Assembly (NCBI GenBank): GCA_037176725.1
Contig: JAZBRS010000049.1
Coordinates: forward strand, 11,488,001-11,552,000
DNA: 64,000 nt
Reading direction: 5' to 3'
Source of the DNA: Posidonia oceanica
Taxonomy: Eukaryota > Streptophyta > Magnoliopsida > Alismatales > Posidoniaceae
The position numbers were made by a program, and so were the translations under genes. This document shows positions 1 through 64,000 of the stretch, piece by piece; the stretch's first letter is position 1, and the number at the start of each line of letters is the position of its first letter. The notes under the pieces were generated by a model. It searched no databases, was not told the origin of the DNA, and saw nothing but the letters and a program-made list of their open reading frames with translations.

Positions 1-1939
1 CCGGCACCGGCAGCACCTGCGCCGACCGTCCAGTGCCGTCCAGCGCCTCCACGTGCCGCCGCACACCGCTCTCGCCTCCGCCGCGTCGCGCCGGCCTCCC
101 CCGCGCTCCGCCCGGGCCAGGCCACTTCCTCCTCCGCTGTTCCAGCACGTCTGCCGGCGAGCTCCGACCCGTCCCCTGTAGCAACTAAGCCAGGTTTGCC
201 TTTGTTTTTATTTTTTCATTAGCATAGGAATTTTCCCTTGCATTGCATTGTTGCCATGTTAGTTTTTTAATTTTGCATTTAGGTCCAAGCTCGGTTTAAA
301 ACTCATTTAAATCCGAATTAAAATCATATGAAATTGCGGTTAAAATCTATAGTTGTTTCTATTTACACATCAATCCAGCTGCAGTTCAAATCTTTTAATT
401 TTCTTTTAATTTAAGTCTTGCAACTTTGTTTTCATTACTCTTAGGTCCTTTTCCGCATTTTTGCATGCATTGCACCCATGCATCATTGCAGTTAGCACTT
501 TTTACACACACTTAAGTATGTCTAGCTCCCCTGAATATGGGAGGACCAGTTTTGCACACCCCTAGGACCCCTTTTACACTTAGATCCTTTCTTCTCCCTT
601 GTTCTGGCCCTCCTGCCTTGAAGCTAGCATATCTCCTGATCGGACCGCCGGATCTTCGCAACCAAGATACCTGAATGACCCCGGTGGAGCGCACTTCAAT
701 ACAGACCAAGCATTTCTCAGATCAGGCTTCAGGTCTTCGAGGTAAGTCCTCCTGAACTTCTGCACAGCATCTTTTGCATATCATTTGCATTGCATGGCTT
801 TTAGATGCTTTGCCTCGCTTGTTTCTTGCACCGTTTTGTGTGCCGACTTTGTTTTTTACATCGTTTTGCGTGCCGACTTCATTTCTTACACCGTTTTACG
901 TGCCTCGCTTGTTTCTTGCACCGTTTTGTGTGCCGACTTCGTTTCTTGCACCGTTTTACGTGCCCGCTTTGTTTCTTGCACCGTTTTGCATGCCGACTTT
1001 GTTTCTTGCACCGTTTTGTGTGTCGACTTTGTTTCTCGCACTGTTTTATGTTTTTGCTTTGTTTCTGGCACTGTTTTACGCTCTTGCTTTGTTTCTCGCA
1101 CCGTTTTGCGTGCCTCGCTTGTTTTTTGCACCGTTTTGCGTGCCGACTTTGTTTCTCGCACTGTTTTACGTTCTTGCTTTGTTTCTCGCATCGTTTCGCG
1201 TGCCGACTCTGTTTCTTGCACCGTTTTGCGTGCCAACTTTGTTTCTCGCACCGTTTTGCGTGTTTTACGTTGTTTCCTCTTGCATGTCGCCCGCATTGCC
1301 TGTTTTTACCGCTGTTTTGTTTTATCGCCTGCATTTGCATATAGGGCAGTGATGCTTACTGCCTGGAGTTCTCACAAACTAGGTTTCGCTCGGTTCGGAA
1401 CACAGACAGCGCTGCTGAGCACTTAGATAGCACGTTTACTTCCTTGCATTGCATTCCATTACTTAGAGTACACCTTTGAGCATTTAGATAGGCATTCATT
1501 GGCACTTAGGCATTCAAAGTCTGCATTTCCCTGCATATGCTAGCGTAAGCCTAGAAAGACCGATTCTCAGGCGTGTTGGGGGTGCCTAACACCTTCCCCG
1601 CACGTAACAGGAGTCCTTGCCCTTTCTCTTGGCCCGCAATGACCATATTGCCCTTATTCTAGGCACGAGTCACATCATTTGCATTCATTTGCATCTCATT
1701 TCTTTTGCATTGCCTTGCATTGCATCTTTTGCTTGGTTTTGCGTGATTATTCACGCATTTCCCTGGTTTTCCTTGTCTTTCGATCTAATAGACTTGGTGG
1801 CGACTCCGATTTGTCTTATCTTCTTCTTCTCTTTCCCGTTTTTCCCTTTTTTAAAATGTTTTCGAGTTAAGTCTTCCTTCTCGGACATAGCCGCTAATAG
1901 TAAGCCTGATCCTGATCGGTGCGCACTGGGATTACTACA
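1..1939 (+). mobile_element. 3' part of a long LTR (Tat/Ogre-like Gypsy)
   Basis: The window opens inside an LTR. Its last 640 bases align with the ends of the two LTRs of element B (48790-49411 and 60130-60732). They share the ATGCTTACTGCCT block near 1350, the conserved block at about 1548-1620 containing GGGGGTGCCTAACACC, a GACTCCGATTTGTCTTATC stretch, and the terminal ATTACTACA at 1931-1939. No primer binding site follows; the next bases are unrelated, so this is a 3' LTR, a solo LTR or an LTR cut by later events. The order GC-rich segment, GTAGCAACT, then T-rich GCATT-rich DNA matches the LTR starting at 37191. Everything upstream lies outside the window. The long open frames across 774-1426 come from a tandem repeat and are not genes. 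Confidence 0.8.
800..1275 (+). repeat. Tandem repeat, about 30 bp x 16, inside the LTR
   Basis: A roughly 30-bp unit built around TTTGTTTCTTGCACCGTTTT, usually followed by GCGTGCCGAC, is repeated head to tail about sixteen times with scattered substitutions. The matching place in element B's LTRs (about 48650-48780 and 59980-60090) has only degenerate GCACCGTTTT words, so the array expanded in this LTR or decayed in the others. Because 30 is divisible by 3, several frames on both strands stay open; the resulting Cys/Phe- or Lys/Arg-rich peptides are artefacts. Confidence 0.9.
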
Positions 1940-2617
1940 ATTTTTGAAAGGATATAGATTTCTACACACTCAGTAAGCTTGTCAAATATCTCTTTTAAAA
2001 TACCTTTCTCGGAGTTAAGATGAACTTAAGTGACCAATATAGCAAATAAGGGCCCTTAATTTAAATTAACTTTAAACCAGCATATTCAGGTGAAGTAAGA
2101 TGTAAATGACATAGTTACAGAGAAAGATTTCACCTGGGAGCTTTAAAATTGAGTTTTGGACTCCTCGGCGCTTGAGCGAGCCATTAACTTGATGAAATGA
2201 ATAACCAGTGATTCTGAATGGCTCGGATGTCCAAGAAATATGAAACCACTGCTCACACGTGTATTTCAACTTAAACAAACCTTTGGGACCGATAAAAAAT
2301 GTTTACGCCACTTAATCACGGATTAGAGGGAGCTACAGCCAAGTTCAGTGACTTAAGTCACTGATAAAACGTTGTACGCGTAAGCTAGTGCGAACAGCGT
2401 TATCCGCTTGATTTTCTACGTCCAACGTCGGAAAGCTGATTTGAACGTTATGCACCTGATATGGCACGGCTAACGTAAGACGCAGTATTCACCGCTTACA
2501 ACGAAGCGAGCCCAGAATCTTTTCTTTTCTTTCCTTTCCTGCTCTTGGCTAATCTTCTAGAATGCTGCGAAATTTTCTCAATGCCCGCGTCGAGGATCTT
2601 CGACGGTCTTCCTGGGC
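1940..2617. other. Noncoding DNA upstream of the antisense gene remnant
   Basis: There is no credible coding sequence here. Between about 2370 and 2500 lie several short words of the AACGTTGTACGC, GTCCAACGT and AACGTTATGC type. They resemble the hairpin cassettes found in the LTRs of elements 1 and B. The rest is unremarkable AT-rich sequence. Confidence 0.5.
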
Positions 2618-2626
2618 TTATAAAAG
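2618..2626 (+). promoter_or_regulatory. TATA box for the antisense gene
   Basis: TTATAAAAG lies 96 bases before the first ATG of the antisense reading frame and is followed by a pyrimidine-rich leader. Position and sequence fit a plant core promoter. It points opposite to the host retroelement, so this gene appears to carry its own promoter. Confidence 0.6.
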
Positions 2627-2721
2627 CCTGGCCACCCCTTGGGACTTGTGCACACTTGCCCCTTGCATCCTTGCTGATTTTTTCTTGTCTTTTGCTTCTT
2701 CCTCTCTTCCTCCTTGCTCTC

Positions 2722-4063
2722 ATGGCTTCTGGTTCAGTCCCCAACGTTTTTATGCACAACAAGAAGGGAGTTGCAAAACCTCTGGAGGAGATTGAAGGGC
2801 ATATGATGTCCCATATCAAAGCGGGGAAGGTATGATTTTCTTCATTTGTCCTTCTATTCTCTCTTGTTCTTTATGCTTTCAATTTTGTAGGAAATCCTCA
2901 ACTTCACAAAAACACCCTGCTTTGATAATGACTTCCCTTACTATTCTCCTTGGGTGAAAGACTTTGTACTTTGGGCTCGGGAAAGGAAGCTCGTTTTGAC
3001 CCGTACATGCTTTGGTGGACGTCTAGATTTATTGGACACCGCCTTGGACTGGCCTCTACTCCATGCTTCATGTGCTTTCTGGAGTACTAAAACTCATACC
3101 TTCTTCCTTAGGGGCTGTGAGATGACAATCCTAGTAGAAGATGTTCATGGCCTGCTTGGCGTGACTTAGATAGGAGCGGCTCGGCCAGATATTGATTTTC
3201 CATTGCCATACGGGACAGCAGACATGCAAACATTCATAGACCGTATCTTCACTGCTCCGCCTACTTTCCTAGTGATTAGAAGTCGTAGACTCAACTTGGC
3301 ACATTAGTACTACAGTTTTCGGCGGATTGAGGACTCTACTTCCCAGGATCAATTGCTTATGTGTCTGCACTTGCTGATTGGAGGCCTTACTGTGTTTGTT
3401 TCCAAGGACTTCTCCTTGGATGTCTACCACACTGAGTTTCTGATAGGCCTTATTGAGCACTTTTGGCGTTCTCCTTTAGTCGCCATCCTTGCAGCTACAT
3501 ACCTCGGTCTAACCAGTGTCTCAACTGGAGGGGATTTTGTAGGCTCTCATTTTCTTCTTTCCAGGTGGCTACAGGTCCATTTCCCGAGGCTCGGGCCTGC
3601 GAGGATTGATTTGATTGAGGAAAGGGTTTGCTCTTTGGCTTCTGCCCTTATTGACATCTTTGCACCTTCCACACCCTCCTATCATAAGCACCAGGCACGA
3701 GGCTCTTCAGTTGAGTTGGAGTTGATAGGGCCCACTCACTTTGTGGTGTATAACTCCCATCGCTGCTTCGAGATAGTGTGGCAGAAGAAAGGGGTGCCAC
3801 CTCGGCTGAGTTCTATTCCTCGTATTCGGGTTCGGGAGTGCAGTCTTCCATCTGATGCAGTGATGGTGTACTACATTCAGGCTCTTTGGTCGTCTCTGGA
3901 CCGCCATGATGATTCAGATGAGACTTCAGCTGCTCCCTTGACTTGCTGCCTACTACGGGAGGATGTGCACTGGAGGTGGTATTCAAAGCTACTATCCAAA
4001 CCCGAGGAGTGGGTTGAAGCGATTGGTGTGCTACGTAGGAAAAGGAAGAAGACAATTAGATAG
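2722..4063 (+). pseudogene. Antisense plant-mobile-domain (PMD-like) gene carried by element 1
   Basis: Exon 1 is 2722-2829, beginning MASGSVPN. A GT-AG intron follows at 2830-2890 (donor AAG|GTATGA, acceptor TTTTGTAG), and the frame continues from 2891 to a stop ending at 4063, about 426 codons in all. The protein resembles the plant mobile domain family: a tryptophan-rich stretch (DWPLLHASCAFW), the block ETxxTLEDV-like EMTILVEDVHGLLGV, and a C-terminal Lys/Arg-rich tail. Two in-frame TAG codons at 3167-3169 and 3305-3307 break it. PMD-like extra ORFs, often antisense and between pol and the 3' LTR, are known from Tat-lineage elements, which is exactly this position. The family assignment rests on remembered motifs. 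The product's role is not known. Confidence 0.7.
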
Positions 4064-4117
4064 GCAATTATTGTAATTTTTTATTTTTGGGACCATGTAT
4101 CTTTATCTCTTTAAGGA

Positions 4118-4123
4118 AATAAA
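4118..4123 (+). terminator. Poly(A) signal after the PMD-like gene
   Basis: AATAAA starts 55 bases after the stop codon of the PMD-like frame and is followed by a T-rich stretch. With the TATA box and intron it completes a gene-like transcription unit on the + strand. Confidence 0.5.
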
Positions 4124-5974
4124 TATATCTTTTATTTTTCATCCTTGTTCACATGCTTTGGACAGTGTTGAGTTCAGAAATACTCCCTGGTAGCTTTGGC
4201 ATTCGTTTAAGGGCACTTTATCAGGAATTTGTAGCTTAAGTCACTGTTAAAATGTAAGATGCGTAGTACCATGCGTCCAATATTCCTCTGTTGGTCGTTA
4301 TACGCTTCAGATGATGCGTCCAACATTGGACGCTGATATTTGCACGTTTAACGCCTCTGAACTGTTCTTCTGCACAATCTTGGCAAATTTGTTATTCCAT
4401 CTATGGGTATTATTGCCTCTAGTCCAAAGTGACCTTTGAAAACTCAGACACGTTCCTAACATGGCTTCAGAAAACTTAGGAACAACATCTATACAATGCA
4501 TGCTTTAAACCAACCTAATGCTATGAAAAGAAAAAGGTCTTAATGCAATGAAAAGTTAAGGGAAACTTAGGTTTTGAATAACAAGCATTGGCCTCAGCTT
4601 TGTTGTCTAAAGATGATATGCCAGATGAGGGACTGTCTCTTTTCGAGATCCCAGTCTTGGCTCGTAGGTGAATACCAAGTGACCATCCTGAATAGGAAGG
4701 GTCAAGTACGACGTGGAGTCGTAAAATTTCCTAAATTTTTGCATCATTGGCCTTACTTGTTATTAGTTTCATGAGGTGATGTTCGTTGGGTAGATTTTAC
4801 CTTTTGCTATTTTTGGATTTTGGTTTTATCATTTTTTTGGATTTTTGACTTTTTCATTTTTTGGATTTTTGATTTTATCATTTTTTTTTGGATTTTTTGT
4901 TTTATTTTTTTGAATTTTTGACTTTGTCATTTTTTTTGGATTTTTTATTTTATCATTTTTTTGGATTTTTGGTTTTATCATTTTTTTTTTGGATTTTTGA
5001 CTTTGTCATTTTTTGGATTTTTCTGATTTCATCATTTTGTCCTAGATTTTTGGTTTTATCATTTTTTTGGATTTTTGGTTTTATCAATTTTTTTTTTGAT
5101 GTTATCATTTTTTTTTGATTTTTTGTTTTATCATTTTTTTTGGATTTTTGGTTTTATTATTTTTTTTTAGATTTTTGATTTTATCATTTTTTTGGATTTT
5201 TGTAGGGGAAGAAGAATCTTTCAAGAAGTTGGGAAACAGAAGACCTCATGGTTGGAAAACCTTGACAGTTTGATCCCTTGTGTATCTTAAAGTCATGGAT
5301 ACTTCTGGCTTGCTTTGGCACCTAACTGCCCCTAGACCTAGGCTTCTGCCCCTTGCCTTTAGTGTGTACGATGCAGGATGTGGGTGGAAGGAAGTCAATG
5401 TCCTATCCTAAGATGTCAGCTGAAGATTTGAAGCCAATACCCTCTTAGTTCAAGGTTGATTCCTACTACGCCTCAGTATTTTCCCAGTTTTTTTTTTAGT
5501 TTTGACTCCTGGATAGCTTCTTTGCTGCCTTCTTTTCCATTCTCTTTTTTTTCTTGCACATGGACAACTTCTTTGCTGCCTTCTTTTCTTCCCTTTTTTT
5601 TTCTTTTTTTCTTTCTGGGTATTTTGGCAAGTAGTCTCACCCCGTTTGAGTGTTCGGCCAATGGATACTCGTTCCTCGACAGACCGAGATACTCTTCTAT
5701 TTGGTACACTCTCCTCTTTTCTACGCTTCTAAGTTTTGGCTTTAGACGTCTATCCGATTTGTACTAGGGTAACGTGTCTGACTCAAGGGATGTGTGCGGA
5801 CTTGTTGTTCATGAACTGGGAGGGGACTCCTTATGATTTGTCTCTATCTCAATGTCAGACCATTTTCCCTCCTTCTCCCACAAGGTGTTTGTAAGGTGAG
5901 CTTAAGGTATGACTCTTAGGCTTTGGGAACAGTAGGTCCTCATGCACAGGTAGTCTAATGGCTCAGTGTGCATG
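4124..5974. other. Noncoding DNA between the PMD-like gene and integrase
   Basis: Short hairpin-like words (GCGTCCAACATTGGACGC near 4320, GCGTCCAAT near 4275) occur just after the antisense gene. A long T-rich repeat covers 4790-5215 and pyrimidine-rich DNA runs from 5480 to 5620. I see no coding region; the frames here are low-complexity. Confidence 0.6.
4790..5215. repeat. T-rich degenerate tandem repeat
   Basis: About fourteen degenerate copies of a 25-30-bp unit of the form TTTTTGGATTTTTG(G/A)TTTTATCA. On the - strand, the sense strand of element 1, it is an A-rich tract downstream of integrase. Its peptides (Phe/Leu-rich) are meaningless. Confidence 0.85.
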
Positions 5975-7450
5975 TCAAGGGTAGTACCTTTTGAGATGTA
6001 GTGCATTATAGGGATATTCAAGCCTAGTGCCATCCTCTCTGGCCAAACAATAGGCATTACCTGGATATGCCTTAACCACCAAGTATGGTCCTTCCCAATT
6101 TGGTCTCAGTTTCCCATACTTGCGAGGAAGGATTTCTTTAAGCACCCATTCACCAACATTGAAATTACGTTCAATTACTTTCCTCGTATATGCTCTTGCA
6201 AGTCGTTCTTGGTAGAGGCGTGCATGCTCAGCTGCTTGCAACCGTTTCTCATCTAGCAAATCCAACTGTAAACTTAATAATTGCCTCTTATCCTCGGCAT
6301 TTATCTCATTGTCAAGTTGTACCCTAGATGAGGGGACCATGATCTCAAATGGGACTACTGTCTCCATACCATAATAAACGCAAATGGGGTTTGACCCATA
6401 GGCGTTCTTATGGAGGTTCGATAGGTCCATAAGGTATCAATTAGCTTATCTGTCCAATCATGTCCCTTGGCTCCTCCTACCATTTTCTTAAGGATTCGGA
6501 TTAACGTCTTATTAGTAGCTTCAACTTGTCCATTACCTTGGGGGTAATATGGTGATGAATGATGCAATTCATTCTTAAACTTCTTATAGAGTTTTTTAAA
6601 GTCTTGGGATACAAAGATTGCGCCATTGTCTGCTACTAGTTTCTTTGGGATCCTGAACCTTGAAAGGATATTTTTTCCGCATGAACTTGCAAAGATTTGA
6701 AGCTTTGATCTCAGTGAACGCTTCTGCTTCAGCCCATTTGGTGAAGTACTCAGTGGCTGTGAGTATGAACCCATTCTGCTTTTTGGTGTCGAAGGGTCCT
6801 ACGACATCAAATGCCCACATGGAGAAAGGCCATACTGCTTGAGTCGGATTTAATTCTGATGCTGGTGCATGTATTCTGTCTGCATGGATCTGGCACTGCC
6901 TGCACCTTCTCACATTGTTTGCACAATCTGCCTCCATTGTGGGCCAGTAGTACCCTCTACGCAGTATCATTTTTGCCATGAACTGAGAACTGACGTGTCC
7001 TCCACATATGCCTTCATGCATTTCTCCGATGATAACTTCAACCTCCTCATAAGTGACGCAGTGTAGTTCTATTCCGCTGAAAGACCTTTTGAAAAGGACT
7101 CCGACCCTCATGAAGTATCTTGTGGCTATCCTCCTAACTGCTTCTATGTCTTGTGAAGTTGCATAATGGGGGAAGGTCCCATCTTGGATGTAGTTCTGGA
7201 TGTCAAAGAACCACGAGTTCCTGTCATCCTCTATGTTGTAGTAAACTTCAAACTTGGTTGCCTTTGATTCCCCAATTTTCTGTCTAAGCTTCATGGCCCA
7301 CGGTTCAGTTGAGTCAATAGCAGGTGTCCCGTGTTGCTGTACCGTTATTGTTTGCTCCCGGACATTGATGGGGAACTCGATTGAGGAAGCTAATGAAGCA
7401 AGAGCATCTGCTAGCAGGTTATGACTCTGGAGGGTATGGACATACACTAC
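5975..7450 (-). pseudogene. Integrase region of element 1, frameshifted
   Basis: The zinc-binding HHCC module is visible around 6950-7060 (HEGICGGH ... CRQCQ). The catalytic core follows: first Asp in AFDVVGPF, second in ADNGAIF, Glu in GQVEATNK. The C-terminal GPY/F-like motif WEGPYLV lies near 6080. The protein would join element cDNA to host DNA. Two frameshifts break it: one in an A-run near 6670, just before the second catalytic Asp, and one near 6365-6385. The remnant is separated from RNase H only by an in-frame TAG at 7451-7453. All three catalytic residues survive in the remnant, but the frame does not. Confidence 0.9.
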
Positions 7451-8428
7451 CTACTGAAACCGAGCTAATAGGAGGCGAGCAATGCTTTTGTACTCTTCTA
7501 GCCTTGGGTTGAGGGTTCTATATTTGTTCAGAATTTGCCTTAGAACCAACTGGGAGTCTCTGATGAGTTTTAACCACTTTGCCCCTAGCTCAAGTACTAG
7601 GCGTAATCCAAGGATCAAGGCCTCGTATTTTGCAACATTGTTAGTTTTTGCGGTGAAATTTAGCTGCACAGCTCGAGGGTTGAGAACTCCTTCTGGAGTG
7701 AGAAATGCTACTCCGATGCCTGCTCCTTGTCTGTTGAGTGCTCCATTAAAATAGAGAGTCCACTGTTGAGTGGGAGACTCTGTAGCTTGTATTTCCAGTA
7801 TCTCCTCATCGGGGAAGTCTGTTCGGACTGGTTGATAATCTTCGATAGGTAATTCTGCCAAGTGATTTGCAATGGCTTGCCCCTTGACCGCTTTCTGAGG
7901 TACATATTGCAGGTCAAATTTAGTGAGGAGGAGCTGCCATCTTGCCAACCTTCCAGAGAGGGCTGGTTTCTTGAACATGTATTTGATTGGGTCCATCTTG
8001 GCGATATAACAGACTTTATGGGCTAGGAAGTAGTGTCTCAGCTTTTGAGATGCCCATACCAAGGCCAAGCAATACTTTTCTATGGCTGTATACTTCTCTT
8101 CATAATCCAGGAAGGTTCTACTTAGGTAGTAGATAGCCTTCTCCTTCTTTCCATCCTCACCATGTTGAGCTAGCACTACTCCTATTGATGATGCGGTGAC
8201 TGCCACATAGAGCAACAAAGGCTTCCCTGATATAGGCGCTGATATGAATGGGGGATTCATGAGGTATGCTTTGAGCTCATCAAAAGCTTTCTGGCATTTC
8301 TCATCCCAAGTAAATTCCCTTTCTCCTTTTAATAGCTCATAGAATAGCTTACATCGGTCGGCGTGTTGTGAGATAAATCTTCTGATGAACTGCAAGCGAT
8401 CGATAAGTCCTTTGAGCTCCTTGATGTT
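7451..8428 (-). pseudogene. RNase H region of element 1, two RNase H domains
   Basis: The frame continues from reverse transcriptase across a TGA (8429-8431) and ends at TAG 7451-7453. The first half is the usual Gypsy RT connection and RNase H (YLSRTFLDYEEKYTAIEK; KLRHYF). The second half is an additional RNase H-like domain (WTLYFNGA; NNVAKYEALILGL; DSQLV). A second, archaeal-type RNase H is a recognised trait of the plant Tat lineage. In the second domain the first acidic residue of the usual DG motif reads Asn (FNGA), and the first domain also lacks the expected Asp in its opening strand (LLLYVAV). Catalysis would probably be impaired even without the stops. Confidence 0.8.
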
Positions 8429-10330
8429 TCAGGGCGGGGGCATCTGTGCTATTGCTCTAGCCTTCTGTGGGTCCACCTTGATTCCTCTTTTACTGATGAT
8501 GAAGCCCAGTAGCTTCCCGACAGTTACCCCAAACACGTACTTCTTCGGGTTCATTTTTAGCTGATATTGCCTTGCTCTGCTCAGTATCCTTCTCAGTGCT
8601 TTGAAGTGCCCTTCCTTTGTCCTTGATTTGACCAAGATGTCGTCAACGTACACTTCCATGCAATTGTGCATCATGTCATGGAAGATGGCCATCATTGCTC
8701 TCTGATATGTTGCGCCGGCGTTCTTGAGACCAAATGGCATGACTACATAGCAGTATGTCCCCCATGGCGTGATGAACGACATCTTCTCTTGGTCTTGCTC
8801 TGCTAGTTTGATCTGGTTGTAATCGGAGAAACCATCCATGAAAGATAGCATCTCAAATCCTGCTGTATTGTCCACTAGCAAGTCAATATGTGGCAAAGGG
8901 AAGTCGTCTTTGGGACAAGCGGCGTTGAGGTTGCGATAGTTAATGCAAACCCGAACTTTCCCATCCTTCTTGGCCACTGGCACTATATTTGAGACCCAAC
9001 TGGGGTACATAACCACCCTGATGAACTTTGCTTTGTGGAGCTTGTCAATTTCTTCTTTGACTTTAAGTGCAAGTTCCGTCCTTAATCGTCTTAATTTCTG
9101 CTTGACGGGTTTTGCTCCAGAGTTTAGTGGAAGCAGGTGTTCCACTAGTGCTGATTGTAGGCCAGGCATGTCCTCGTACTTGAAGGCCAATACATCCACG
9201 AACTCCCTCAAGATTTGCACCATTTCCTCCCATTCTTTTGGGCTCAAACTTGCACTTATGAGTATTGGTTTTGGCTCTTTTGTAGTCCCTAGATTGACCT
9301 CCACAGTCTCTTCTTCAGCTGCCTTTGTTTGCTCATCATATTTGTCCATGATGTGCTTAAGGAGGTCTGTGTTGTCTTCCTGATCTTCTTCCTCATCACT
9401 GCAGCTAACCAGCTCGTATGCCTCTATCCCTGTACACTTCCCAAACTGGTCAAATTCTTCTACTAGAAAGACCATGTTAGCAGTAGCTAGCTCCTGAGGC
9501 AATGCCTCTGTGTATTGACACACGTGCACAGTCTTGGAAGCGGTGGTCGAAGTTGACTGCGAGCTGCTAGAGCTAACATGGTGATCCTCTCCCTTATTGA
9601 ATACAGAAAGTAAATTACTTTTATTCCTAGGAAATGAAAATAATGCGGAATTAAATAAAGTTTTATTTACAGAATCTAGCGAGATGCCCCTAGAATTACC
9701 TCCATCAGTAGAGGTAGGAGCCTTCCTAGGTGGGCTCGTCATTATCGACGTTCCCACCATCTTCGAAAGGCTCATGATCTGCCCCTGGGTCAGGGTCAAT
9801 TCAGGCCTTTGAGGCTGCAGACCTTCAGAGAGATTTGCCGTGAGGCGACGAATCCAGTCTACGAGTCGTTGCGACTTGCGTAGAGTTTGCCCCGGCCTTT
9901 GCTCCAAAGAGGAAGAGATGTTTGGAGTTGGAGGAAGAGGAGGCTTGGAAGCGGTAGTGCCGGAAGAAGAGGGAGAAGAAGGAGAAAGAGTTGGCTTGTT
10001 CGGAGGTTCGGGGGCCGGTGCGCCTAATAGTGGTGGCGGCGAAGTTGCAGTCTGACCTTTGTGAGGCTCTGTTGGCAACTCTACTGCAGTCTGACCTTCG
10101 TGAGGCTCCACTGCTATAGTCTGACCTTCGTGAGGCTCCACTGCTACAGTCTGACCTTCGTGAGGCTCTACTGCTACAGTCTGACCTTCGTGAGGCTCTG
10201 TTGTTGACTCCCTTGCAGTCTGACCTTCATGAGACTCTGCTGGCAATTCAAGTGTTTGGAATAAGCCGGAAATGTTTTTGTCGGCTGTGTCCTCTGCACT
10301 TTGGAGAGTGTGTTTGGTTGATTTCGCCAA
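8429..10330 (-). pseudogene. Reverse transcriptase of element 1 with a long linker
   Basis: This is the longest open stretch of the element, 633 codons. Roughly the first 330 residues are a low-complexity Pro/Ser/Thr/Glu linker with a decapeptide repeat. The polymerase occupies about residues 390-633: KPVKQKLRR, the first catalytic Asp in SFMDGFSDYNQI, and the catalytic pair in YVDDILVKS. It would copy element RNA into cDNA in virus-like particles. It is in the same frame as the upstream protease/G-patch ORF, separated by a TAG at 10427-10429, and as RNase H, separated by a TGA at 8429-8431. The linker contains a 73-bp AT-rich stretch bounded by splice-like sites (9627-9699). Confidence 0.9.
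10045..10240 (-). repeat. 30-bp coding tandem repeat (decapeptide)
   Basis: The linker before reverse transcriptase contains about five to six copies of a 30-bp unit encoding AVEPHEGQT-type decapeptides, with diverged copies at both ends. Copies in the middle are almost identical, so expansion is recent or kept uniform. The reading frame is preserved. Confidence 0.85.
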
Positions 10331-10426
10331 AATAATATTTCCCAGTGGGGATGAATTCGAATTGAAGATCCCTATATTGGTGAAATGTCCTTGTAGATTC
10401 CACTGTAATGGTCGTCCGTCGGGAAA

Positions 10427-11335
10427 CTAGTCGAAACCGAGTCCTCCCTTCCCTTCTCTGTCGCAAGCCTTTACCGGCTCCTTTGTTCCTTTTCCTTCTG
10501 GGCCTAAGCCCTGACCTTCCTTGTAGCCAATTCTCCTCATGATCTCCCATCCCACACTCATGGAGGGTCTTCTGCTTTTTGAGGGTTCATTCTTCTTGTG
10601 AAATAGCCTGGGCTTGGCCCACTTGTCTCTTAGCTCGACCATAGATACTATGTTCTTGCCCTTTTCGGCGCAGGTTGGCTTTTCTCGCACACTGAACTGG
10701 TGCGGCAGGTATATCACATTTGCCTCTGCTTCTTGGCCTAGTATGTCCCCTGCTATTTTGATGATTTTCCCATTGTGAGGGAATTTCAGGCATTGGTGCC
10801 GAGGAGATGATACTCCTTTTAAACTGTCCAGCCACTGTCTCCCCAGGATGATCTGATATGGGACATTTATGTTTATGACGATTAGTTGGGTTAGAACCTG
10901 GGTTGGTCCTATCCCTATCTTTGTGGTCCACTTGCCGTGTGCTTTTCTTTTGCTGTCATCATATCTGGCAATCGTTATATCAATGGGGGTCAAGGAAGCC
11001 TCATTCACGCCCAAGGCTCGTATTGTATTTAATGAGCAAATGTTCATTGATGCACCAATATCTACGAGCACTTCAAAAATTAAGTGATTGTTTATAGAAA
11101 TGGTTACATTCAATGGTGCTTTTCTCCTCTCTATTGGTGCTAACTCGCTATCAGCAAATGTAATGATAGGTTCTACAAAGGCTGTTGTAGCTATAACATG
11201 GAGTTCCTCCGCTGACATATCTGGAGCGACTTGGGCCTTCTCTAGTACCTCTTGCAGAGCCTTCCGATGTTGGATCGAGCTGTTTATGAGATCATAAATT
11301 GAGATCCTGGCCTGTGTCTTCTTCAATTGCTCCAA
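10427..11335 (-). pseudogene. Second aspartic-protease-like domain plus G-patch, element 1
   Basis: The domain has the retropepsin layout: VLVDIGASMNICSL near residue 90, then the flap region and IILGRQWLDS near residue 170. The expected D-T-G reads D-I-G, so activity is doubtful. A G-patch follows near residues 265-295 (GWEIMRRIGYKEGQGLG), a glycine-rich RNA-binding or helicase-activating motif. The same order recurs in element 2. It lies downstream of a more typical protease (11653-12306), with a frameshift near 11415-11430 between them, and is followed in frame by reverse transcriptase after a TAG. Retropepsins linked to G-patches are known in some retroviruses; the tandem arrangement here is my reading. 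Confidence 0.75.
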
Positions 11336-11652
11336 GATGTCGTATTCTGCTGGCCCAGGTCCGTCTTGAGACCTGACTGGCTCTACTTGCTCTGCTGGTG
11401 GTACCGATTTGATAGCCTCCCTCCTCGGGTAATAGGTGCAGCAGCCTCATTCTCCTTGCTCTGGCTGCCTGACGCTTCCCCCTTGTGTGGCCAAGCGAAG
11501 ATAGGCTTCTTTTGTATGGATTTGCCAAGCTCTGGTATTTTTATGGCTCGGGTTGGTTGCTCTGTAAGTGCTCGGAAGATTGGAGATGACGAGGTAGTAG
11601 TATTCCGAAACACCGAGGTATTTTGTGAGCCTAGTGCCTTGAGGGCCGGCAG

Positions 11653-12306
11653 TTAACCTGATGGTGGCCTAGCTGCTCTGAAGATTGGAGAGACCAGTGA
11701 TGATAGTGGCTTGGGAGCCCATAGTGATGATTTTTTCCATGGCAGATGTTGCGATTCCTCTTTTCCTCGAAGGGTAGAAATTTTAGGCTCAGGCATTTTT
11801 AATTTGCATAAAACCCCTGGGTGATTCGCAGGAATGCTAACAACCACTCCCTCATATTTGAACTTTAGCAATTGGTAAACTGGAGATGCCACGGCTCCAA
11901 CCTCTGCTAGCCAAGACCTCCCGAGGATGAGCGGTTCTAGGACTTCTTCCTTCAAAATGATCACCGAAGTGATACTGGTCAAAGGACCCACTGTGATTTC
12001 CATAGGTACTGTCCCTAGTGCCAATTTCTCCTTCTGGTCGAACTTGGTGCACATAAAGGGGGTTCTATCTAGCTCATCTTCATTTAGCCCTAGACTTTGA
12101 AGGGTGGAAAGAGAACTGAGGCTCCGGCTTGCTCCAGTGTCGACTAATACTCCCTGCAGCACATGGTCATTGATGCCCACTGTGATGATGAGCGGCAGTT
12201 CTTGCTTATGTGGAGGCAGAAGCTCAGAATCTTTGAAGACGATATTTTCTCGTTCAAATTGCTGATTGGTTTTTTGAACTTTGGTAAGAGTGCTTTCTTC
12301 CTCCAT
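11653..12306 (-). pseudogene. First aspartic protease of element 1
   Basis: Residues 50-60 carry GVLVDTGASRSL, the canonical retropepsin D-T-G with its hydrophobic neighbours. LEPLILGRSWL, near residue 125, is the conserved hydrophobic-Leu-Gly motif of the second half. It should process the gag-pol polyprotein. It is in the same frame as gag upstream (separated by TAG 12343-12345) and ends at TAA 11653-11655, after which the frame stays open with more stops until the frameshift before the second protease. Confidence 0.85.
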
Positions 12307-12342
12307 ACTGTCTTGTGCTTCATCTGCTGTCGTGAGGTTGAA

Positions 12343-14448
12343 CTAGCTAAGAAGATCTTCCATTGTTAGTCCTTCATCTACTTCACTGTCCCAGTCATCA
12401 TCTAAGATTATCTCCCCATTATCAGTTTGGTTGTCCCAGCTCTTTGTTACTAATGGATTGGGGAACTCATCATCCTTGAACGCCATTATTTGATGATTAG
12501 GGAGGGGATCATTGTAGATCTGGTGAGATGTTCCTGTCTGCTCTCTCTGCTTAGTCCTTTTTACTAAGATGTCCCATTCAAACACATCTGCCTCTACCAT
12601 GTCATAGACTGTGTCTTTGAAAGTCCAACAGTCATTAATGTTGTGACCATGTAATCTATGGAATGGACAATATTTACTTTGGTCACTATTTGGCAATTCG
12701 GGCCTAGCTGGCGGGAGTTCAATTGCTTTTGCATCTTCCAGTTCTATGAACATATCCGCTAGTGTGATTGGTAGAGGAGGGTAATGGTCCCTCTTTCTCC
12801 TTTTAAGTGGCAATAGTTGTGGAGGGGGAACATTATGATAATTGCCCTTATTCCCATTATTGTTGTGGGGATTTCCATTATTAGCGTAACCGCTTTGATT
12901 GCCCCTATTCCATTGTGGCTGGGGGGCATTCTACATAGGGCGGATTTGCTATTGAGGGGGATTACTCCCTGTCTATTGCTGTTGAGGAGGAGGGCAGCTC
13001 CATGATTGTTCTTGAGGAGGAGGGTGGCTCCATGTCTGCTGTTGAGGAGGGTGGCTCCATGGTTGTTGTTAAGGAGGAGGGCGGCTCCATGATTGTTGCT
13101 GAGGAGGAGGATGGCTCCATGATGGTTGCTGTGAGTTTATTATAACCCTCTGCTCCAGTGGCTTTGGCGCGGAATTAATCTTATTGATAGCCCCAGTCAC
13201 GCCTTCCACTACTTGTGTTTTTCAACTCTTCTTGGGCTCCTCCATGAATTCATGCAAGTTTTCTTTGACGAAGGCAGCCACTTCATACAGAGCCGTTACA
13301 CTGGGACAGTATGCATTCACGAGTCCCTTTTTCATCGGTCCAGTGGTATTTGCAATAAAGGTCTGGACCACCTGTCTCTCCGGAATGGTCAAGCCTGATC
13401 TGGCCGCCATCTCTCGCCATCTATTGGCGAATGTTACCCAGCTCTCGCCTTGCTTCATGACCTCCTTGCTTAGGTTGTGGAAGGTTGGCTTAGGGTCTAT
13501 CTTGTGCTGGTATTTTGTGAGGAAGCTCTCTCTGATTTTATCAAAACTACTGAGGTCTTCCTTGGAGAGAGTGAAGAACCAATCCATGGGCTCTCCTTCA
13601 AGTGAGTAGAAGAACAGGTGTATGACAAGCCCCAGGTCATGGAAGTAGGGGGCTGACTCCATTTGGAACCGCACTAGGTGACTGAGTGGGTTGGTGGTTC
13701 TATTGAACTTGGGAGTCTTCGGGTACTTAAAACCCGAGGGGAGTCTGAATGGAGGAAACCGGCTCATATCAAAGTTCGCCGGAGCTTGGGTATGTACCCC
13801 TAATGCGCTGAGCATTTTTCTCATCTCATCTAAATTTGTTATCCCGGCTGATGGGGTCGAGATATGTGAATTAAAGGACTGGTGGTTCTGCTGCTGATGA
13901 GGATAACTGTTGCAGAAATGTTGAGGTGCGACCGGCTCGTATCACGGAGGAGATGCCTGGTGGTGGTGATAATCCGGCTGAGGCTGATTGCCTGTCGTAG
14001 GTGCTTGGAGATGCTGTCCTTGGTGCCCGTAGGGTGGATAGACTCTTTCCTTGTATTCGCCATGTGGCATGTGATTTTGTTCTTGGATCAAGGGGTTTGC
14101 CCTTGAGTTATAAGCTCCGTTGAGCATTGTACCATGTCCTGGGTGGTTCGTATCTGGTGGTGGGTTGCCATTTTGTCCCTAGTATAGATCGTCAGGGGTA
14201 TAGTCCGCAACTGGCCTTCGTTGTCCTTCACCGAGGTAGGGTGGCTACTGGAGGTTGTTCTGACATGGCCCCGTAGGGGTTGATGTCTCTTCGTTTAAGA
14301 ACTGGTACATGGCTTTATACTGGATCGAGTCTGGATCCAAGGCTTCTCCAGTGATCGGATGGTAGATTATGGGCTCCTCTCCCGAAGTACTTGTTGAGTC
14401 TGACCTCTCTCTTTCTAGCTGTTCAGCTTCAAAGACTTGATTCATCAT
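12343..14448 (-). pseudogene. Gag of element 1
   Basis: A single frame runs through this stretch with about eight in-frame stops. A Pro/Gln/Tyr-rich N-terminal part (14448 to about 13830) is followed by the retrotransposon gag core at 13222-13824 (PMDWFFTL, FLTKYQHKI, FANRWREMAARSG). A Pro/Gln/Trp-rich linker with 36-39-bp repeats follows (about 12960-13140), then a zinc knuckle-like module near 12660 (CPFHRLHGHNINDC). Gag forms the particle and binds RNA. The stops at 13222-13224 (TGA), 12343-12345 (TAG) and several between them all sit where CGA, CAA or CAG would restore the reading. Confidence 0.85.
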
Positions 14449-16025
14449 TGTAGTAACTTTGATAATGAGATGAAATTGGCTTCAGAGCGTAGTACGCTTC
14501 TCACTGTGGCGTACAACGTTGGACGCAGTAAACTTGGCGTTCAACGCTCTCAACTGTATTTCCTCTATTTTTTTTCACTGTTTCTTCTTTTGCTTTCTTT
14601 CTCTCCTCTTTTTCTCCCCTTCTGTTTTTTGCTTTTCTGAATTTTCCTCTCTTTTCTTTCTAAATTTTTTCTTTCTTTCTTCTTTTTTTCTTTTTTTTTT
14701 TCTGTTTTTTTTCTTCTATAAAGGATTACAAGTGCTTATAATGCAAAAAAGGAAGTTACAAGAACTTGGGAAGTTTAATACAAGTTCCTAAAAAAGGTAA
14801 AAATAGAACAGAACCGCCACTGGCTGGCACTGTCACTGTTTTGGGCTTTTCAAATGTCTTGCCTTGCCAAACAATCACACAGAGGAGCTAAATATAAACA
14901 ACCACACAGAGAATGCGTAAGACGCGGGATCTGCTGCGTACAACGTTAAACGCAGCTAGTCGAGCGTCTAACACCTTGTTTATAGAAAACTGCACGGAAA
15001 CACCTTCAGACAGCGATTAAAGTTTTACCTTTTGTTTTCGCTTTGAGATTAGTGTTTTAAACCTGCTGTAGCTCTCTGGGCTCCTTAAGGCTTAGGTATG
15101 GCTCTCTCTTTTTTTTTTTTTGGGTTTGCTATGACTCTTCACAAAATGGGTGAAAGATTTCTCTTTTTCTTAGTACTGCCCCTATCTCAACTCCTGAGAA
15201 TCTTTGGGGAGCTTGAATACACTTAGGTCCCCACCCGTAGAGGTAGAGCCTAGCGTACTCATGATTAATCGGGTCTCTCGCGTAACAATCACAACATGCA
15301 CAATCAAACTACCGAAAGAGGGGAGGGAGGAATACAAATCGGAACTTGAGGTTCTAATTAACTCTCACAAAAACCCAAGGAAGAAGGAGGGGTTCTTGTA
15401 AAAGAAAATGACAATACAAATACCTTTCCTAAGTCCTTTGCAACAGAGGTGCTTGGGTCCTAGACAGTTATTTGTATAACTCAAGAGGTAATGCACAGAA
15501 ATTAGTTCCCAATAAGGGCCATGCAAGTCATAAAGAAAGTTCGATTTTTTGTTTGGTTTTTTTTTTGCAAAGCACCCAAAGAAACTGAAGTTCCGGTCCC
15601 TACGGCAAAGCTGATCACCTCACACCTCAATCCTTTGGGCTAGTTACAACAAGAAAACTAAGAGAGAATTAAAACAGAAGAGTTTTATGTTCAGTGGTCG
15701 TTGGACGTGTATACTAGAGCATCTAATGTTGGACGCACCAGACTGCACGTATAACGTACTGACAGTGTTTTTTCAGAAAAGCAGTAATATTTACAGATCA
15801 CCCCCACGCTCGAGAATCCAGAGAGAAGGGGGAGGTGATTTCAGTTATTTAAACGTTGAAAACAAACGAAAAAGATCACGATGCCTCAAAACACTACGAG
15901 GAATTTCGCCACTTCTTTAAAACATACGAGAAATTAAGAAACTAAAACTAAAACTAAGAATGTCAATAATGAGGAGGAAGAAGAAAGAAGGGCTTACTTA
16001 CCTTGCACGGGGGCACTTTTAGCCG
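14449..16025 (-). other. Leader of element 1 between primer binding site and gag
   Basis: About 1.6 kb without coding potential. It holds pyrimidine-rich DNA (14555-14720, + strand), three short hairpin-like words related to the LTR cassettes (near 14510-14555, 14930-14970 and 15695-15770), and, on the - strand, the splice donor consensus AAG|GTAAGT at 16000-16002, about 25 bases after the primer binding site. A spliced leader is therefore possible. No acceptor was identified with confidence. Confidence 0.5.
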
Positions 16026-16042
16026 TCCCATTGTGATCGCCA
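16026..16042 (-). other. Primer binding site of element 1
   Basis: On the - strand TGGCGATCACAATGGGA starts three bases after the LTR end. TGG complements the tRNA CCA end, and the place is right for priming minus-strand DNA. The tRNA was not identified. Element 2 has a close relative (TAGCGATCACGGTGG) at the same place. Confidence 0.7.
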
Positions 16043-16778
16043 GACTGTGGATATGGGGTTTTGGAAAGGTTAGGAGGAGGGGAAAGCTTTGCTTCTCCTT
16101 TGTTTCTGTTTGCTCCTTCTTGGGGTCCCCCTTTTGTTGTATCTAACTTCTCTACTCCACGTGTGTTGAAGTCAGTGTGATTGCCACTCTCGGTTTGCTT
16201 TTGCTGGCCTTCGAGACGTCTTGGGGAGATGTGTGATGGTTATGGGTTCAGCTACCTTGGGACAATGCCTGCGTTGCCCAAGGGTGCCTGTGCTTGGTGA
16301 GTTTCTTCTTCTTTCTTCTTCCTCCTCGTATGACAAATGCTAGCAAAACAAACAGAAATAATGCAGATATGGATCAATATGGTGTAGTAACTTATTCAGA
16401 ATAAATAAAATAGAAAATAGAGAAACACAATGAATTACGTACCCGAGGGGTTTGATCCCTCCGGTTGCAACTGATGAAAATGTATGCTTAGCTACAACAA
16501 TATATGAACTAAATATGCTTGATTATGCTACGGAATTAAATATGTGATATGAAAAAAAAGAAAAGAAAACAATAAATAGAGTCCCCTTTTATCTATACAC
16601 GAAGTGCAAGACATGTCGACATGATGTTACTGATGACAAAGGGAAGCTCAAGCTCTTTCAAAGACTCTCAACTTTTCAAAATTCTCTTCACTATTTCAAT
16701 TCTCAAGGATCTCACTTCTCTCTAGAAATCCCTCTTAATATCAAAGAACCATCTCCTAACCCTGTGGGGGTACCCCTG

Positions 16779-16788
16779 CTTTTATAGA
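16779..16788 (-). promoter_or_regulatory. LTR TATA box, element 1
   Basis: TCTATAAAAG on the - strand, followed by GCAGGGGTACCC. The same block is present in the sister LTR at 17388-17397, which supports it as the LTR core promoter. Confidence 0.7.
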
Positions 16789-16849
16789 ATCAGGGGAGGA
16801 ACAAGAAAGGAATGGAATGAATAGACTGCCAACTTTCCAATTCAGGAGT

Positions 16850-16905
16850 GTTATACGCTGGAAAACCAGCAGATAACATTATATGCTGGGATTCCAGCGG
16901 ATAAC
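16850..16905. repeat. Double-hairpin cassette in the LTR of element 1
   Basis: Two adjacent inverted repeats: GTTATACGCTGG...CCAGCAGATAAC, then ATTATATGCTGG...CCAGCGGATAAC. It has the same layout as the cassettes in element B, with different stem bases. Confidence 0.75.
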
Positions 16906-17078
16906 GGCCTCCAAAGCACAGCTGCCAGGATCAAGAAATATCCCCTAATTAAAACATGATTAAGTGCCATTAAGCTGGTGTTAATTGCATTGACTGGTCA
17001 ACAAAGCCTAAAGAAGGCAAAAACACGGATTTTGGATTTGGCCAAATAAAGAAAGTTTTGGGCTGACTGAGTTTCCAC

Positions 17079-17162
17079 GTTGGACGCTTGAAAACTAGCG
17101 GCCAATGTTAGCCACTAGGAAACCTACGGCCAACGTTGTAAGCTGGGAATCCAGCATACAAC
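17079..17162. repeat. Hairpin cassette cluster, LTR of element 1
   Basis: About three adjacent imperfect inverted repeats beginning GTTGGACGCTTG and ending with GTTGTAAGCTGG...CCAGCATACAAC. The middle one is eroded (GTTAGCCACTAGG...CCTACGGCCAAC). Confidence 0.7.
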
Positions 17163-17374
17163 ACCCTCAGTAAGTCCATCTCCCAAATTTGGTCAAGACA
17201 TGAAGAACATTCAAGTTACCGACACTTGGGGCTTAGATAGGGATAACATTTTGAACTGGAGAGAAGGTGTTTGGCTCGAGTAAGACGTCCTGGATTGAGC
17301 AAAGGGCTTCTAGGAGCGACCTAATGCAATAGACTATACTAACATGAAAAGAGTGCCAAAACGGGGTATCTACA

Positions 17375-17962
17375 GGGGATACCCCTGCTTTTATAGAAGC
17401 AGGGGGGACAAAAAGGAATTGAATGACCAGATCAGCAAACTTTCTAATTCAGGGGTGTTATACGTTGGAAACCTAGTGCATAACATTATAAGCTAGAATC
17501 CCAGTGTATAACGACCTCCGAGGTACAGCTGCCAGGATAAAGGAATATTCCCCAATTAAAAGTTGATTAAGTGTCAATAAATTAGTGTTAATTGCCTTGA
17601 CCGGTCAACAGAGTCTAAAGAAGGCAAAAAACACAGATTTCGTATTTGGCCAAATAAAGAAAGTTTGTGGCTGGCACTGGGCTTCCACGTTAGACGCTGG
17701 AAAATCAGCGTCCAACGTTATAAGCTGGGAATCCAGCGTATAACGCCCTCAGTCAGTCCAACTTCCAAATTTGGTCAAGAAATGAAGGACATTAAAGTTG
17801 TTGACACTTAAAGCTTAATAAGGGATGAAAATAATGTTTTGAACTAGAGAATAGGTGTTTAGCTCAAGTGAGAGGTCCTGGATTGAGCAAAGAGCTTCTA
17901 AGGACGACCTAATGCAACAGACTACACTACCATAAAGGGAGTGCCAAAACAGGATATTTACA
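17375..17962 (-). mobile_element. Partial sister LTR (U3 part) interrupting element 2
   Basis: It starts TGTAAATATCCTG on the - strand at 17962, directly against the reverse transcriptase of element 2, and runs to the TATA region where LTR 16046-17374 begins. It aligns with that LTR through TATA box 17388-17397. It carries two cassettes: 17457-17512 and 17689-17744 (GTTAGACGCTGG...CAGCGTCCAAC, then GTTATAAGCTGG...CCAGCGTATAAC). Element 1 probably inserted into this LTR, or the two recombined. The remainder is not in the window. Confidence 0.75.
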
Positions 17963-18617
17963 GGTCTATGTTAGCAATCCATTCTGGATAGACCACAACT
18001 CTGATGAGCTTTGCTTTGTGTAGTTTGTCTATCTCCTCTTTGACTTTTAGGGCAAGGTCTGGCTGCAGGCGTCGGAGCTTCTACTTTGTTGTTTTTGCGC
18101 TCGACTTGAGGGGGAGTCTGTGTTCCACTAGCAGCGACTCTAGCCCGGGCATTTCTCCATAGGAGAAGGCCAGTACCTTGGCATACTTCTTGAGTAGCTC
18201 TATCATCCTAATTCGTTCATCTGAGCTGAGTGCAGAGCTTATCCGAACTTGTCTTGGATCTTTTTTAGTCCCTAGATTAGTTTCCTCTATCTCTTCAATG
18301 GTAGTCTTAGTCTGTTCATCATATTTCTTCATCATTTCTTCGAAGATGGCTGGGTCTACCGATTCTTCTTCATCTGGGTCCTCTTCTGTATTCACCAGTT
18401 CATAGACTTCATAGTTCCCAGTATTCTTGCTAGTGGTGTTTGACACTTCTTCAACCAGAAAGATGGCATGTGACGTGGCTAGCTCTTGTGGGAATGCCGT
18501 GGTGTAATGGCAGACTCTGACCGTTTGGGTAACTGGCTCACATCTGGCTTGGCCTGCACGCTTGACAGAACTGTTAGATACTTTTTGTGAGGACATGGTG
18601 GCGGTTATTCCGTCCAA
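17963..18617 (-). pseudogene. Reverse transcriptase N-terminal part, element 2
   Basis: The frame from 18617 includes a Glu/Asp-rich linker ending in YDEQTKTT, the LGTKKDPRQVRIS block also found in element 1, and the start of the polymerase (SLLVEHRLPLKSSAKT). A TAG at 18081-18083 interrupts it, then the frame resumes (LRRLQPDLALKVKEEIDKLHKAK) to 17963, where the LTR begins. The polymerase active-site motifs lie beyond the break and are lost. Confidence 0.85.
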
Positions 18618-19227
18618 GCCACGTCCTCAAGTACCTTTCCCATTATTACCTACACTAGGAAATAAATGACTGGAAAGCAAATTGTACGAAAATAAAATGT
18701 GGGAATTAAAAGCAGGAAAGAAATTATTTACAAGATTAGGGGGACTGCTGTAAGGTTTGCCTCCCCAGCGGAGGTGATTCTCCATTTGGCATCAATCGAT
18801 GGCCCCGACCCTTTCTTGCTTCAAGGGGCAAGGCCGCAAGTTGCTGAAGATAGTAGTTAGATCACACAGAGAGAGAGCATCGATGACTTCTACTTCGGTG
18901 TCTTCTGAAGGAGCTCCAGACAAGTCGTTAGCTGAGATGTCTGGAGGTGGGGGGATCCTTGGAGAATCAGGAAGAACGTCTGACACTTGGAGAGCGGTGT
19001 TGGGGACTTCTTCTGAGCATGGGGAAGAGGCCAGTGATGCCTCCTTTGGATCTTCTGAGATGTCGATAACCTCTTTTGGGACTGACTTATCTTTGAACTA
19101 TAGCCCGACTGATATGAAATGGCTTGATAGTGACTAGATCAGTGGCTTAGCGAGATCCTTTGATAAGTGCCATGGATGTCCCAGTCCTGTGCCATTGCGC
19201 TTTCTGGTGTTTCGAGCACGTCTTTCA
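18618..19227 (-). other. Linker region of element 2
   Basis: It corresponds to the variable Pro/Ser/Glu linker before reverse transcriptase in element 1. An AT-rich stretch at about 18640-18745 resembles the AT-rich, splice-site-bounded stretch at 9600-9700. No independent gene is seen. Confidence 0.5.
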
Positions 19228-20119
19228 TCCATTGCTCTTGTTGAACTAGTCCTTTTCCACGGGTGTATCCTATTCTGAGGAGGATTTCCCATGGTTTCTT
19301 CATGTGTTTTGGGAAATGATACTAGGTCGTATCCATGCTTCGGGGCGTGAAAATCTTTTTCACATTATCCACAACCTCGACAGTGGGGTTCTTCCTTGAA
19401 GGGGTAAGTGATAACGTTGGTGTGGTGGTTGGGACTACCACAAGGTGCGCCTTTGCTTCTATTGGCTCATCTCCCAGGATTTTGATTATTTTCCCCTAGT
19501 GGGGAAACTTCATGCATTGGTGGTATGAGGAGGTGACTGCTTTGATTTCTTCGATCCATTGGCGCCCTAGGATGAGTCAATAAGAGATTGGTGCATCGAC
19601 TACTAATAGCTCTATGTCTATTTCAATGGGGCCAATGGCGACTTTGACATTAATCTTGCCTTGAGCCATTTTCTTATTATTATCATATCCTGATACAGTC
19701 AGGGCTACCAGGCATAGTTGGGTCTCCTTGAGCCCAATTAAGTGAAGAGTTTCTAAGGAGCATACATTCAAGGTCGCCCCTATATCTACCAACACACCAG
19801 AAAGTTTATAATTGTTTATTTTTACAGTAACATTCAAAGATAAAGTCTTCCTTTCAGGAGGAGCTAGTTCTGATTCAGTGAAGAACAGAGTAGGTTCTAT
19901 GAACACCATTGCCGCAATTGCCGCCAGTTTTTCCGCAGGCATGTCTTCTGGGACTTGGGCTTTCTTCAGTACCTCCATCAGGATGTCTTGGTGCTTTTTG
20001 AAGGCTTTGATCAGCTCATAGATCGATACCTTAGCTTGTGTCTTCCGGAGTTGCTCCAAGATGTCGAATTCGCCTTCTATTCTTCTGGAGATGTCAAATT
20101 CTCGCTGAGGTGGAGACAA
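19228..20119 (-). pseudogene. Second protease-like domain plus G-patch, element 2
   Basis: Residues encoded near 19770-19800 read GVLVDIGATLNVCSLETL, retropepsin-like with the same D-I-G as in element 1. The frame ends at 19577. Further down, at about 19228-19295, the - strand encodes PWEILLRIGYTRGKGL, a G-patch core. Its preservation in both elements argues that the second protease and G-patch are an old part of this lineage. Confidence 0.7.
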
Positions 20120-20489
20120 GACTCTCTCTACGTTGGGTGGAAGCGACGCAACTTGATTTGAAATTCATCCTGTTCTGGTGATAGGTGCTTGTTGCACTTG
20201 ATAGTACCCTCCCTTGGCTGGTGCAGGTCTGATCAATGATGTTGGCCTCCTTAATAAAGACTTCTCCTGATTCGCAGGTTGATTATGGCATAGCAACAAT
20301 GAGCTTGACTGGGCAGGCACTGCATGGTGTGTCTGAGCATATCCTCGTGTAGCATTGCTTTCTGTCATATCCTGGAACCCTTAAAAGTTTGGAGTCTCAT
20401 CGTCCCAATGGTCGTAATCGAGCCATCTGCCTAGCAGCCATCCATTGTTTGATCCCGGCGGTGGCCCTTCAGTGTATGGTTCAAGTAAG

Positions 20490-21078
20490 GTGGGCATCTA
20501 TATCATCCTCAAGTCAGTTTTGTGATCGGCTCGGATTGTGATCACTTCCTTTTGATATTTGAATTTGAGAAGTTGGTGTGTCGGGGAAGCGACAACATGA
20601 ACCTCTACCAACCAGGACCTCCCTAAGATTAATGGTTCGGCCAGATCCTGCTCCATCACAATGATGGTGGTAGTACTAGTGAGGGGACCTATAGTAACCT
20701 CCAGTTGAACAGTCCTAAGTGCTTCTCTTTGGATGTTGTCATAGGCTGCACAAGTGAAGCGATGTTTGGAAATCTATTCTTCTCCAATGTCCAGGTAGTC
20801 GAGAGTAGTCAGGAACAGACACTTAGACTGGCCCTAGTGTCAATAAGTACTCTGGGAAGTGGGTAGTCATTGTTGTCTACAGAGATGATCAGTGGGCGTA
20901 GGCGCTCTTCTGGAGCAGGCAGTTCTGTATCCTTGAAGACCATATTCCTCCATTCGAAGCCCACGATGACTTCCCTAGCTAGCACAAATGGGTCCATATT
21001 GTCAGAGTTGTCAGATCCTTGCTGCTGTTCACCTACAGGGAGGAAATTGAAGTGATTAAGAAGAACGAGGTCATTCAT
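20490..21078 (-). pseudogene. First aspartic protease, element 2
   Basis: LPRVLIDTRASLSVCS near 20830 is the active-site region; the usual D-T-G reads D-T-R. A stop at 20809-20811 is followed in frame by the second half (AEPLILGRSWLVEV, near 20630). It is homologous to the first protease of element 1. The Gly-to-Arg change in the catalytic triplet would abolish activity. Confidence 0.75.
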
Positions 21079-21261
21079 GGATTTTCCCTAATCCTGTAGG
21101 CCTTCCCATATGCCATCTACCTGGACTTCCCATTCTATAGATCCTTCATCAGACCAAGCTTCTGGAGTAGGCATCGAGGATGCATTAGGATTACTGTCTT
21201 CTTCAACTGATGGGCTTTGGTATGGATCTGCTTGTATATGCTGAATAGTCACCAGCTCAGA

Positions 21262-23371
21262 TCAAGCAGCTGATAGGATGCCTTCGATTTCTACATGAGC
21301 CACCGGATGATTGGGCATGGGATTTTGGCGTATCTGCATCTTTTGCTGCTCTGCCTGGGCCACCTTCAATCTGTCTCTAAGAGCTGGCCACATGATCTCC
21401 CCTTTGTCATTTAGATCATAGATCTTGTCCTTCACCACAAAGCATTCCTCGAGAGTATGTCCATTCTTTTGATGATACAGGCAGTACTTGGACATGTTCA
21501 TGTTGGGGGCGTTTGGCTTAGGGATCGGAAGCTGTAAATCCCCACTCTCAACCAACATCCTAAACACGTCATGGAGTGCCTCAAGAAGCGGTGGGTAGCT
21601 TTGTCTTTTGGGCCCTTTGTAAGTTTGTGGTGGAGGAACATTATTATAGCTCATTTGCCCCTGTGGTGGTCCCCTGTATTTGTTGTTTGGCTGTCCCTAT
21701 TGAGCATACATGGGGTAACTAGGAGGCTGCTGCTGATGGTACTGCTGGGGTTGCTGTTGAAACTATTGGGGTGGCTGAACTTGGTATGCCCCCTGCTGGT
21801 TCTGCTGCTGATATTGGGTTGGCGATCCCTAGTACTGCATTAGCTGGCTTTTACTGTTCTGGTTGCCCCTAGTATGGAACTTGGTATGGGGACTGGTGTT
21901 GCTGATTTTTTCACCCTTTTTGGTTCTATTGTGTTGACACTTGTGCCTTGTTCCCTGTGACACCTTCTATCGTGTGTCACGCAGTTTTCTTCTTGCCATT
22001 CCCTTGAAGCTCTAGGAATGGCAGATCATCCTTGTTGCGAAGAACTCTCGCAGCCCTTTCATATAATTGGGGATATGTGTGAAAATCATCGACAAGTAGC
22101 CCGGCCCTGAGTGCCCTTGTGGTGTTTCTGGCTATGATTTGAACAACTTGGCTCTTAGGAATGTAGCATTCCGATCGGGCGGCCATATCCCTCCATCTGT
22201 TGGCAAAGGTGATGAAGTCTTCATTGGGTCTCATCCTTTCCGTAGTGAAGTCTCCAATAGTTGGCTTGTGTGGCACCCGGTGGCTATATTGACTCAGAAA
22301 ATTTTCTTCCACCATCTTGAAGTCTCGGAAATCATAGGCTGTGAGAGTATCAAACCACTTCAGTGCCTCCCCTTCAAGTATTTTGAAGAAGAGATAGACA
22401 GTGAGCCCATGGTCATAGCGGTAGGGTAGAGCATCCATGGTGAAGGTGGCTAGATAGTTCCTTGGATCCTTTGTCCGATTGTACCTCCTCATTTTTGACA
22501 ATTTAAATCCCGATGGAAGGGTGAAATGGGGGAACTTGGAGGTGTCGAAGCCTACTAGGGCATTTGATGTGACCCCTACTTCTGCAAGTGCCTCTGAGAT
22601 CATTCGTTTGATGTTCAGTCCCGGGATATTTTGTTGCCCCTGGCCCTGGTACCCTTGAGCCTGATGGAATGGCTGTGATTGTAGTGGGAAGGGTGAGGCT
22701 TGAGCTGAGGTATAATATGGTTGTAGGACTGGGAATGATGGCTGTGGTTGGATTGTCCCTTGGTAATGGTGTGAAAGGTAACTTGTTGGGGATGGTGTGG
22801 TTTGCTGGATGGACGGTTAGGTCGGAGTTGTATGATACTGCAGGGTATATTGTGCTGATGGGTCTCGGATTGGGAAGTTTATTGTAGGACTTGGCGGCAT
22901 AGTGTAGGCATTCTCGGGGATAGGTGCGGTCATCGTTCCCTGGTGAGAGTTTGGGAAGGAAGGTCCATGCATGAGTGAAAGTTGTGGGCTCCTGGATGAG
23001 AGGTTGTGCTGGGCCATGAATTGGTGGGCCTGGTTAGTTGCACCCTCAGGTAGTTGATGGGAATTGACCGACAAAGATGGTACTACATGGGAAGTTGCCC
23101 TTGGGAGCATGTGTTCAAACGGTGCGCTCCACAACTGTGAGCAGTTTACTTCTCCTTCAACTTCCTCCTGACTCCCATGGTAATTTGGTGAAGAGACCGT
23201 CGGAGTAGGGCCCCCTAGGGAATAATTGTAAGGTATGGTTACATGGGGAAACTTTCGACGGCCATATTGCTGCATGAACCTCGAGGTTTCCGGCCCCTCT
23301 AAAGTTGGGGTGTTAAACAGGAATCTGCTTTGGCTCATTACTTGTGCTGTAGAAGTTGAGGCGGATGACAT
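21262..23371 (-). pseudogene. Gag of element 2
   Basis: An N-terminal Ser/Pro/Gln-rich part (23371-22817) shares its frame with the gag core at 21977-22603 (EGEALKWFDTL, FLSQYSHRV, FANRWRDMAARS). A frameshift lies between the core and the zinc knuckle-like module at 21262-21654 (CLYHQKNGHTLEEC). A Gln/Pro/Tyr-rich stretch with stops separates them (about 21660-21960). It is related to gag of element 1 but clearly diverged. Confidence 0.85.
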
Positions 23372-24827
23372 ATTGATATGAGAGTGATGTGCTCTGGATA
23401 GTGTTTATCAGCCTCCTTGGCGGAACTGTTTCTTAAGTTGTTACAAATGTTTTGGAAAATGAAATTACAGACTCCTTTAACGACACTACTTTCTAAACTA
23501 TTACATACTCGATTTGATGAAATAAAAGGAAGGTAATTACAATTCTCTAAACTCAATAATCACCCAGTAGCTGCTTTGACGTTTCTGTAACTTGTATTAT
23601 CAGTCTCAACAAACCATCTTGCAAACAAGGCACCCAAACGTGATCTGCCTAGAGTCGCCAGTGATGGCAGCGACACGAGTTGTCGTCGATTCAAGCGGTG
23701 ACGAGAACTGACATCGGTAAGACATGCGGCGAGCGTGTCTGTCCTCCCAGCGATCAGAATCTGTCCTTGACAGATTGCTTGTCACACAAGGTTGATTAAA
23801 CAAAAAGGTTTCAAACAGAATGCTGGTTTTACTTGTTCAAATGGTTAATTAATTGATTGATTTAACCTGCGTTCTCTCGACTGTCAGGTTCCTAGGGCAG
23901 GCTGACTTCGTGGGATCTAAGGGTCACACAATAGGATTTTGTCTCTTCAGGTACCTCCCTTTGACATTCGTTAGGGTCTACCAAGAGGGCCTAAGTGGCG
24001 GATTTGTCTCTCTATAGAGGGGCTCGCAACCTAGGATTCTGTCATTAAGGTTGTATCCTAATAAACCACAAAGTGATAAATAAACACGGAATACTAGAGT
24101 ATCAAGTATCTATTAAAGGCTATTATTGACCCAGGGAGAAGGAAATGAGTTAATAACAAAACCTCAGAACACCTTAAGTTTTCAATCTAATTATCATAAT
24201 CAAAAGCAGAGTATGGGAGAGCGACTTGCACTGGCCCGGTTCACTCGACTTGATTGTTCCAACTAGAGAGAGATTCCCTTAAGGAACTTTAACTCTAATA
24301 TTAAACAAATAGTTTCACAAAAAAACCTAACAATCGCTAAAAAACCAAAAGAAACATAGTGGACAATATAATATGGTATGTTTTACTGCTGCAGATCTAA
24401 AAAAAACGTAAACAGAGAAAAACAAACAAATGATCTGCACGAGAAATCGTATCCAGATCTGGTCGCCAATAATACTGGCGCCGAATTGAGTCGTTGCCTC
24501 TAAGTACGAATGAGACTCGGCGCCGCGTATATAGGCGGCTAGATATGGAGGCTATCTAACGTCAGATAGAACTGATTCGGTTGTCGGTGCTATAGGTGCT
24601 GAATTGAGTCGTTACCTCTAAGTACTAACGAGACTCGGCGCCTCAAGCAGAGACGACTAAATGTGAAGTCCTTCTAACGTCAGACTAAAAACCCGATGGA
24701 AGGTCTGGGTGTCGTGAAACCCTATACGCACGACTTCTAGACCTAAAACGACACCTAGATCTAAGAAAATAAATGAAGAGAGGAAAGGAAATGCTCACGT
24801 AGTATGGAGGGTTGGCTCAAGTCGGTT
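23372..24827 (-). other. Leader of element 2
   Basis: About 1.5 kb with no convincing coding sequence. It includes a two-copy repeat with a GGCGCC-based inverted repeat (24477-24695). A TGGCGACTCTAGG word on the - strand near 23645-23660 resembles the primer binding site of element B but has no LTR end that I can support. Confidence 0.5.
24477..24695. repeat. Two-copy 118-bp direct repeat with GGCGCC hairpin
   Basis: Two copies begin at about 24479 and 24597 with GCCGAATTGAGTCGTT or GCTGAATTGAGTCGTT, and each contains GAGACTCGGCGCC about 30 bases later. In the first copy GGCGCCGA...GTC pairs with GACTCGGCGCC, giving an imperfect GC-rich hairpin. Confidence 0.7.
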
Positions 24828-24842
24828 CCACCGTGATCGCTA
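24828..24842 (-). other. Primer binding site of element 2
   Basis: TAGCGATCACGGTGG on the - strand, six bases after the LTR end. It differs from element 1's site in a few bases, including TGG to TAG at the first triplet, a G-to-A change. Confidence 0.55.
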
Positions 24843-25492
24843 ATTTTCTGTAGATGTGGATTTTGGGTATTGATGTAGGCGTCAGCACTTCCACAGATGT
24901 CGACAACTAATGTGATTGCCACTCGTCGATTTGCAAAGCCGGCTGACATGATGCCTGCAAGAGATGTAGATGTGGGTCGCCGGCTCACTGGATTAGCAGC
25001 AGGATGCTGTCCGGTGGCGTCCTCGTGCTAGGTAGCGAGTTCCTTTCCTTTAAAACAAATAGAGTAGATCTAGGTGAGTCCAGGTGTAGTAAACAATGTT
25101 AGAGAAATAAGAAATAACATAAACAATTGCAATTAATATTAACCAGGGGTGATCCCCCGCATGCATATGCTATGGGTCATATTTAAGGAATGCAATAATG
25201 TAATAAAAAAAAGTAGTCTGGAACAAATACTCCCTTTACCCTCGTGCTCTATGCTGTGGAATGAAGAAGCAGAGGCACATTCAGAGCTCCGGCTAGGCAC
25301 GATCTCTGGGATCTCACACAGAAATGGGACAGAGTAGAGGGACTATGAGTTACTCAGAATCTTTACACTAAGGCACACTCAGAGGTCTCTCATAACTTTA
25401 GGAAATCTCACTACACTCAGAAGATCCTTCATAACTCTGGGAAATGCCACTGATTCTAAAAAATGCCTTCGCTTGAGCTCTAGCTCTCGGGA

Positions 25493-25504
25493 CCTATTTA
25501 TAGA
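25493..25504 (-). promoter_or_regulatory. LTR TATA box, element 2
   Basis: TCTATAAATAGG on the - strand inside the LTR, placed like the TATA box of element 1's LTR. Confidence 0.65.
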
Positions 25505-25578
25505 ATTTCGGGGCATTAGATAGGACGAGTGGAAGCTTCTAGATGCGATTTTAAAATTAAAAATCGAACATTTTCACT

Positions 25579-25825
25579 AGTCGCCACATGAACCAGCGAC
25601 AAGCATAAATATCTTGTTTTTAATGATGTGGAAATGACGTGGAGGCTTGTCCATCGGATAAGGAAATAGTCCACGTAGGCTAGTCGCCGCTACGAGCGGT
25701 GGCGAGTTACAAATATTTTGTTTTTAAGGACGTGGAAATGACGTGGAGGATCGCTTATCGAATAAGGAATAAGTCCACGTAGGCTAGTCGTCGGTGTGAG
25801 CTGCGTCGAGCTACAGATATCCACA
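25579..25825. repeat. Tandem 103-bp units with GTCGCC hairpins
   Basis: Units start at about 25579, 25682 and 25786 with TAGTCGCC or TAGTCGTC, followed by TTGTTTTTAA, TGACGTGGAGG and AGTCCACGTAGGC. Each unit begins with an inverted repeat, for example TCGCCGC...GCGGTGGCGA in the second. Confidence 0.8.
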
Positions 25826-26045
25826 TTTTTCTAGAATTTTCTAGAATCTTGGTTGCTATGATATATATGATATACCATATATTTAAGTGCTAGAAAAATC
25901 GTAGAAATAATAATAATTATGGGAAAAAGGTTAGAATATTTTATAAAAATCCCATATTTTATATTAAAGTCCAAGATGACAAAATATGTTTAGAGAGAGT
26001 GGCAGGATATTCGTTGCTTGCTAACGTGGCAACGACACTCAACTA

Positions 26046-26066
26046 GTCGCCAGTGTCACTGGCGAC
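26046..26066. repeat. Perfect 10-bp hairpin GTCGCCAGTG/CACTGGCGAC
   Basis: Two perfectly complementary 10-base arms separated by a single T, inside the LTR of element 2. It is the cleanest example of the GTCGCC hairpin family. Confidence 0.85.
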
Positions 26067-26640
26067 AAGCAGTGTCGTCGCATAGGGAGGCAATGAGTTG
26101 GTTTTTTTACATTTTTTTCCATTGTCTTTTATATTAATCCACAGAGACTCATTAAAAGCCCGAAAAAACTTCAGAATTTCCATGAAATCATAAAAATATT
26201 TCATTTAATATTCAAATATTCAAATCTACTACTAATTTGAGTGCAACGAGAATATTAACTCTGTCATAGCTAATAAACTCGTATTAAATATTGTTAAAGG
26301 GATTCAAACTTACTACTAGCTTAAGTAGAATAAGAGTGTTAGCTCTACCATAGCTAACAGACTTATACTGAAAAAAGTGTTCAAGGTACTCAAACTTGCC
26401 ACTAGTTTGAGTGTGTCAGCTCTGCCACAACTAACGACCTTGAATCAAGTAAAACCAAGTGATGTTTTTAAATGAATTATGGAAAAACTTGAAAATGTAC
26501 TATAAGTCCTTAGTTATGCGATTTAGGATGCTTCAAGGTTTCCTATCCTTAATTGACTCTTGGAAATACGAAAATGGGATATCTACAGAGACAATAATAA
26601 TATTGCAAACCTGATAATAATGTCTAATAAGACATGATTA

Positions 26641-26759
26641 TGTGAAATGAGACATGCTTGAGGTGAAATGAAACATGAATAAGGTGAAATGAAATATAAT
26701 TGAGGTAAAATGAAACATGAATAAAGTAAAATGAGACATGATTGAAGTGAATTGAGACA
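26641..26759. repeat. 21-bp tandem repeat upstream of RPT6
   Basis: About five and a half copies of a 21-bp unit GTGAAATGAAACATGAATAAG with substitutions, just outside the LTR of element 2 and about 270 bases upstream of the RPT6 start codon. Confidence 0.8.
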
Positions 26760-26870
26760 AAAAGGGTAATATTAGAATGTAAAAAAGTCTATAATCCTTT
26801 TTTGCAAAAAAAGAAAAAAATTGACCCTATCTTACCAATTCTACTCTTGAGTAGAATTATATTGCCAGTG

Positions 26871-26926
<56 letters not shown>

Positions 26927-26927
26927 C
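26871..26927. repeat. TAA microsatellite, about 19 repeats
   Basis: An uninterrupted trinucleotide run of about 57 bases ending 100 bases before the RPT6 start codon. It lies in the promoter or 5' UTR. Open frames through it (poly-Ile, poly-Tyr) are artefacts. Confidence 0.95.
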
Positions 26928-27026
26928 AACAAAATTTGCTTGATACTTGTAAAGCAGCAGAACAGACACAGAGAGCAACGAAAAAGTAGACAGAGCGGAG
27001 AAGCGTCGTGGTGGAAGAAAAGAAAG

Positions 27027-32505
<5,479 letters not shown>

Positions 32506-33325
32506 ATGTATTTCCTTAGTGGCTTCCATAGACGGGCATCTTCCTGTGTTTCAAATTTGCTTTCTTTTTTTCCCTTCCATTCTTTTCTATACGATACGTA
32601 TACGTTATACTATAGATGTGTAGCTTGTTTATTCTCACAAATTCGTTTTGTGTAATTTATGAATATTTAAATCATATCTTCCTCTGAAATACCAGTGATA
32701 CTTCTAAAAGAAAATATATGTTTCTGACTATCGTCAGTCCTGGGCCCTGAGTCCTGATCCAATCGATGGTTGAAATGTTTTGAGACTCGCGATATTAAAA
32801 CCATGTGTCTTAATCGTTGCACTGAGTTTGGTGCAGGTTTACTAGACGTGTAACCTTGGTTTGGCTTTTAGGTCAAAATCAGCTGCTCGAGTAGCAAAAC
32901 TGGTGGTCCGGTGGATAGTGGAGGAAGGCTTGGTCATATTTTTGATACAAAATTACCAACAAGATTCTAGCTTGACGAAGATGCACCAGAGAAATTGTTT
33001 TTACGAGATAAGCTCAAATAAAGCCGTTGTCAAATGGGTCAGATTTGGGTTGGTTCAGATCAAGTTGGGGAAAAATTCGGGTTCTTCAACCAACGCTCGG
33101 TAAATGGGTTCTAAACCAGAACCTGAACCAAATCTGTCTCGGGTTTGGGTTAACCTGAACTGACCAGTTTTGTTATTTGTGTCGGGTTTAGTTGATCTGA
33201 CCTAGGTAAGACGGTTTTCCTTATTTTGCATTTATTTTTGTGAAGTTCTGTAGTTTCAAAATCGAACATGATATAACCTAAAGTGCAGAGTCATGCAAAT
33301 TAGTCAATTCATATTAGAAAAACAA
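32506..33325. other. 3' flank of RPT6
   Basis: AT-rich sequence with the presumed RPT6 3' UTR. A stretch around 33050-33200 repeats CGGGTTTGGGTT-like words (GGGTTTGGGTTAACC, TCGGGTTTAG). No gene is seen. Confidence 0.6.
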
Positions 33326-33464
33326 ATCTACAGAGAAAATATAACCTATAAAATAAACTACAATATATTCCAAAAGTAAAGTAATATTGTACTATAGTTT
33401 GCTCATGTTGTCATCCATTCACCACAATAGTTGGTAACTAAAATACTAAGTTTGTTCACGAGTC
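33326..33464 (+). repeat. 139-bp direct repeat, left copy
   Basis: It begins ATCTACAGAG and ends TTGTTCACGAGTC. It is about 95 percent identical by eye to 37052-37190 and lies in plain RPT6 3' flanking DNA. Confidence 0.9.
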
Positions 33465-33909
33465 ATCCACACCAACGCATTTAAAGTATACGTGTTGATT
33501 TGATGTTTAGTCAAATTTTTATATGAAAAATATTAATTATAAAAAAAATAAAAGTAAAAGTTTATTGAGGTTATAAGTATTCAAATATACATCCTCATGA
33601 TTATCTTGCAGCATCTTAGTAGTTTCGTAGTTTCAACAAAGACGAAAGATACCATAGTGGAAAAAGATGCAATCGTGAGGGTTGCTGGACGTGGAAAAGC
33701 ATATTCGAGAGGAGAGATCATTCCGTCTATCATTCTTCTTCTTCATCATCTCTTCTAGAATTTCTCCATGTGTTGTTGTTGTTGCTGCTGTGGTTGTTGG
33801 TGTCGGTGTTAAGATAAGATTTCTAACGGAGGCTGATGGATAATCTCCTATCGTCACGTGCAAGTTGGTGTAGTGATTTGGCAGGGTTTCTAGTTGAGAA
33901 CGATCTAGG
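33465..33909. other. Flank between the 139-bp repeat and the hAT element
   Basis: AT-rich noncoding DNA with a short GTTGTTGTTGCTGCTG run near 33770. No feature beyond that. Confidence 0.6.
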
Positions 33910-36900
33910 TAGAGTTGTAAATCGGGCCAGGTCAGGCTGGTCCGGCCCGATTTTTGTTAAGTCCGTTCGGGTTTGGTCTGGGCCGGGCCACCTGCTAGAT
34001 TGGGCCGGACCGGGTTGGGCCAAGTCAAACATTTGTCTGGTCCGGTACGGCCCACGGTTGGACCGGGCCATGGACTGGGCCGGTCCGTTCGGTCCATTCG
34101 ATCCATTTTTTTTAAAAAAATATAAATTTAAAATTTTATTTTTTTATTAAATATTGATATATACATAAAAAAATTGAAAATTACATAAAATAAATGCTTG
34201 ATATTGATATATAAAATTTTACATAAAAAAATTGAAAATTACAAAAAAAATTGAAATATTGATATTTAAAATTTTACATCTCTTTACAATTTTTTTACAT
34301 AAATATTTAAAAAATTACATCTTAAGTTCTTAATCATGTGTGGAGTCTGTTTCGGTCCTCGTGTCTGTTGAAGTTGATGCTGTCTCGTCGTCTTCAGTAT
34401 CACTGTTTAAGTTTAGTCTTTAAAGACGATCAACCGCATCGTACCAGTCTTTCAAACATACGGAGGTTTCTACAGACTTTTCTGATAATCTACATCTTCT
34501 ATCACTTAAAACTCTTTTACCTGCAGAAAATGCAGACTCCGACGCCACAGTAGACGCCGGAATCGTTAGTAAATCTTTAGCCATTCTAGAAACTATAGGA
34601 AACCTAATTGCTGTATTAGACTACCACTTTAATATATCTAAGTTATTCAATTCTGATTCACTAAATGCAAATTCACATTCTAAATAATTTTCTAATTCAT
34701 TATTTGTTGATGATTTTACATATTTTTCCTTTTTCTTATTTAATCTACTCCAAAGTGAACTACCAGTACTGCTACTACTACTATGTGGTCCTACAGTACT
34801 AGATCTAGGTGCACTAGAACTACCTTCACCACAAATTTTAACATATTTTTCAAATAATGTATACAAAGTAGTTTTAATTTTATTATTAAATTCTTCTATT
34901 AAGTTACTTTTATTCATGTTACTAAAAATATTATCTATAAGTATCATACAATTAACAAGTCTATGCCTAGGATCCATAATTATTGCTAAACATGTCCACA
35001 TTGGAGGATCATCCCAATAACTATTATATTTATGTTACATTACTTGAATAATGTTTACAAAATTTAGCACTTCTCTATATTGCTGAAAAATATTTGTAAC
35101 ATTAAATAAATTAATTAAAACTAGATTACTAGTAGGATAATATTGACCAGATAATTGTTTAGTAGCATTATAAAAAGGTTCTAAAAAAGTATGAATTATT
35201 TGAGAATTTTGCCAATCTTCATCATTTAACATATAATTAGATTTTGCATTATAAAATGCTGTAATTAAATAGCTATAAGGTAAACTTCAACTTAACATAT
35301 CATAAGTTGAGTTCCATCTATGTTGAACATCAAATTTAAATTTTTTAGGTTTTAAACCATTTTCTGAACATAAATGTCTAAATTCTTGATATCTTTTAGG
35401 TGATGTTTGAATAAATAAAATAGCCATTCTTATACTTTCTATATAAGGTCTAATGCAATCTATACCATCTTGTACAATTAAATTTAATATGTGACAACAA
35501 CACCTACAATGAAAGATTTCACCATTTAATATTGGTTTTAATTTTCTTTTTAATAAATCTATGGCAACATTATTATTAGAAGCATTATCAAAAGATATTG
35601 TATTAATTTTATAATATAAGTAAAATTCTTTAGTAATTTCTTCTAACATATTAGCTATAGCCTTACCAGTATGTGGATGATCAAATACTCTAAAAGCTAT
35701 TAATCTTTTTTGTAAAGTCCACTCTATGTCTATCCAATGTGCAGTTAAACATAGGTATGAAAAATTATTAGGACTTGTCCAAACATCACAAGTTAATGAT
35801 ACTTTACATAATAAACTAAAAAATATTCTCATTATATTTTGTTTATCTTTTTTAAATGTTTTATGAATAATATTTTTTATAGTGTTTCTAGAATGACTTT
35901 TAAATTGTGGATTAAGACAATCTTGTATACAAGATTCAAATTTTTTATTTTCTAATAATGAAAATGGTTGTTCATATTGTACTATATATTTTGTTAAACG
36001 TTCTTTTGTTTCTTCTGCATTAAATTTCCAATTTACTAAACCATCTGAACCTATGTGTAATTTTGATTGCCTTAAATTTGTATTTTCTTCTTTATTGTGT
36101 GTAGCTATACATTTTTGTAAATGCCTAGCTATGTGACCTACACCCTCACCCTTAGGACAAGTGTATCGCGAACCACAATAATTACAATAGCATATACTTT
36201 CATCTGTAAGGTCTATGGTAACATGTTCCCAAACCCATGAACTCTGTTTCCTAGGTTTTTTTGTGCTAGTGGATTGTGTAGGGGTGTCTTGATGTTGAGG
36301 CTGGTCTGACTCCTAGGTTGGGATATAATCATGGCTTCCTACGTTTTCTATTATAAATATCTAAAGTATGAAAAAACAGATGAAAATTATGACTAGAGAA
36401 TTTAACAGTAGAGAAAAACAGATGTAATAACTAATGTATGAAACCCTTAACCCAAAAGTCCCAAAACCTAAAAATGGAGGGAGTAAAAGTAGAGAAATTA
36501 GAGGGATTAGAAGTAGAGAATTTTTGTAGCTCAGAAGATCAGCAGAGTAGCAGTAGTAGCAGAGTCAGAGAACAATTGAGCAGATCAGCAGACGGGAGAC
36601 CGGAGTGTGGGAGAATTGGCCACTTGGGAGAATTATGAGAGTGGGAGAATTGTGAGAGTGAGAGAATTATGAGTGTTGTAATAAGAGAGAAGAGTGAGTT
36701 GTGTGAAAAAATATGAAGGTATGGTAGGATATTTATAGGAAAATGAAGAGAAGAGAAGAGAAAAGGAAAAAAAAAAGCCGTTTGTGTGTTGTAGCCGTTG
36801 GCAATGGCTAACAAATGAGCCGTTGCCAACAGCCATTTTGTGTTTTTTATTTTTTTTTTTAATTTTTTTGGGGCTGGCTCGGCCCATGCTGAATTCAACG

Positions 36901-37051
36901 GGCCCACTAGGCCCACTTAGCGGGACTAGTCGGGCCGAAGTGATGGGCCCGGCCTGGCCCGGGCCCATACCAGGCCTGGACCGGCCTGGCCCATGGTTTA
37001 CGTGGGCCGGGCCGGGCGGCCCACGACCGGCCTGGCCCGTTTTACAAGTCT
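33910..37051 (-). mobile_element. hAT-superfamily DNA transposon, degenerate
   Basis: The ends are inverted repeats: left AGAGTTGTAAATCGGGCC (from 33911) against the reverse complement of the right end, AGACTTGTAAAACGGGCC (ending 37051). Many GGCCCGG/CCGGGCC words crowd the first 190 and last 190 bases, typical of hAT subterminal transposase-binding arrays. Between them is a - strand hAT transposase remnant. The flanking 8-mers ATCTAGGT and ATCTACTG agree only in their first five bases, so the target duplication is doubtful. The left base could be 33910 or 33911. Confidence 0.85.
34420..36312 (-). pseudogene. hAT transposase remnant
   Basis: One frame runs from 36312 to a stop at 34420-34422, about 630 codons, interrupted by TGA 35287-35289, TAA 35035-35037 and TAG 34621-34623. 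In order: a BED-type zinc finger near 36190 (CNYCGSRY ... HIARHLQKC), the RNase H-like core with Asp in TCDVWTS and Asp in SFDNASNN, the RW motif (HRWNSTYDML), and the C-terminal hAT dimerisation region (IPASTVASESAFSAGKR) carrying the catalytic Glu. There are no frameshifts. The three stops fit CGA, CAA and TGG mutated by one transition, so decay seems fairly recent. The family member was not identified. Confidence 0.9.
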
Positions 37052-37190
37052 ATCTACTGAGAAAATATAACCTATAAAATAAACTATAATATATTCCAAA
37101 AGTAAAGTAATATTGTACTATAATTTGTTCATGTAGTCATCCATTCACCACAATAGTTGATAACTAAAATACTAAGTTTGTTCATGAGTC
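37052..37190 (+). repeat. 139-bp direct repeat, right copy
   Basis: It lies exactly between the hAT right end and the first base of the LTR at 37191, and duplicates 33326-33464. It ends GAGTC, a candidate target duplication of the downstream LTR element. Confidence 0.9.
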
Positions 37191-40100
37191 TGTAGACACT
37201 CCATTTTGATCCCTGTATTAATGGCTTTTCTCTGGTGGATTTAAAACCTAGAAAAACAACCTCAAACCTAAACCCCTGAAATCCCATTTCTTTTCTAGAA
37301 AAAAAAACCTAGAATAAACCCTCACAAAGCCTAGGGTAAAAACCTCACACACAACCCTACAAAATCCTAGAAGCCCACACACCAAGCCCAAAAGCCCAAT
37401 CTTCTTTCCTTTTTTTTTTTCTTTCTTTTTTTCTTTTCTTTCCCCTCTCTTCCTCTTTCTTTTTTTCCTCTTTCTTTTCTCTCAGCCCAAGCCCACTAGC
37501 CTCCTTCTTTTCTTTTTCTTCCTTTTTCTCTCCTTTTTTCTCGGCCCAGCCCATCTCCTTTCCTTCTCCTATTTTTTCCCCCTTCTTCCCTTCTCCACTG
37601 CCACGACACCTGCAACCTTCCCCCCTCATTTCCCTCCATTTTCAAATCATGCCGTCACACCCCACGACCTCCACGACCCACGGTCAGCCTGCCTCCACCA
37701 TGCCACCACTCCACCATGTCCTGCCACCTCTATGGCCGACGACCAACAGCAGCACCTTCCCAACACAGCCACGACCTTCCTTCACACCCACAGAACCCAC
37801 AGGGACACATGGACAGATCACAGACACTCACACACAACTGAGGACTCCATTCACACACTTAGAGAGCTACCCAATTCACCCAGCAATCTGAGATCTTCCA
37901 CGCAGCACCAGAACGTCCCTCCCAATCTCCACACTCACAGCAACACCCACAGACACCCACAGAGCACACACAGATCCCACACTCGTTCACACACTCACAG
38001 CATCATCCTCATAAACCCAATTTAGCCCCAACACTCCCAGAATTCCCCGACAGCCACACAGCAATCCCAGTTCACTCACAAACACCCAGCAGCAACCCGT
38101 TTTGATCCACTGCAATCTCACACTCCTCACACGCTCCATTCACAGACAACACACATTCAACAACCCAATTTCGCATCCTAGCAATCCTTGAACTCCCCAC
38201 AACTTCATAGCAATCCCCAATTCCCCCACGAACACACAGAGCCACCCATCTTCTTCACAAACACCTGCAGAACCCATTTCACCCCTCACCCACAGACGAC
38301 CTCATACAGCAACACACCACCCAACTCATCCCCTCTCCACCTTCACCAGCCTCCGACGAACCCACCTGCAAGAGCCAATCCACAGTGAGAGCCACAGAGA
38401 GGAGAAGAGAATAAAAAATCCACAGAGCACCCATTTGCCAAAATCGTGAATTAAGAGGGAAAGGAGGGGTTTGACGCTTCCCTGAGCTTCGGAGGACGCC
38501 GAGTAACTCACTCCGGTCAAGCCTGCAGCACGCCGCCGCCTCCAGTGCCCCCTCCACCTACAGCACCACCGCCACACCCACCCGAGCTCGATAGACCTCT
38601 CCGAGCGCTTCCTCAGGTAGTGAAAGCTTCCATGAGCTCTGTCGTTCCTTGCTCTTGCTTCCTAGCCTATTTTTTGTGCATTTCGTGCCCTGTACTACAT
38701 TTTCCACATCGCCGGCCTTCTCCTTCTTTCCTGGCGCCAACCGTCGTCTGCGAGCAAGCTCCGCCGTGCCGGATAGCCTGCCGTTCCTCCAGACCGCCTC
38801 CAGGCCCTCTCTAGACCCCCAACAGCTCAGCCGAACGCCGCCTGTGCTCCGTCGCCGCCTCCAGTGCCTCCCCAGCTCTCCGGATCACCGGCCAGCTCGT
38901 GTTGACTGTAGCAACTTGAGTTTTAAAAGTTTTAATTGTTTTAACTTAGAACATTGAAATTAAGTCCAGTAGGTTTTATGTTTGCACTTAGGTCCTGGTT
39001 TCGTTTGAATGTCATTTAAATTTTATTTTTAATCTTATTGCATTAACAAAAAGTCCTGTAACTTACTTTTATTGCATTTAAGTCCTCAAAGCATTCATCC
39101 ATTCATTTAAATCATGTTTAAAATCATATTGCATTACGGAAAAGTCCTATAACTTACTTTTATTGCATTTAAGTCCTTAGGGCATTCATCCATTCATTTA
39201 AATCATGTTTAAAATAATATTGCATTACAGAAAAGTCCTGTAACTTACTTTTATTGCATTTAAGTCCTTAGATCATTCATCAATTCATTTAAATCATATT
39301 TTTAATCTTGTTACATTGCAGAAAAGTCCAGGAACTTATTTTAATTGCATTATAGTCCTGTTTGCTGTGAACCAATCATTTAAATCATGTTTTTTAATCT
39401 CATTGCATTGCAGAAAAGTCCAGTAACTTATTTTAATTGCATTTTAGTCCTGTTTGCTTTGAATCAATCATTTAAATCACGTTTTGAACTATATTGCATT
39501 GCAGTTTAGTCCAATAACTTGTTTTATTTGTATTTAAGTCCTGCATGCATTTAAATGTCATTTAAGTTACATTTTAAACCATATTGCATTGCAATAAAAT
39601 ACAGTAGTTTATTTTAATTGCATATTAGTCCAAAATGTTAGACTATTGCATGCTTGCCTGTTTATTTTGCTTTTGCAATTTAGTCCAATAGTTTATGTTA
39701 ATTACATGTTAATCCTAACTTCAATTGATTGCATGTTTGTTTTGCATTACACATAAGTTCAGCATATATTCTAAACTGCATGTAGGTCCACTCCTTGCAC
39801 TATTACATGCATATCTTTTAATTAATGTTGCATTTTGCCCCTATTGGCATTCTACATTGCTGCATTAGTTTTTAGCGCACCTTAACCCTACTGCGTTGCA
39901 TCTTTTCCACAATATTGCACTTAGGCCCCTGCAATTTTCTGTAATTGCATTTAGATCCCTATGTTTGCATTTTTGCATGCATTGCATTCTCATTGCATTT
40001 GCACATTGCCCCTTGCACTTTTTCTATCACTATTAGCCTCATTGCATGTAGGATTCGCTGCATTGCATGCATACATGGGCATTTTGCATTTAGACCCCCA

Positions 40101-40195
40101 TTTAAACCACTATTGCATTAGTATAGGTTTCACTTGGCCCTTGATCCATCTGACTTGGTCCCTGAATAACTTTTGATCGGACTGTTGGTTTTCTC
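37191..40195 (+). mobile_element. 5' LTR of element A, 3' part deleted
   Basis: It begins TGTAGACACTCCATTTTGAT. The order is a pyrimidine tract (37400-37600), CA-rich DNA (37640-38400), a GC-rich segment ending GTAGCAACT (near 38915), a 90-bp tandem repeat, and GCATT-rich DNA up to CTTTTGATCGGACTG near 40180. This matches the order of the LTR at 1-1939 up to about position 650 there. The rest (conserved GTGCCTAACACC block, LTR end, primer binding site) is missing, and sequence homologous to the interior of element B follows at once. Confidence 0.7.
39040..39600 (+). repeat. About 90-bp tandem repeat x 6 in the LTR of element A
   Basis: Units start at about 39052, 39142, 39233, 39323, 39414 and 39504 with AAAAGTCC or TTTAGTCC, and contain AACTTA, ATTTAAATCA and a GCATT word. 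Copies diverge towards the right. Confidence 0.85.
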
Positions 40196-40384
40196 ACTTG
40201 CTTGGATTTCGCTTTTTGCTTGCTTTATACCTGCTTCCATGCTTGTTTGCTTGCCTTATGACTGTTTACTTGCTTTATTGCTTGCATTGCCCTTGCTTGC
40301 TTTATTTATGCATTATACATGTCTAAATGCTTGCTTGGCGCAATGATACATGCCTTTTGAGTGGTAAATGCTTTGTTTTACACA

Positions 40385-41710
40385 ATTGCTATGCCACCAC
40401 ACATGCACATGCCATATATTCTTGCCTTTTGGTATGATGAGTGTTTTCTTTTCACTATCATCTCCACGATACCAACACATACCATAAGCATGCCTTTTGT
40501 AATGCTGTGTGTTGCTTGCTTGTGATATTTGGGTGATTTTCTTCCCCTTTTCGCTTTAGGCCTAAGGACAACTAGAGACTTGGTTGCTTCCCCCAACGGC
40601 AAATTAAAAACAGCAAGTAAAAATCAGCTCTAGGAGCAACTAGAGACGTAAACACACATTCACCTCCTTTGCGTTAATAAAACATGCAAGATAAAAAACT
40701 TGATCATTTGCATGAATCATCATATAAGGCATGCATCTTATCATCTCTGAGTCCACCTACCAGTTTGAGAAGGACAGTCCCGGTCTTTTCCTTCATTTGT
40801 TTTGGCGTGGGGTGAATTGGTTGGTCTGTCCCCCCTTGTCTGGGGTCATGTCGGTGTTAGTAGAGGGTACAACCTTTGCTTTGGCAAGGGCTGAGGCTCC
40901 TAACGCACCACCCGTTGTTTGCCTGAGCTCTGGCCAGGACTAAACGGGGACCTTACTTTCTGCCTGAGTCGGTAACCCGTACACTTGTGGGAGTTTGAAG
41001 TAGACAACCTACTAGGAAACACTAGATTGGTGAGAGAGAGCATGCTAGAAAGCATACATTTGCATGAGTGCATTCATACCACCAATTAAGCATTCACATT
41101 TTACTTCGGGTTTTAGCTTTTGCTTGTTGTGTTAGTTTTGCCTTGTTCTATGATTGCTTGCATGCCATGACTTTCTGTTTCTTTCCCCTTCATGCATATG
41201 CCATGCCTAGGATATTAGAAACATGTTTGCTCCCCTTTGGCTTAATTTAAAAGCAACAATAAAGTCAACTTTTAAATCTTAAGCACAACTAGAGCCAAAC
41301 TTGCAATTTTCCCCCCTTGGCTAAATAAAACGCAAGTAAAATGCTTTAAAGCATATCGCATGATCGATTCATCTTAGAAAGCATGCATCTTCTCATCTGA
41401 GTCCACCTATCAGTCCGAGAAGGACAGTCCCAGTCTTTTCCCTTATTTGCTTTGGCGTGGGGTGAATTGGTCTGTTTGTTCCCCCTTGTCTGGGGTCGCG
41501 TCAGTGTTAGTAGAGGGTACAACCTTTGCTTTGGCAAGGGCCGAGACTCCTAACGCACCACCCGTTATACCTGGGCTCTGGCCAGGGTTTAGACGGATAC
41601 CTACTTTTTCTGACCTTGAGTCAGTAAAATCCATACCCATGAGTGAGTCTGAGTAGGCTGCCTACTCAGGACATGCATGATGAGAGAGCACATACTAGGG
41701 CATTTATTGG
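40385..41710 (+). repeat. 655-bp tandem duplication in the leader of element A
   Basis: The block with GCATCTT...GAGTCCACCTA, GAGAAGGACAGTCCC, TTGTCTGGGGTC, GTACAACCTTTGCTTTGG and ACGCACCACCCGTT occurs at 40731-41000 and again at 41386-41650. Element B has it once (50005-50290). The duplication therefore arose in element A or was lost from B. Confidence 0.8.
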
Positions 41711-42239
41711 CATGTGTGCCATTCATGCCACAAATAAATAACTTTGCAGCTATCTAACTGCTTTGTTTGTTTTCTCAGGTCTCGAGTCATGCTCGATTGC
41801 ACGTCTTCAGGTCACATCAGCTCCCTATCCTTGCATACAATTTCTGACTATCCTGTTCCCTATTTTGCCTGTCTAGATCCTCTCCATTGCCATAGGGGAT
41901 CCATCCTTTGGTTCGTCGCCTCTCACGGATTCCGGGGTTGATAGTAAGTCTCCCCCTTTTCTTCTAGCCGGCATCCACCCCTCTCTCTAGGCCCCTCCTT
42001 CGGGAGCACTCCCTGGTCCAGCTACTTTTGCCTTCTCTCTACCTGTGGCACCTCATGCCGAGGCACAGGGTCAGCCCCAGTTTTCTCTCGGCACCGATGG
42101 ACTGAGCTATCAGGTGTCTCCTTCGTCTGTGGGTCAATTTCCTTGTCCTTCCACCGTGTCTTTTACACCTACAGCTTTGGTCCCTCTTTCCAGCTAGTCT
42201 GCTCCCCTGCCTCAGGGATCGTCTGTGATGTTTCCTACC

Positions 42240-43640
42240 GAGATATCATCTCCCCTATGGCGCCGCCACACCCTTCGCCAGTCGTGTCCCCCTTCAACCT
42301 TCATTTTAAATTGCTTTTGTATCCATCTCCTGGTCCTTGTGTCGAGGCACGTTCCTTTTTCCCTTTAGGTTCTTCTGTTGAGTTCCCCCTTCCTAACCTA
42401 GTAGAACCCTCGTTGGAGCCCCCCATGTCCTCTAGGTCCACTACCCTGGCCGCCTTATCCTCCCAAATTGAATCCTTTTCCCGGTTGGCTCAAGAAATGT
42501 AGGCCCTGGCTCAAGCCTTGCAGAGTCAGCTTTCTACTCTAGCACCCCCTGTCTCTCCTTTTGTGCCCCCTCTTGACACCTTCTCCGTCGGGCCTATGCA
42601 CCATGTCGCATCGGCTCGATAGGGATCGCAGCCTAAGGAAAGACAAGGTCGCCGCACCGAGGGTGACTACACTTCGCCAGCCAGCCCGTTGAGTGAAATC
42701 TTCCCTTTGGTTGCACCGTTCCTGAGACTCCCAACTGTCCGTCTGTCACTGAATCCCCCTCCGTGGTGGCATAACATGGATTAGTTCTGCAGCTTCCATC
42801 GAGCCTCGGGGTACTCGACTGACAACTACCACGCTTTCCGGGACTAGTCTGATTTCAGGCTCAGCGGCATCTGGGCGCGGGAGGCAGATTTAGCACCCTT
42901 GGCACCACCAGCTCAGCCTGACCCGTTTGCCTGCCCCTCTTCTGGGTGCATGACCTTTGAGGAGGCTGGGACCTTGGAGATTAATCCCTCCCCTTTTGCC
43001 CTTGCTGACTCCTCTTCCTCCCTGACCGATCCTTCTGGTCGCGTCGGTCTATCTTTGGCTCTGGCCCCCTTGGTTTCCTTATCACCCCTGTCTCCTCTTG
43101 CACTTTCGCTCCCCCCTCTCGAGCCCTCTCTTGATGCTCCCCCCGTCGAGCTAGCGCATCACGTCGTACTAGCTTGGTAGGGACCGCAACTGAGACAAAG
43201 ACAAGGCCATTTCGACTTCGCCATACTTCGTAGGCCACTAAGCGTCGTCTTTCCTCAAATTGTGTCACTTCTGGGGCACCTGGAAGCTTGCCCGCCATCA
43301 GACCCACTTCCGTGGGGGTATGATGCGAATGCGTACTGCCTCTACCATCGAGCCACGGGGCACTCGACGGATGACTCCCATACCCTCTGGGACATCGTGC
43401 AGGAGCTCATCAGCTCTAAATCCTTGGGGTTCGATCTCATCACTCCCGACTCTGTTCCTTCCCCGACGGACCCTTCTGGCTCCATTGGACTCCTTCAAAC
43501 CCCCTATGCTGTCCCACATCTTGAGCTTCCTGTTTCCTTGGTTCAGCCAGAACGATTATACAAGGATAAGAGAGTACGTGGCCGGAGACGCCAGGGTAGC
43601 ACTAGCGGCGCGGGAGCGGATCCAGCACCTCCATCCTGAG
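42240..43640 (+). pseudogene. Gag remnant of element A with duplicated zinc-knuckle module
   Basis: Two modules about 545 bp apart each have the form SPLSxxFP...L...P...CxxH...GxSTDx. The first (about 42690-42850) reads FCSFHRASGYSTDNY, with a stop before it. The second (43262-43639) reads YCLYHRATGHSTDDS and continues to DIVQELI. They match the single module of element B (HCDYHRATGHLTDNC). Both copies in element A have lost zinc ligands: His to Tyr and Cys to Tyr in the first, Cys to Ser in the second. The gag core seen in element B is not recognisable. TAG stops occur at several places where Gln is likely. Confidence 0.65.
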
Positions 43641-43650
43641 GTTGCTGGCA

Positions 43651-43667
43651 GGTAAGTACCTCTTACC
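43651..43667 (+). other. Splice-donor-like hairpin after gag, element A
   Basis: CAG|GTAAGTACC follows gag, and GGTAAG...CTTACC forms a perfect 6-bp stem over the donor. The same arrangement is at 52984-53000 in element B. Confidence 0.5.
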
Positions 43668-45305
43668 TTGTCTTTTACTTTTGCATGCATTGTCATTCAT
43701 TCTTCCAGTTTTGTTTGTTTTCATGTTTTCTCGCATTATCAAAAACTATAAAAATTATAAAATTCGTCAAAATCTAAAAACATGCATTTTTCATTTCCTG
43801 CATGTACATATCATTTCCTACATCCTGTAGAAGACAAAAACATAAAAAAAAAATCAAAGAATCAAAAACAACAAAAACATGCTTTCCTTTCCGCTGGTTT
43901 TCCCTTTTTAAGTTTTCTTAAAACAGAAAAGTCATAAAAAATACAAAACACATGGAAAAACCCAAAAACATGCTTGTTCCCTTTCTAAAATACAAAAAAC
44001 CTAGAAAAAATTTTATAATAAGAAAACCTGGTTTTGGACAACAAGCAGCATCGAGAGGATGTCAAGCTTCGACAATCTCAGGCAGGTCTCACCCAAGAAG
44101 CACCATTTCTTGCATGTGGCTACAAAGTGAGACTGAGAGCAGAACAAAGCATCTCGCTGAGCTCAAAACTCCCAAAGCGAGATCCACCTTATCAAGAGAG
44201 TCCACTAGACATGGAAAGGACCAAAGCAGAGTAGAACATGGCCAGAGGCTGCCTGTACACACAGCAGAGGCTAAGGGTGTGCGCTGACCAGCCGAACTCT
44301 TAACGCCTCATCTAGGACCGCTACCCCAAGAGGGCGAAGACATGCATATCCAAAAGAATAGAGATCATGTGAGAAAAAATATGATAACAAGATACACATG
44401 CTGGGTACAAAAAAAAAATGAAGACAGAAGTTGAAGAAAGAAGACGCCCATGAGAGGAGTGATTCAGACAAGCATCGAAGCCCCCTCAACTTTCAATTCC
44501 AAGCACCACATTGCCAACTGCACGGGAAACCTTATTAGGAGGACCTGGCCCCACCCTTCGAGCACAGTAGCACGCTCCAATCCCTTGTGCAGACAACAAC
44601 TCTACCTCCTTGGTAGGCTAGAAGCAACTCCAGTCACTCAAGAGGGAAAAAAAAGAAAACTCAACCCGAGAGTGTCAAAAGCGGTAGTCGGTCCTCGAGG
44701 ATTTAAGACGGAGGCAATGAAGCTAGATCCAATGCTTCTGCTACCCACATGTAGTCAAAGGTTATACTCTGCGAAGCTGAGGCCTCATCTCGAACTAAGA
44801 GTGAGAATGAGAGCCACCAACCACAACTTAACATGGAGTTGCTCGAGGATCGAGAATCCCCTGAGTCAGAAAATGCAGAAGCACCCTCTCGACATCAGCT
44901 GCTTTGAATCCTAAGCCACCAAAAACATAATTGCATCATAATCTATCTTCCCCTTCTTCTGTTTTCGAAAATTGGAGTCAAGGACGAGCACCTTTTACCT
45001 GACCTCGTTCAGAGGCTCCGTGCTTTTTCAAAAGTTTTGGCCCCCCATCGCGTTGGGTAGGTCCATGATGACCGGCATGACCATCATTTGTCACTCCGTG
45101 GTGTTACATTGCATGCCCACTCTGAGACCATTGCACACCCACCATGATGGGTCCCCATTTTTTTCGAGCATCATCCTACATTTTCCCTGTGTCCCGGGCA
45201 GGTAGCCCTAACTACCCGTTTGGCAAACGCGTCAGTTTTGCCTATATCTGTCGCTTTTTCGATGCCAAGGGCGCTTCGGCTATTCCCTGTATCATTCCTG
45301 ATACC
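43668..45305 (+). other. Noncoding 3' interior of element A
   Basis: It is homologous in order to 53001-55290 of element B: A-rich DNA, the block with TCTCAGGCAGGTCTCACC (44079), GAGCTCAAAACTCCCAAAG, AAGAGGGCGAAGACATGCATATCC (44328), and one two-hairpin unit at 45193-45242. It is shorter than in element B because the hairpin arrays are largely missing. No coding sequence is recognised. Confidence 0.7.
45193..45242 (+). repeat. Single two-hairpin unit, element A
   Basis: Stem 1 is GGTAG-ccctaa-CTACC (45201-45216). Stem 2 is GGCAAAC-gcgtca-GTTTTGCC (45222-45242). The stem bases differ from those in element B while pairing is kept. Confidence 0.7.
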
Positions 45306-45864
45306 TGTAGACACCCCATTTTTGCGGTTGACCGTCGATGGATCTTTCTGGAAGCTTGCTCAGAAGCGGCGAACTTGACCAAAACCCCATCCAAAACCTC
45401 AACCAAAACTTTAACCAAATACTTCACTCCATTTAAACCAAATCCCAAAACCAAAACACTAAGCCCAAGCCCATTTCATACCCAAGCCCATTTCAAAAAC
45501 CAAAGTCCACAAACCCTTTTTTTCACAAGCCCACAACCCCTTTTAAAACTCCAAAACCCTACCACTTTACAACTCACCTTTGAACCTAATACACAAGCCC
45601 AGCCGGTCCAGCCCACTGGATCTCACGCACAGTCGCCGTTCACTGTGGCGACTATGCTGTCGCCAATTTTAGTGGCAACTGGTTTAGTTGCCATCTTGAG
45701 GGGCGACTAACTGTGAGATATAGAGCTTTGAACTCTCCCGCCACGTGCTCGTTTGGACTTTTCAGGCCACCATTTGTCGACTTGCTCCACACCGCGCACG
45801 CCACCTCCTCACCGACCACGCCAGTCTCTCGGCGCTCGCTCTTGTGCACACCACCTCTGGCCAT
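45306..45864 (+). mobile_element. Outer LTR, 5' piece, split by element B
   Basis: It begins TGTAGACACCCCATTT and continues into proline-rich-looking CCAAAACC DNA. It contains two perfect hairpins of the GTCGCC family (45631-45653 and 45673-45693). It is interrupted at 45864 by element B, and the remainder resumes at 60733. Confidence 0.7.
45860..45864 (+). other. Target site duplication, left (GCCAT)
   Basis: The five bases before element B; GCCAC at 60733-60737 follows the right end. One C/T difference fits decay after insertion. Confidence 0.6.
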
Positions 45865-46085
45865 TGTAGACACCCCATTCTGATAGCCTGGAAGATGCTG
45901 GATTCTCCTGCAACTTGCTTGGACTCTGGGATGGCTATCTTTTTTTTCAAACTGACCCATTTCTACCCAAAACCAAATCTAAAACCCCACCTAAACCCCA
46001 AAACCTCAACCTAAGCCTTTTGCACCTTTTCAACCCTTTTTAAGCCAAGGCCCAATCCCATTTCAGCTTTTGACCTCCTAGGCGT

Positions 46086-46172
46086 GTTGGACGCTGGCAC
46101 GGGCAGCGTCCAATGTTGGACGTGCTCTGTGCTAGCGTACAACGTTGGACGCGCTCTACACCAGCGTCCAAC
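46086..46172. repeat. First hairpin cassette, 5' LTR of element B
   Basis: Inverted repeats around GTTGGACGCTGG...AGCGTCCAA and GTTGGACGCGCTC...CCAGCGTCCAAC, with a third between them (GTTGGACGTGC...GCGTACAAC). It starts 933 bp before the next cassette, about four times the 230-bp spacing of the others. Confidence 0.8.
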
Positions 46173-47018
46173 GGCCTGGGGGTTGCAACGGCTGCTCCGC
46201 CACCTTTGGCTCACTTCCCTCCTCTCCGCCACCCATACACAGTTACTACCCATCTCACTCACCACTCTAAGCCACTCACTAGCTGCCAAGGCCGAGTAAC
46301 TACCCTATCAGGTCGTCTACTCCTCCCCAGCGCCTCTCCCGCTCACTCCACCTCTCACTGCCACAGCCGCTGGATTCTCTGCCACCAGCGACTTCGGCGA
46401 CCACCTCCTGCCAGTCCACGCCCTCGCCTGCCATGCCTCGTGGCCTCCCACTCACACCCAAGCCTGCCACGCCCTTGCCGTTGCCTACAAACAACTCTGC
46501 AACCTCGGCCTTCACCCATGAACCCAACAAAACCACACAAAATAGCCACCTTCTCGCCATTGCACAGCACACCACAGCCCTCCTAGTGAGAATTGAGCGA
46601 CACCAGAGCAAAGAGCAAACTCCCATGACCCCTCTCGAGCATCCAGCAACCTCTCCCGAGCCACCAGCACTCCAAGCAAGCTCGTCGGAGTAGCCTCGCC
46701 GCCACCTTTCGCAACGCCAGCTGCAAGCGCAAACACGCTTTCTGGGCCGCAACCAGGTAGGTTCTCACTTCCCTTAGCTAGTGCACGCACGTAGTAGCAT
46801 GATAGGATAGTTAGCACACATGCATGCCACCTTGGTTGGTCGGAATTGGCCCGGCCTCCAGCCGTGAGGTGGAGGAGATGGGTGGCCCGATCTGGCCATC
46901 CATTTCCAGCTCTGAATGCATGGGCGTGTTCGTCTCGTCCCCCTATTGCTTCCTGGATCCTGAGGTTCCAGTTTTGGATCGATCTTAGCATCGATTGGGC
47001 TGGAGGTTTGCTCGGCCT

Positions 47019-48459
47019 GTTGGACGCAACATCTGGTGCGTCCAACGTTGGACCAGCCTTGAGGCAGCATCCAACGACCTGCAGTTCTATTTGCTTGCCT
47101 TCCCCTTTTATTTTGCTTCTGTGATGCTTTAGCTTGCATGCTTAGCTGCTGTTTTGTTCTAGCATGTTCTCTTCCTGTTTCTAGATGCCATGCTAGGTTT
47201 GGATTCATGTTTCTTGCCCCTGTTTAATCTGCTGTTCTTGGGTGTTGGACGCTGGAATGTAAGCGTCCAACGTTGGCCGCTGTGCTTTCAGCGTCCAACG
47301 CCCCTGCATGCCTGCTCTTACTTTACTGCTTTGAAGTTATGCTTATTTTATGATATGCATTCAATCCATGTTGCATGCCTCCAGTTCACCTATTTGCAGT
47401 AGCTTACATGCATGCTTAATGGCTTTATTCTGAGCTTAATTCTTTTTGCAACTTGATCTGCTATTTGTCTGTGTTGGCCGTGCAAGTCCCAGCGTCCAAC
47501 GTTGGATGCTGGTGCATCCCGCGCACAACGCTCTTGCTTGCTTACCTGAGTTGCAATGTTTGATTGATGCCTCCTATTTGCTTGGTTGTTTCATTTATGC
47601 ATGCATGTGCCTTGTCCTAGCATACTTGCTGTCATTTAGATGAATGCTTTAGGGTTTGCCATGCTCATCTCCTGTTGCTGGTTGCTGTGCTGTCTTCCTG
47701 CGTTGGCCGCTGGAGGCACCGGCGTCCTACGTTGGACGCTGGATGCAGCCGCGTCTAATGCACAGAGACCACAGCACCCAACTTCAAGCTTGCATCTGGC
47801 ATTTTGTGTTTGCATCTTAGCAGTCTGAGCATGCTAGTATGTCCTGCATGTCCTTGGCTTTTCCTCTACGAATCTCAAGCTTTGTTATCGATTTTTTGCA
47901 TGCATTTTCTTTCTGCAGTTTCCATCTCTCTGCGTTGGCCGCTTGCTGTCTCAGCGGCTAAGGTAGGACGCTGGCCATTCCAGCGTCCAACGCCGAGAAC
48001 CCACTGTAGCTTGTTCTTTTCTGATTTGATCCTCGTTTCTTTTGCTTCTGATCGCTTTTAGTGCATGTTCAGCATCACTTATCTGCAGTAACTTAGATGC
48101 ATGCTTTGGTGTTGGATTTGTCGCTTTGCATATGGCCTTTGTGATGTTTTTTGCCTGCAGGGTGTTGGCTGCTGAGTGCTCTAGCGACCAACGTTGGACG
48201 CTAGGTACTCTACGTCCAACACTCTGCTCTGTTTTAGCTTGGTTTCTGTCTGTGCCTTGCTTCCAAATTGCTTTCTGGCTGCTTTCTTGCCTATCTTGCA
48301 AGTCCTGCATATCTGCCATTGCCATGTTGCACTTGCATAGCATGCATGCATTTAGAAAGCATTGATTTCTCAAGAATTGCATGCTGTTTGCCTCCAGTAG
48401 GCGTTGGACGCCAGCATTGCCAATGTCCAACATTGGACGCAGTTATTGCTGCGTCCAAC
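47019..48459. repeat. Seven double-hairpin cassettes, about 230-bp spacing, 5' LTR
   Basis: Cassettes of about 57 bp start at 47019, 47244, 47473, 47702, 47934, 48164 and 48403. Each is two back-to-back inverted repeats of the type GTTGGACGCTGG-n-CCAGCGTCCAAC. The GTCCAACGTTGGAC junction between them is itself palindromic. The spacers are T/G-rich, differ from one another and contain GCATGC words. The pattern looks like an old tandem array in which only the hairpins stayed similar. Confidence 0.85.
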
Positions 48460-49412
48460 GCTTGCAGTTGGCTGAACTTGATTTTGAGACGCCGATTTGG
48501 TTTCATTCACCGTTTTCCGCGTTTTATTGCTCCTGATGCATGCTATAACACCCGTGCACGCTGCCTGCCCCCCTATTTTGATTTTGCACCTCGCCTTGCA
48601 CGCTTTCTTGTAGTTTTCACCTCGGACTCGCTTTCGCTCTCTCTTTTGCATATCGCTTGCCTGCATCGTTTTCCGCGCTTTTACATCGTTTCCTGTGCTT
48701 GCACCGTTTTCTGCACCGCTTTTGCATCACTTTTCGCACCATTTTCATACTGTTTGCACCATTTTTTGCGCCCGCTTTGGTTTATCCCTTGCATGTCGCT
48801 TGCATCGCATGGTCTTTGTCGCAGCCTTGTTTTATCGCCTGCATTTGCATTAGGGCAATGATGCTTACTGCCTAGGAGTTCTCACGAACTGGGGTTTGTC
48901 CAGTTTGGAACACTAGCAGCATTGCTAAGCACATAGATAGCACATTTATTTCCCATGCATAGCAATCAGACATTCATTGCATTTAGGCATTAGGTAAGCA
49001 TCTTCCTGCATTAGCGAGCGAGATTGCCTAAGAAAGACCGATTCTCGGACGTGTCGGGGGTGCCTAACACCTTCCCCGTGCGTAACAGGAGTCCTTGCCA
49101 TTTCTCTTGGCCTGCAATGACCTTTCCTTCATCCTAGGCACGAGTCATAGCATAGCATTGCATTGCATCGCATCTCTTTGCATCCGGTTTTGCATGTCTT
49201 TTCATGAATTTCCTCGGTTTTCCTTGTCTCCCAACTTAATAGACATGGTGGCGACTCCGATTTGTCTTATCATTTCTTTTTCTTCTTTTTGCCAGTGTTT
49301 CCGAGTCAAGTTTCTTCCCTCGGATCCCGCCGCATATAGTGAGCCTATTTTGATCAGTGCGCGCGTGCTTTGGCATCGTGCATGGACGATCAGAAATTCA
49401 GGATTACTACAG

Positions 49413-49432
49413 TGGCGACTCCGTTGGGGAGC
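49413..49432 (+). other. Primer binding site of element B
   Basis: TGGCGACTCCGTTGGGGAGC begins two bases after the LTR end. Sites of the TGGCGACTCC...GGGGA kind are, from memory, common in Tat/Ogre elements and attributed to a tRNA-Arg; I cannot verify the tRNA here. Confidence 0.75.
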
Positions 49433-50485
49433 TTGTACTCCTGCTTTTGTCTTGGCTTTCTCGCCGCTCGCATTTTGCTTTTTCTGCTTGCCTTTTGCTC
49501 TTGCATGCCTTGCTTGCTTACCTGCCTGCTTGTTTATTTACTTGCTTTATGCCATGATTGCTTGCGCTGCTTTATTTTCCTGCATCACATGCCTAAATAC
49601 TTGCTTGGCGCACTATACATGTTTTTTGTGTGATATGTGTTTTGTTTTACACAAATACTATGCCACCATGCACGCACATGCCATACATACTTGCTTTTTG
49701 ATATGATAAGTGCTTTCTCTTCACTATCGTGTCCACATATACCTGCACATGCCATGCCCATGCTTTTTGCCTTGCTGTGTGAATTGCTTGCATGCCATGA
49801 CTTCTTGTTTCTCTCCCATTCACATATGCCATGCCTAGGATAGTAGAAACTTGCTTGCTTCCCTCTTGTTTAATCTAAAAGCCACAATAAAGTGAAGCAA
49901 CAGCATCTAAGCACAACTAGAGCCGAAACTTGCAATTTTTCCCCTTGGTTAAATAAAATGCAAGTAAAACGCTTTAAAGCATTCACATCAGCATTTTAGA
50001 AAGCATGCATTCTTCTCATCTGAGTCTAGCCACAGTCTGAGAAGGACGGTCCCGGCCTCTTGCCCCACTGCTTTGGCATGGCGCAAGTCAGTCGGTCTAT
50101 CCCCCCTTGTCCAGGGGTCGCGTCGGTGCTATTGGAGGGTACCACCCACGCTTCTAGCAGGGTCGAGGCCACCAACGCACCACCCGTTATACCTGAGCTT
50201 TGGCAGGGTTGAGACGGGAGCCTTATTTTCTGACCTGGAGTCTGTCTAATCCCATTACCCATGAGTGCGTCCTGGTAGGTCATCTACTCAGGACATGCAT
50301 GGTGAGAGAGCGCATATTAGGGCATTCATCCGCAACATACCACCCCTAATAACTCTTTTTTGCATCCAACCTCTGACGCGTTTATTGGTTTTGTAGGTAG
50401 GTGCGGGTTCCTCTAGCTAGGATCCTGAGCGTCCCTCTCTGTCTCTGAGCTGTCTGTCGCCTTCGACAGTAGCTCGTCTTAGGTC
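49433..50485 (+). other. Leader of element B
   Basis: T/G-rich sequence with many TTGCTTGC words, then the conserved block at 50005-50290 that is duplicated in element A (GAGAAGGACGGTCCC; ACGCACCACCCGTTATACC). A packaging or translation role is possible but not shown. No coding sequence. Confidence 0.6.
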
Positions 50486-52980
50486 TTGTGTCCCTGCCTT
50501 CAGTCGCAGACCTGTTTGCTCTCCCTCGCCGTCCGCTATGGCTCAGCATACCAGCGAGCCCTCTTCCTCTTTGGCGTCACGGGAGATACTGACTTCGGTC
50601 TCTCCTTCCCCTGCTTTGGCGTCCCTCGTCTCCTCTCCACTTCTGGACAGGAGACTTCCCAGCCCCTTTATCTGGATCAAGGGTCGATCCTAGCCAACCT
50701 GGAGCTTATCACCAAGACTGCTGCGGTGACCGCTACTCGGGCTCCAGGAGCGTCGCCTTCTGTTCCATCCCAAGGCCTTCCTGTCTCGGGAATCCAACCT
50801 TCTGCGGCTGCCTCTTGCGTAGGATCCACTCCTATTGCTTTCTTGGTTTCTGCGTCCCCTTTGGCGGACACCTCTTTGCATCCCGGTCCGTCGGTCGATG
50901 CTTTCTCTGCCTCGCAAGCACAGCGTTTATTGGCTAAGGCCGATAGGCTGCGAAGCATGGCTCTCGCACTCGACCCGACTGTGGCCTGCTCTTCCCGTTC
51001 AACCCCTGAGGTTCCAGTGTCGCCTTCTGTAGCCCTGCAGGCGCACTACACTGCACTTCCACCCTTTCCATCGCCCCGGCTCCTCACAGCCACGGCAATG
51101 GGGGCGCATTATTGGCCTCCTACACCTGCACAGCACTTTGCACAGCATGCAACTCCTTCCTTTGGTGGCCAGTCTTCTGGATTGGCAAGAGCATAGCACC
51201 CCTTAGGCCCGTTGCCTGAAACCGTGCTAGTGCAACAGCTGCTGCTCCCCCACATTGCACCTTACACTGCACAGCATATTATCTATCAATCTTCTTTGCA
51301 TCAGGTTCAGACTCCTGCATACATAGCACCGCACTTTGCACCCTCGCACGGGTATGTTGGCCCTCATGCTACGACACCAGGTGGCGTGATGGTGGATCTG
51401 GAGGAGTGCTCTCGCGCGACCTGCACAGCATACGTGGTCCCTACCTCTGTTGCACAACCATCGCCAGCAGCAGCCTTAGACGCCCTCCTCACTAGGTTGG
51501 GCGATCTAGAGAGAGCACTTCGTCAAGTGCAAGGCTAGGACCGCCAGCCCTACCAATTTCGCGACCTCTGTCTCTTTCCAGAGGCCGCACTCCCTTCGAA
51601 GTTCTGCATCCCGGACTTCGATAAATATAATGTAGAGGCTGCCCCATCTCGCATCTGAAGGCATACTGTGGGGACCTTGCTTAGCTTCAGGCTGATGAAA
51701 GGCTCCTTATCCGCTTGTTCCAGAAGAGTTTGACCGGCCCCGCACTTAGGTGGTTTACGTCCCTTGACATGGCTACGGTTCAGAATTGGACTGGTCTTTT
51801 TCAGGCTTTCCTTCAACAATATGCTTTCAACCTCGACTTGATCCCCAAGAGGGAGGATCTCGTCGCCATCCGGTAGAGGCCCCAAGAGCCATTCGGGGAG
51901 TATGTCAGTCGCTGGCACTCCACAGCCGCCTAGGTTAAGGATAGACCCTTCGAGGAGGATTCTATCGAGATGATCGTCAAAGGAGCGCTGCCAGCGACTA
52001 GGACTCTGCTTTGCATCCAGCACATCACTAGTTTTGCATCACTGATTAGGGCTAGCGCTCGCGTGGAAAGCTCACTATGGAGTGGGCATTTCCCCACACT
52101 TTCTGCATTGGCTAGGCAGGCCAACAACACCAGCAATCGCCGCAGCAGTAACAGCAGCAACAACTCAGCTTCCGACTGCCCCGAGCAGCACGCTGTGGCA
52201 TGCGCTGATCCTCTTGAAGTGCCTGCCTTTGCAGAAAGTTAGCCGGACCCTTTTCCGCTAGTGCACGCACCTATTTATGCACCCACTGCACACACTGCCA
52301 CCGTTGAGCTAGTGCATCACATCACACCAGCTCAGCAAGGACAACAGTCTAAGTAGAGACGAGTCCGCCGCGCTAAGAGTGACTTCACTCCACTTGGTGA
52401 ACCGCTAAGCGCCGTCTTTCCCCAGGTTATGTCACTTCTGAGGCTCCCGGAAACTCGCCCTCCACCAAATCCTCTTCCGAGGTGGTACAATGCTAGCAAG
52501 CATTGCGATTACCATCGAGCCACGGGGCATTTGACAGATAATTGCCTCACTCTCCGAGATGTCGTTCAGGACTTGATTGACAACGGGACCCTCGTCGTCA
52601 GTCCGCAGGAGGCTGCTCACACACCTGCAGTTGCACTCGCACACCCTAGCGTAGCCGGCCCTTCCTCTTCTGAGCCTGCGGGCTTCAAGGATGCCGGAAT
52701 CTCCGGGGCTTACCCCAATCTTCTTTGAATCCAGCTCTGTGCCGGTGGGTCCTTCCGATCCCATCGGCGCAATCCCCTCTTCCTATCTCTCCCTGTTTGC
52801 CCAAGGGATGCTCGAAAGCGCAACGGCAAAATCGACAGCAAGCCTAGTCGCAACACCATCCAGGTTAGCTTCTCCTCCAGCATCAATAGCCCCAGTGTTC
52901 CTTGCACTGCCAATAGTGGATCTCGCTGACAGCATCAGCAGCATAGGGGCAGACCTAGCACCTCCCTCCCGAGGTCGCTG
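50486..52980 (+). pseudogene. Gag remnant of element B
   Basis: A plausible ATG is at 50538 (MAQHTSEPSSS), with a frame change near 50690. An Ala/Pro/Ser-rich N-terminal part follows to 51538, then the gag core at about 51650-52080 (HLKAYCGDLA; LTGPALRWFTSL; FLQQYAFNLDLIP; FGEYVSRWHST) and the zinc knuckle-like module at about 52495-52545 (HCDYHRATGHLTDNC). In-frame TAGs lie at 51194-51196, 51536-51538, 51682-51684, 51874-51876 and 51931-51933, and a frameshift near 51655. The core matches the gag of plant Gypsy elements. Nothing resembling pol follows. Confidence 0.8.
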
Positions 52981-52983
52981 ATA

Positions 52984-53000
52984 GGTAAGTCCCTCTTACC
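52984..53000 (+). other. Splice-donor-like hairpin after gag, element B
   Basis: TAG|GTAAGTCCC with a perfect 6-bp stem GGTAAG...CTTACC, at the same place as in element A. The bases just outside the stem differ between the two elements. Confidence 0.5.
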
Positions 53001-53131
53001 TCTCTTTTCTTTCCTACACTGTCTTTTCTTTTCATTTTGTTTTGTTTTTGTGTTTTCCTGCCATGTCAGAAAATCATAAAAACAGCAAAAACCCTAAAAA
53101 CTTGCATTTTTTCCTGCATGCATTCATCATT

Positions 53132-53326
53132 CGGGCTGATACCCCTAACTATTAGGCGATAGGTCCGTTAACCTATCATCACCGGGCTGACAGTCCTAAC
53201 TGCTCGGCAATAAGTCCGTCAACTTATCATTTGGGCTGGCAGCCCTAACTGCTCGGCGATAAGTCCGTCAACTTATCATTCGGGCTGATATCCCTAACTA
53301 TTCGGCGATAAGTCCGTCAACTTATC
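53132..53326 (+). repeat. Two-hairpin repeat array, cluster 1 (four units)
   Basis: Four units of 48-50 nt. Stem 2 reads GATAGGT/ACCTATC (53158-53177), ATAAGT/ACTTAT (53210-53227), GATAAGT/ACTTATC (53258-53277) and GATAAGT/ACTTATC (53307-53326), with loops CCGTTA or CCGTCA. Stem 1 is best in unit 3: GGCAG-ccctaa-CTGCT (53238-53253). No spacers separate the units. Confidence 0.85.
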
Positions 53327-54766
53327 ACCCACACATATCAATCACTTTGCATGCATATCAACCATTTTGCACATATCTGTCATCATGCATTGTCATTTAT
53401 CGCATGTACGTATCATTTCTTGCATGCTGTAAAGCATAAAGCCAAAAAATTAAGAAAATAAAAAAAAAACAGCAAAAATATTTTCTTCGCCTTCTTGCTG
53501 GTTTTCCCTTTTATGTTTTCCTAAACAAAAATCATAAAAATACAAAACCAATGCTAAAACCAAAAACATGTTTGTCCTTTCCCCTGCTAAAATATACAAA
53601 ACCCACAAACATTTGTATAATCAGAAACCTACTTTGGACAAACAAGCAGCGCCTCGAGGATGTCAAGCAGTGACGATCTCAGGCAGGTCTCACCCGAGCG
53701 GCACCATCTCTTGCATGTGGCTACAGAGTGAGACTAGAGCAGAACAGAGCGTCTCGCAGAGCTCAAAGCTCCCAAAGTGAGATCCACCTTAACCAGAGAG
53801 TCCACCAGAAATGGAGAAGACCAAAGCAGAGCAGAGCGTAGCCAGAGGCTGTCGACACATTGCAGAGGCTGAGGGTGTACGTCAATCAGCCGAACTCTCA
53901 ATGCCTCACCTGGGACCGCTACCCCAAGAGGGCGAAGACATGCATATCCAAATGAATAGAGGTCATGTGAGCTAAAGAAATGATAACATGATATGCATGC
54001 TGAGCATAAAAGAACAATGCAGAAAGAAGTTGAAGAAAGAAGGCGCTCATGAGAGGAGTGACTCAGACGAGTGTCGAAGCCCCCTTAGCTGTCAGCTCCA
54101 AGCGCCACATTGGCAACTGCACGGGATGCACTATCAGGAGGACCTGACCCCACCCTCCGAGCATAGCAGCACGCTCAAATCTCCTCTACAGACAACTCTA
54201 CTCCCTTGGCAGGCTAGATGCAACTCCAGTCACTCATGAGGGGAAAAGGAAGATCTATGCCGTGAGCGTTAATAGCGGTAGTCGGTCCCCAAAGAATTGA
54301 GACGGAGGCTAAGAAGCTGCATCCAACGCTTCTGCTACCCTATAGCCAAAGGCTATACTCTGCAAAGCTGAGGCCTCATCCTGATCCAAGAGTGAGAAAG
54401 AGAGCCACCGACCACAACTCGGCATGGTGTCGCTCGAGAATTGAGTCTCCTAAGTTAGGAATTGTAGAAGCATCCTCATGGCACAATTGCTTTGAGCCCA
54501 AAGCCACCAAAACATGCATGTTGTAATATATCTTTATCTTCCCTTCTCCCTGTTTTCGAAAACCGGAGCCAAGGACGAGCACTTTTGCTTGCCTCGCTCA
54601 GAGGCTCCGTGCTTTTCAAATTTTGCCACTCACCGCGTGGGTAGGTCCATGATGACCGGCATGTACCTTGTTTGTCACCTCGTGACGCCACGAAGCGTGC
54701 CCGTGCTGAGACCATTGCACGCCTATCACGATGGGTTCCTATTTCCTTTCTGCATCATTCTGCATC
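53327..54766 (+). other. Noncoding interior of element B between hairpin clusters
   Basis: An A-rich stretch (53430-53620) is followed by sequence conserved in element A, including TCTCAGGCAGGTCTCACCC (53678) and AAGAGGGCGAAGACATGCATATCC (53925). No coding sequence. Confidence 0.7.
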
Positions 54767-55622
54767 CGGGCTGGTAGCCCCAACTGCTCGGCGATGGGTC
54801 CATCAACCTATCATTTTATCATGTTATCATTTCTGCATCCGGGCTGGCAGCCCTAATTGCTCGGTGATGGGTCCGTCAACCTATCATTTTATCGTGCTAT
54901 CATTTCTGCATCCGGGCTGGCAGCCCTAACTGCTCGGCGATAGGTCTGTTAACCTATCACTATGCATTCCTCTGCATCGGGCTGGTACGCCTAATTGCTC
55001 GGTTGACGCTTGTTAAAATGTCATCCCACATATCCGCATTGCATTCGGGCTGATATCCCCAACTATTCGGCGATAAGTCCGTTAACTTGTCACCCTGCAT
55101 TTGCATTATTCCATTACATCCCCCACCGTCATTACACTTCGCACGGTGAGCCCTTACATCCATTTTACTACATTCGGGCTGGTAGGCCTAACTACTCGGC
55201 TGACAAACCCGTTAGTGTTGTCTCCACCTTGCATTTTGATGCCATGGGTGCTTCGGCTGTCCCCTGGTATCGTTCACCGATACCAGGGGCATCTTTATTT
55301 AGCTGCCCCGTGGTATCCCATTTCCATCTGCATTTGGGCTGACATCCCCAACTGTTACGGGAGCATCTACGGACCTCTGCCACACCTTCAGGTATGGTAT
55401 TCGCATTGCATTCGTGGTTACAAGCTATCCCACTTGTAATCACCCCTCTTGCCTGACAGACTCGCTGGCCTGTCACCATCATCGGGCTGATAGCCCTAAC
55501 TATCCGGTGATGAGTCTGTTAACTCCTTACGGGTTGATAGCCCCAACTATCCGGTGATGAGTCCGTTAACTCCTCGCAGGCTGATAGCCCTAACTATCCG
55601 GCGATAGGTCCGTTAACCTATC
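54767..55622 (+). repeat. Two-hairpin repeat array, cluster 2 (about ten units) with other hairpins
   Basis: Units start at about 54767, 54840, 54913, 54978, 55046, 55175, 55335 (partial), 55483, 55531 and 55578. Stem 2 variants: GATGGGT/ACCTATC (54793-54812, 54866-54885), GATAGGT/ACCTATC (54939-54958, 55603-55622), GATAAGT/ACTTGTC (55072-55091), GACAA/TTGTC (55202-55222). Stem 1 is GATAG-ccctaa-CTATC at 55489-55504 and 55583-55598, and GATAG-ccccaa-CTATC at 55536-55551. Between units there is a 12-bp perfect hairpin at 55261-55289. Confidence 0.85.
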
Positions 55623-57172
55623 ACCCATTTCGTCTAAGTGTAATAGCATGTTGTTGCATGGCATTAGCATTTCATCATCACACGGACATCGCGCAACTAG
55701 GATCGTTTTCCCAGTTTTGTGTGCCCGACGTTCCATTGTTTGTACACTACATTTCACAGCATTCGCATTGCATAGCATCATGTAGCTTCTTTGTATGCCT
55801 TGTAGAATCAGTCCTAGTACTGCATCTCATCATTACACGGACATCGCGCGCTTAGGATCCGAACCCCAGGCTCACGTATTGCCTAAGGCAGCATCCTCGT
55901 CGCCCGCATGCTTCTTTTTATAGCATTGCCGGCTTGGGATGATGCTCGCAGTAGTACGCGGCCCAGGATTGCTTTCTCAGTTTCGCATGTCCGGCGTTCC
56001 GCTGCATATCCTGCATCCCACTGCATAACATTGCATAACATTGCACCCTTATTGCGTTGCCACTCCTTTGTGGTCCTTACACCAACTTCCGCATTCTGCT
56101 TTCCCAGGCATTTCGTATCCGCCATTGCATGCACATCCCCTGCTTTACTTTCAGCATCTTTACTTTCAGCTTTACTCCATGCGCTTGCATTGCCATTCAT
56201 CTACAGCCGAGCTTTGCGAATGGCACCCCCGTCGCCTGGCCTACTTGCATTGGCTAGCGACAGCATTGCATTGCATTTCCACTTTTCCGTGTGCATGCAC
56301 GATCCCGCTTTCCCCCAGAGGAGTGCAGTGCAGTAAGCGTTAGCGTAAGTATACCATTTGCATTAGCATAGCATTCTAGTGTTCGCATTCATCTGCATTT
56401 GCATTCACCTTCCTGCATTGCTTAGGACATCCTTCGCATCGCATTGTCCTTCTTGCCTCTTCGCCTGCTTGCTGCCTCGATCGGAGGCAAGCATTTTCTC
56501 CTTCTCGCGGCCTCGCGAGCTCCTGTTTGTTTCACTTGTCCCGAACGGACAAGGACCCTTGGTCTCCCCCGGACTAGCAACCAACCTGCCTGAGCGGCAA
56601 GCGCGTTAGTCCTTCTGGAGCCGCTTTTGCACAAGTTTTAACGAGCAGCCAACTTGTCGCGTTGCATCGTAGAGACTTCTGCTTCTCCTCACTTCAGCAT
56701 GCATCACACTGCACTGCCCTAGCATTCCCTGTTTGGTGGCTACATTCGCAGCACCGACACCCACATAGCACTAGCACTCACAGCATTAGCGCTCGCACTC
56801 ACAAGCATAGCAAGCACTCACAACAAGCATTAGCACCCATAACATAGCAAGCACCCACAACATCAGCATCAGCATTAGCACCAGCACTCACCATGCATCA
56901 GCATAGCATCTCCTCATGCACAGCACCCGCACGCGCACTAGTTCATATTGGTTCAACATCAACATTCGCATCGCACACCAGTTCTGCATTAGCATCTGCA
57001 CTAGCTTCTGCATTAGTATGCATTGCATCGCATCATTGTGGCATCGAGTCATGATTTCCGGTGCATACGCCGGATAAGTGACTCACGCCAACAGCAATTC
57101 GCACTCCTGCCGGCGTCAGGTAGGGCGTCTTGTCTACCCCGAGCAGCGGTCTCACTACACTTGACCTCGCTC
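55623..57172 (+). other. Low-complexity 3' interior of element B
   Basis: GCATT- and CATTGC-rich DNA. A short direct repeat with CACGGACATCGCGC lies at about 55680 and 55840, and an irregular array of AGCATTAGCACCC-like words at 56740-57030. I see no gene; frames such as 55883-56336 are low-complexity. Confidence 0.65.
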
Positions 57173-57181
57173 AGGGAGGGG
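57173..57181 (+). other. Polypurine tract of element B
   Basis: AGGGAGGGG followed by CATC and the start of the 3' LTR at 57186. It is short, but in the right position for plus-strand priming. Confidence 0.6.
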
Positions 57182-57185
57182 CATC

Positions 57186-60100
57186 TGTAGACACCCCATT
57201 CTGAGAGCCTAGAAGATGGTGGATTCTCCTACAACTTGCTTGGACTCTGAGATGGCTATCTTTTTTTTCAAACTGACCCATTTCTACCCAAAACCAAACC
57301 TAAAATCCCACCTAAACCCCAAAACCTCAACCTAAGCCTTTTGCACCTTTTCAACCCTTTTTAAGCCAAGGCCCAAGCCCATTTCAGCCTTCGGCCTCCT
57401 GGGCGTGTTGGACGTTGGCATGGGCAGCGTCCAATGTTGGGCGTGCTCTGTGCTAGCGTACAATGTTGGACGCACTCTGTACCAGCGTCCAACGGCCTGG
57501 GAGTTGCAGCGGCTGCTCCGCCACCTTTGGCTCACCTCCCGTCCCCTTCGCCACCCGTACACACTTACTACCCATCTCACTCACCACTCCAAGCCACCCA
57601 CTAGCTGCCAAGGCTGAGTAACTACCCTGCCAGGTCGTCTACTCCTCCCCAGCACCTCTCCCGCTCACTCCACCTCTCACTGCCACCGCCGCTGGATTCT
57701 CTGCCACCAGCGACTTCGGCGACCACCTCCTGCCAGCCCATGCCCTCGCCTGCCATGCCTCGTGCCCTCCCACTCACACCCAAGCCTGCCACGCCCCTGC
57801 CATTGCCTGCAAACACCTCTGAAAACCTCGGCCTTCACCCATGAACCCAACAAAACCACACAAAACAGCCACCTTCTCACCATTGCACAGCACAGCACAG
57901 CCCTCCCAGTGAGAATTGAGCGACACCAGAGCAAAGAGCAAACTCCCACGACCCCTCTCGAGCATCCAGCAACCTCTCCCGAGCCCCCAGCACGCCAAGC
58001 AAGCTCGCTGGAGTAGCCTCGCCGCCACCTTTTGCAACGTCGGCCGCAAGCGCAAACACGCCTTCTGGGCCGCAACTCACTTCCCTTAGCTAGTGCACGC
58101 ACGTAGTAGCATGATAGGATAGTTAGCACACATGCACGCCACCTTGGTTGGTCGGAATTGGCCCGGCCTCGGGCCAGGAGGTGGAGGAGATGGGTGGCCC
58201 GATCTGGCCATCCATTTGCAGCTCCGAATGCATGGGCATGTTCGTCTCGTCCCCCTCTTGCTTCCTGGATCCCTAGGTTCCAGTTTTGGATCGATCTTAG
58301 CATCGATTGTGCCAGAGGTTTGCTCGGCCTATTGGACGCACCATCTGGTGCGTCCAACGTTGGACCTGCCCTAAGGCAGCGTCCAACGACCTGCAGTTCT
58401 ATTTGCTTGCCTTCCCCTTTTATTTTGCTTCTGTGATGCTTTAGCTTGCATGCTTAGCTGCTGTTTTGTTCTAGCATGTACTCTTCCTGTTTCTAGATGC
58501 CATGCTAGGTTTGGATTCATGTTTCTTGCCCTTGTTTAGTCTGCGGTTCTAGGGTGTTGGACGCTGGAATGTAAGCGTCCAATGTTGGCCGCTGTGCTTT
58601 TAGCGTCCAACGCCCCTGCATGCCTGCTCTTGCTTTACTGCTTTGAAGTTATGCTTATTTTATGATATGCGTTCAATCCATGTTGCATGCCTCCAGTTCA
58701 CCTATTTGCAGTAGCTTACATGCATGCTTAATGGCTTTATTCTGAGCTTAATTCTTTTTGCAACTTGATCTGCTATCTGTCTGTGTTGGCCGCGCAGGTC
58801 CCAGCGTCCAACGTTGGACGCTGGTGCATCCCGCGCACAATGCTCCTGCTTGCTTACCTGAGTTGCAATGTTTGATTGATGCCTCCTATTTGCTTGGTTG
58901 TTTCATATATGCATGCATGTGCCTTGTCCTAGCATACTTGCTGTCATTTAGATGAATGCTTTAGGGTTTGCCATGCTCATCTCCTGTTGCTGGTTGTTGT
59001 GCTGTCTTCCTGCATTGGCCACTGGAGGCACCGGCGTCCTACGTTGGACGCTGGATGCAGCCGCATCTAACGCATAGAGACCACAGCACCCAACTTCAAG
59101 CTTGCATCTGGCATTTTGTGTTTGCATCTTAGCTGTCTGAGCATGCTAGTATGTCCTGCATGTCCTTGGCTTTTCCTCTGTGAATCTCAAGCTTTGTTAT
59201 TGATTTTTTGCATGCATTTTCTTTCTACAGTTTCCATCTCTCTACGTTGGTCGCTTGCTGTCCCAGCAGCTAACGTAGGACGTTGGCCATTCCAGCGTCC
59301 AACGCCGAGAACCCACTGCAGCTTGTTCTTTTCTGATTTGATCCTCGTTTCTTTTGCTTCTGATTGCTTTTAGTGCATGTTCAGCATCACTTATCTGCAG
59401 TAGCTTAGATGCATGCTTTGGCATTGGATTTGTCGCTTTGCATATGGCCCTTGTGATGTTTTCTGCCTGTAGGGTGTTGGCCGCTGAGCGCTCCAGCGTC
59501 CAACGTTGGACGCTAGGTACTCTGTGTCCAACACTTTGCTTTGTTTTAGCTTGGTTTCTGTTTGTGCCTTGCTTCCAAATTGCTTTCTGGCTGCTTTCTT
59601 GCCTTTCTTGCATGTCCTGCATATCTGCCATTGCCATGTCGCACTTGCATAGCATGCATGCATTTAGAAAGCATTGATTTCTCAAGAATTGCATGCTGTT
59701 TGCCTCTAGTAGGCATTGGACGCCATCATTGCCAGTGTCCAACATTGGACGCAGTTATTGCTGCGTCCAACGCTTGCAGTTGGTTGAACTTGATTTTGAA
59801 ATGCCGATTTGGTTTCATTCGCCGTTTTCCGCGTTTTATTGCTCCTGATGCATGCTATAACACTCGTGCACGCTGCCTACCCCTTGTTTTGATTTTGCAC
59901 ATTGGCTTGCACGCTTTCCCGTAGTTTTCGCCTCGGACTTGCTTTCACTCTCTCTTTTGCATATCACTCGCTTGCATCGTTTTTCGCACTTTTACATCTT
60001 TTTTTGTGCTTGCACCGTTTTCTGCACCACTTTTGCATCATTTTCCACACCATTTCCATACTGTTTGCACCGTTTTCTGCGCCCGCTTTGGTTTATCCCT

Positions 60101-60732
60101 TGCATGTCGCTTGCATCGCATGGTCTTCGTCGCAGCCTTGTTTTATCGCCTGCATTTGCATGAGGGCAATGATGCTTACTGCTTAGGAGTTCTCACGAAC
60201 CAGGGTTGCCCAGTTCGGAACACTAGCAGTGCTGCTGAGCACATAGATAGCACGTTTATTTCCCATGCATTGCAATCAGACATTCATTGCATTTAAGCAT
60301 TAGGTAAGCATCTTCCTGCATTAGCGAGCGAGATTGCATAAGAAAGACCGATTCTCAAACGTGTCGGGGATGCCTAACACCTTCCCCATGCATAACAGGA
60401 GTCCTTGCCCTTTATCTTGGCCCGCAATGACCTTTCCTTCATCCTAGGCATGAGTCATAGCATAGCATTGCATTGCATCGCATCTCTTTGCATCCTCTTT
60501 GCATCCGGTTTTGCATGTCTTTTCATGCATTTCCCGCGATTTTCATTGTCTCCCAACTTAATAGACATGGTGGTGACTTCGATTTGTCTTATCATTTCTT
60601 TTCTTCTTTTTGCCAGCGTTTCCGAGTCAAGTTTCTTCCCTCGGATCCCGCCGCATATAGTGAGCCTATTTTAATCGGTGCACACGAGCTTTGGCATCGT
60701 GCATGGATGATCAGAAATTCAGGATTACAATA
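57186..60732 (+). mobile_element. 3' LTR of element B
   Basis: Same length and layout as the 5' LTR. Cassettes start at 57407, 58331, 58556, 58785, 59014, 59246, 59476 and 59715, with the same spacings as in the 5' LTR to within 10 bases. The conserved GTGCCTAACACCTTCCCC block is near 60370. It ends ATTACAATA, two substitutions from the 5' LTR end. Confidence 0.9.
58331..59771. repeat. Seven double-hairpin cassettes in the 3' LTR
   Basis: Counterpart of 47019-48459. Several cassettes differ from their 5' LTR partner by single transitions, some of which weaken pairing (for example GTTGGCC to ATTGGCC at 59014). Confidence 0.85.
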
Positions 60733-62470
60733 GCCACCAACTCCAGAGCATGCCTCTGCCACCGTCCTCCTTGCCAGTGCCCTCGCCAAACAAAACCGGC
60801 GAACCCAACCTTCTCACACTTCACCACACACATTTGCTAGAGCTTCCACTGACTCTAGAGCATCCCAGAGTGATCCTTGTGTGAGAGAGAACTCCTCTGA
60901 GCATTCAGTGCCCAGTTCCACTCCCCTCGTTCACTGTCTTCCAAGCTCACCACCGCTTGGACTCGCCGGCGCCGAAGGAGACAACTGCCCACATGCATGT
61001 AACTCCTTCCTCCTTGCTTGCTTCTTGTTCCCCGTTGGAGGGGAACCGTTTTTGCATGTTTTCCTGCACTTTTGGGTATCTAATTCCCATGCCTTGGAGT
61101 CGTCTTCCTTGACTCTAGTGAGTCACAGAAGCATCGGGGAGGCTCAGCCGCCCCAATTTGGCTTGCTCTTTAGCTCCGTCGGACTGCCACCAACATTCCC
61201 AGCTATTCAGTGGCATTCCAGGTGCCTCCACACGTGCTCCCCACCTCCCTCGTGGCCAGATATCGTCGTGGATGGCCAACACCGGCGAGCCTAGCGGTTG
61301 GGGGCCTCCGGTTGATCATTTTTACTTCTGTTTCTTCCCTTGCCTTCGTCTCAACTCCCCCAAGCCTTCGGTGAGCCGTGTGTAGGCCTGAGACTTCCCC
61401 GTTCATCTCGGCGGACGCCGAAAAGCTCAGCCACTGGTGATGAAACCCATGAGGTGGGGAGAGAGTTCCAGAAGGCCATTTCTACTTTTGAATGCATGTG
61501 TGTGCTCTTGGGAACGCCGTCGTGCTTCCTAGATGTTTAACTGTATTTGTAGCCTGGCCGACGGCGTGGGATTTGGCCGCAAAGTCCAGCAGTTGGTTTG
61601 CCAGGTCAGGTGCCACTACATGTGGCGACTGGACTGCAAATTAGGCTGCCCTCGAGCTGGATTTTGTTCCGATGTATCTCTTCGCTTGGGCACCCATATT
61701 GCTTCCTGTTTGCATGAATATGTTCTCTGATATGCCATATTGCTTTGTGGATGTTTACTTCAATTTTTCAATATCGTTTGCATGGCCGAAATGGGTGCCA
61801 AAGGTCGCCGTCTGAGGCTGTTGGGTTGCTTCTGGTAGTCCTCCGGTCGACTTTGGACCGCCACTGCCCGTGGTCCAAGCGTCCATTTTGTGCAATGTTA
61901 GTTCGATTGTGATCTCTGATATGCCCTCTGTCATTTTGTATGTTTAGTTACAAATCTTATGAATGTTTGCATGGTTTATTTAGTCGGCAAAGGTCGCTGT
62001 CTGGCCTACCTGCAGGAGTCTTGGCTACTTGTAGGAGCGACGACCAAAGCTGTCGCCGTTCTGTAGAGCGACTGTGCAGACGCCGCCAGTGCTGGCGACT
62101 AGCATGGTCGCCCAGGTGATCGGTGACTCTGTTTAGAGTCCAGGCAGTGGCCTAAACCCATGGCCTGTCACCTTGCCACTCATCTACTTAGTTTGTTTTG
62201 TCTCAAGCATGTTTCTCTGATTTGCCTGTTGTTGTCTTATGTCGATTTGGCTTTAATTAAGCAAGTTGGTTTCATTTTGCTAAGCTTTACATGGTTTATA
62301 ATTGCATCTTGCATACCGTCCTCGGGCGAACATAAACCGGCAGTTATTTGCCTAGATTTGCCACACAAGAGTGGAAAAGCCAAGAAAGACCGATTCCTCG
62401 GATGTGTCGGGGGTGCCTAACACCTTCCCCGCATGTAACAGGAGTCCTTACCCTTTCTCTGGATTGCATC
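60733..62470 (+). mobile_element. Outer LTR, 3' piece
   Basis: Continuation of the LTR begun at 45306. It has GTCGCC/GGCGAC hairpins (61605-61632; 62052-62097) and the conserved GTGTCGGGGGTGCCTAACACCTTCCCC region, in two parts near 62400 and 62415, then stops short of an LTR end where the inverted repeat turns. GCCAC at its first five bases is the right target duplication of element B. Confidence 0.7.
60978..62470 (+). repeat. Inverted repeat, left arm (at least 1,493 bp)
   Basis: It pairs base for base with 62508-64000. Differences seen in a 240-base sample near the centre are four transitions. Both arms have the same length to the window edge, so no indels have accumulated overall. Confidence 0.9.
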
Positions 62471-62507
62471 CCTAAGCTAGTTGTCCAAATGAATGTGACA
62501 TAAGGTC
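62471..62507. other. Centre of the inverted repeat (37 nt)
   Basis: CCTAAGCTAGTTGTCC...ATAAGGTC, unpaired sequence between the arms, unlike any LTR sequence seen elsewhere in the window. Confidence 0.85.
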
Positions 62508-64000
62508 GATGCAGTCCAGAGAAAGGGTAAGGACTCCTGTTACGTGTGGGGAAGGTGTTAGGCACCCCCGACATGCCTGAGGAATCGGTCTTTCTTGGCT
62601 TTTCCGCTTTTGTGTGGCAAATGTAGGCAAATAACTGCCGGTTTATGTTCGCCCGAGGGCGGTATGCAAGATGCAATTATAAACCATGTAAAGCTTAGCA
62701 AAATGAAACCAACTTGCTTAATTAAAGCCAAATCGACATAAGACAACAACAGGCAAATCAGAGAAACATGCTTGAGACAAAACAAACTAAGTAGATGAGT
62801 GGCAAGGTGACAGGCCATGGGTTTAGGCCACTGCCTGGACTCTGAACAGAGTCACCGATCACCTGGGCGACCATGCTAGTCACCAGCACTGGCGGCGTCT
62901 GCACAGTCGCTCTACAGAACGGTGACAGCTTTGGTCGTCGCTCCTACAAGTAGCCAAGACTCCTGCAGGCAGGCCAGACAGCGACCTTTGCCGACTAAAT
63001 AAACCATGCAAACATTCATAAGATTTGTAACTAAACATACAAAATGACAGAGGGCATATCAGAGATCACAATCGAACTAACATTGCACAAAATGGACGCT
63101 TGGACCACGGGTGGTGGCGGTCCAAAGTCGGCCGGAGGACTGCTGGAAGCAACCCAACAGCCCCAGACGACGACCTTTGGCGCCCATTTCGGCCATGCAA
63201 ATGATATTGAAAAATCGAAGTAAACATCTACATAGCAACATGGCATATCAGAGAACATATTCATGCAAACAGGAAGCAATATGGGTGCCCAGGCGAAGAG
63301 ATACATCGGAGCAAAGTCCAGCTCAAGGGCAGCCTGATTTGCAGTCCAGTCGCCACATGTAGTGGTGCCTGACCTGGCAAACCAACTGTCGGACTTTGCA
63401 GCCAAATCCCGTGCCGTCGGCGAGGCTACAAATACAATTAAACATCTGGGAAGCACGACGGTGTTCCTAGGAGCACACACATGCATTCAAAAGTAGAAAT
63501 GGCATTCTAGAACTCTCTCCCCACCTCATCGGTTTCATCACCGACGGTCGAGCTTTTCGGCATCCGTCGAGACAAACGGGGAAGTCTCAGGCCTACACAC
63601 GGCTCACCGGAGGCTTGGGGGAGTTGAGACGAAGGCAAGGGAAGAAACAGAAGTAAAAATGATCAACCGGAGGCCCCCAACCGCTAGGCTCACCGGCGTT
63701 GGCCATCCATGACGATGTCCGGCCACGAGGGAGGTGGGGGGCACGTGTGGAGGCACCTGGAACGTCGTTGAATAGTTGGGAACGTTGGTGACAGTCCGGC
63801 AGAGCTAAAGAGCGAGCCAAATTGGGACAGCCAAGCCTCCCCGATGCTTCCACGACTCACCAGAGTCGAGGAAGATGACTCCAAGGCATTGGAATTAGAT
63901 ACCCAAAAGCACGGGAAAGCATGCAAAAACGGTTCCCCTCCAACGAGGAACAAGAAGCAAGCAAGGAAGAAGGAGTTACCTGCGTGTAGGCGGTTGTCTC
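62508..64000 (-). repeat. Inverted repeat, right arm (runs off the window)
   Basis: Reverse-complement copy of the outer LTR 3' piece, including the conserved GTGCCTAACACC block on the - strand near 62560. The right limit is not in the window. Matching frames on opposite strands (62160-62420 and 62558-62818) simply mirror each other. Confidence 0.9.

What the first reader, a model, noticed from the sequence alone, without database searches (positions are those of the whole stretch)
54767..55622. Repeat unit of about 48 nt folding as two hairpins with constant loops and covarying stems
Seen: about fourteen units in element B (also 53132-53326) and one in element A (45193-45242). Hairpin 1 has stem forms GGTAG/CTACC, GATAG/CTATC, GGCAG/CTGCT around an almost fixed loop CCCTAA. 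Hairpin 2 has GATAAGT/ACTTATC, GATAGGT/ACCTATC, GATGGGT/ACCTATC, GACAA/TTGTC, GGCAAAC/GTTTTGCC around CCGTCA or CCGTTA. Both sides of the stem change together while loops stay put, the classic mark of a selected RNA fold. Inference: a reiterated RNA element in the genomic RNA of a gag-only retroelement, perhaps a Gag-binding or packaging signal. I know of no description of it.
Basis: partly seen in the sequence, partly recalled or inferred. Interest (0 to 1): 0.9.

Follow-up and report, generated by a model that had tools for sequence, protein, structure and literature searches.

The report
Repeated RNA hairpins in a retrotransposon
A jumping element, apparently of a plant, that seems to keep only its coat-protein gene carries many copies of a small two-hairpin motif whose paired bases change together, which suggests that its RNA folds for a purpose and offers a testable role for a kind of repeat whose function is unknown.

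Summary
In detail: 15 units, 14 in element B and 1 in element A, all on the + strand. In the 2.96-Gb genome the first half of the unit has 177,541 matches against 37 for a reversed control. In 163 held-out units (of 192) from 20 loci, found by sequence only, six stem pairs stay paired far beyond within-locus shuffles (0 of 500 each). A home-made tree null ranks two hairpin-1 pairs and one hairpin-2 pair 1-3 of 1225, but only one passes over all pairs (E 0.005, 0.32, 2.6). In four inner hairpin-2 pairs G.U outnumbers A.C 66:11, pointing to the sense RNA; hairpin 1 shows no clear asymmetry (12:7) and folds weakly. Units share the gag strand in 13 of 13 loci with a gag hit. The element looks like a gag-only relative of Tat/Ogre retrotransposons, whose 3' tandem repeats are known but unexplained. 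Best reading: a reiterated cis-acting RNA element, read by Gag or a host RNA-binding protein. The Gag role is inference; no binding was tested.

The parts
54765..55625 (+). main array: ten double-hairpin units at 54765, 54838, 54911, 54976, 55044, 55173, 55333, 55481, 55528, 55575, spaced 47-160 nt
53130..53329 (+). upstream array: four units, spacing 49-51 nt
45193..45244 (+). single unit of element A, at the place that corresponds to 55173-55224 of element B
53239..53252 (+). example hairpin 1 (core stem GCAG/CTGC, loop CCCTAA) in unit 53230
   Evidence: the wider stem GCTG/CGGC is not supported by covariation
53258..53277 (+). example hairpin 2 (7-bp stem GATAAGT/ACTTATC, loop CCGTCA) in unit 53230
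55261..55289 (+). 12-bp perfect hairpin in the spacer after unit 55173; element A has a shorter hairpin at the same place with an A-U for G-C change
51685..52725 (+). gag of element B, interrupted by stops (Retrotrans_gag match in 51685-51873, E 6.3e-5, 23.6 bits, just under the curated cut-off of 24.1)
53625..54640 (+). about 1 kb non-coding block between the two unit arrays; 76-91% identical hits in 13 of 20 other loci, over about 1 kb in 11 of them and partial in 2
45866..49412 (+). 5' LTR of element B (start and end approximate), followed by a PBS-like TGGCGACTCCGTTGGGGA (assignment to the Tat/Ogre PBS is recalled)
57186..60733 (+). 3' LTR of element B, 91-94% identical to the 5' LTR over the ungapped pieces listed

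Best explanation
The unit is a cis-acting RNA element, repeated 14 times in element B and found 3 to 21 times per 10-kb locus elsewhere, in the 3' untranslated part of the genomic RNA of a gag-only (non-autonomous) relative of Tat/Ogre LTR retrotransposons. Shown: repeated units, maintained pairing in two short hairpins on held-out copies, G.U in preference to A.C in the inner pairs of hairpin 2, same strand as gag. Inferred: the sense transcript folds hairpin 2 (and, less surely, hairpin 1) with six-base loops held out; several copies act together as a multivalent landing site for a loop-reading protein. The likeliest reader is the element's own Gag, which carries a CX2HX4HX4C zinc-knuckle-like motif, so that the RNA is picked out and packaged into particles whose enzymes must come from pol-bearing elements.
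For: Held-out units (163 of 192 hits, 20 loci, sequence-only profile): 10-23 A-U 93, G-C 63, G.U 5, A.C 2; 11-22 U-A 103, C-G 48, U.G 7, C.A 5; 32-45 A-U 84, G-C 44, G.U 33, A.C 0. Within-locus shuffles never reach the observed pairing for six pairs, 0 of 500 each, while the alternative GGGCT/AGCCC stem and the wider hairpin-1 stem show no excess. Tree null: ranks 1, 2, 3 of 1225 are 10-23, 11-22, 32-45; in the window's 15 units the total is 221 against 46.9 (sd 23.2), 0 of 300. Strand: four inner hairpin-2 pairs G.U 66, A.C 11; 17 of 20 loci lean to G.U, 0 to A.C; 34 against 2 at 33-44 in 100 listed sites. Elsewhere in the unit, changes that would make A.C are not rarer than those that would make G.U (61 to 52 on internal branches). 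Gag strand 13 of 13.
Against: Hairpin 1 shows no clear strand asymmetry (12:7; 23:34 in pairwise copy comparisons that also include the poorly paired 13-20) and reaches mean pair probability 0.5 in only 7 of 15 units alone and 2 of 15 with 40-nt flanks. At both ends of hairpin 2 the asymmetry reverses (A.C 20 to G.U 2 at 29-48; C.A 14 to U.G 4 at 35-42); over all seven hairpin-2 pairs it is 80 to 48. Independent events are few: only 10-23 passes E<0.05 over all pairs. Units are not clearly better conserved than spacers between copies. Folding energy is as low on the minus strand, and one stretch (54966-55230) is no better than shuffles. No Gag, packaging or RNA data exist here.
Confidence: 0.4

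Rival explanations
1. A selected sense-strand RNA element read by a host factor: nuclear export or stability of the unspliced RNA (like the transport elements of mouse IAP and MusD), or translation control. Gag plays no part.
For: Same covariation and strand evidence as above. A review describes structured transport elements of LTR retrotransposons in mouse (passages of PMC12786077). The 3' position suits export or stability at least as well as packaging.
Against: No direct evidence; iterated short hairpins differ from the complex fold described there for MusD.
Confidence: 0.25
2. Symmetric DNA motif: the units are inverted-repeat protein-binding sites or chromatin signals in DNA, and pairing reflects two half-sites that must match.
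For: Hairpin 1 tolerates G.U hardly better than A.C; the same element's LTRs carry many palindromic GTTGGACGC/GCGTCCAAC motifs, like the LTR palindromes of Sireviruses (PMC2829016, passages).
Against: Half-sites that bind one protein should be constant, not covary; the LTR palindromes show recurrent C-T mismatches and one clear double change (47934), leaving aside rows that look spurious. The inner pairs of hairpin 2 have 66 G.U to 11 A.C, which DNA symmetry does not explain.
Confidence: 0.12
3. Not selected for folding: tandem copying, gene conversion and quasi-palindrome correction by template switching during reverse transcription keep arms complementary, and subfamily ancestry inflates covariation.
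For: Few independent events and a tree null that most pairs do not pass one by one; the two hairpin-1 pairs mostly change together (86 A-U/U-A and 41 G-C/C-G of 163); spacers about as conserved as units; such tandem repeats are thought to arise by abnormal strand transfer (PMC7004042, passages).
Against: Template correction yields perfect arms and treats G.T and A.C alike; at 32-45 G.U is frequent and A.C absent (33 and 0 of 161), with 11,280 G.U sites genome-wide. The mixed states of hairpin 1 also occur (13 G-C/U-A, 5 A-U/C-G of 163).
Confidence: 0.15
4. The hairpins mainly serve or suffer RNA silencing: transcripts fold into small dsRNA that feeds host small-RNA pathways.
For: Small RNAs map in excess to palindromic LTR clusters of maize Sireviruses (as reported in PMC10760457, passages).
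Against: Stems of 4-7 bp are too short for dicer products (general knowledge); an element gains nothing by keeping them paired.
Confidence: 0.08

Closest known systems
Tandem repeats in the 3' untranslated region of Tat-lineage (Ogre/Retand) LTR retrotransposons (Macas 2009, seen only as cited in PMC7004042; Vicient 2025, PMC11963269)
   Same: Position between the coding part and the 3' LTR, array form, family-specific sequence, non-autonomous carriers
   Different: In what I read they are described as sequence arrays of unknown origin and function, without base-pair covariation; here the units are short, partly dispersed among spacers, and covary
Gmr9/GmOgre minisatellites of soybean (PMC3305785)
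   Same: Interleaved repeat families between coding region and 3' LTR, tens of thousands of copies, function unknown
   Different: No folded unit reported in the abstract and discussion that I read
Sirevirus LTR palindromic repeated motifs (PMC2829016)
   Same: Multi-copy palindromes in non-coding regions of a plant LTR retrotransposon
   Different: Mostly in LTRs, with a constant CGG-CCG core, read as cis-regulatory DNA; more like this element's own LTR palindromes than like the 3' unit
Retroviral packaging signals and transport elements (psi, IAP RTE, MusD MTE)
   Same: Structured cis-acting elements in genomic RNA
   Different: Usually one compact region, psi near the 5' end (general knowledge); here many small copies at the 3' end; function untested
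LARD elements of Triticeae (recalled; no paper read)
   Same: Non-autonomous large element; a conserved RNA fold of the internal domain was proposed (recalled)
   Different: LARDs lack gag; no reiterated unit recalled

Membership tests
Tat-lineage (Ogre/Retand) LTR retrotransposon | two RNase H domains, the second between RH and INT, in the autonomous relative | tested here: met
   pol-bearing minus-strand element at 6.6-11.4 kb: RT, RT_RNaseH, RVT_3, then integrase H2C2; criterion from passages of PMC6317226. That this element is a relative or helper of element B is inferred
Tat-lineage (Ogre/Retand) LTR retrotransposon | element B's own gag related to gag of such elements | tested here: met
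   gag piece 52357-52725 matches 12801-12592 (E 3e-6) and 21606-21391 (E 1.2e-6), beside the pol-bearing elements; distant, 32% identity
Tat-lineage (Ogre/Retand) LTR retrotransposon | RT phylogeny | not testable with these tools
   no RT found in element B
gag-only (TR-GAG-like) non-autonomous element | LTRs and gag present, pol absent | tested here: met
   LTRs, gag, no pol domain in 10 ORFs of 52432-56340 (not every ORF was scanned), no hit of the window's pol proteins between 45.8 and 60.7 kb
Retand POL-3'LTR region | antisense ORF with TRP28 domain (PF04195), in 97% of clusters in PMC11963269 | tested here: not met
   no PF04195 in the 10 ORFs scanned, 4 of them antisense; an old, broken copy could have lost it
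Tat-lineage 3'UTR tandem repeat | tandem array between coding region and 3' LTR | tested here: met
   53126-53327 period 49, 54754-54959 period 73, 55483-55617 period 47
known Rfam RNA family | match at or above gathering score | tested here: not met
   0 matches in the window, none with E up to 1 in 52900-57200
retroviral-type packaging signal | needed for Gag binding and encapsidation | not testable with these tools
   needs binding and particle assays
selected RNA structure | covariation above a phylogenetic null | tested here: inconclusive
   strong in aggregate and for 10-23 (E 0.005), weaker one by one for the others; home-made null, not R-scape
Sirevirus-type LTR palindrome | palindromic motif within the LTR | tested here: not met
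   no unit found in the LTRs (one match at 46994-47046 with E 3 only); the LTRs hold another palindrome

The most novel reading that the evidence does not exclude
A multi-copy RNA code for selective packaging: a gag-only element family, with units by the hundred thousand in a 3-Gb genome, marks its RNA with many loop-presenting hairpin pairs that its own Gag reads, so that it fills its particles with itself and borrows enzymes from Tat elements. The unexplained 3' tandem repeats of the Tat lineage would then be packaging arrays.
Probability: 0.27. Interest if true: 0.8.

Novelty: new variant of a known kind. Interest (0 to 1): 0.6.

Why it matters
[quoted passage not shown] If here they are folded RNA under selection, there is a concrete, testable function, and a reason why such arrays persist in a non-autonomous element. 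The unit is so abundant (177,541 half-unit matches in one genome) that covariation can be tested with great power once the sequences are at hand.

Tried and rejected
Alternative stem GGGCT/AGCCC, preferred in many short folds: no double change in the window and no excess in held-out units, rejected as the conserved fold. Wider hairpin 1 with GCTG/CGGC and a bulge: pairs in most window units but does not covary in held-out units, unsupported. Known RNA families: none. tRNA: none. The unit in viral contigs: none for two exact patterns. A resemblance of hairpin 2 to a hammerhead core and of loop 1 to the plant telomere repeat was noted and dropped as chance, untested. On the window's 15 units the strand test is not decisive: G.U 28, A.C 2; the difference is reached in 63% of column shuffles, though no shuffle has so few A.C. 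So the strand claim rests on the genome units. Perfect stems of 8 bp or more are not enriched in 54701-57185 (1 against 0.53 in shuffles). Comparing units with spacers between copies gave no clear extra conservation. Target-site duplication of element B: none obvious by eye, not computed. The species was not identified; 'plant' is inferred from the Tat-like content and genome size.

Rows dropped: 29 of 192 genomic hits with fewer than 42 aligned positions (that script stopped with an error after its tables were printed). All 20 fetched loci lie in the first 4.4 Mb of contig C1 and were chosen for holding the pattern, so the held-out set is not a random genome sample. The comparisons use best local alignments of 45 pairs of ten copies, are not independent, and may align neighbouring units. 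The genome-wide A.C count for 32-45 did not complete, so that table is incomplete (A-U 35,183; G-C 3,428; G.U 11,280).

Full report
What is there. Fifteen copies of a unit of about 48 nt lie in the window, all on the + strand: one at 45193 in element A, four at 53130-53329 and ten at 54765-55625 in element B. Dinucleotide shuffles give 0.09 matches for hairpin 1 and none for hairpin 2; the hairpin-1 pattern has one further match, on the minus strand at 19696 with 3 mismatches. A model built from the 15 finds no further unit on either strand (next best E 0.49). Rfam has no match.

Setting. Element B has LTRs at about 45866-49412 and 57186-60733, a primer-site-like stretch after the 5' LTR (Tat/Ogre type by recall), and a broken gag (Retrotrans_gag, E 6.3e-5, just under the curated cut-off). 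Ten ORFs from 52432 to 56340 hold no pol or TRP28 domain (not every ORF was scanned), and the window's own pol proteins have no hit inside element B. Its gag is a distant relative of the gag beside pol-bearing minus-strand elements (32% identity); one of these has the order RT, RNase H, second RNase H, integrase, which PMC6317226 gives for Ogre and Retand (passages). The two unit arrays flank a non-coding block of about 1 kb.

Window covariation. My own null (FastTree tree, parsimony substitutions redistributed over columns, 300 simulations) gives 221 doubly changed sequence pairs against 46.9, sd 23.2, largest 124. Pairs 34-45, 10-23 and 11-22 of A1 rank 1, 2 and 4 of 1431. A version with one bulged base taken out of two units ranks them 1, 3 and 6, with 256 against 22.8; that version is fitted to the structure.

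Genome. The window lies in a 2.96-Gb assembly, a plant by inference. The 19-nt half unit with up to one mismatch has 89,341 + 88,200 matches; the reversed control 27 + 10. Twenty loci of 10 kb around the first listed places gave 192 units by a sequence-only profile, 3 to 21 per locus, 163 of them at least 42 positions long. Units lie on one strand in 19 of 20 loci. A gag hit occurs in 13 of 20 loci and lies on the strand of the units in all 13; a pol hit occurs in one locus, on the other strand (up to three hits per query were shown, one pol family served as query, and a 10-kb stretch need not reach pol). Half of the unit spacings (85 of 171) are 44-56 nt.

Held-out covariation. Columns here are profile positions; hairpin-2 pair 34-45 of A1 is 33-44 here. 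Pair tables: 10-23 A-U 93, G-C 63, G.U 5, A.C 2; 11-22 U-A 103, C-G 48, U.G 7, C.A 5; 32-45 A-U 84, G-C 44, G.U 33, A.C 0; 33-44 A-U 76, G-C 33, G.U 19, C-G 11, A.C 6 and others; 31-46 is paired in only 57%. Shuffling 3' letters among units of the same locus, which keeps element age, never reaches the observed pairing in 500 trials for 10-23, 11-22, 31-46, 32-45, 33-44, 34-43; the wider hairpin-1 stem and the alternative stem show no excess. With the tree null (200 simulations) the three top column pairs of 1225 are 10-23, 11-22 and 32-45, with E over all pairs of 0.005, 0.32 and 2.6; scaled to the 15 pairs of the tested structure these are about 6e-5, 0.004 and 0.03 (my arithmetic). The other pairs are not significant alone. 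The states are old: G-C and A-U at 10-23 occur in 16 and 20 of 20 loci, so events are fewer than units. The two hairpin-1 pairs mostly go together (86 A-U/U-A, 41 G-C/C-G), with 13 G-C/U-A and 5 A-U/C-G of 163.

Which strand, RNA or DNA. A sense RNA accepts G.U better than A.C; a DNA palindrome or neutral decay treats them alike. Four inner pairs of hairpin 2 (31-46 to 34-43): G.U 66, A.C 11; 17 of 20 loci lean to G.U and none to A.C. At 32-45 all internal-branch changes pass between Watson-Crick and G.U (10 to 0); over nine pairs, Watson-Crick to G.U and to A.C are 14.5 and 8.2 on internal branches and 30 and 25 on terminal ones, the latter as neutral decay would give. Pairwise comparisons of ten copies give single changes to G.U and A.C of 107 and 29 for hairpin 2 and 23 and 34 for hairpin 1, the last including the poorly paired 13-20. 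In 100 listed sites pair 33-44 is G.U 34 and A.C 2, expected 43 and 11. Mutation bias does not explain this: in the other unit columns, changes of the kind that make G.U (C>T, A>G) and A.C (G>A, T>C) are 51.5 and 61.1 on internal branches, and on terminal branches C>T alone is 73.5 (A>G below 8) against 102.5; the alternative-stem columns also lean to A.C (40 to 55). Against: A.C exceeds G.U at both ends of hairpin 2 (20 to 2 at 29-48 and 14 to 4 at 35-42), so that all seven pairs give 80 to 48; the first of these may be CpG decay, since position 28 is often C. Hairpin 1 shows no clear asymmetry (12 to 7).

Fold. Hairpin 2 has mean pair probability of at least 0.5 in 8 of 15 units alone and 10 of 15 with 40-nt flanks; hairpin 1 in 7 and 2 (the bulged hairpin 2 of 45193 and 55173 is undercounted there). 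Array energy is below shuffles on both strands (z -5.9 and -5.7 for 54758-55630), but 54966-55230 is not (z -0.5 and 0.2). Corresponding sites in elements A and B show compensatory differences: GGCAAAC/GTTTTGCC against GACAAAC/GTGTTGTC, and a nearby hairpin with TATCA/TGATA against TATCG/CGATA.

Reading. Hairpin 2 is very probably a maintained RNA hairpin of the sense transcript; hairpin 1 is a real pairing whose level (RNA or DNA) is open. Repetition, 3' position, loop bias and a zinc-knuckle-like Gag (CDYHRATGHLTDNC; naming recalled) make a multivalent protein landing site the best guess, Gag the first candidate, a host export or stability factor the second. Contrast: the LTR palindromes of the same element keep a fairly constant sequence with recurrent C-T mismatches and one clear double change, so covariation is not simply how any palindrome in this element behaves.

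Literature seen. PMC11963269 (abstract, structural section part 1 of 2, discussion), PMC3305785 (abstract, discussion), PMC6317226, PMC2829016, PMC10760457, PMC12786077 and PMC7004042 (passages). Six strings of the unit are in no held paper; searches for TR-GAG, for retrotransposon 3' repeats and for folded or palindromic repeats in retrotransposons listed none that by title and abstract describes this, but subscription papers are mostly not held.

Noticed in passing
45866-49412 and 57186-60733: LTRs of element B carry 22 and 19 candidate palindromic motifs like GTTGGACGC-N10-GCGTCCAAC, a few of them spurious, often two in tandem; perfect stems of 8 bp or more number 7 in each LTR against 0.63 and 0.50 in shuffles.
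   Followed up: partly
53625-54640: A non-coding block of about 1 kb with hits of 76-91% identity in 13 of 20 other loci (11 over about 1 kb, 2 partial) and pieces of 76-87% identity in element A, with hairpin arrays on both sides.
   Followed up: partly
55261-55289: Perfect 12-bp hairpin whose 3' arm runs into AGGGGCATC, the same letters that precede the 3' LTR near 57180.
   Followed up: partly
60978-64000: Inverted repeat with 1,493-nt arms, 94% complementary, 37 nt apart, reaching the window end.
   Followed up: no
39012-39631: Seven 91-bp tandem copies, several with a hairpin-like AAGTCC-N2-TA-ACTT that resembles hairpin 2; weak model hits only, E 4.7-8.7.
   Followed up: no
6596-11443 and 17967-22414, minus strand: Pol-bearing elements; the first has G-patch, RT, two RNase H domains and integrase, the second was seen only by similarity to it. 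Possible kind of enzyme donor for the gag-only family.
   Followed up: partly
819-1262 and 4810-5202: Tandem arrays of 30 and 25 bp on the 3' side of the minus-strand pol-bearing element, without the unit described here.
   Followed up: no
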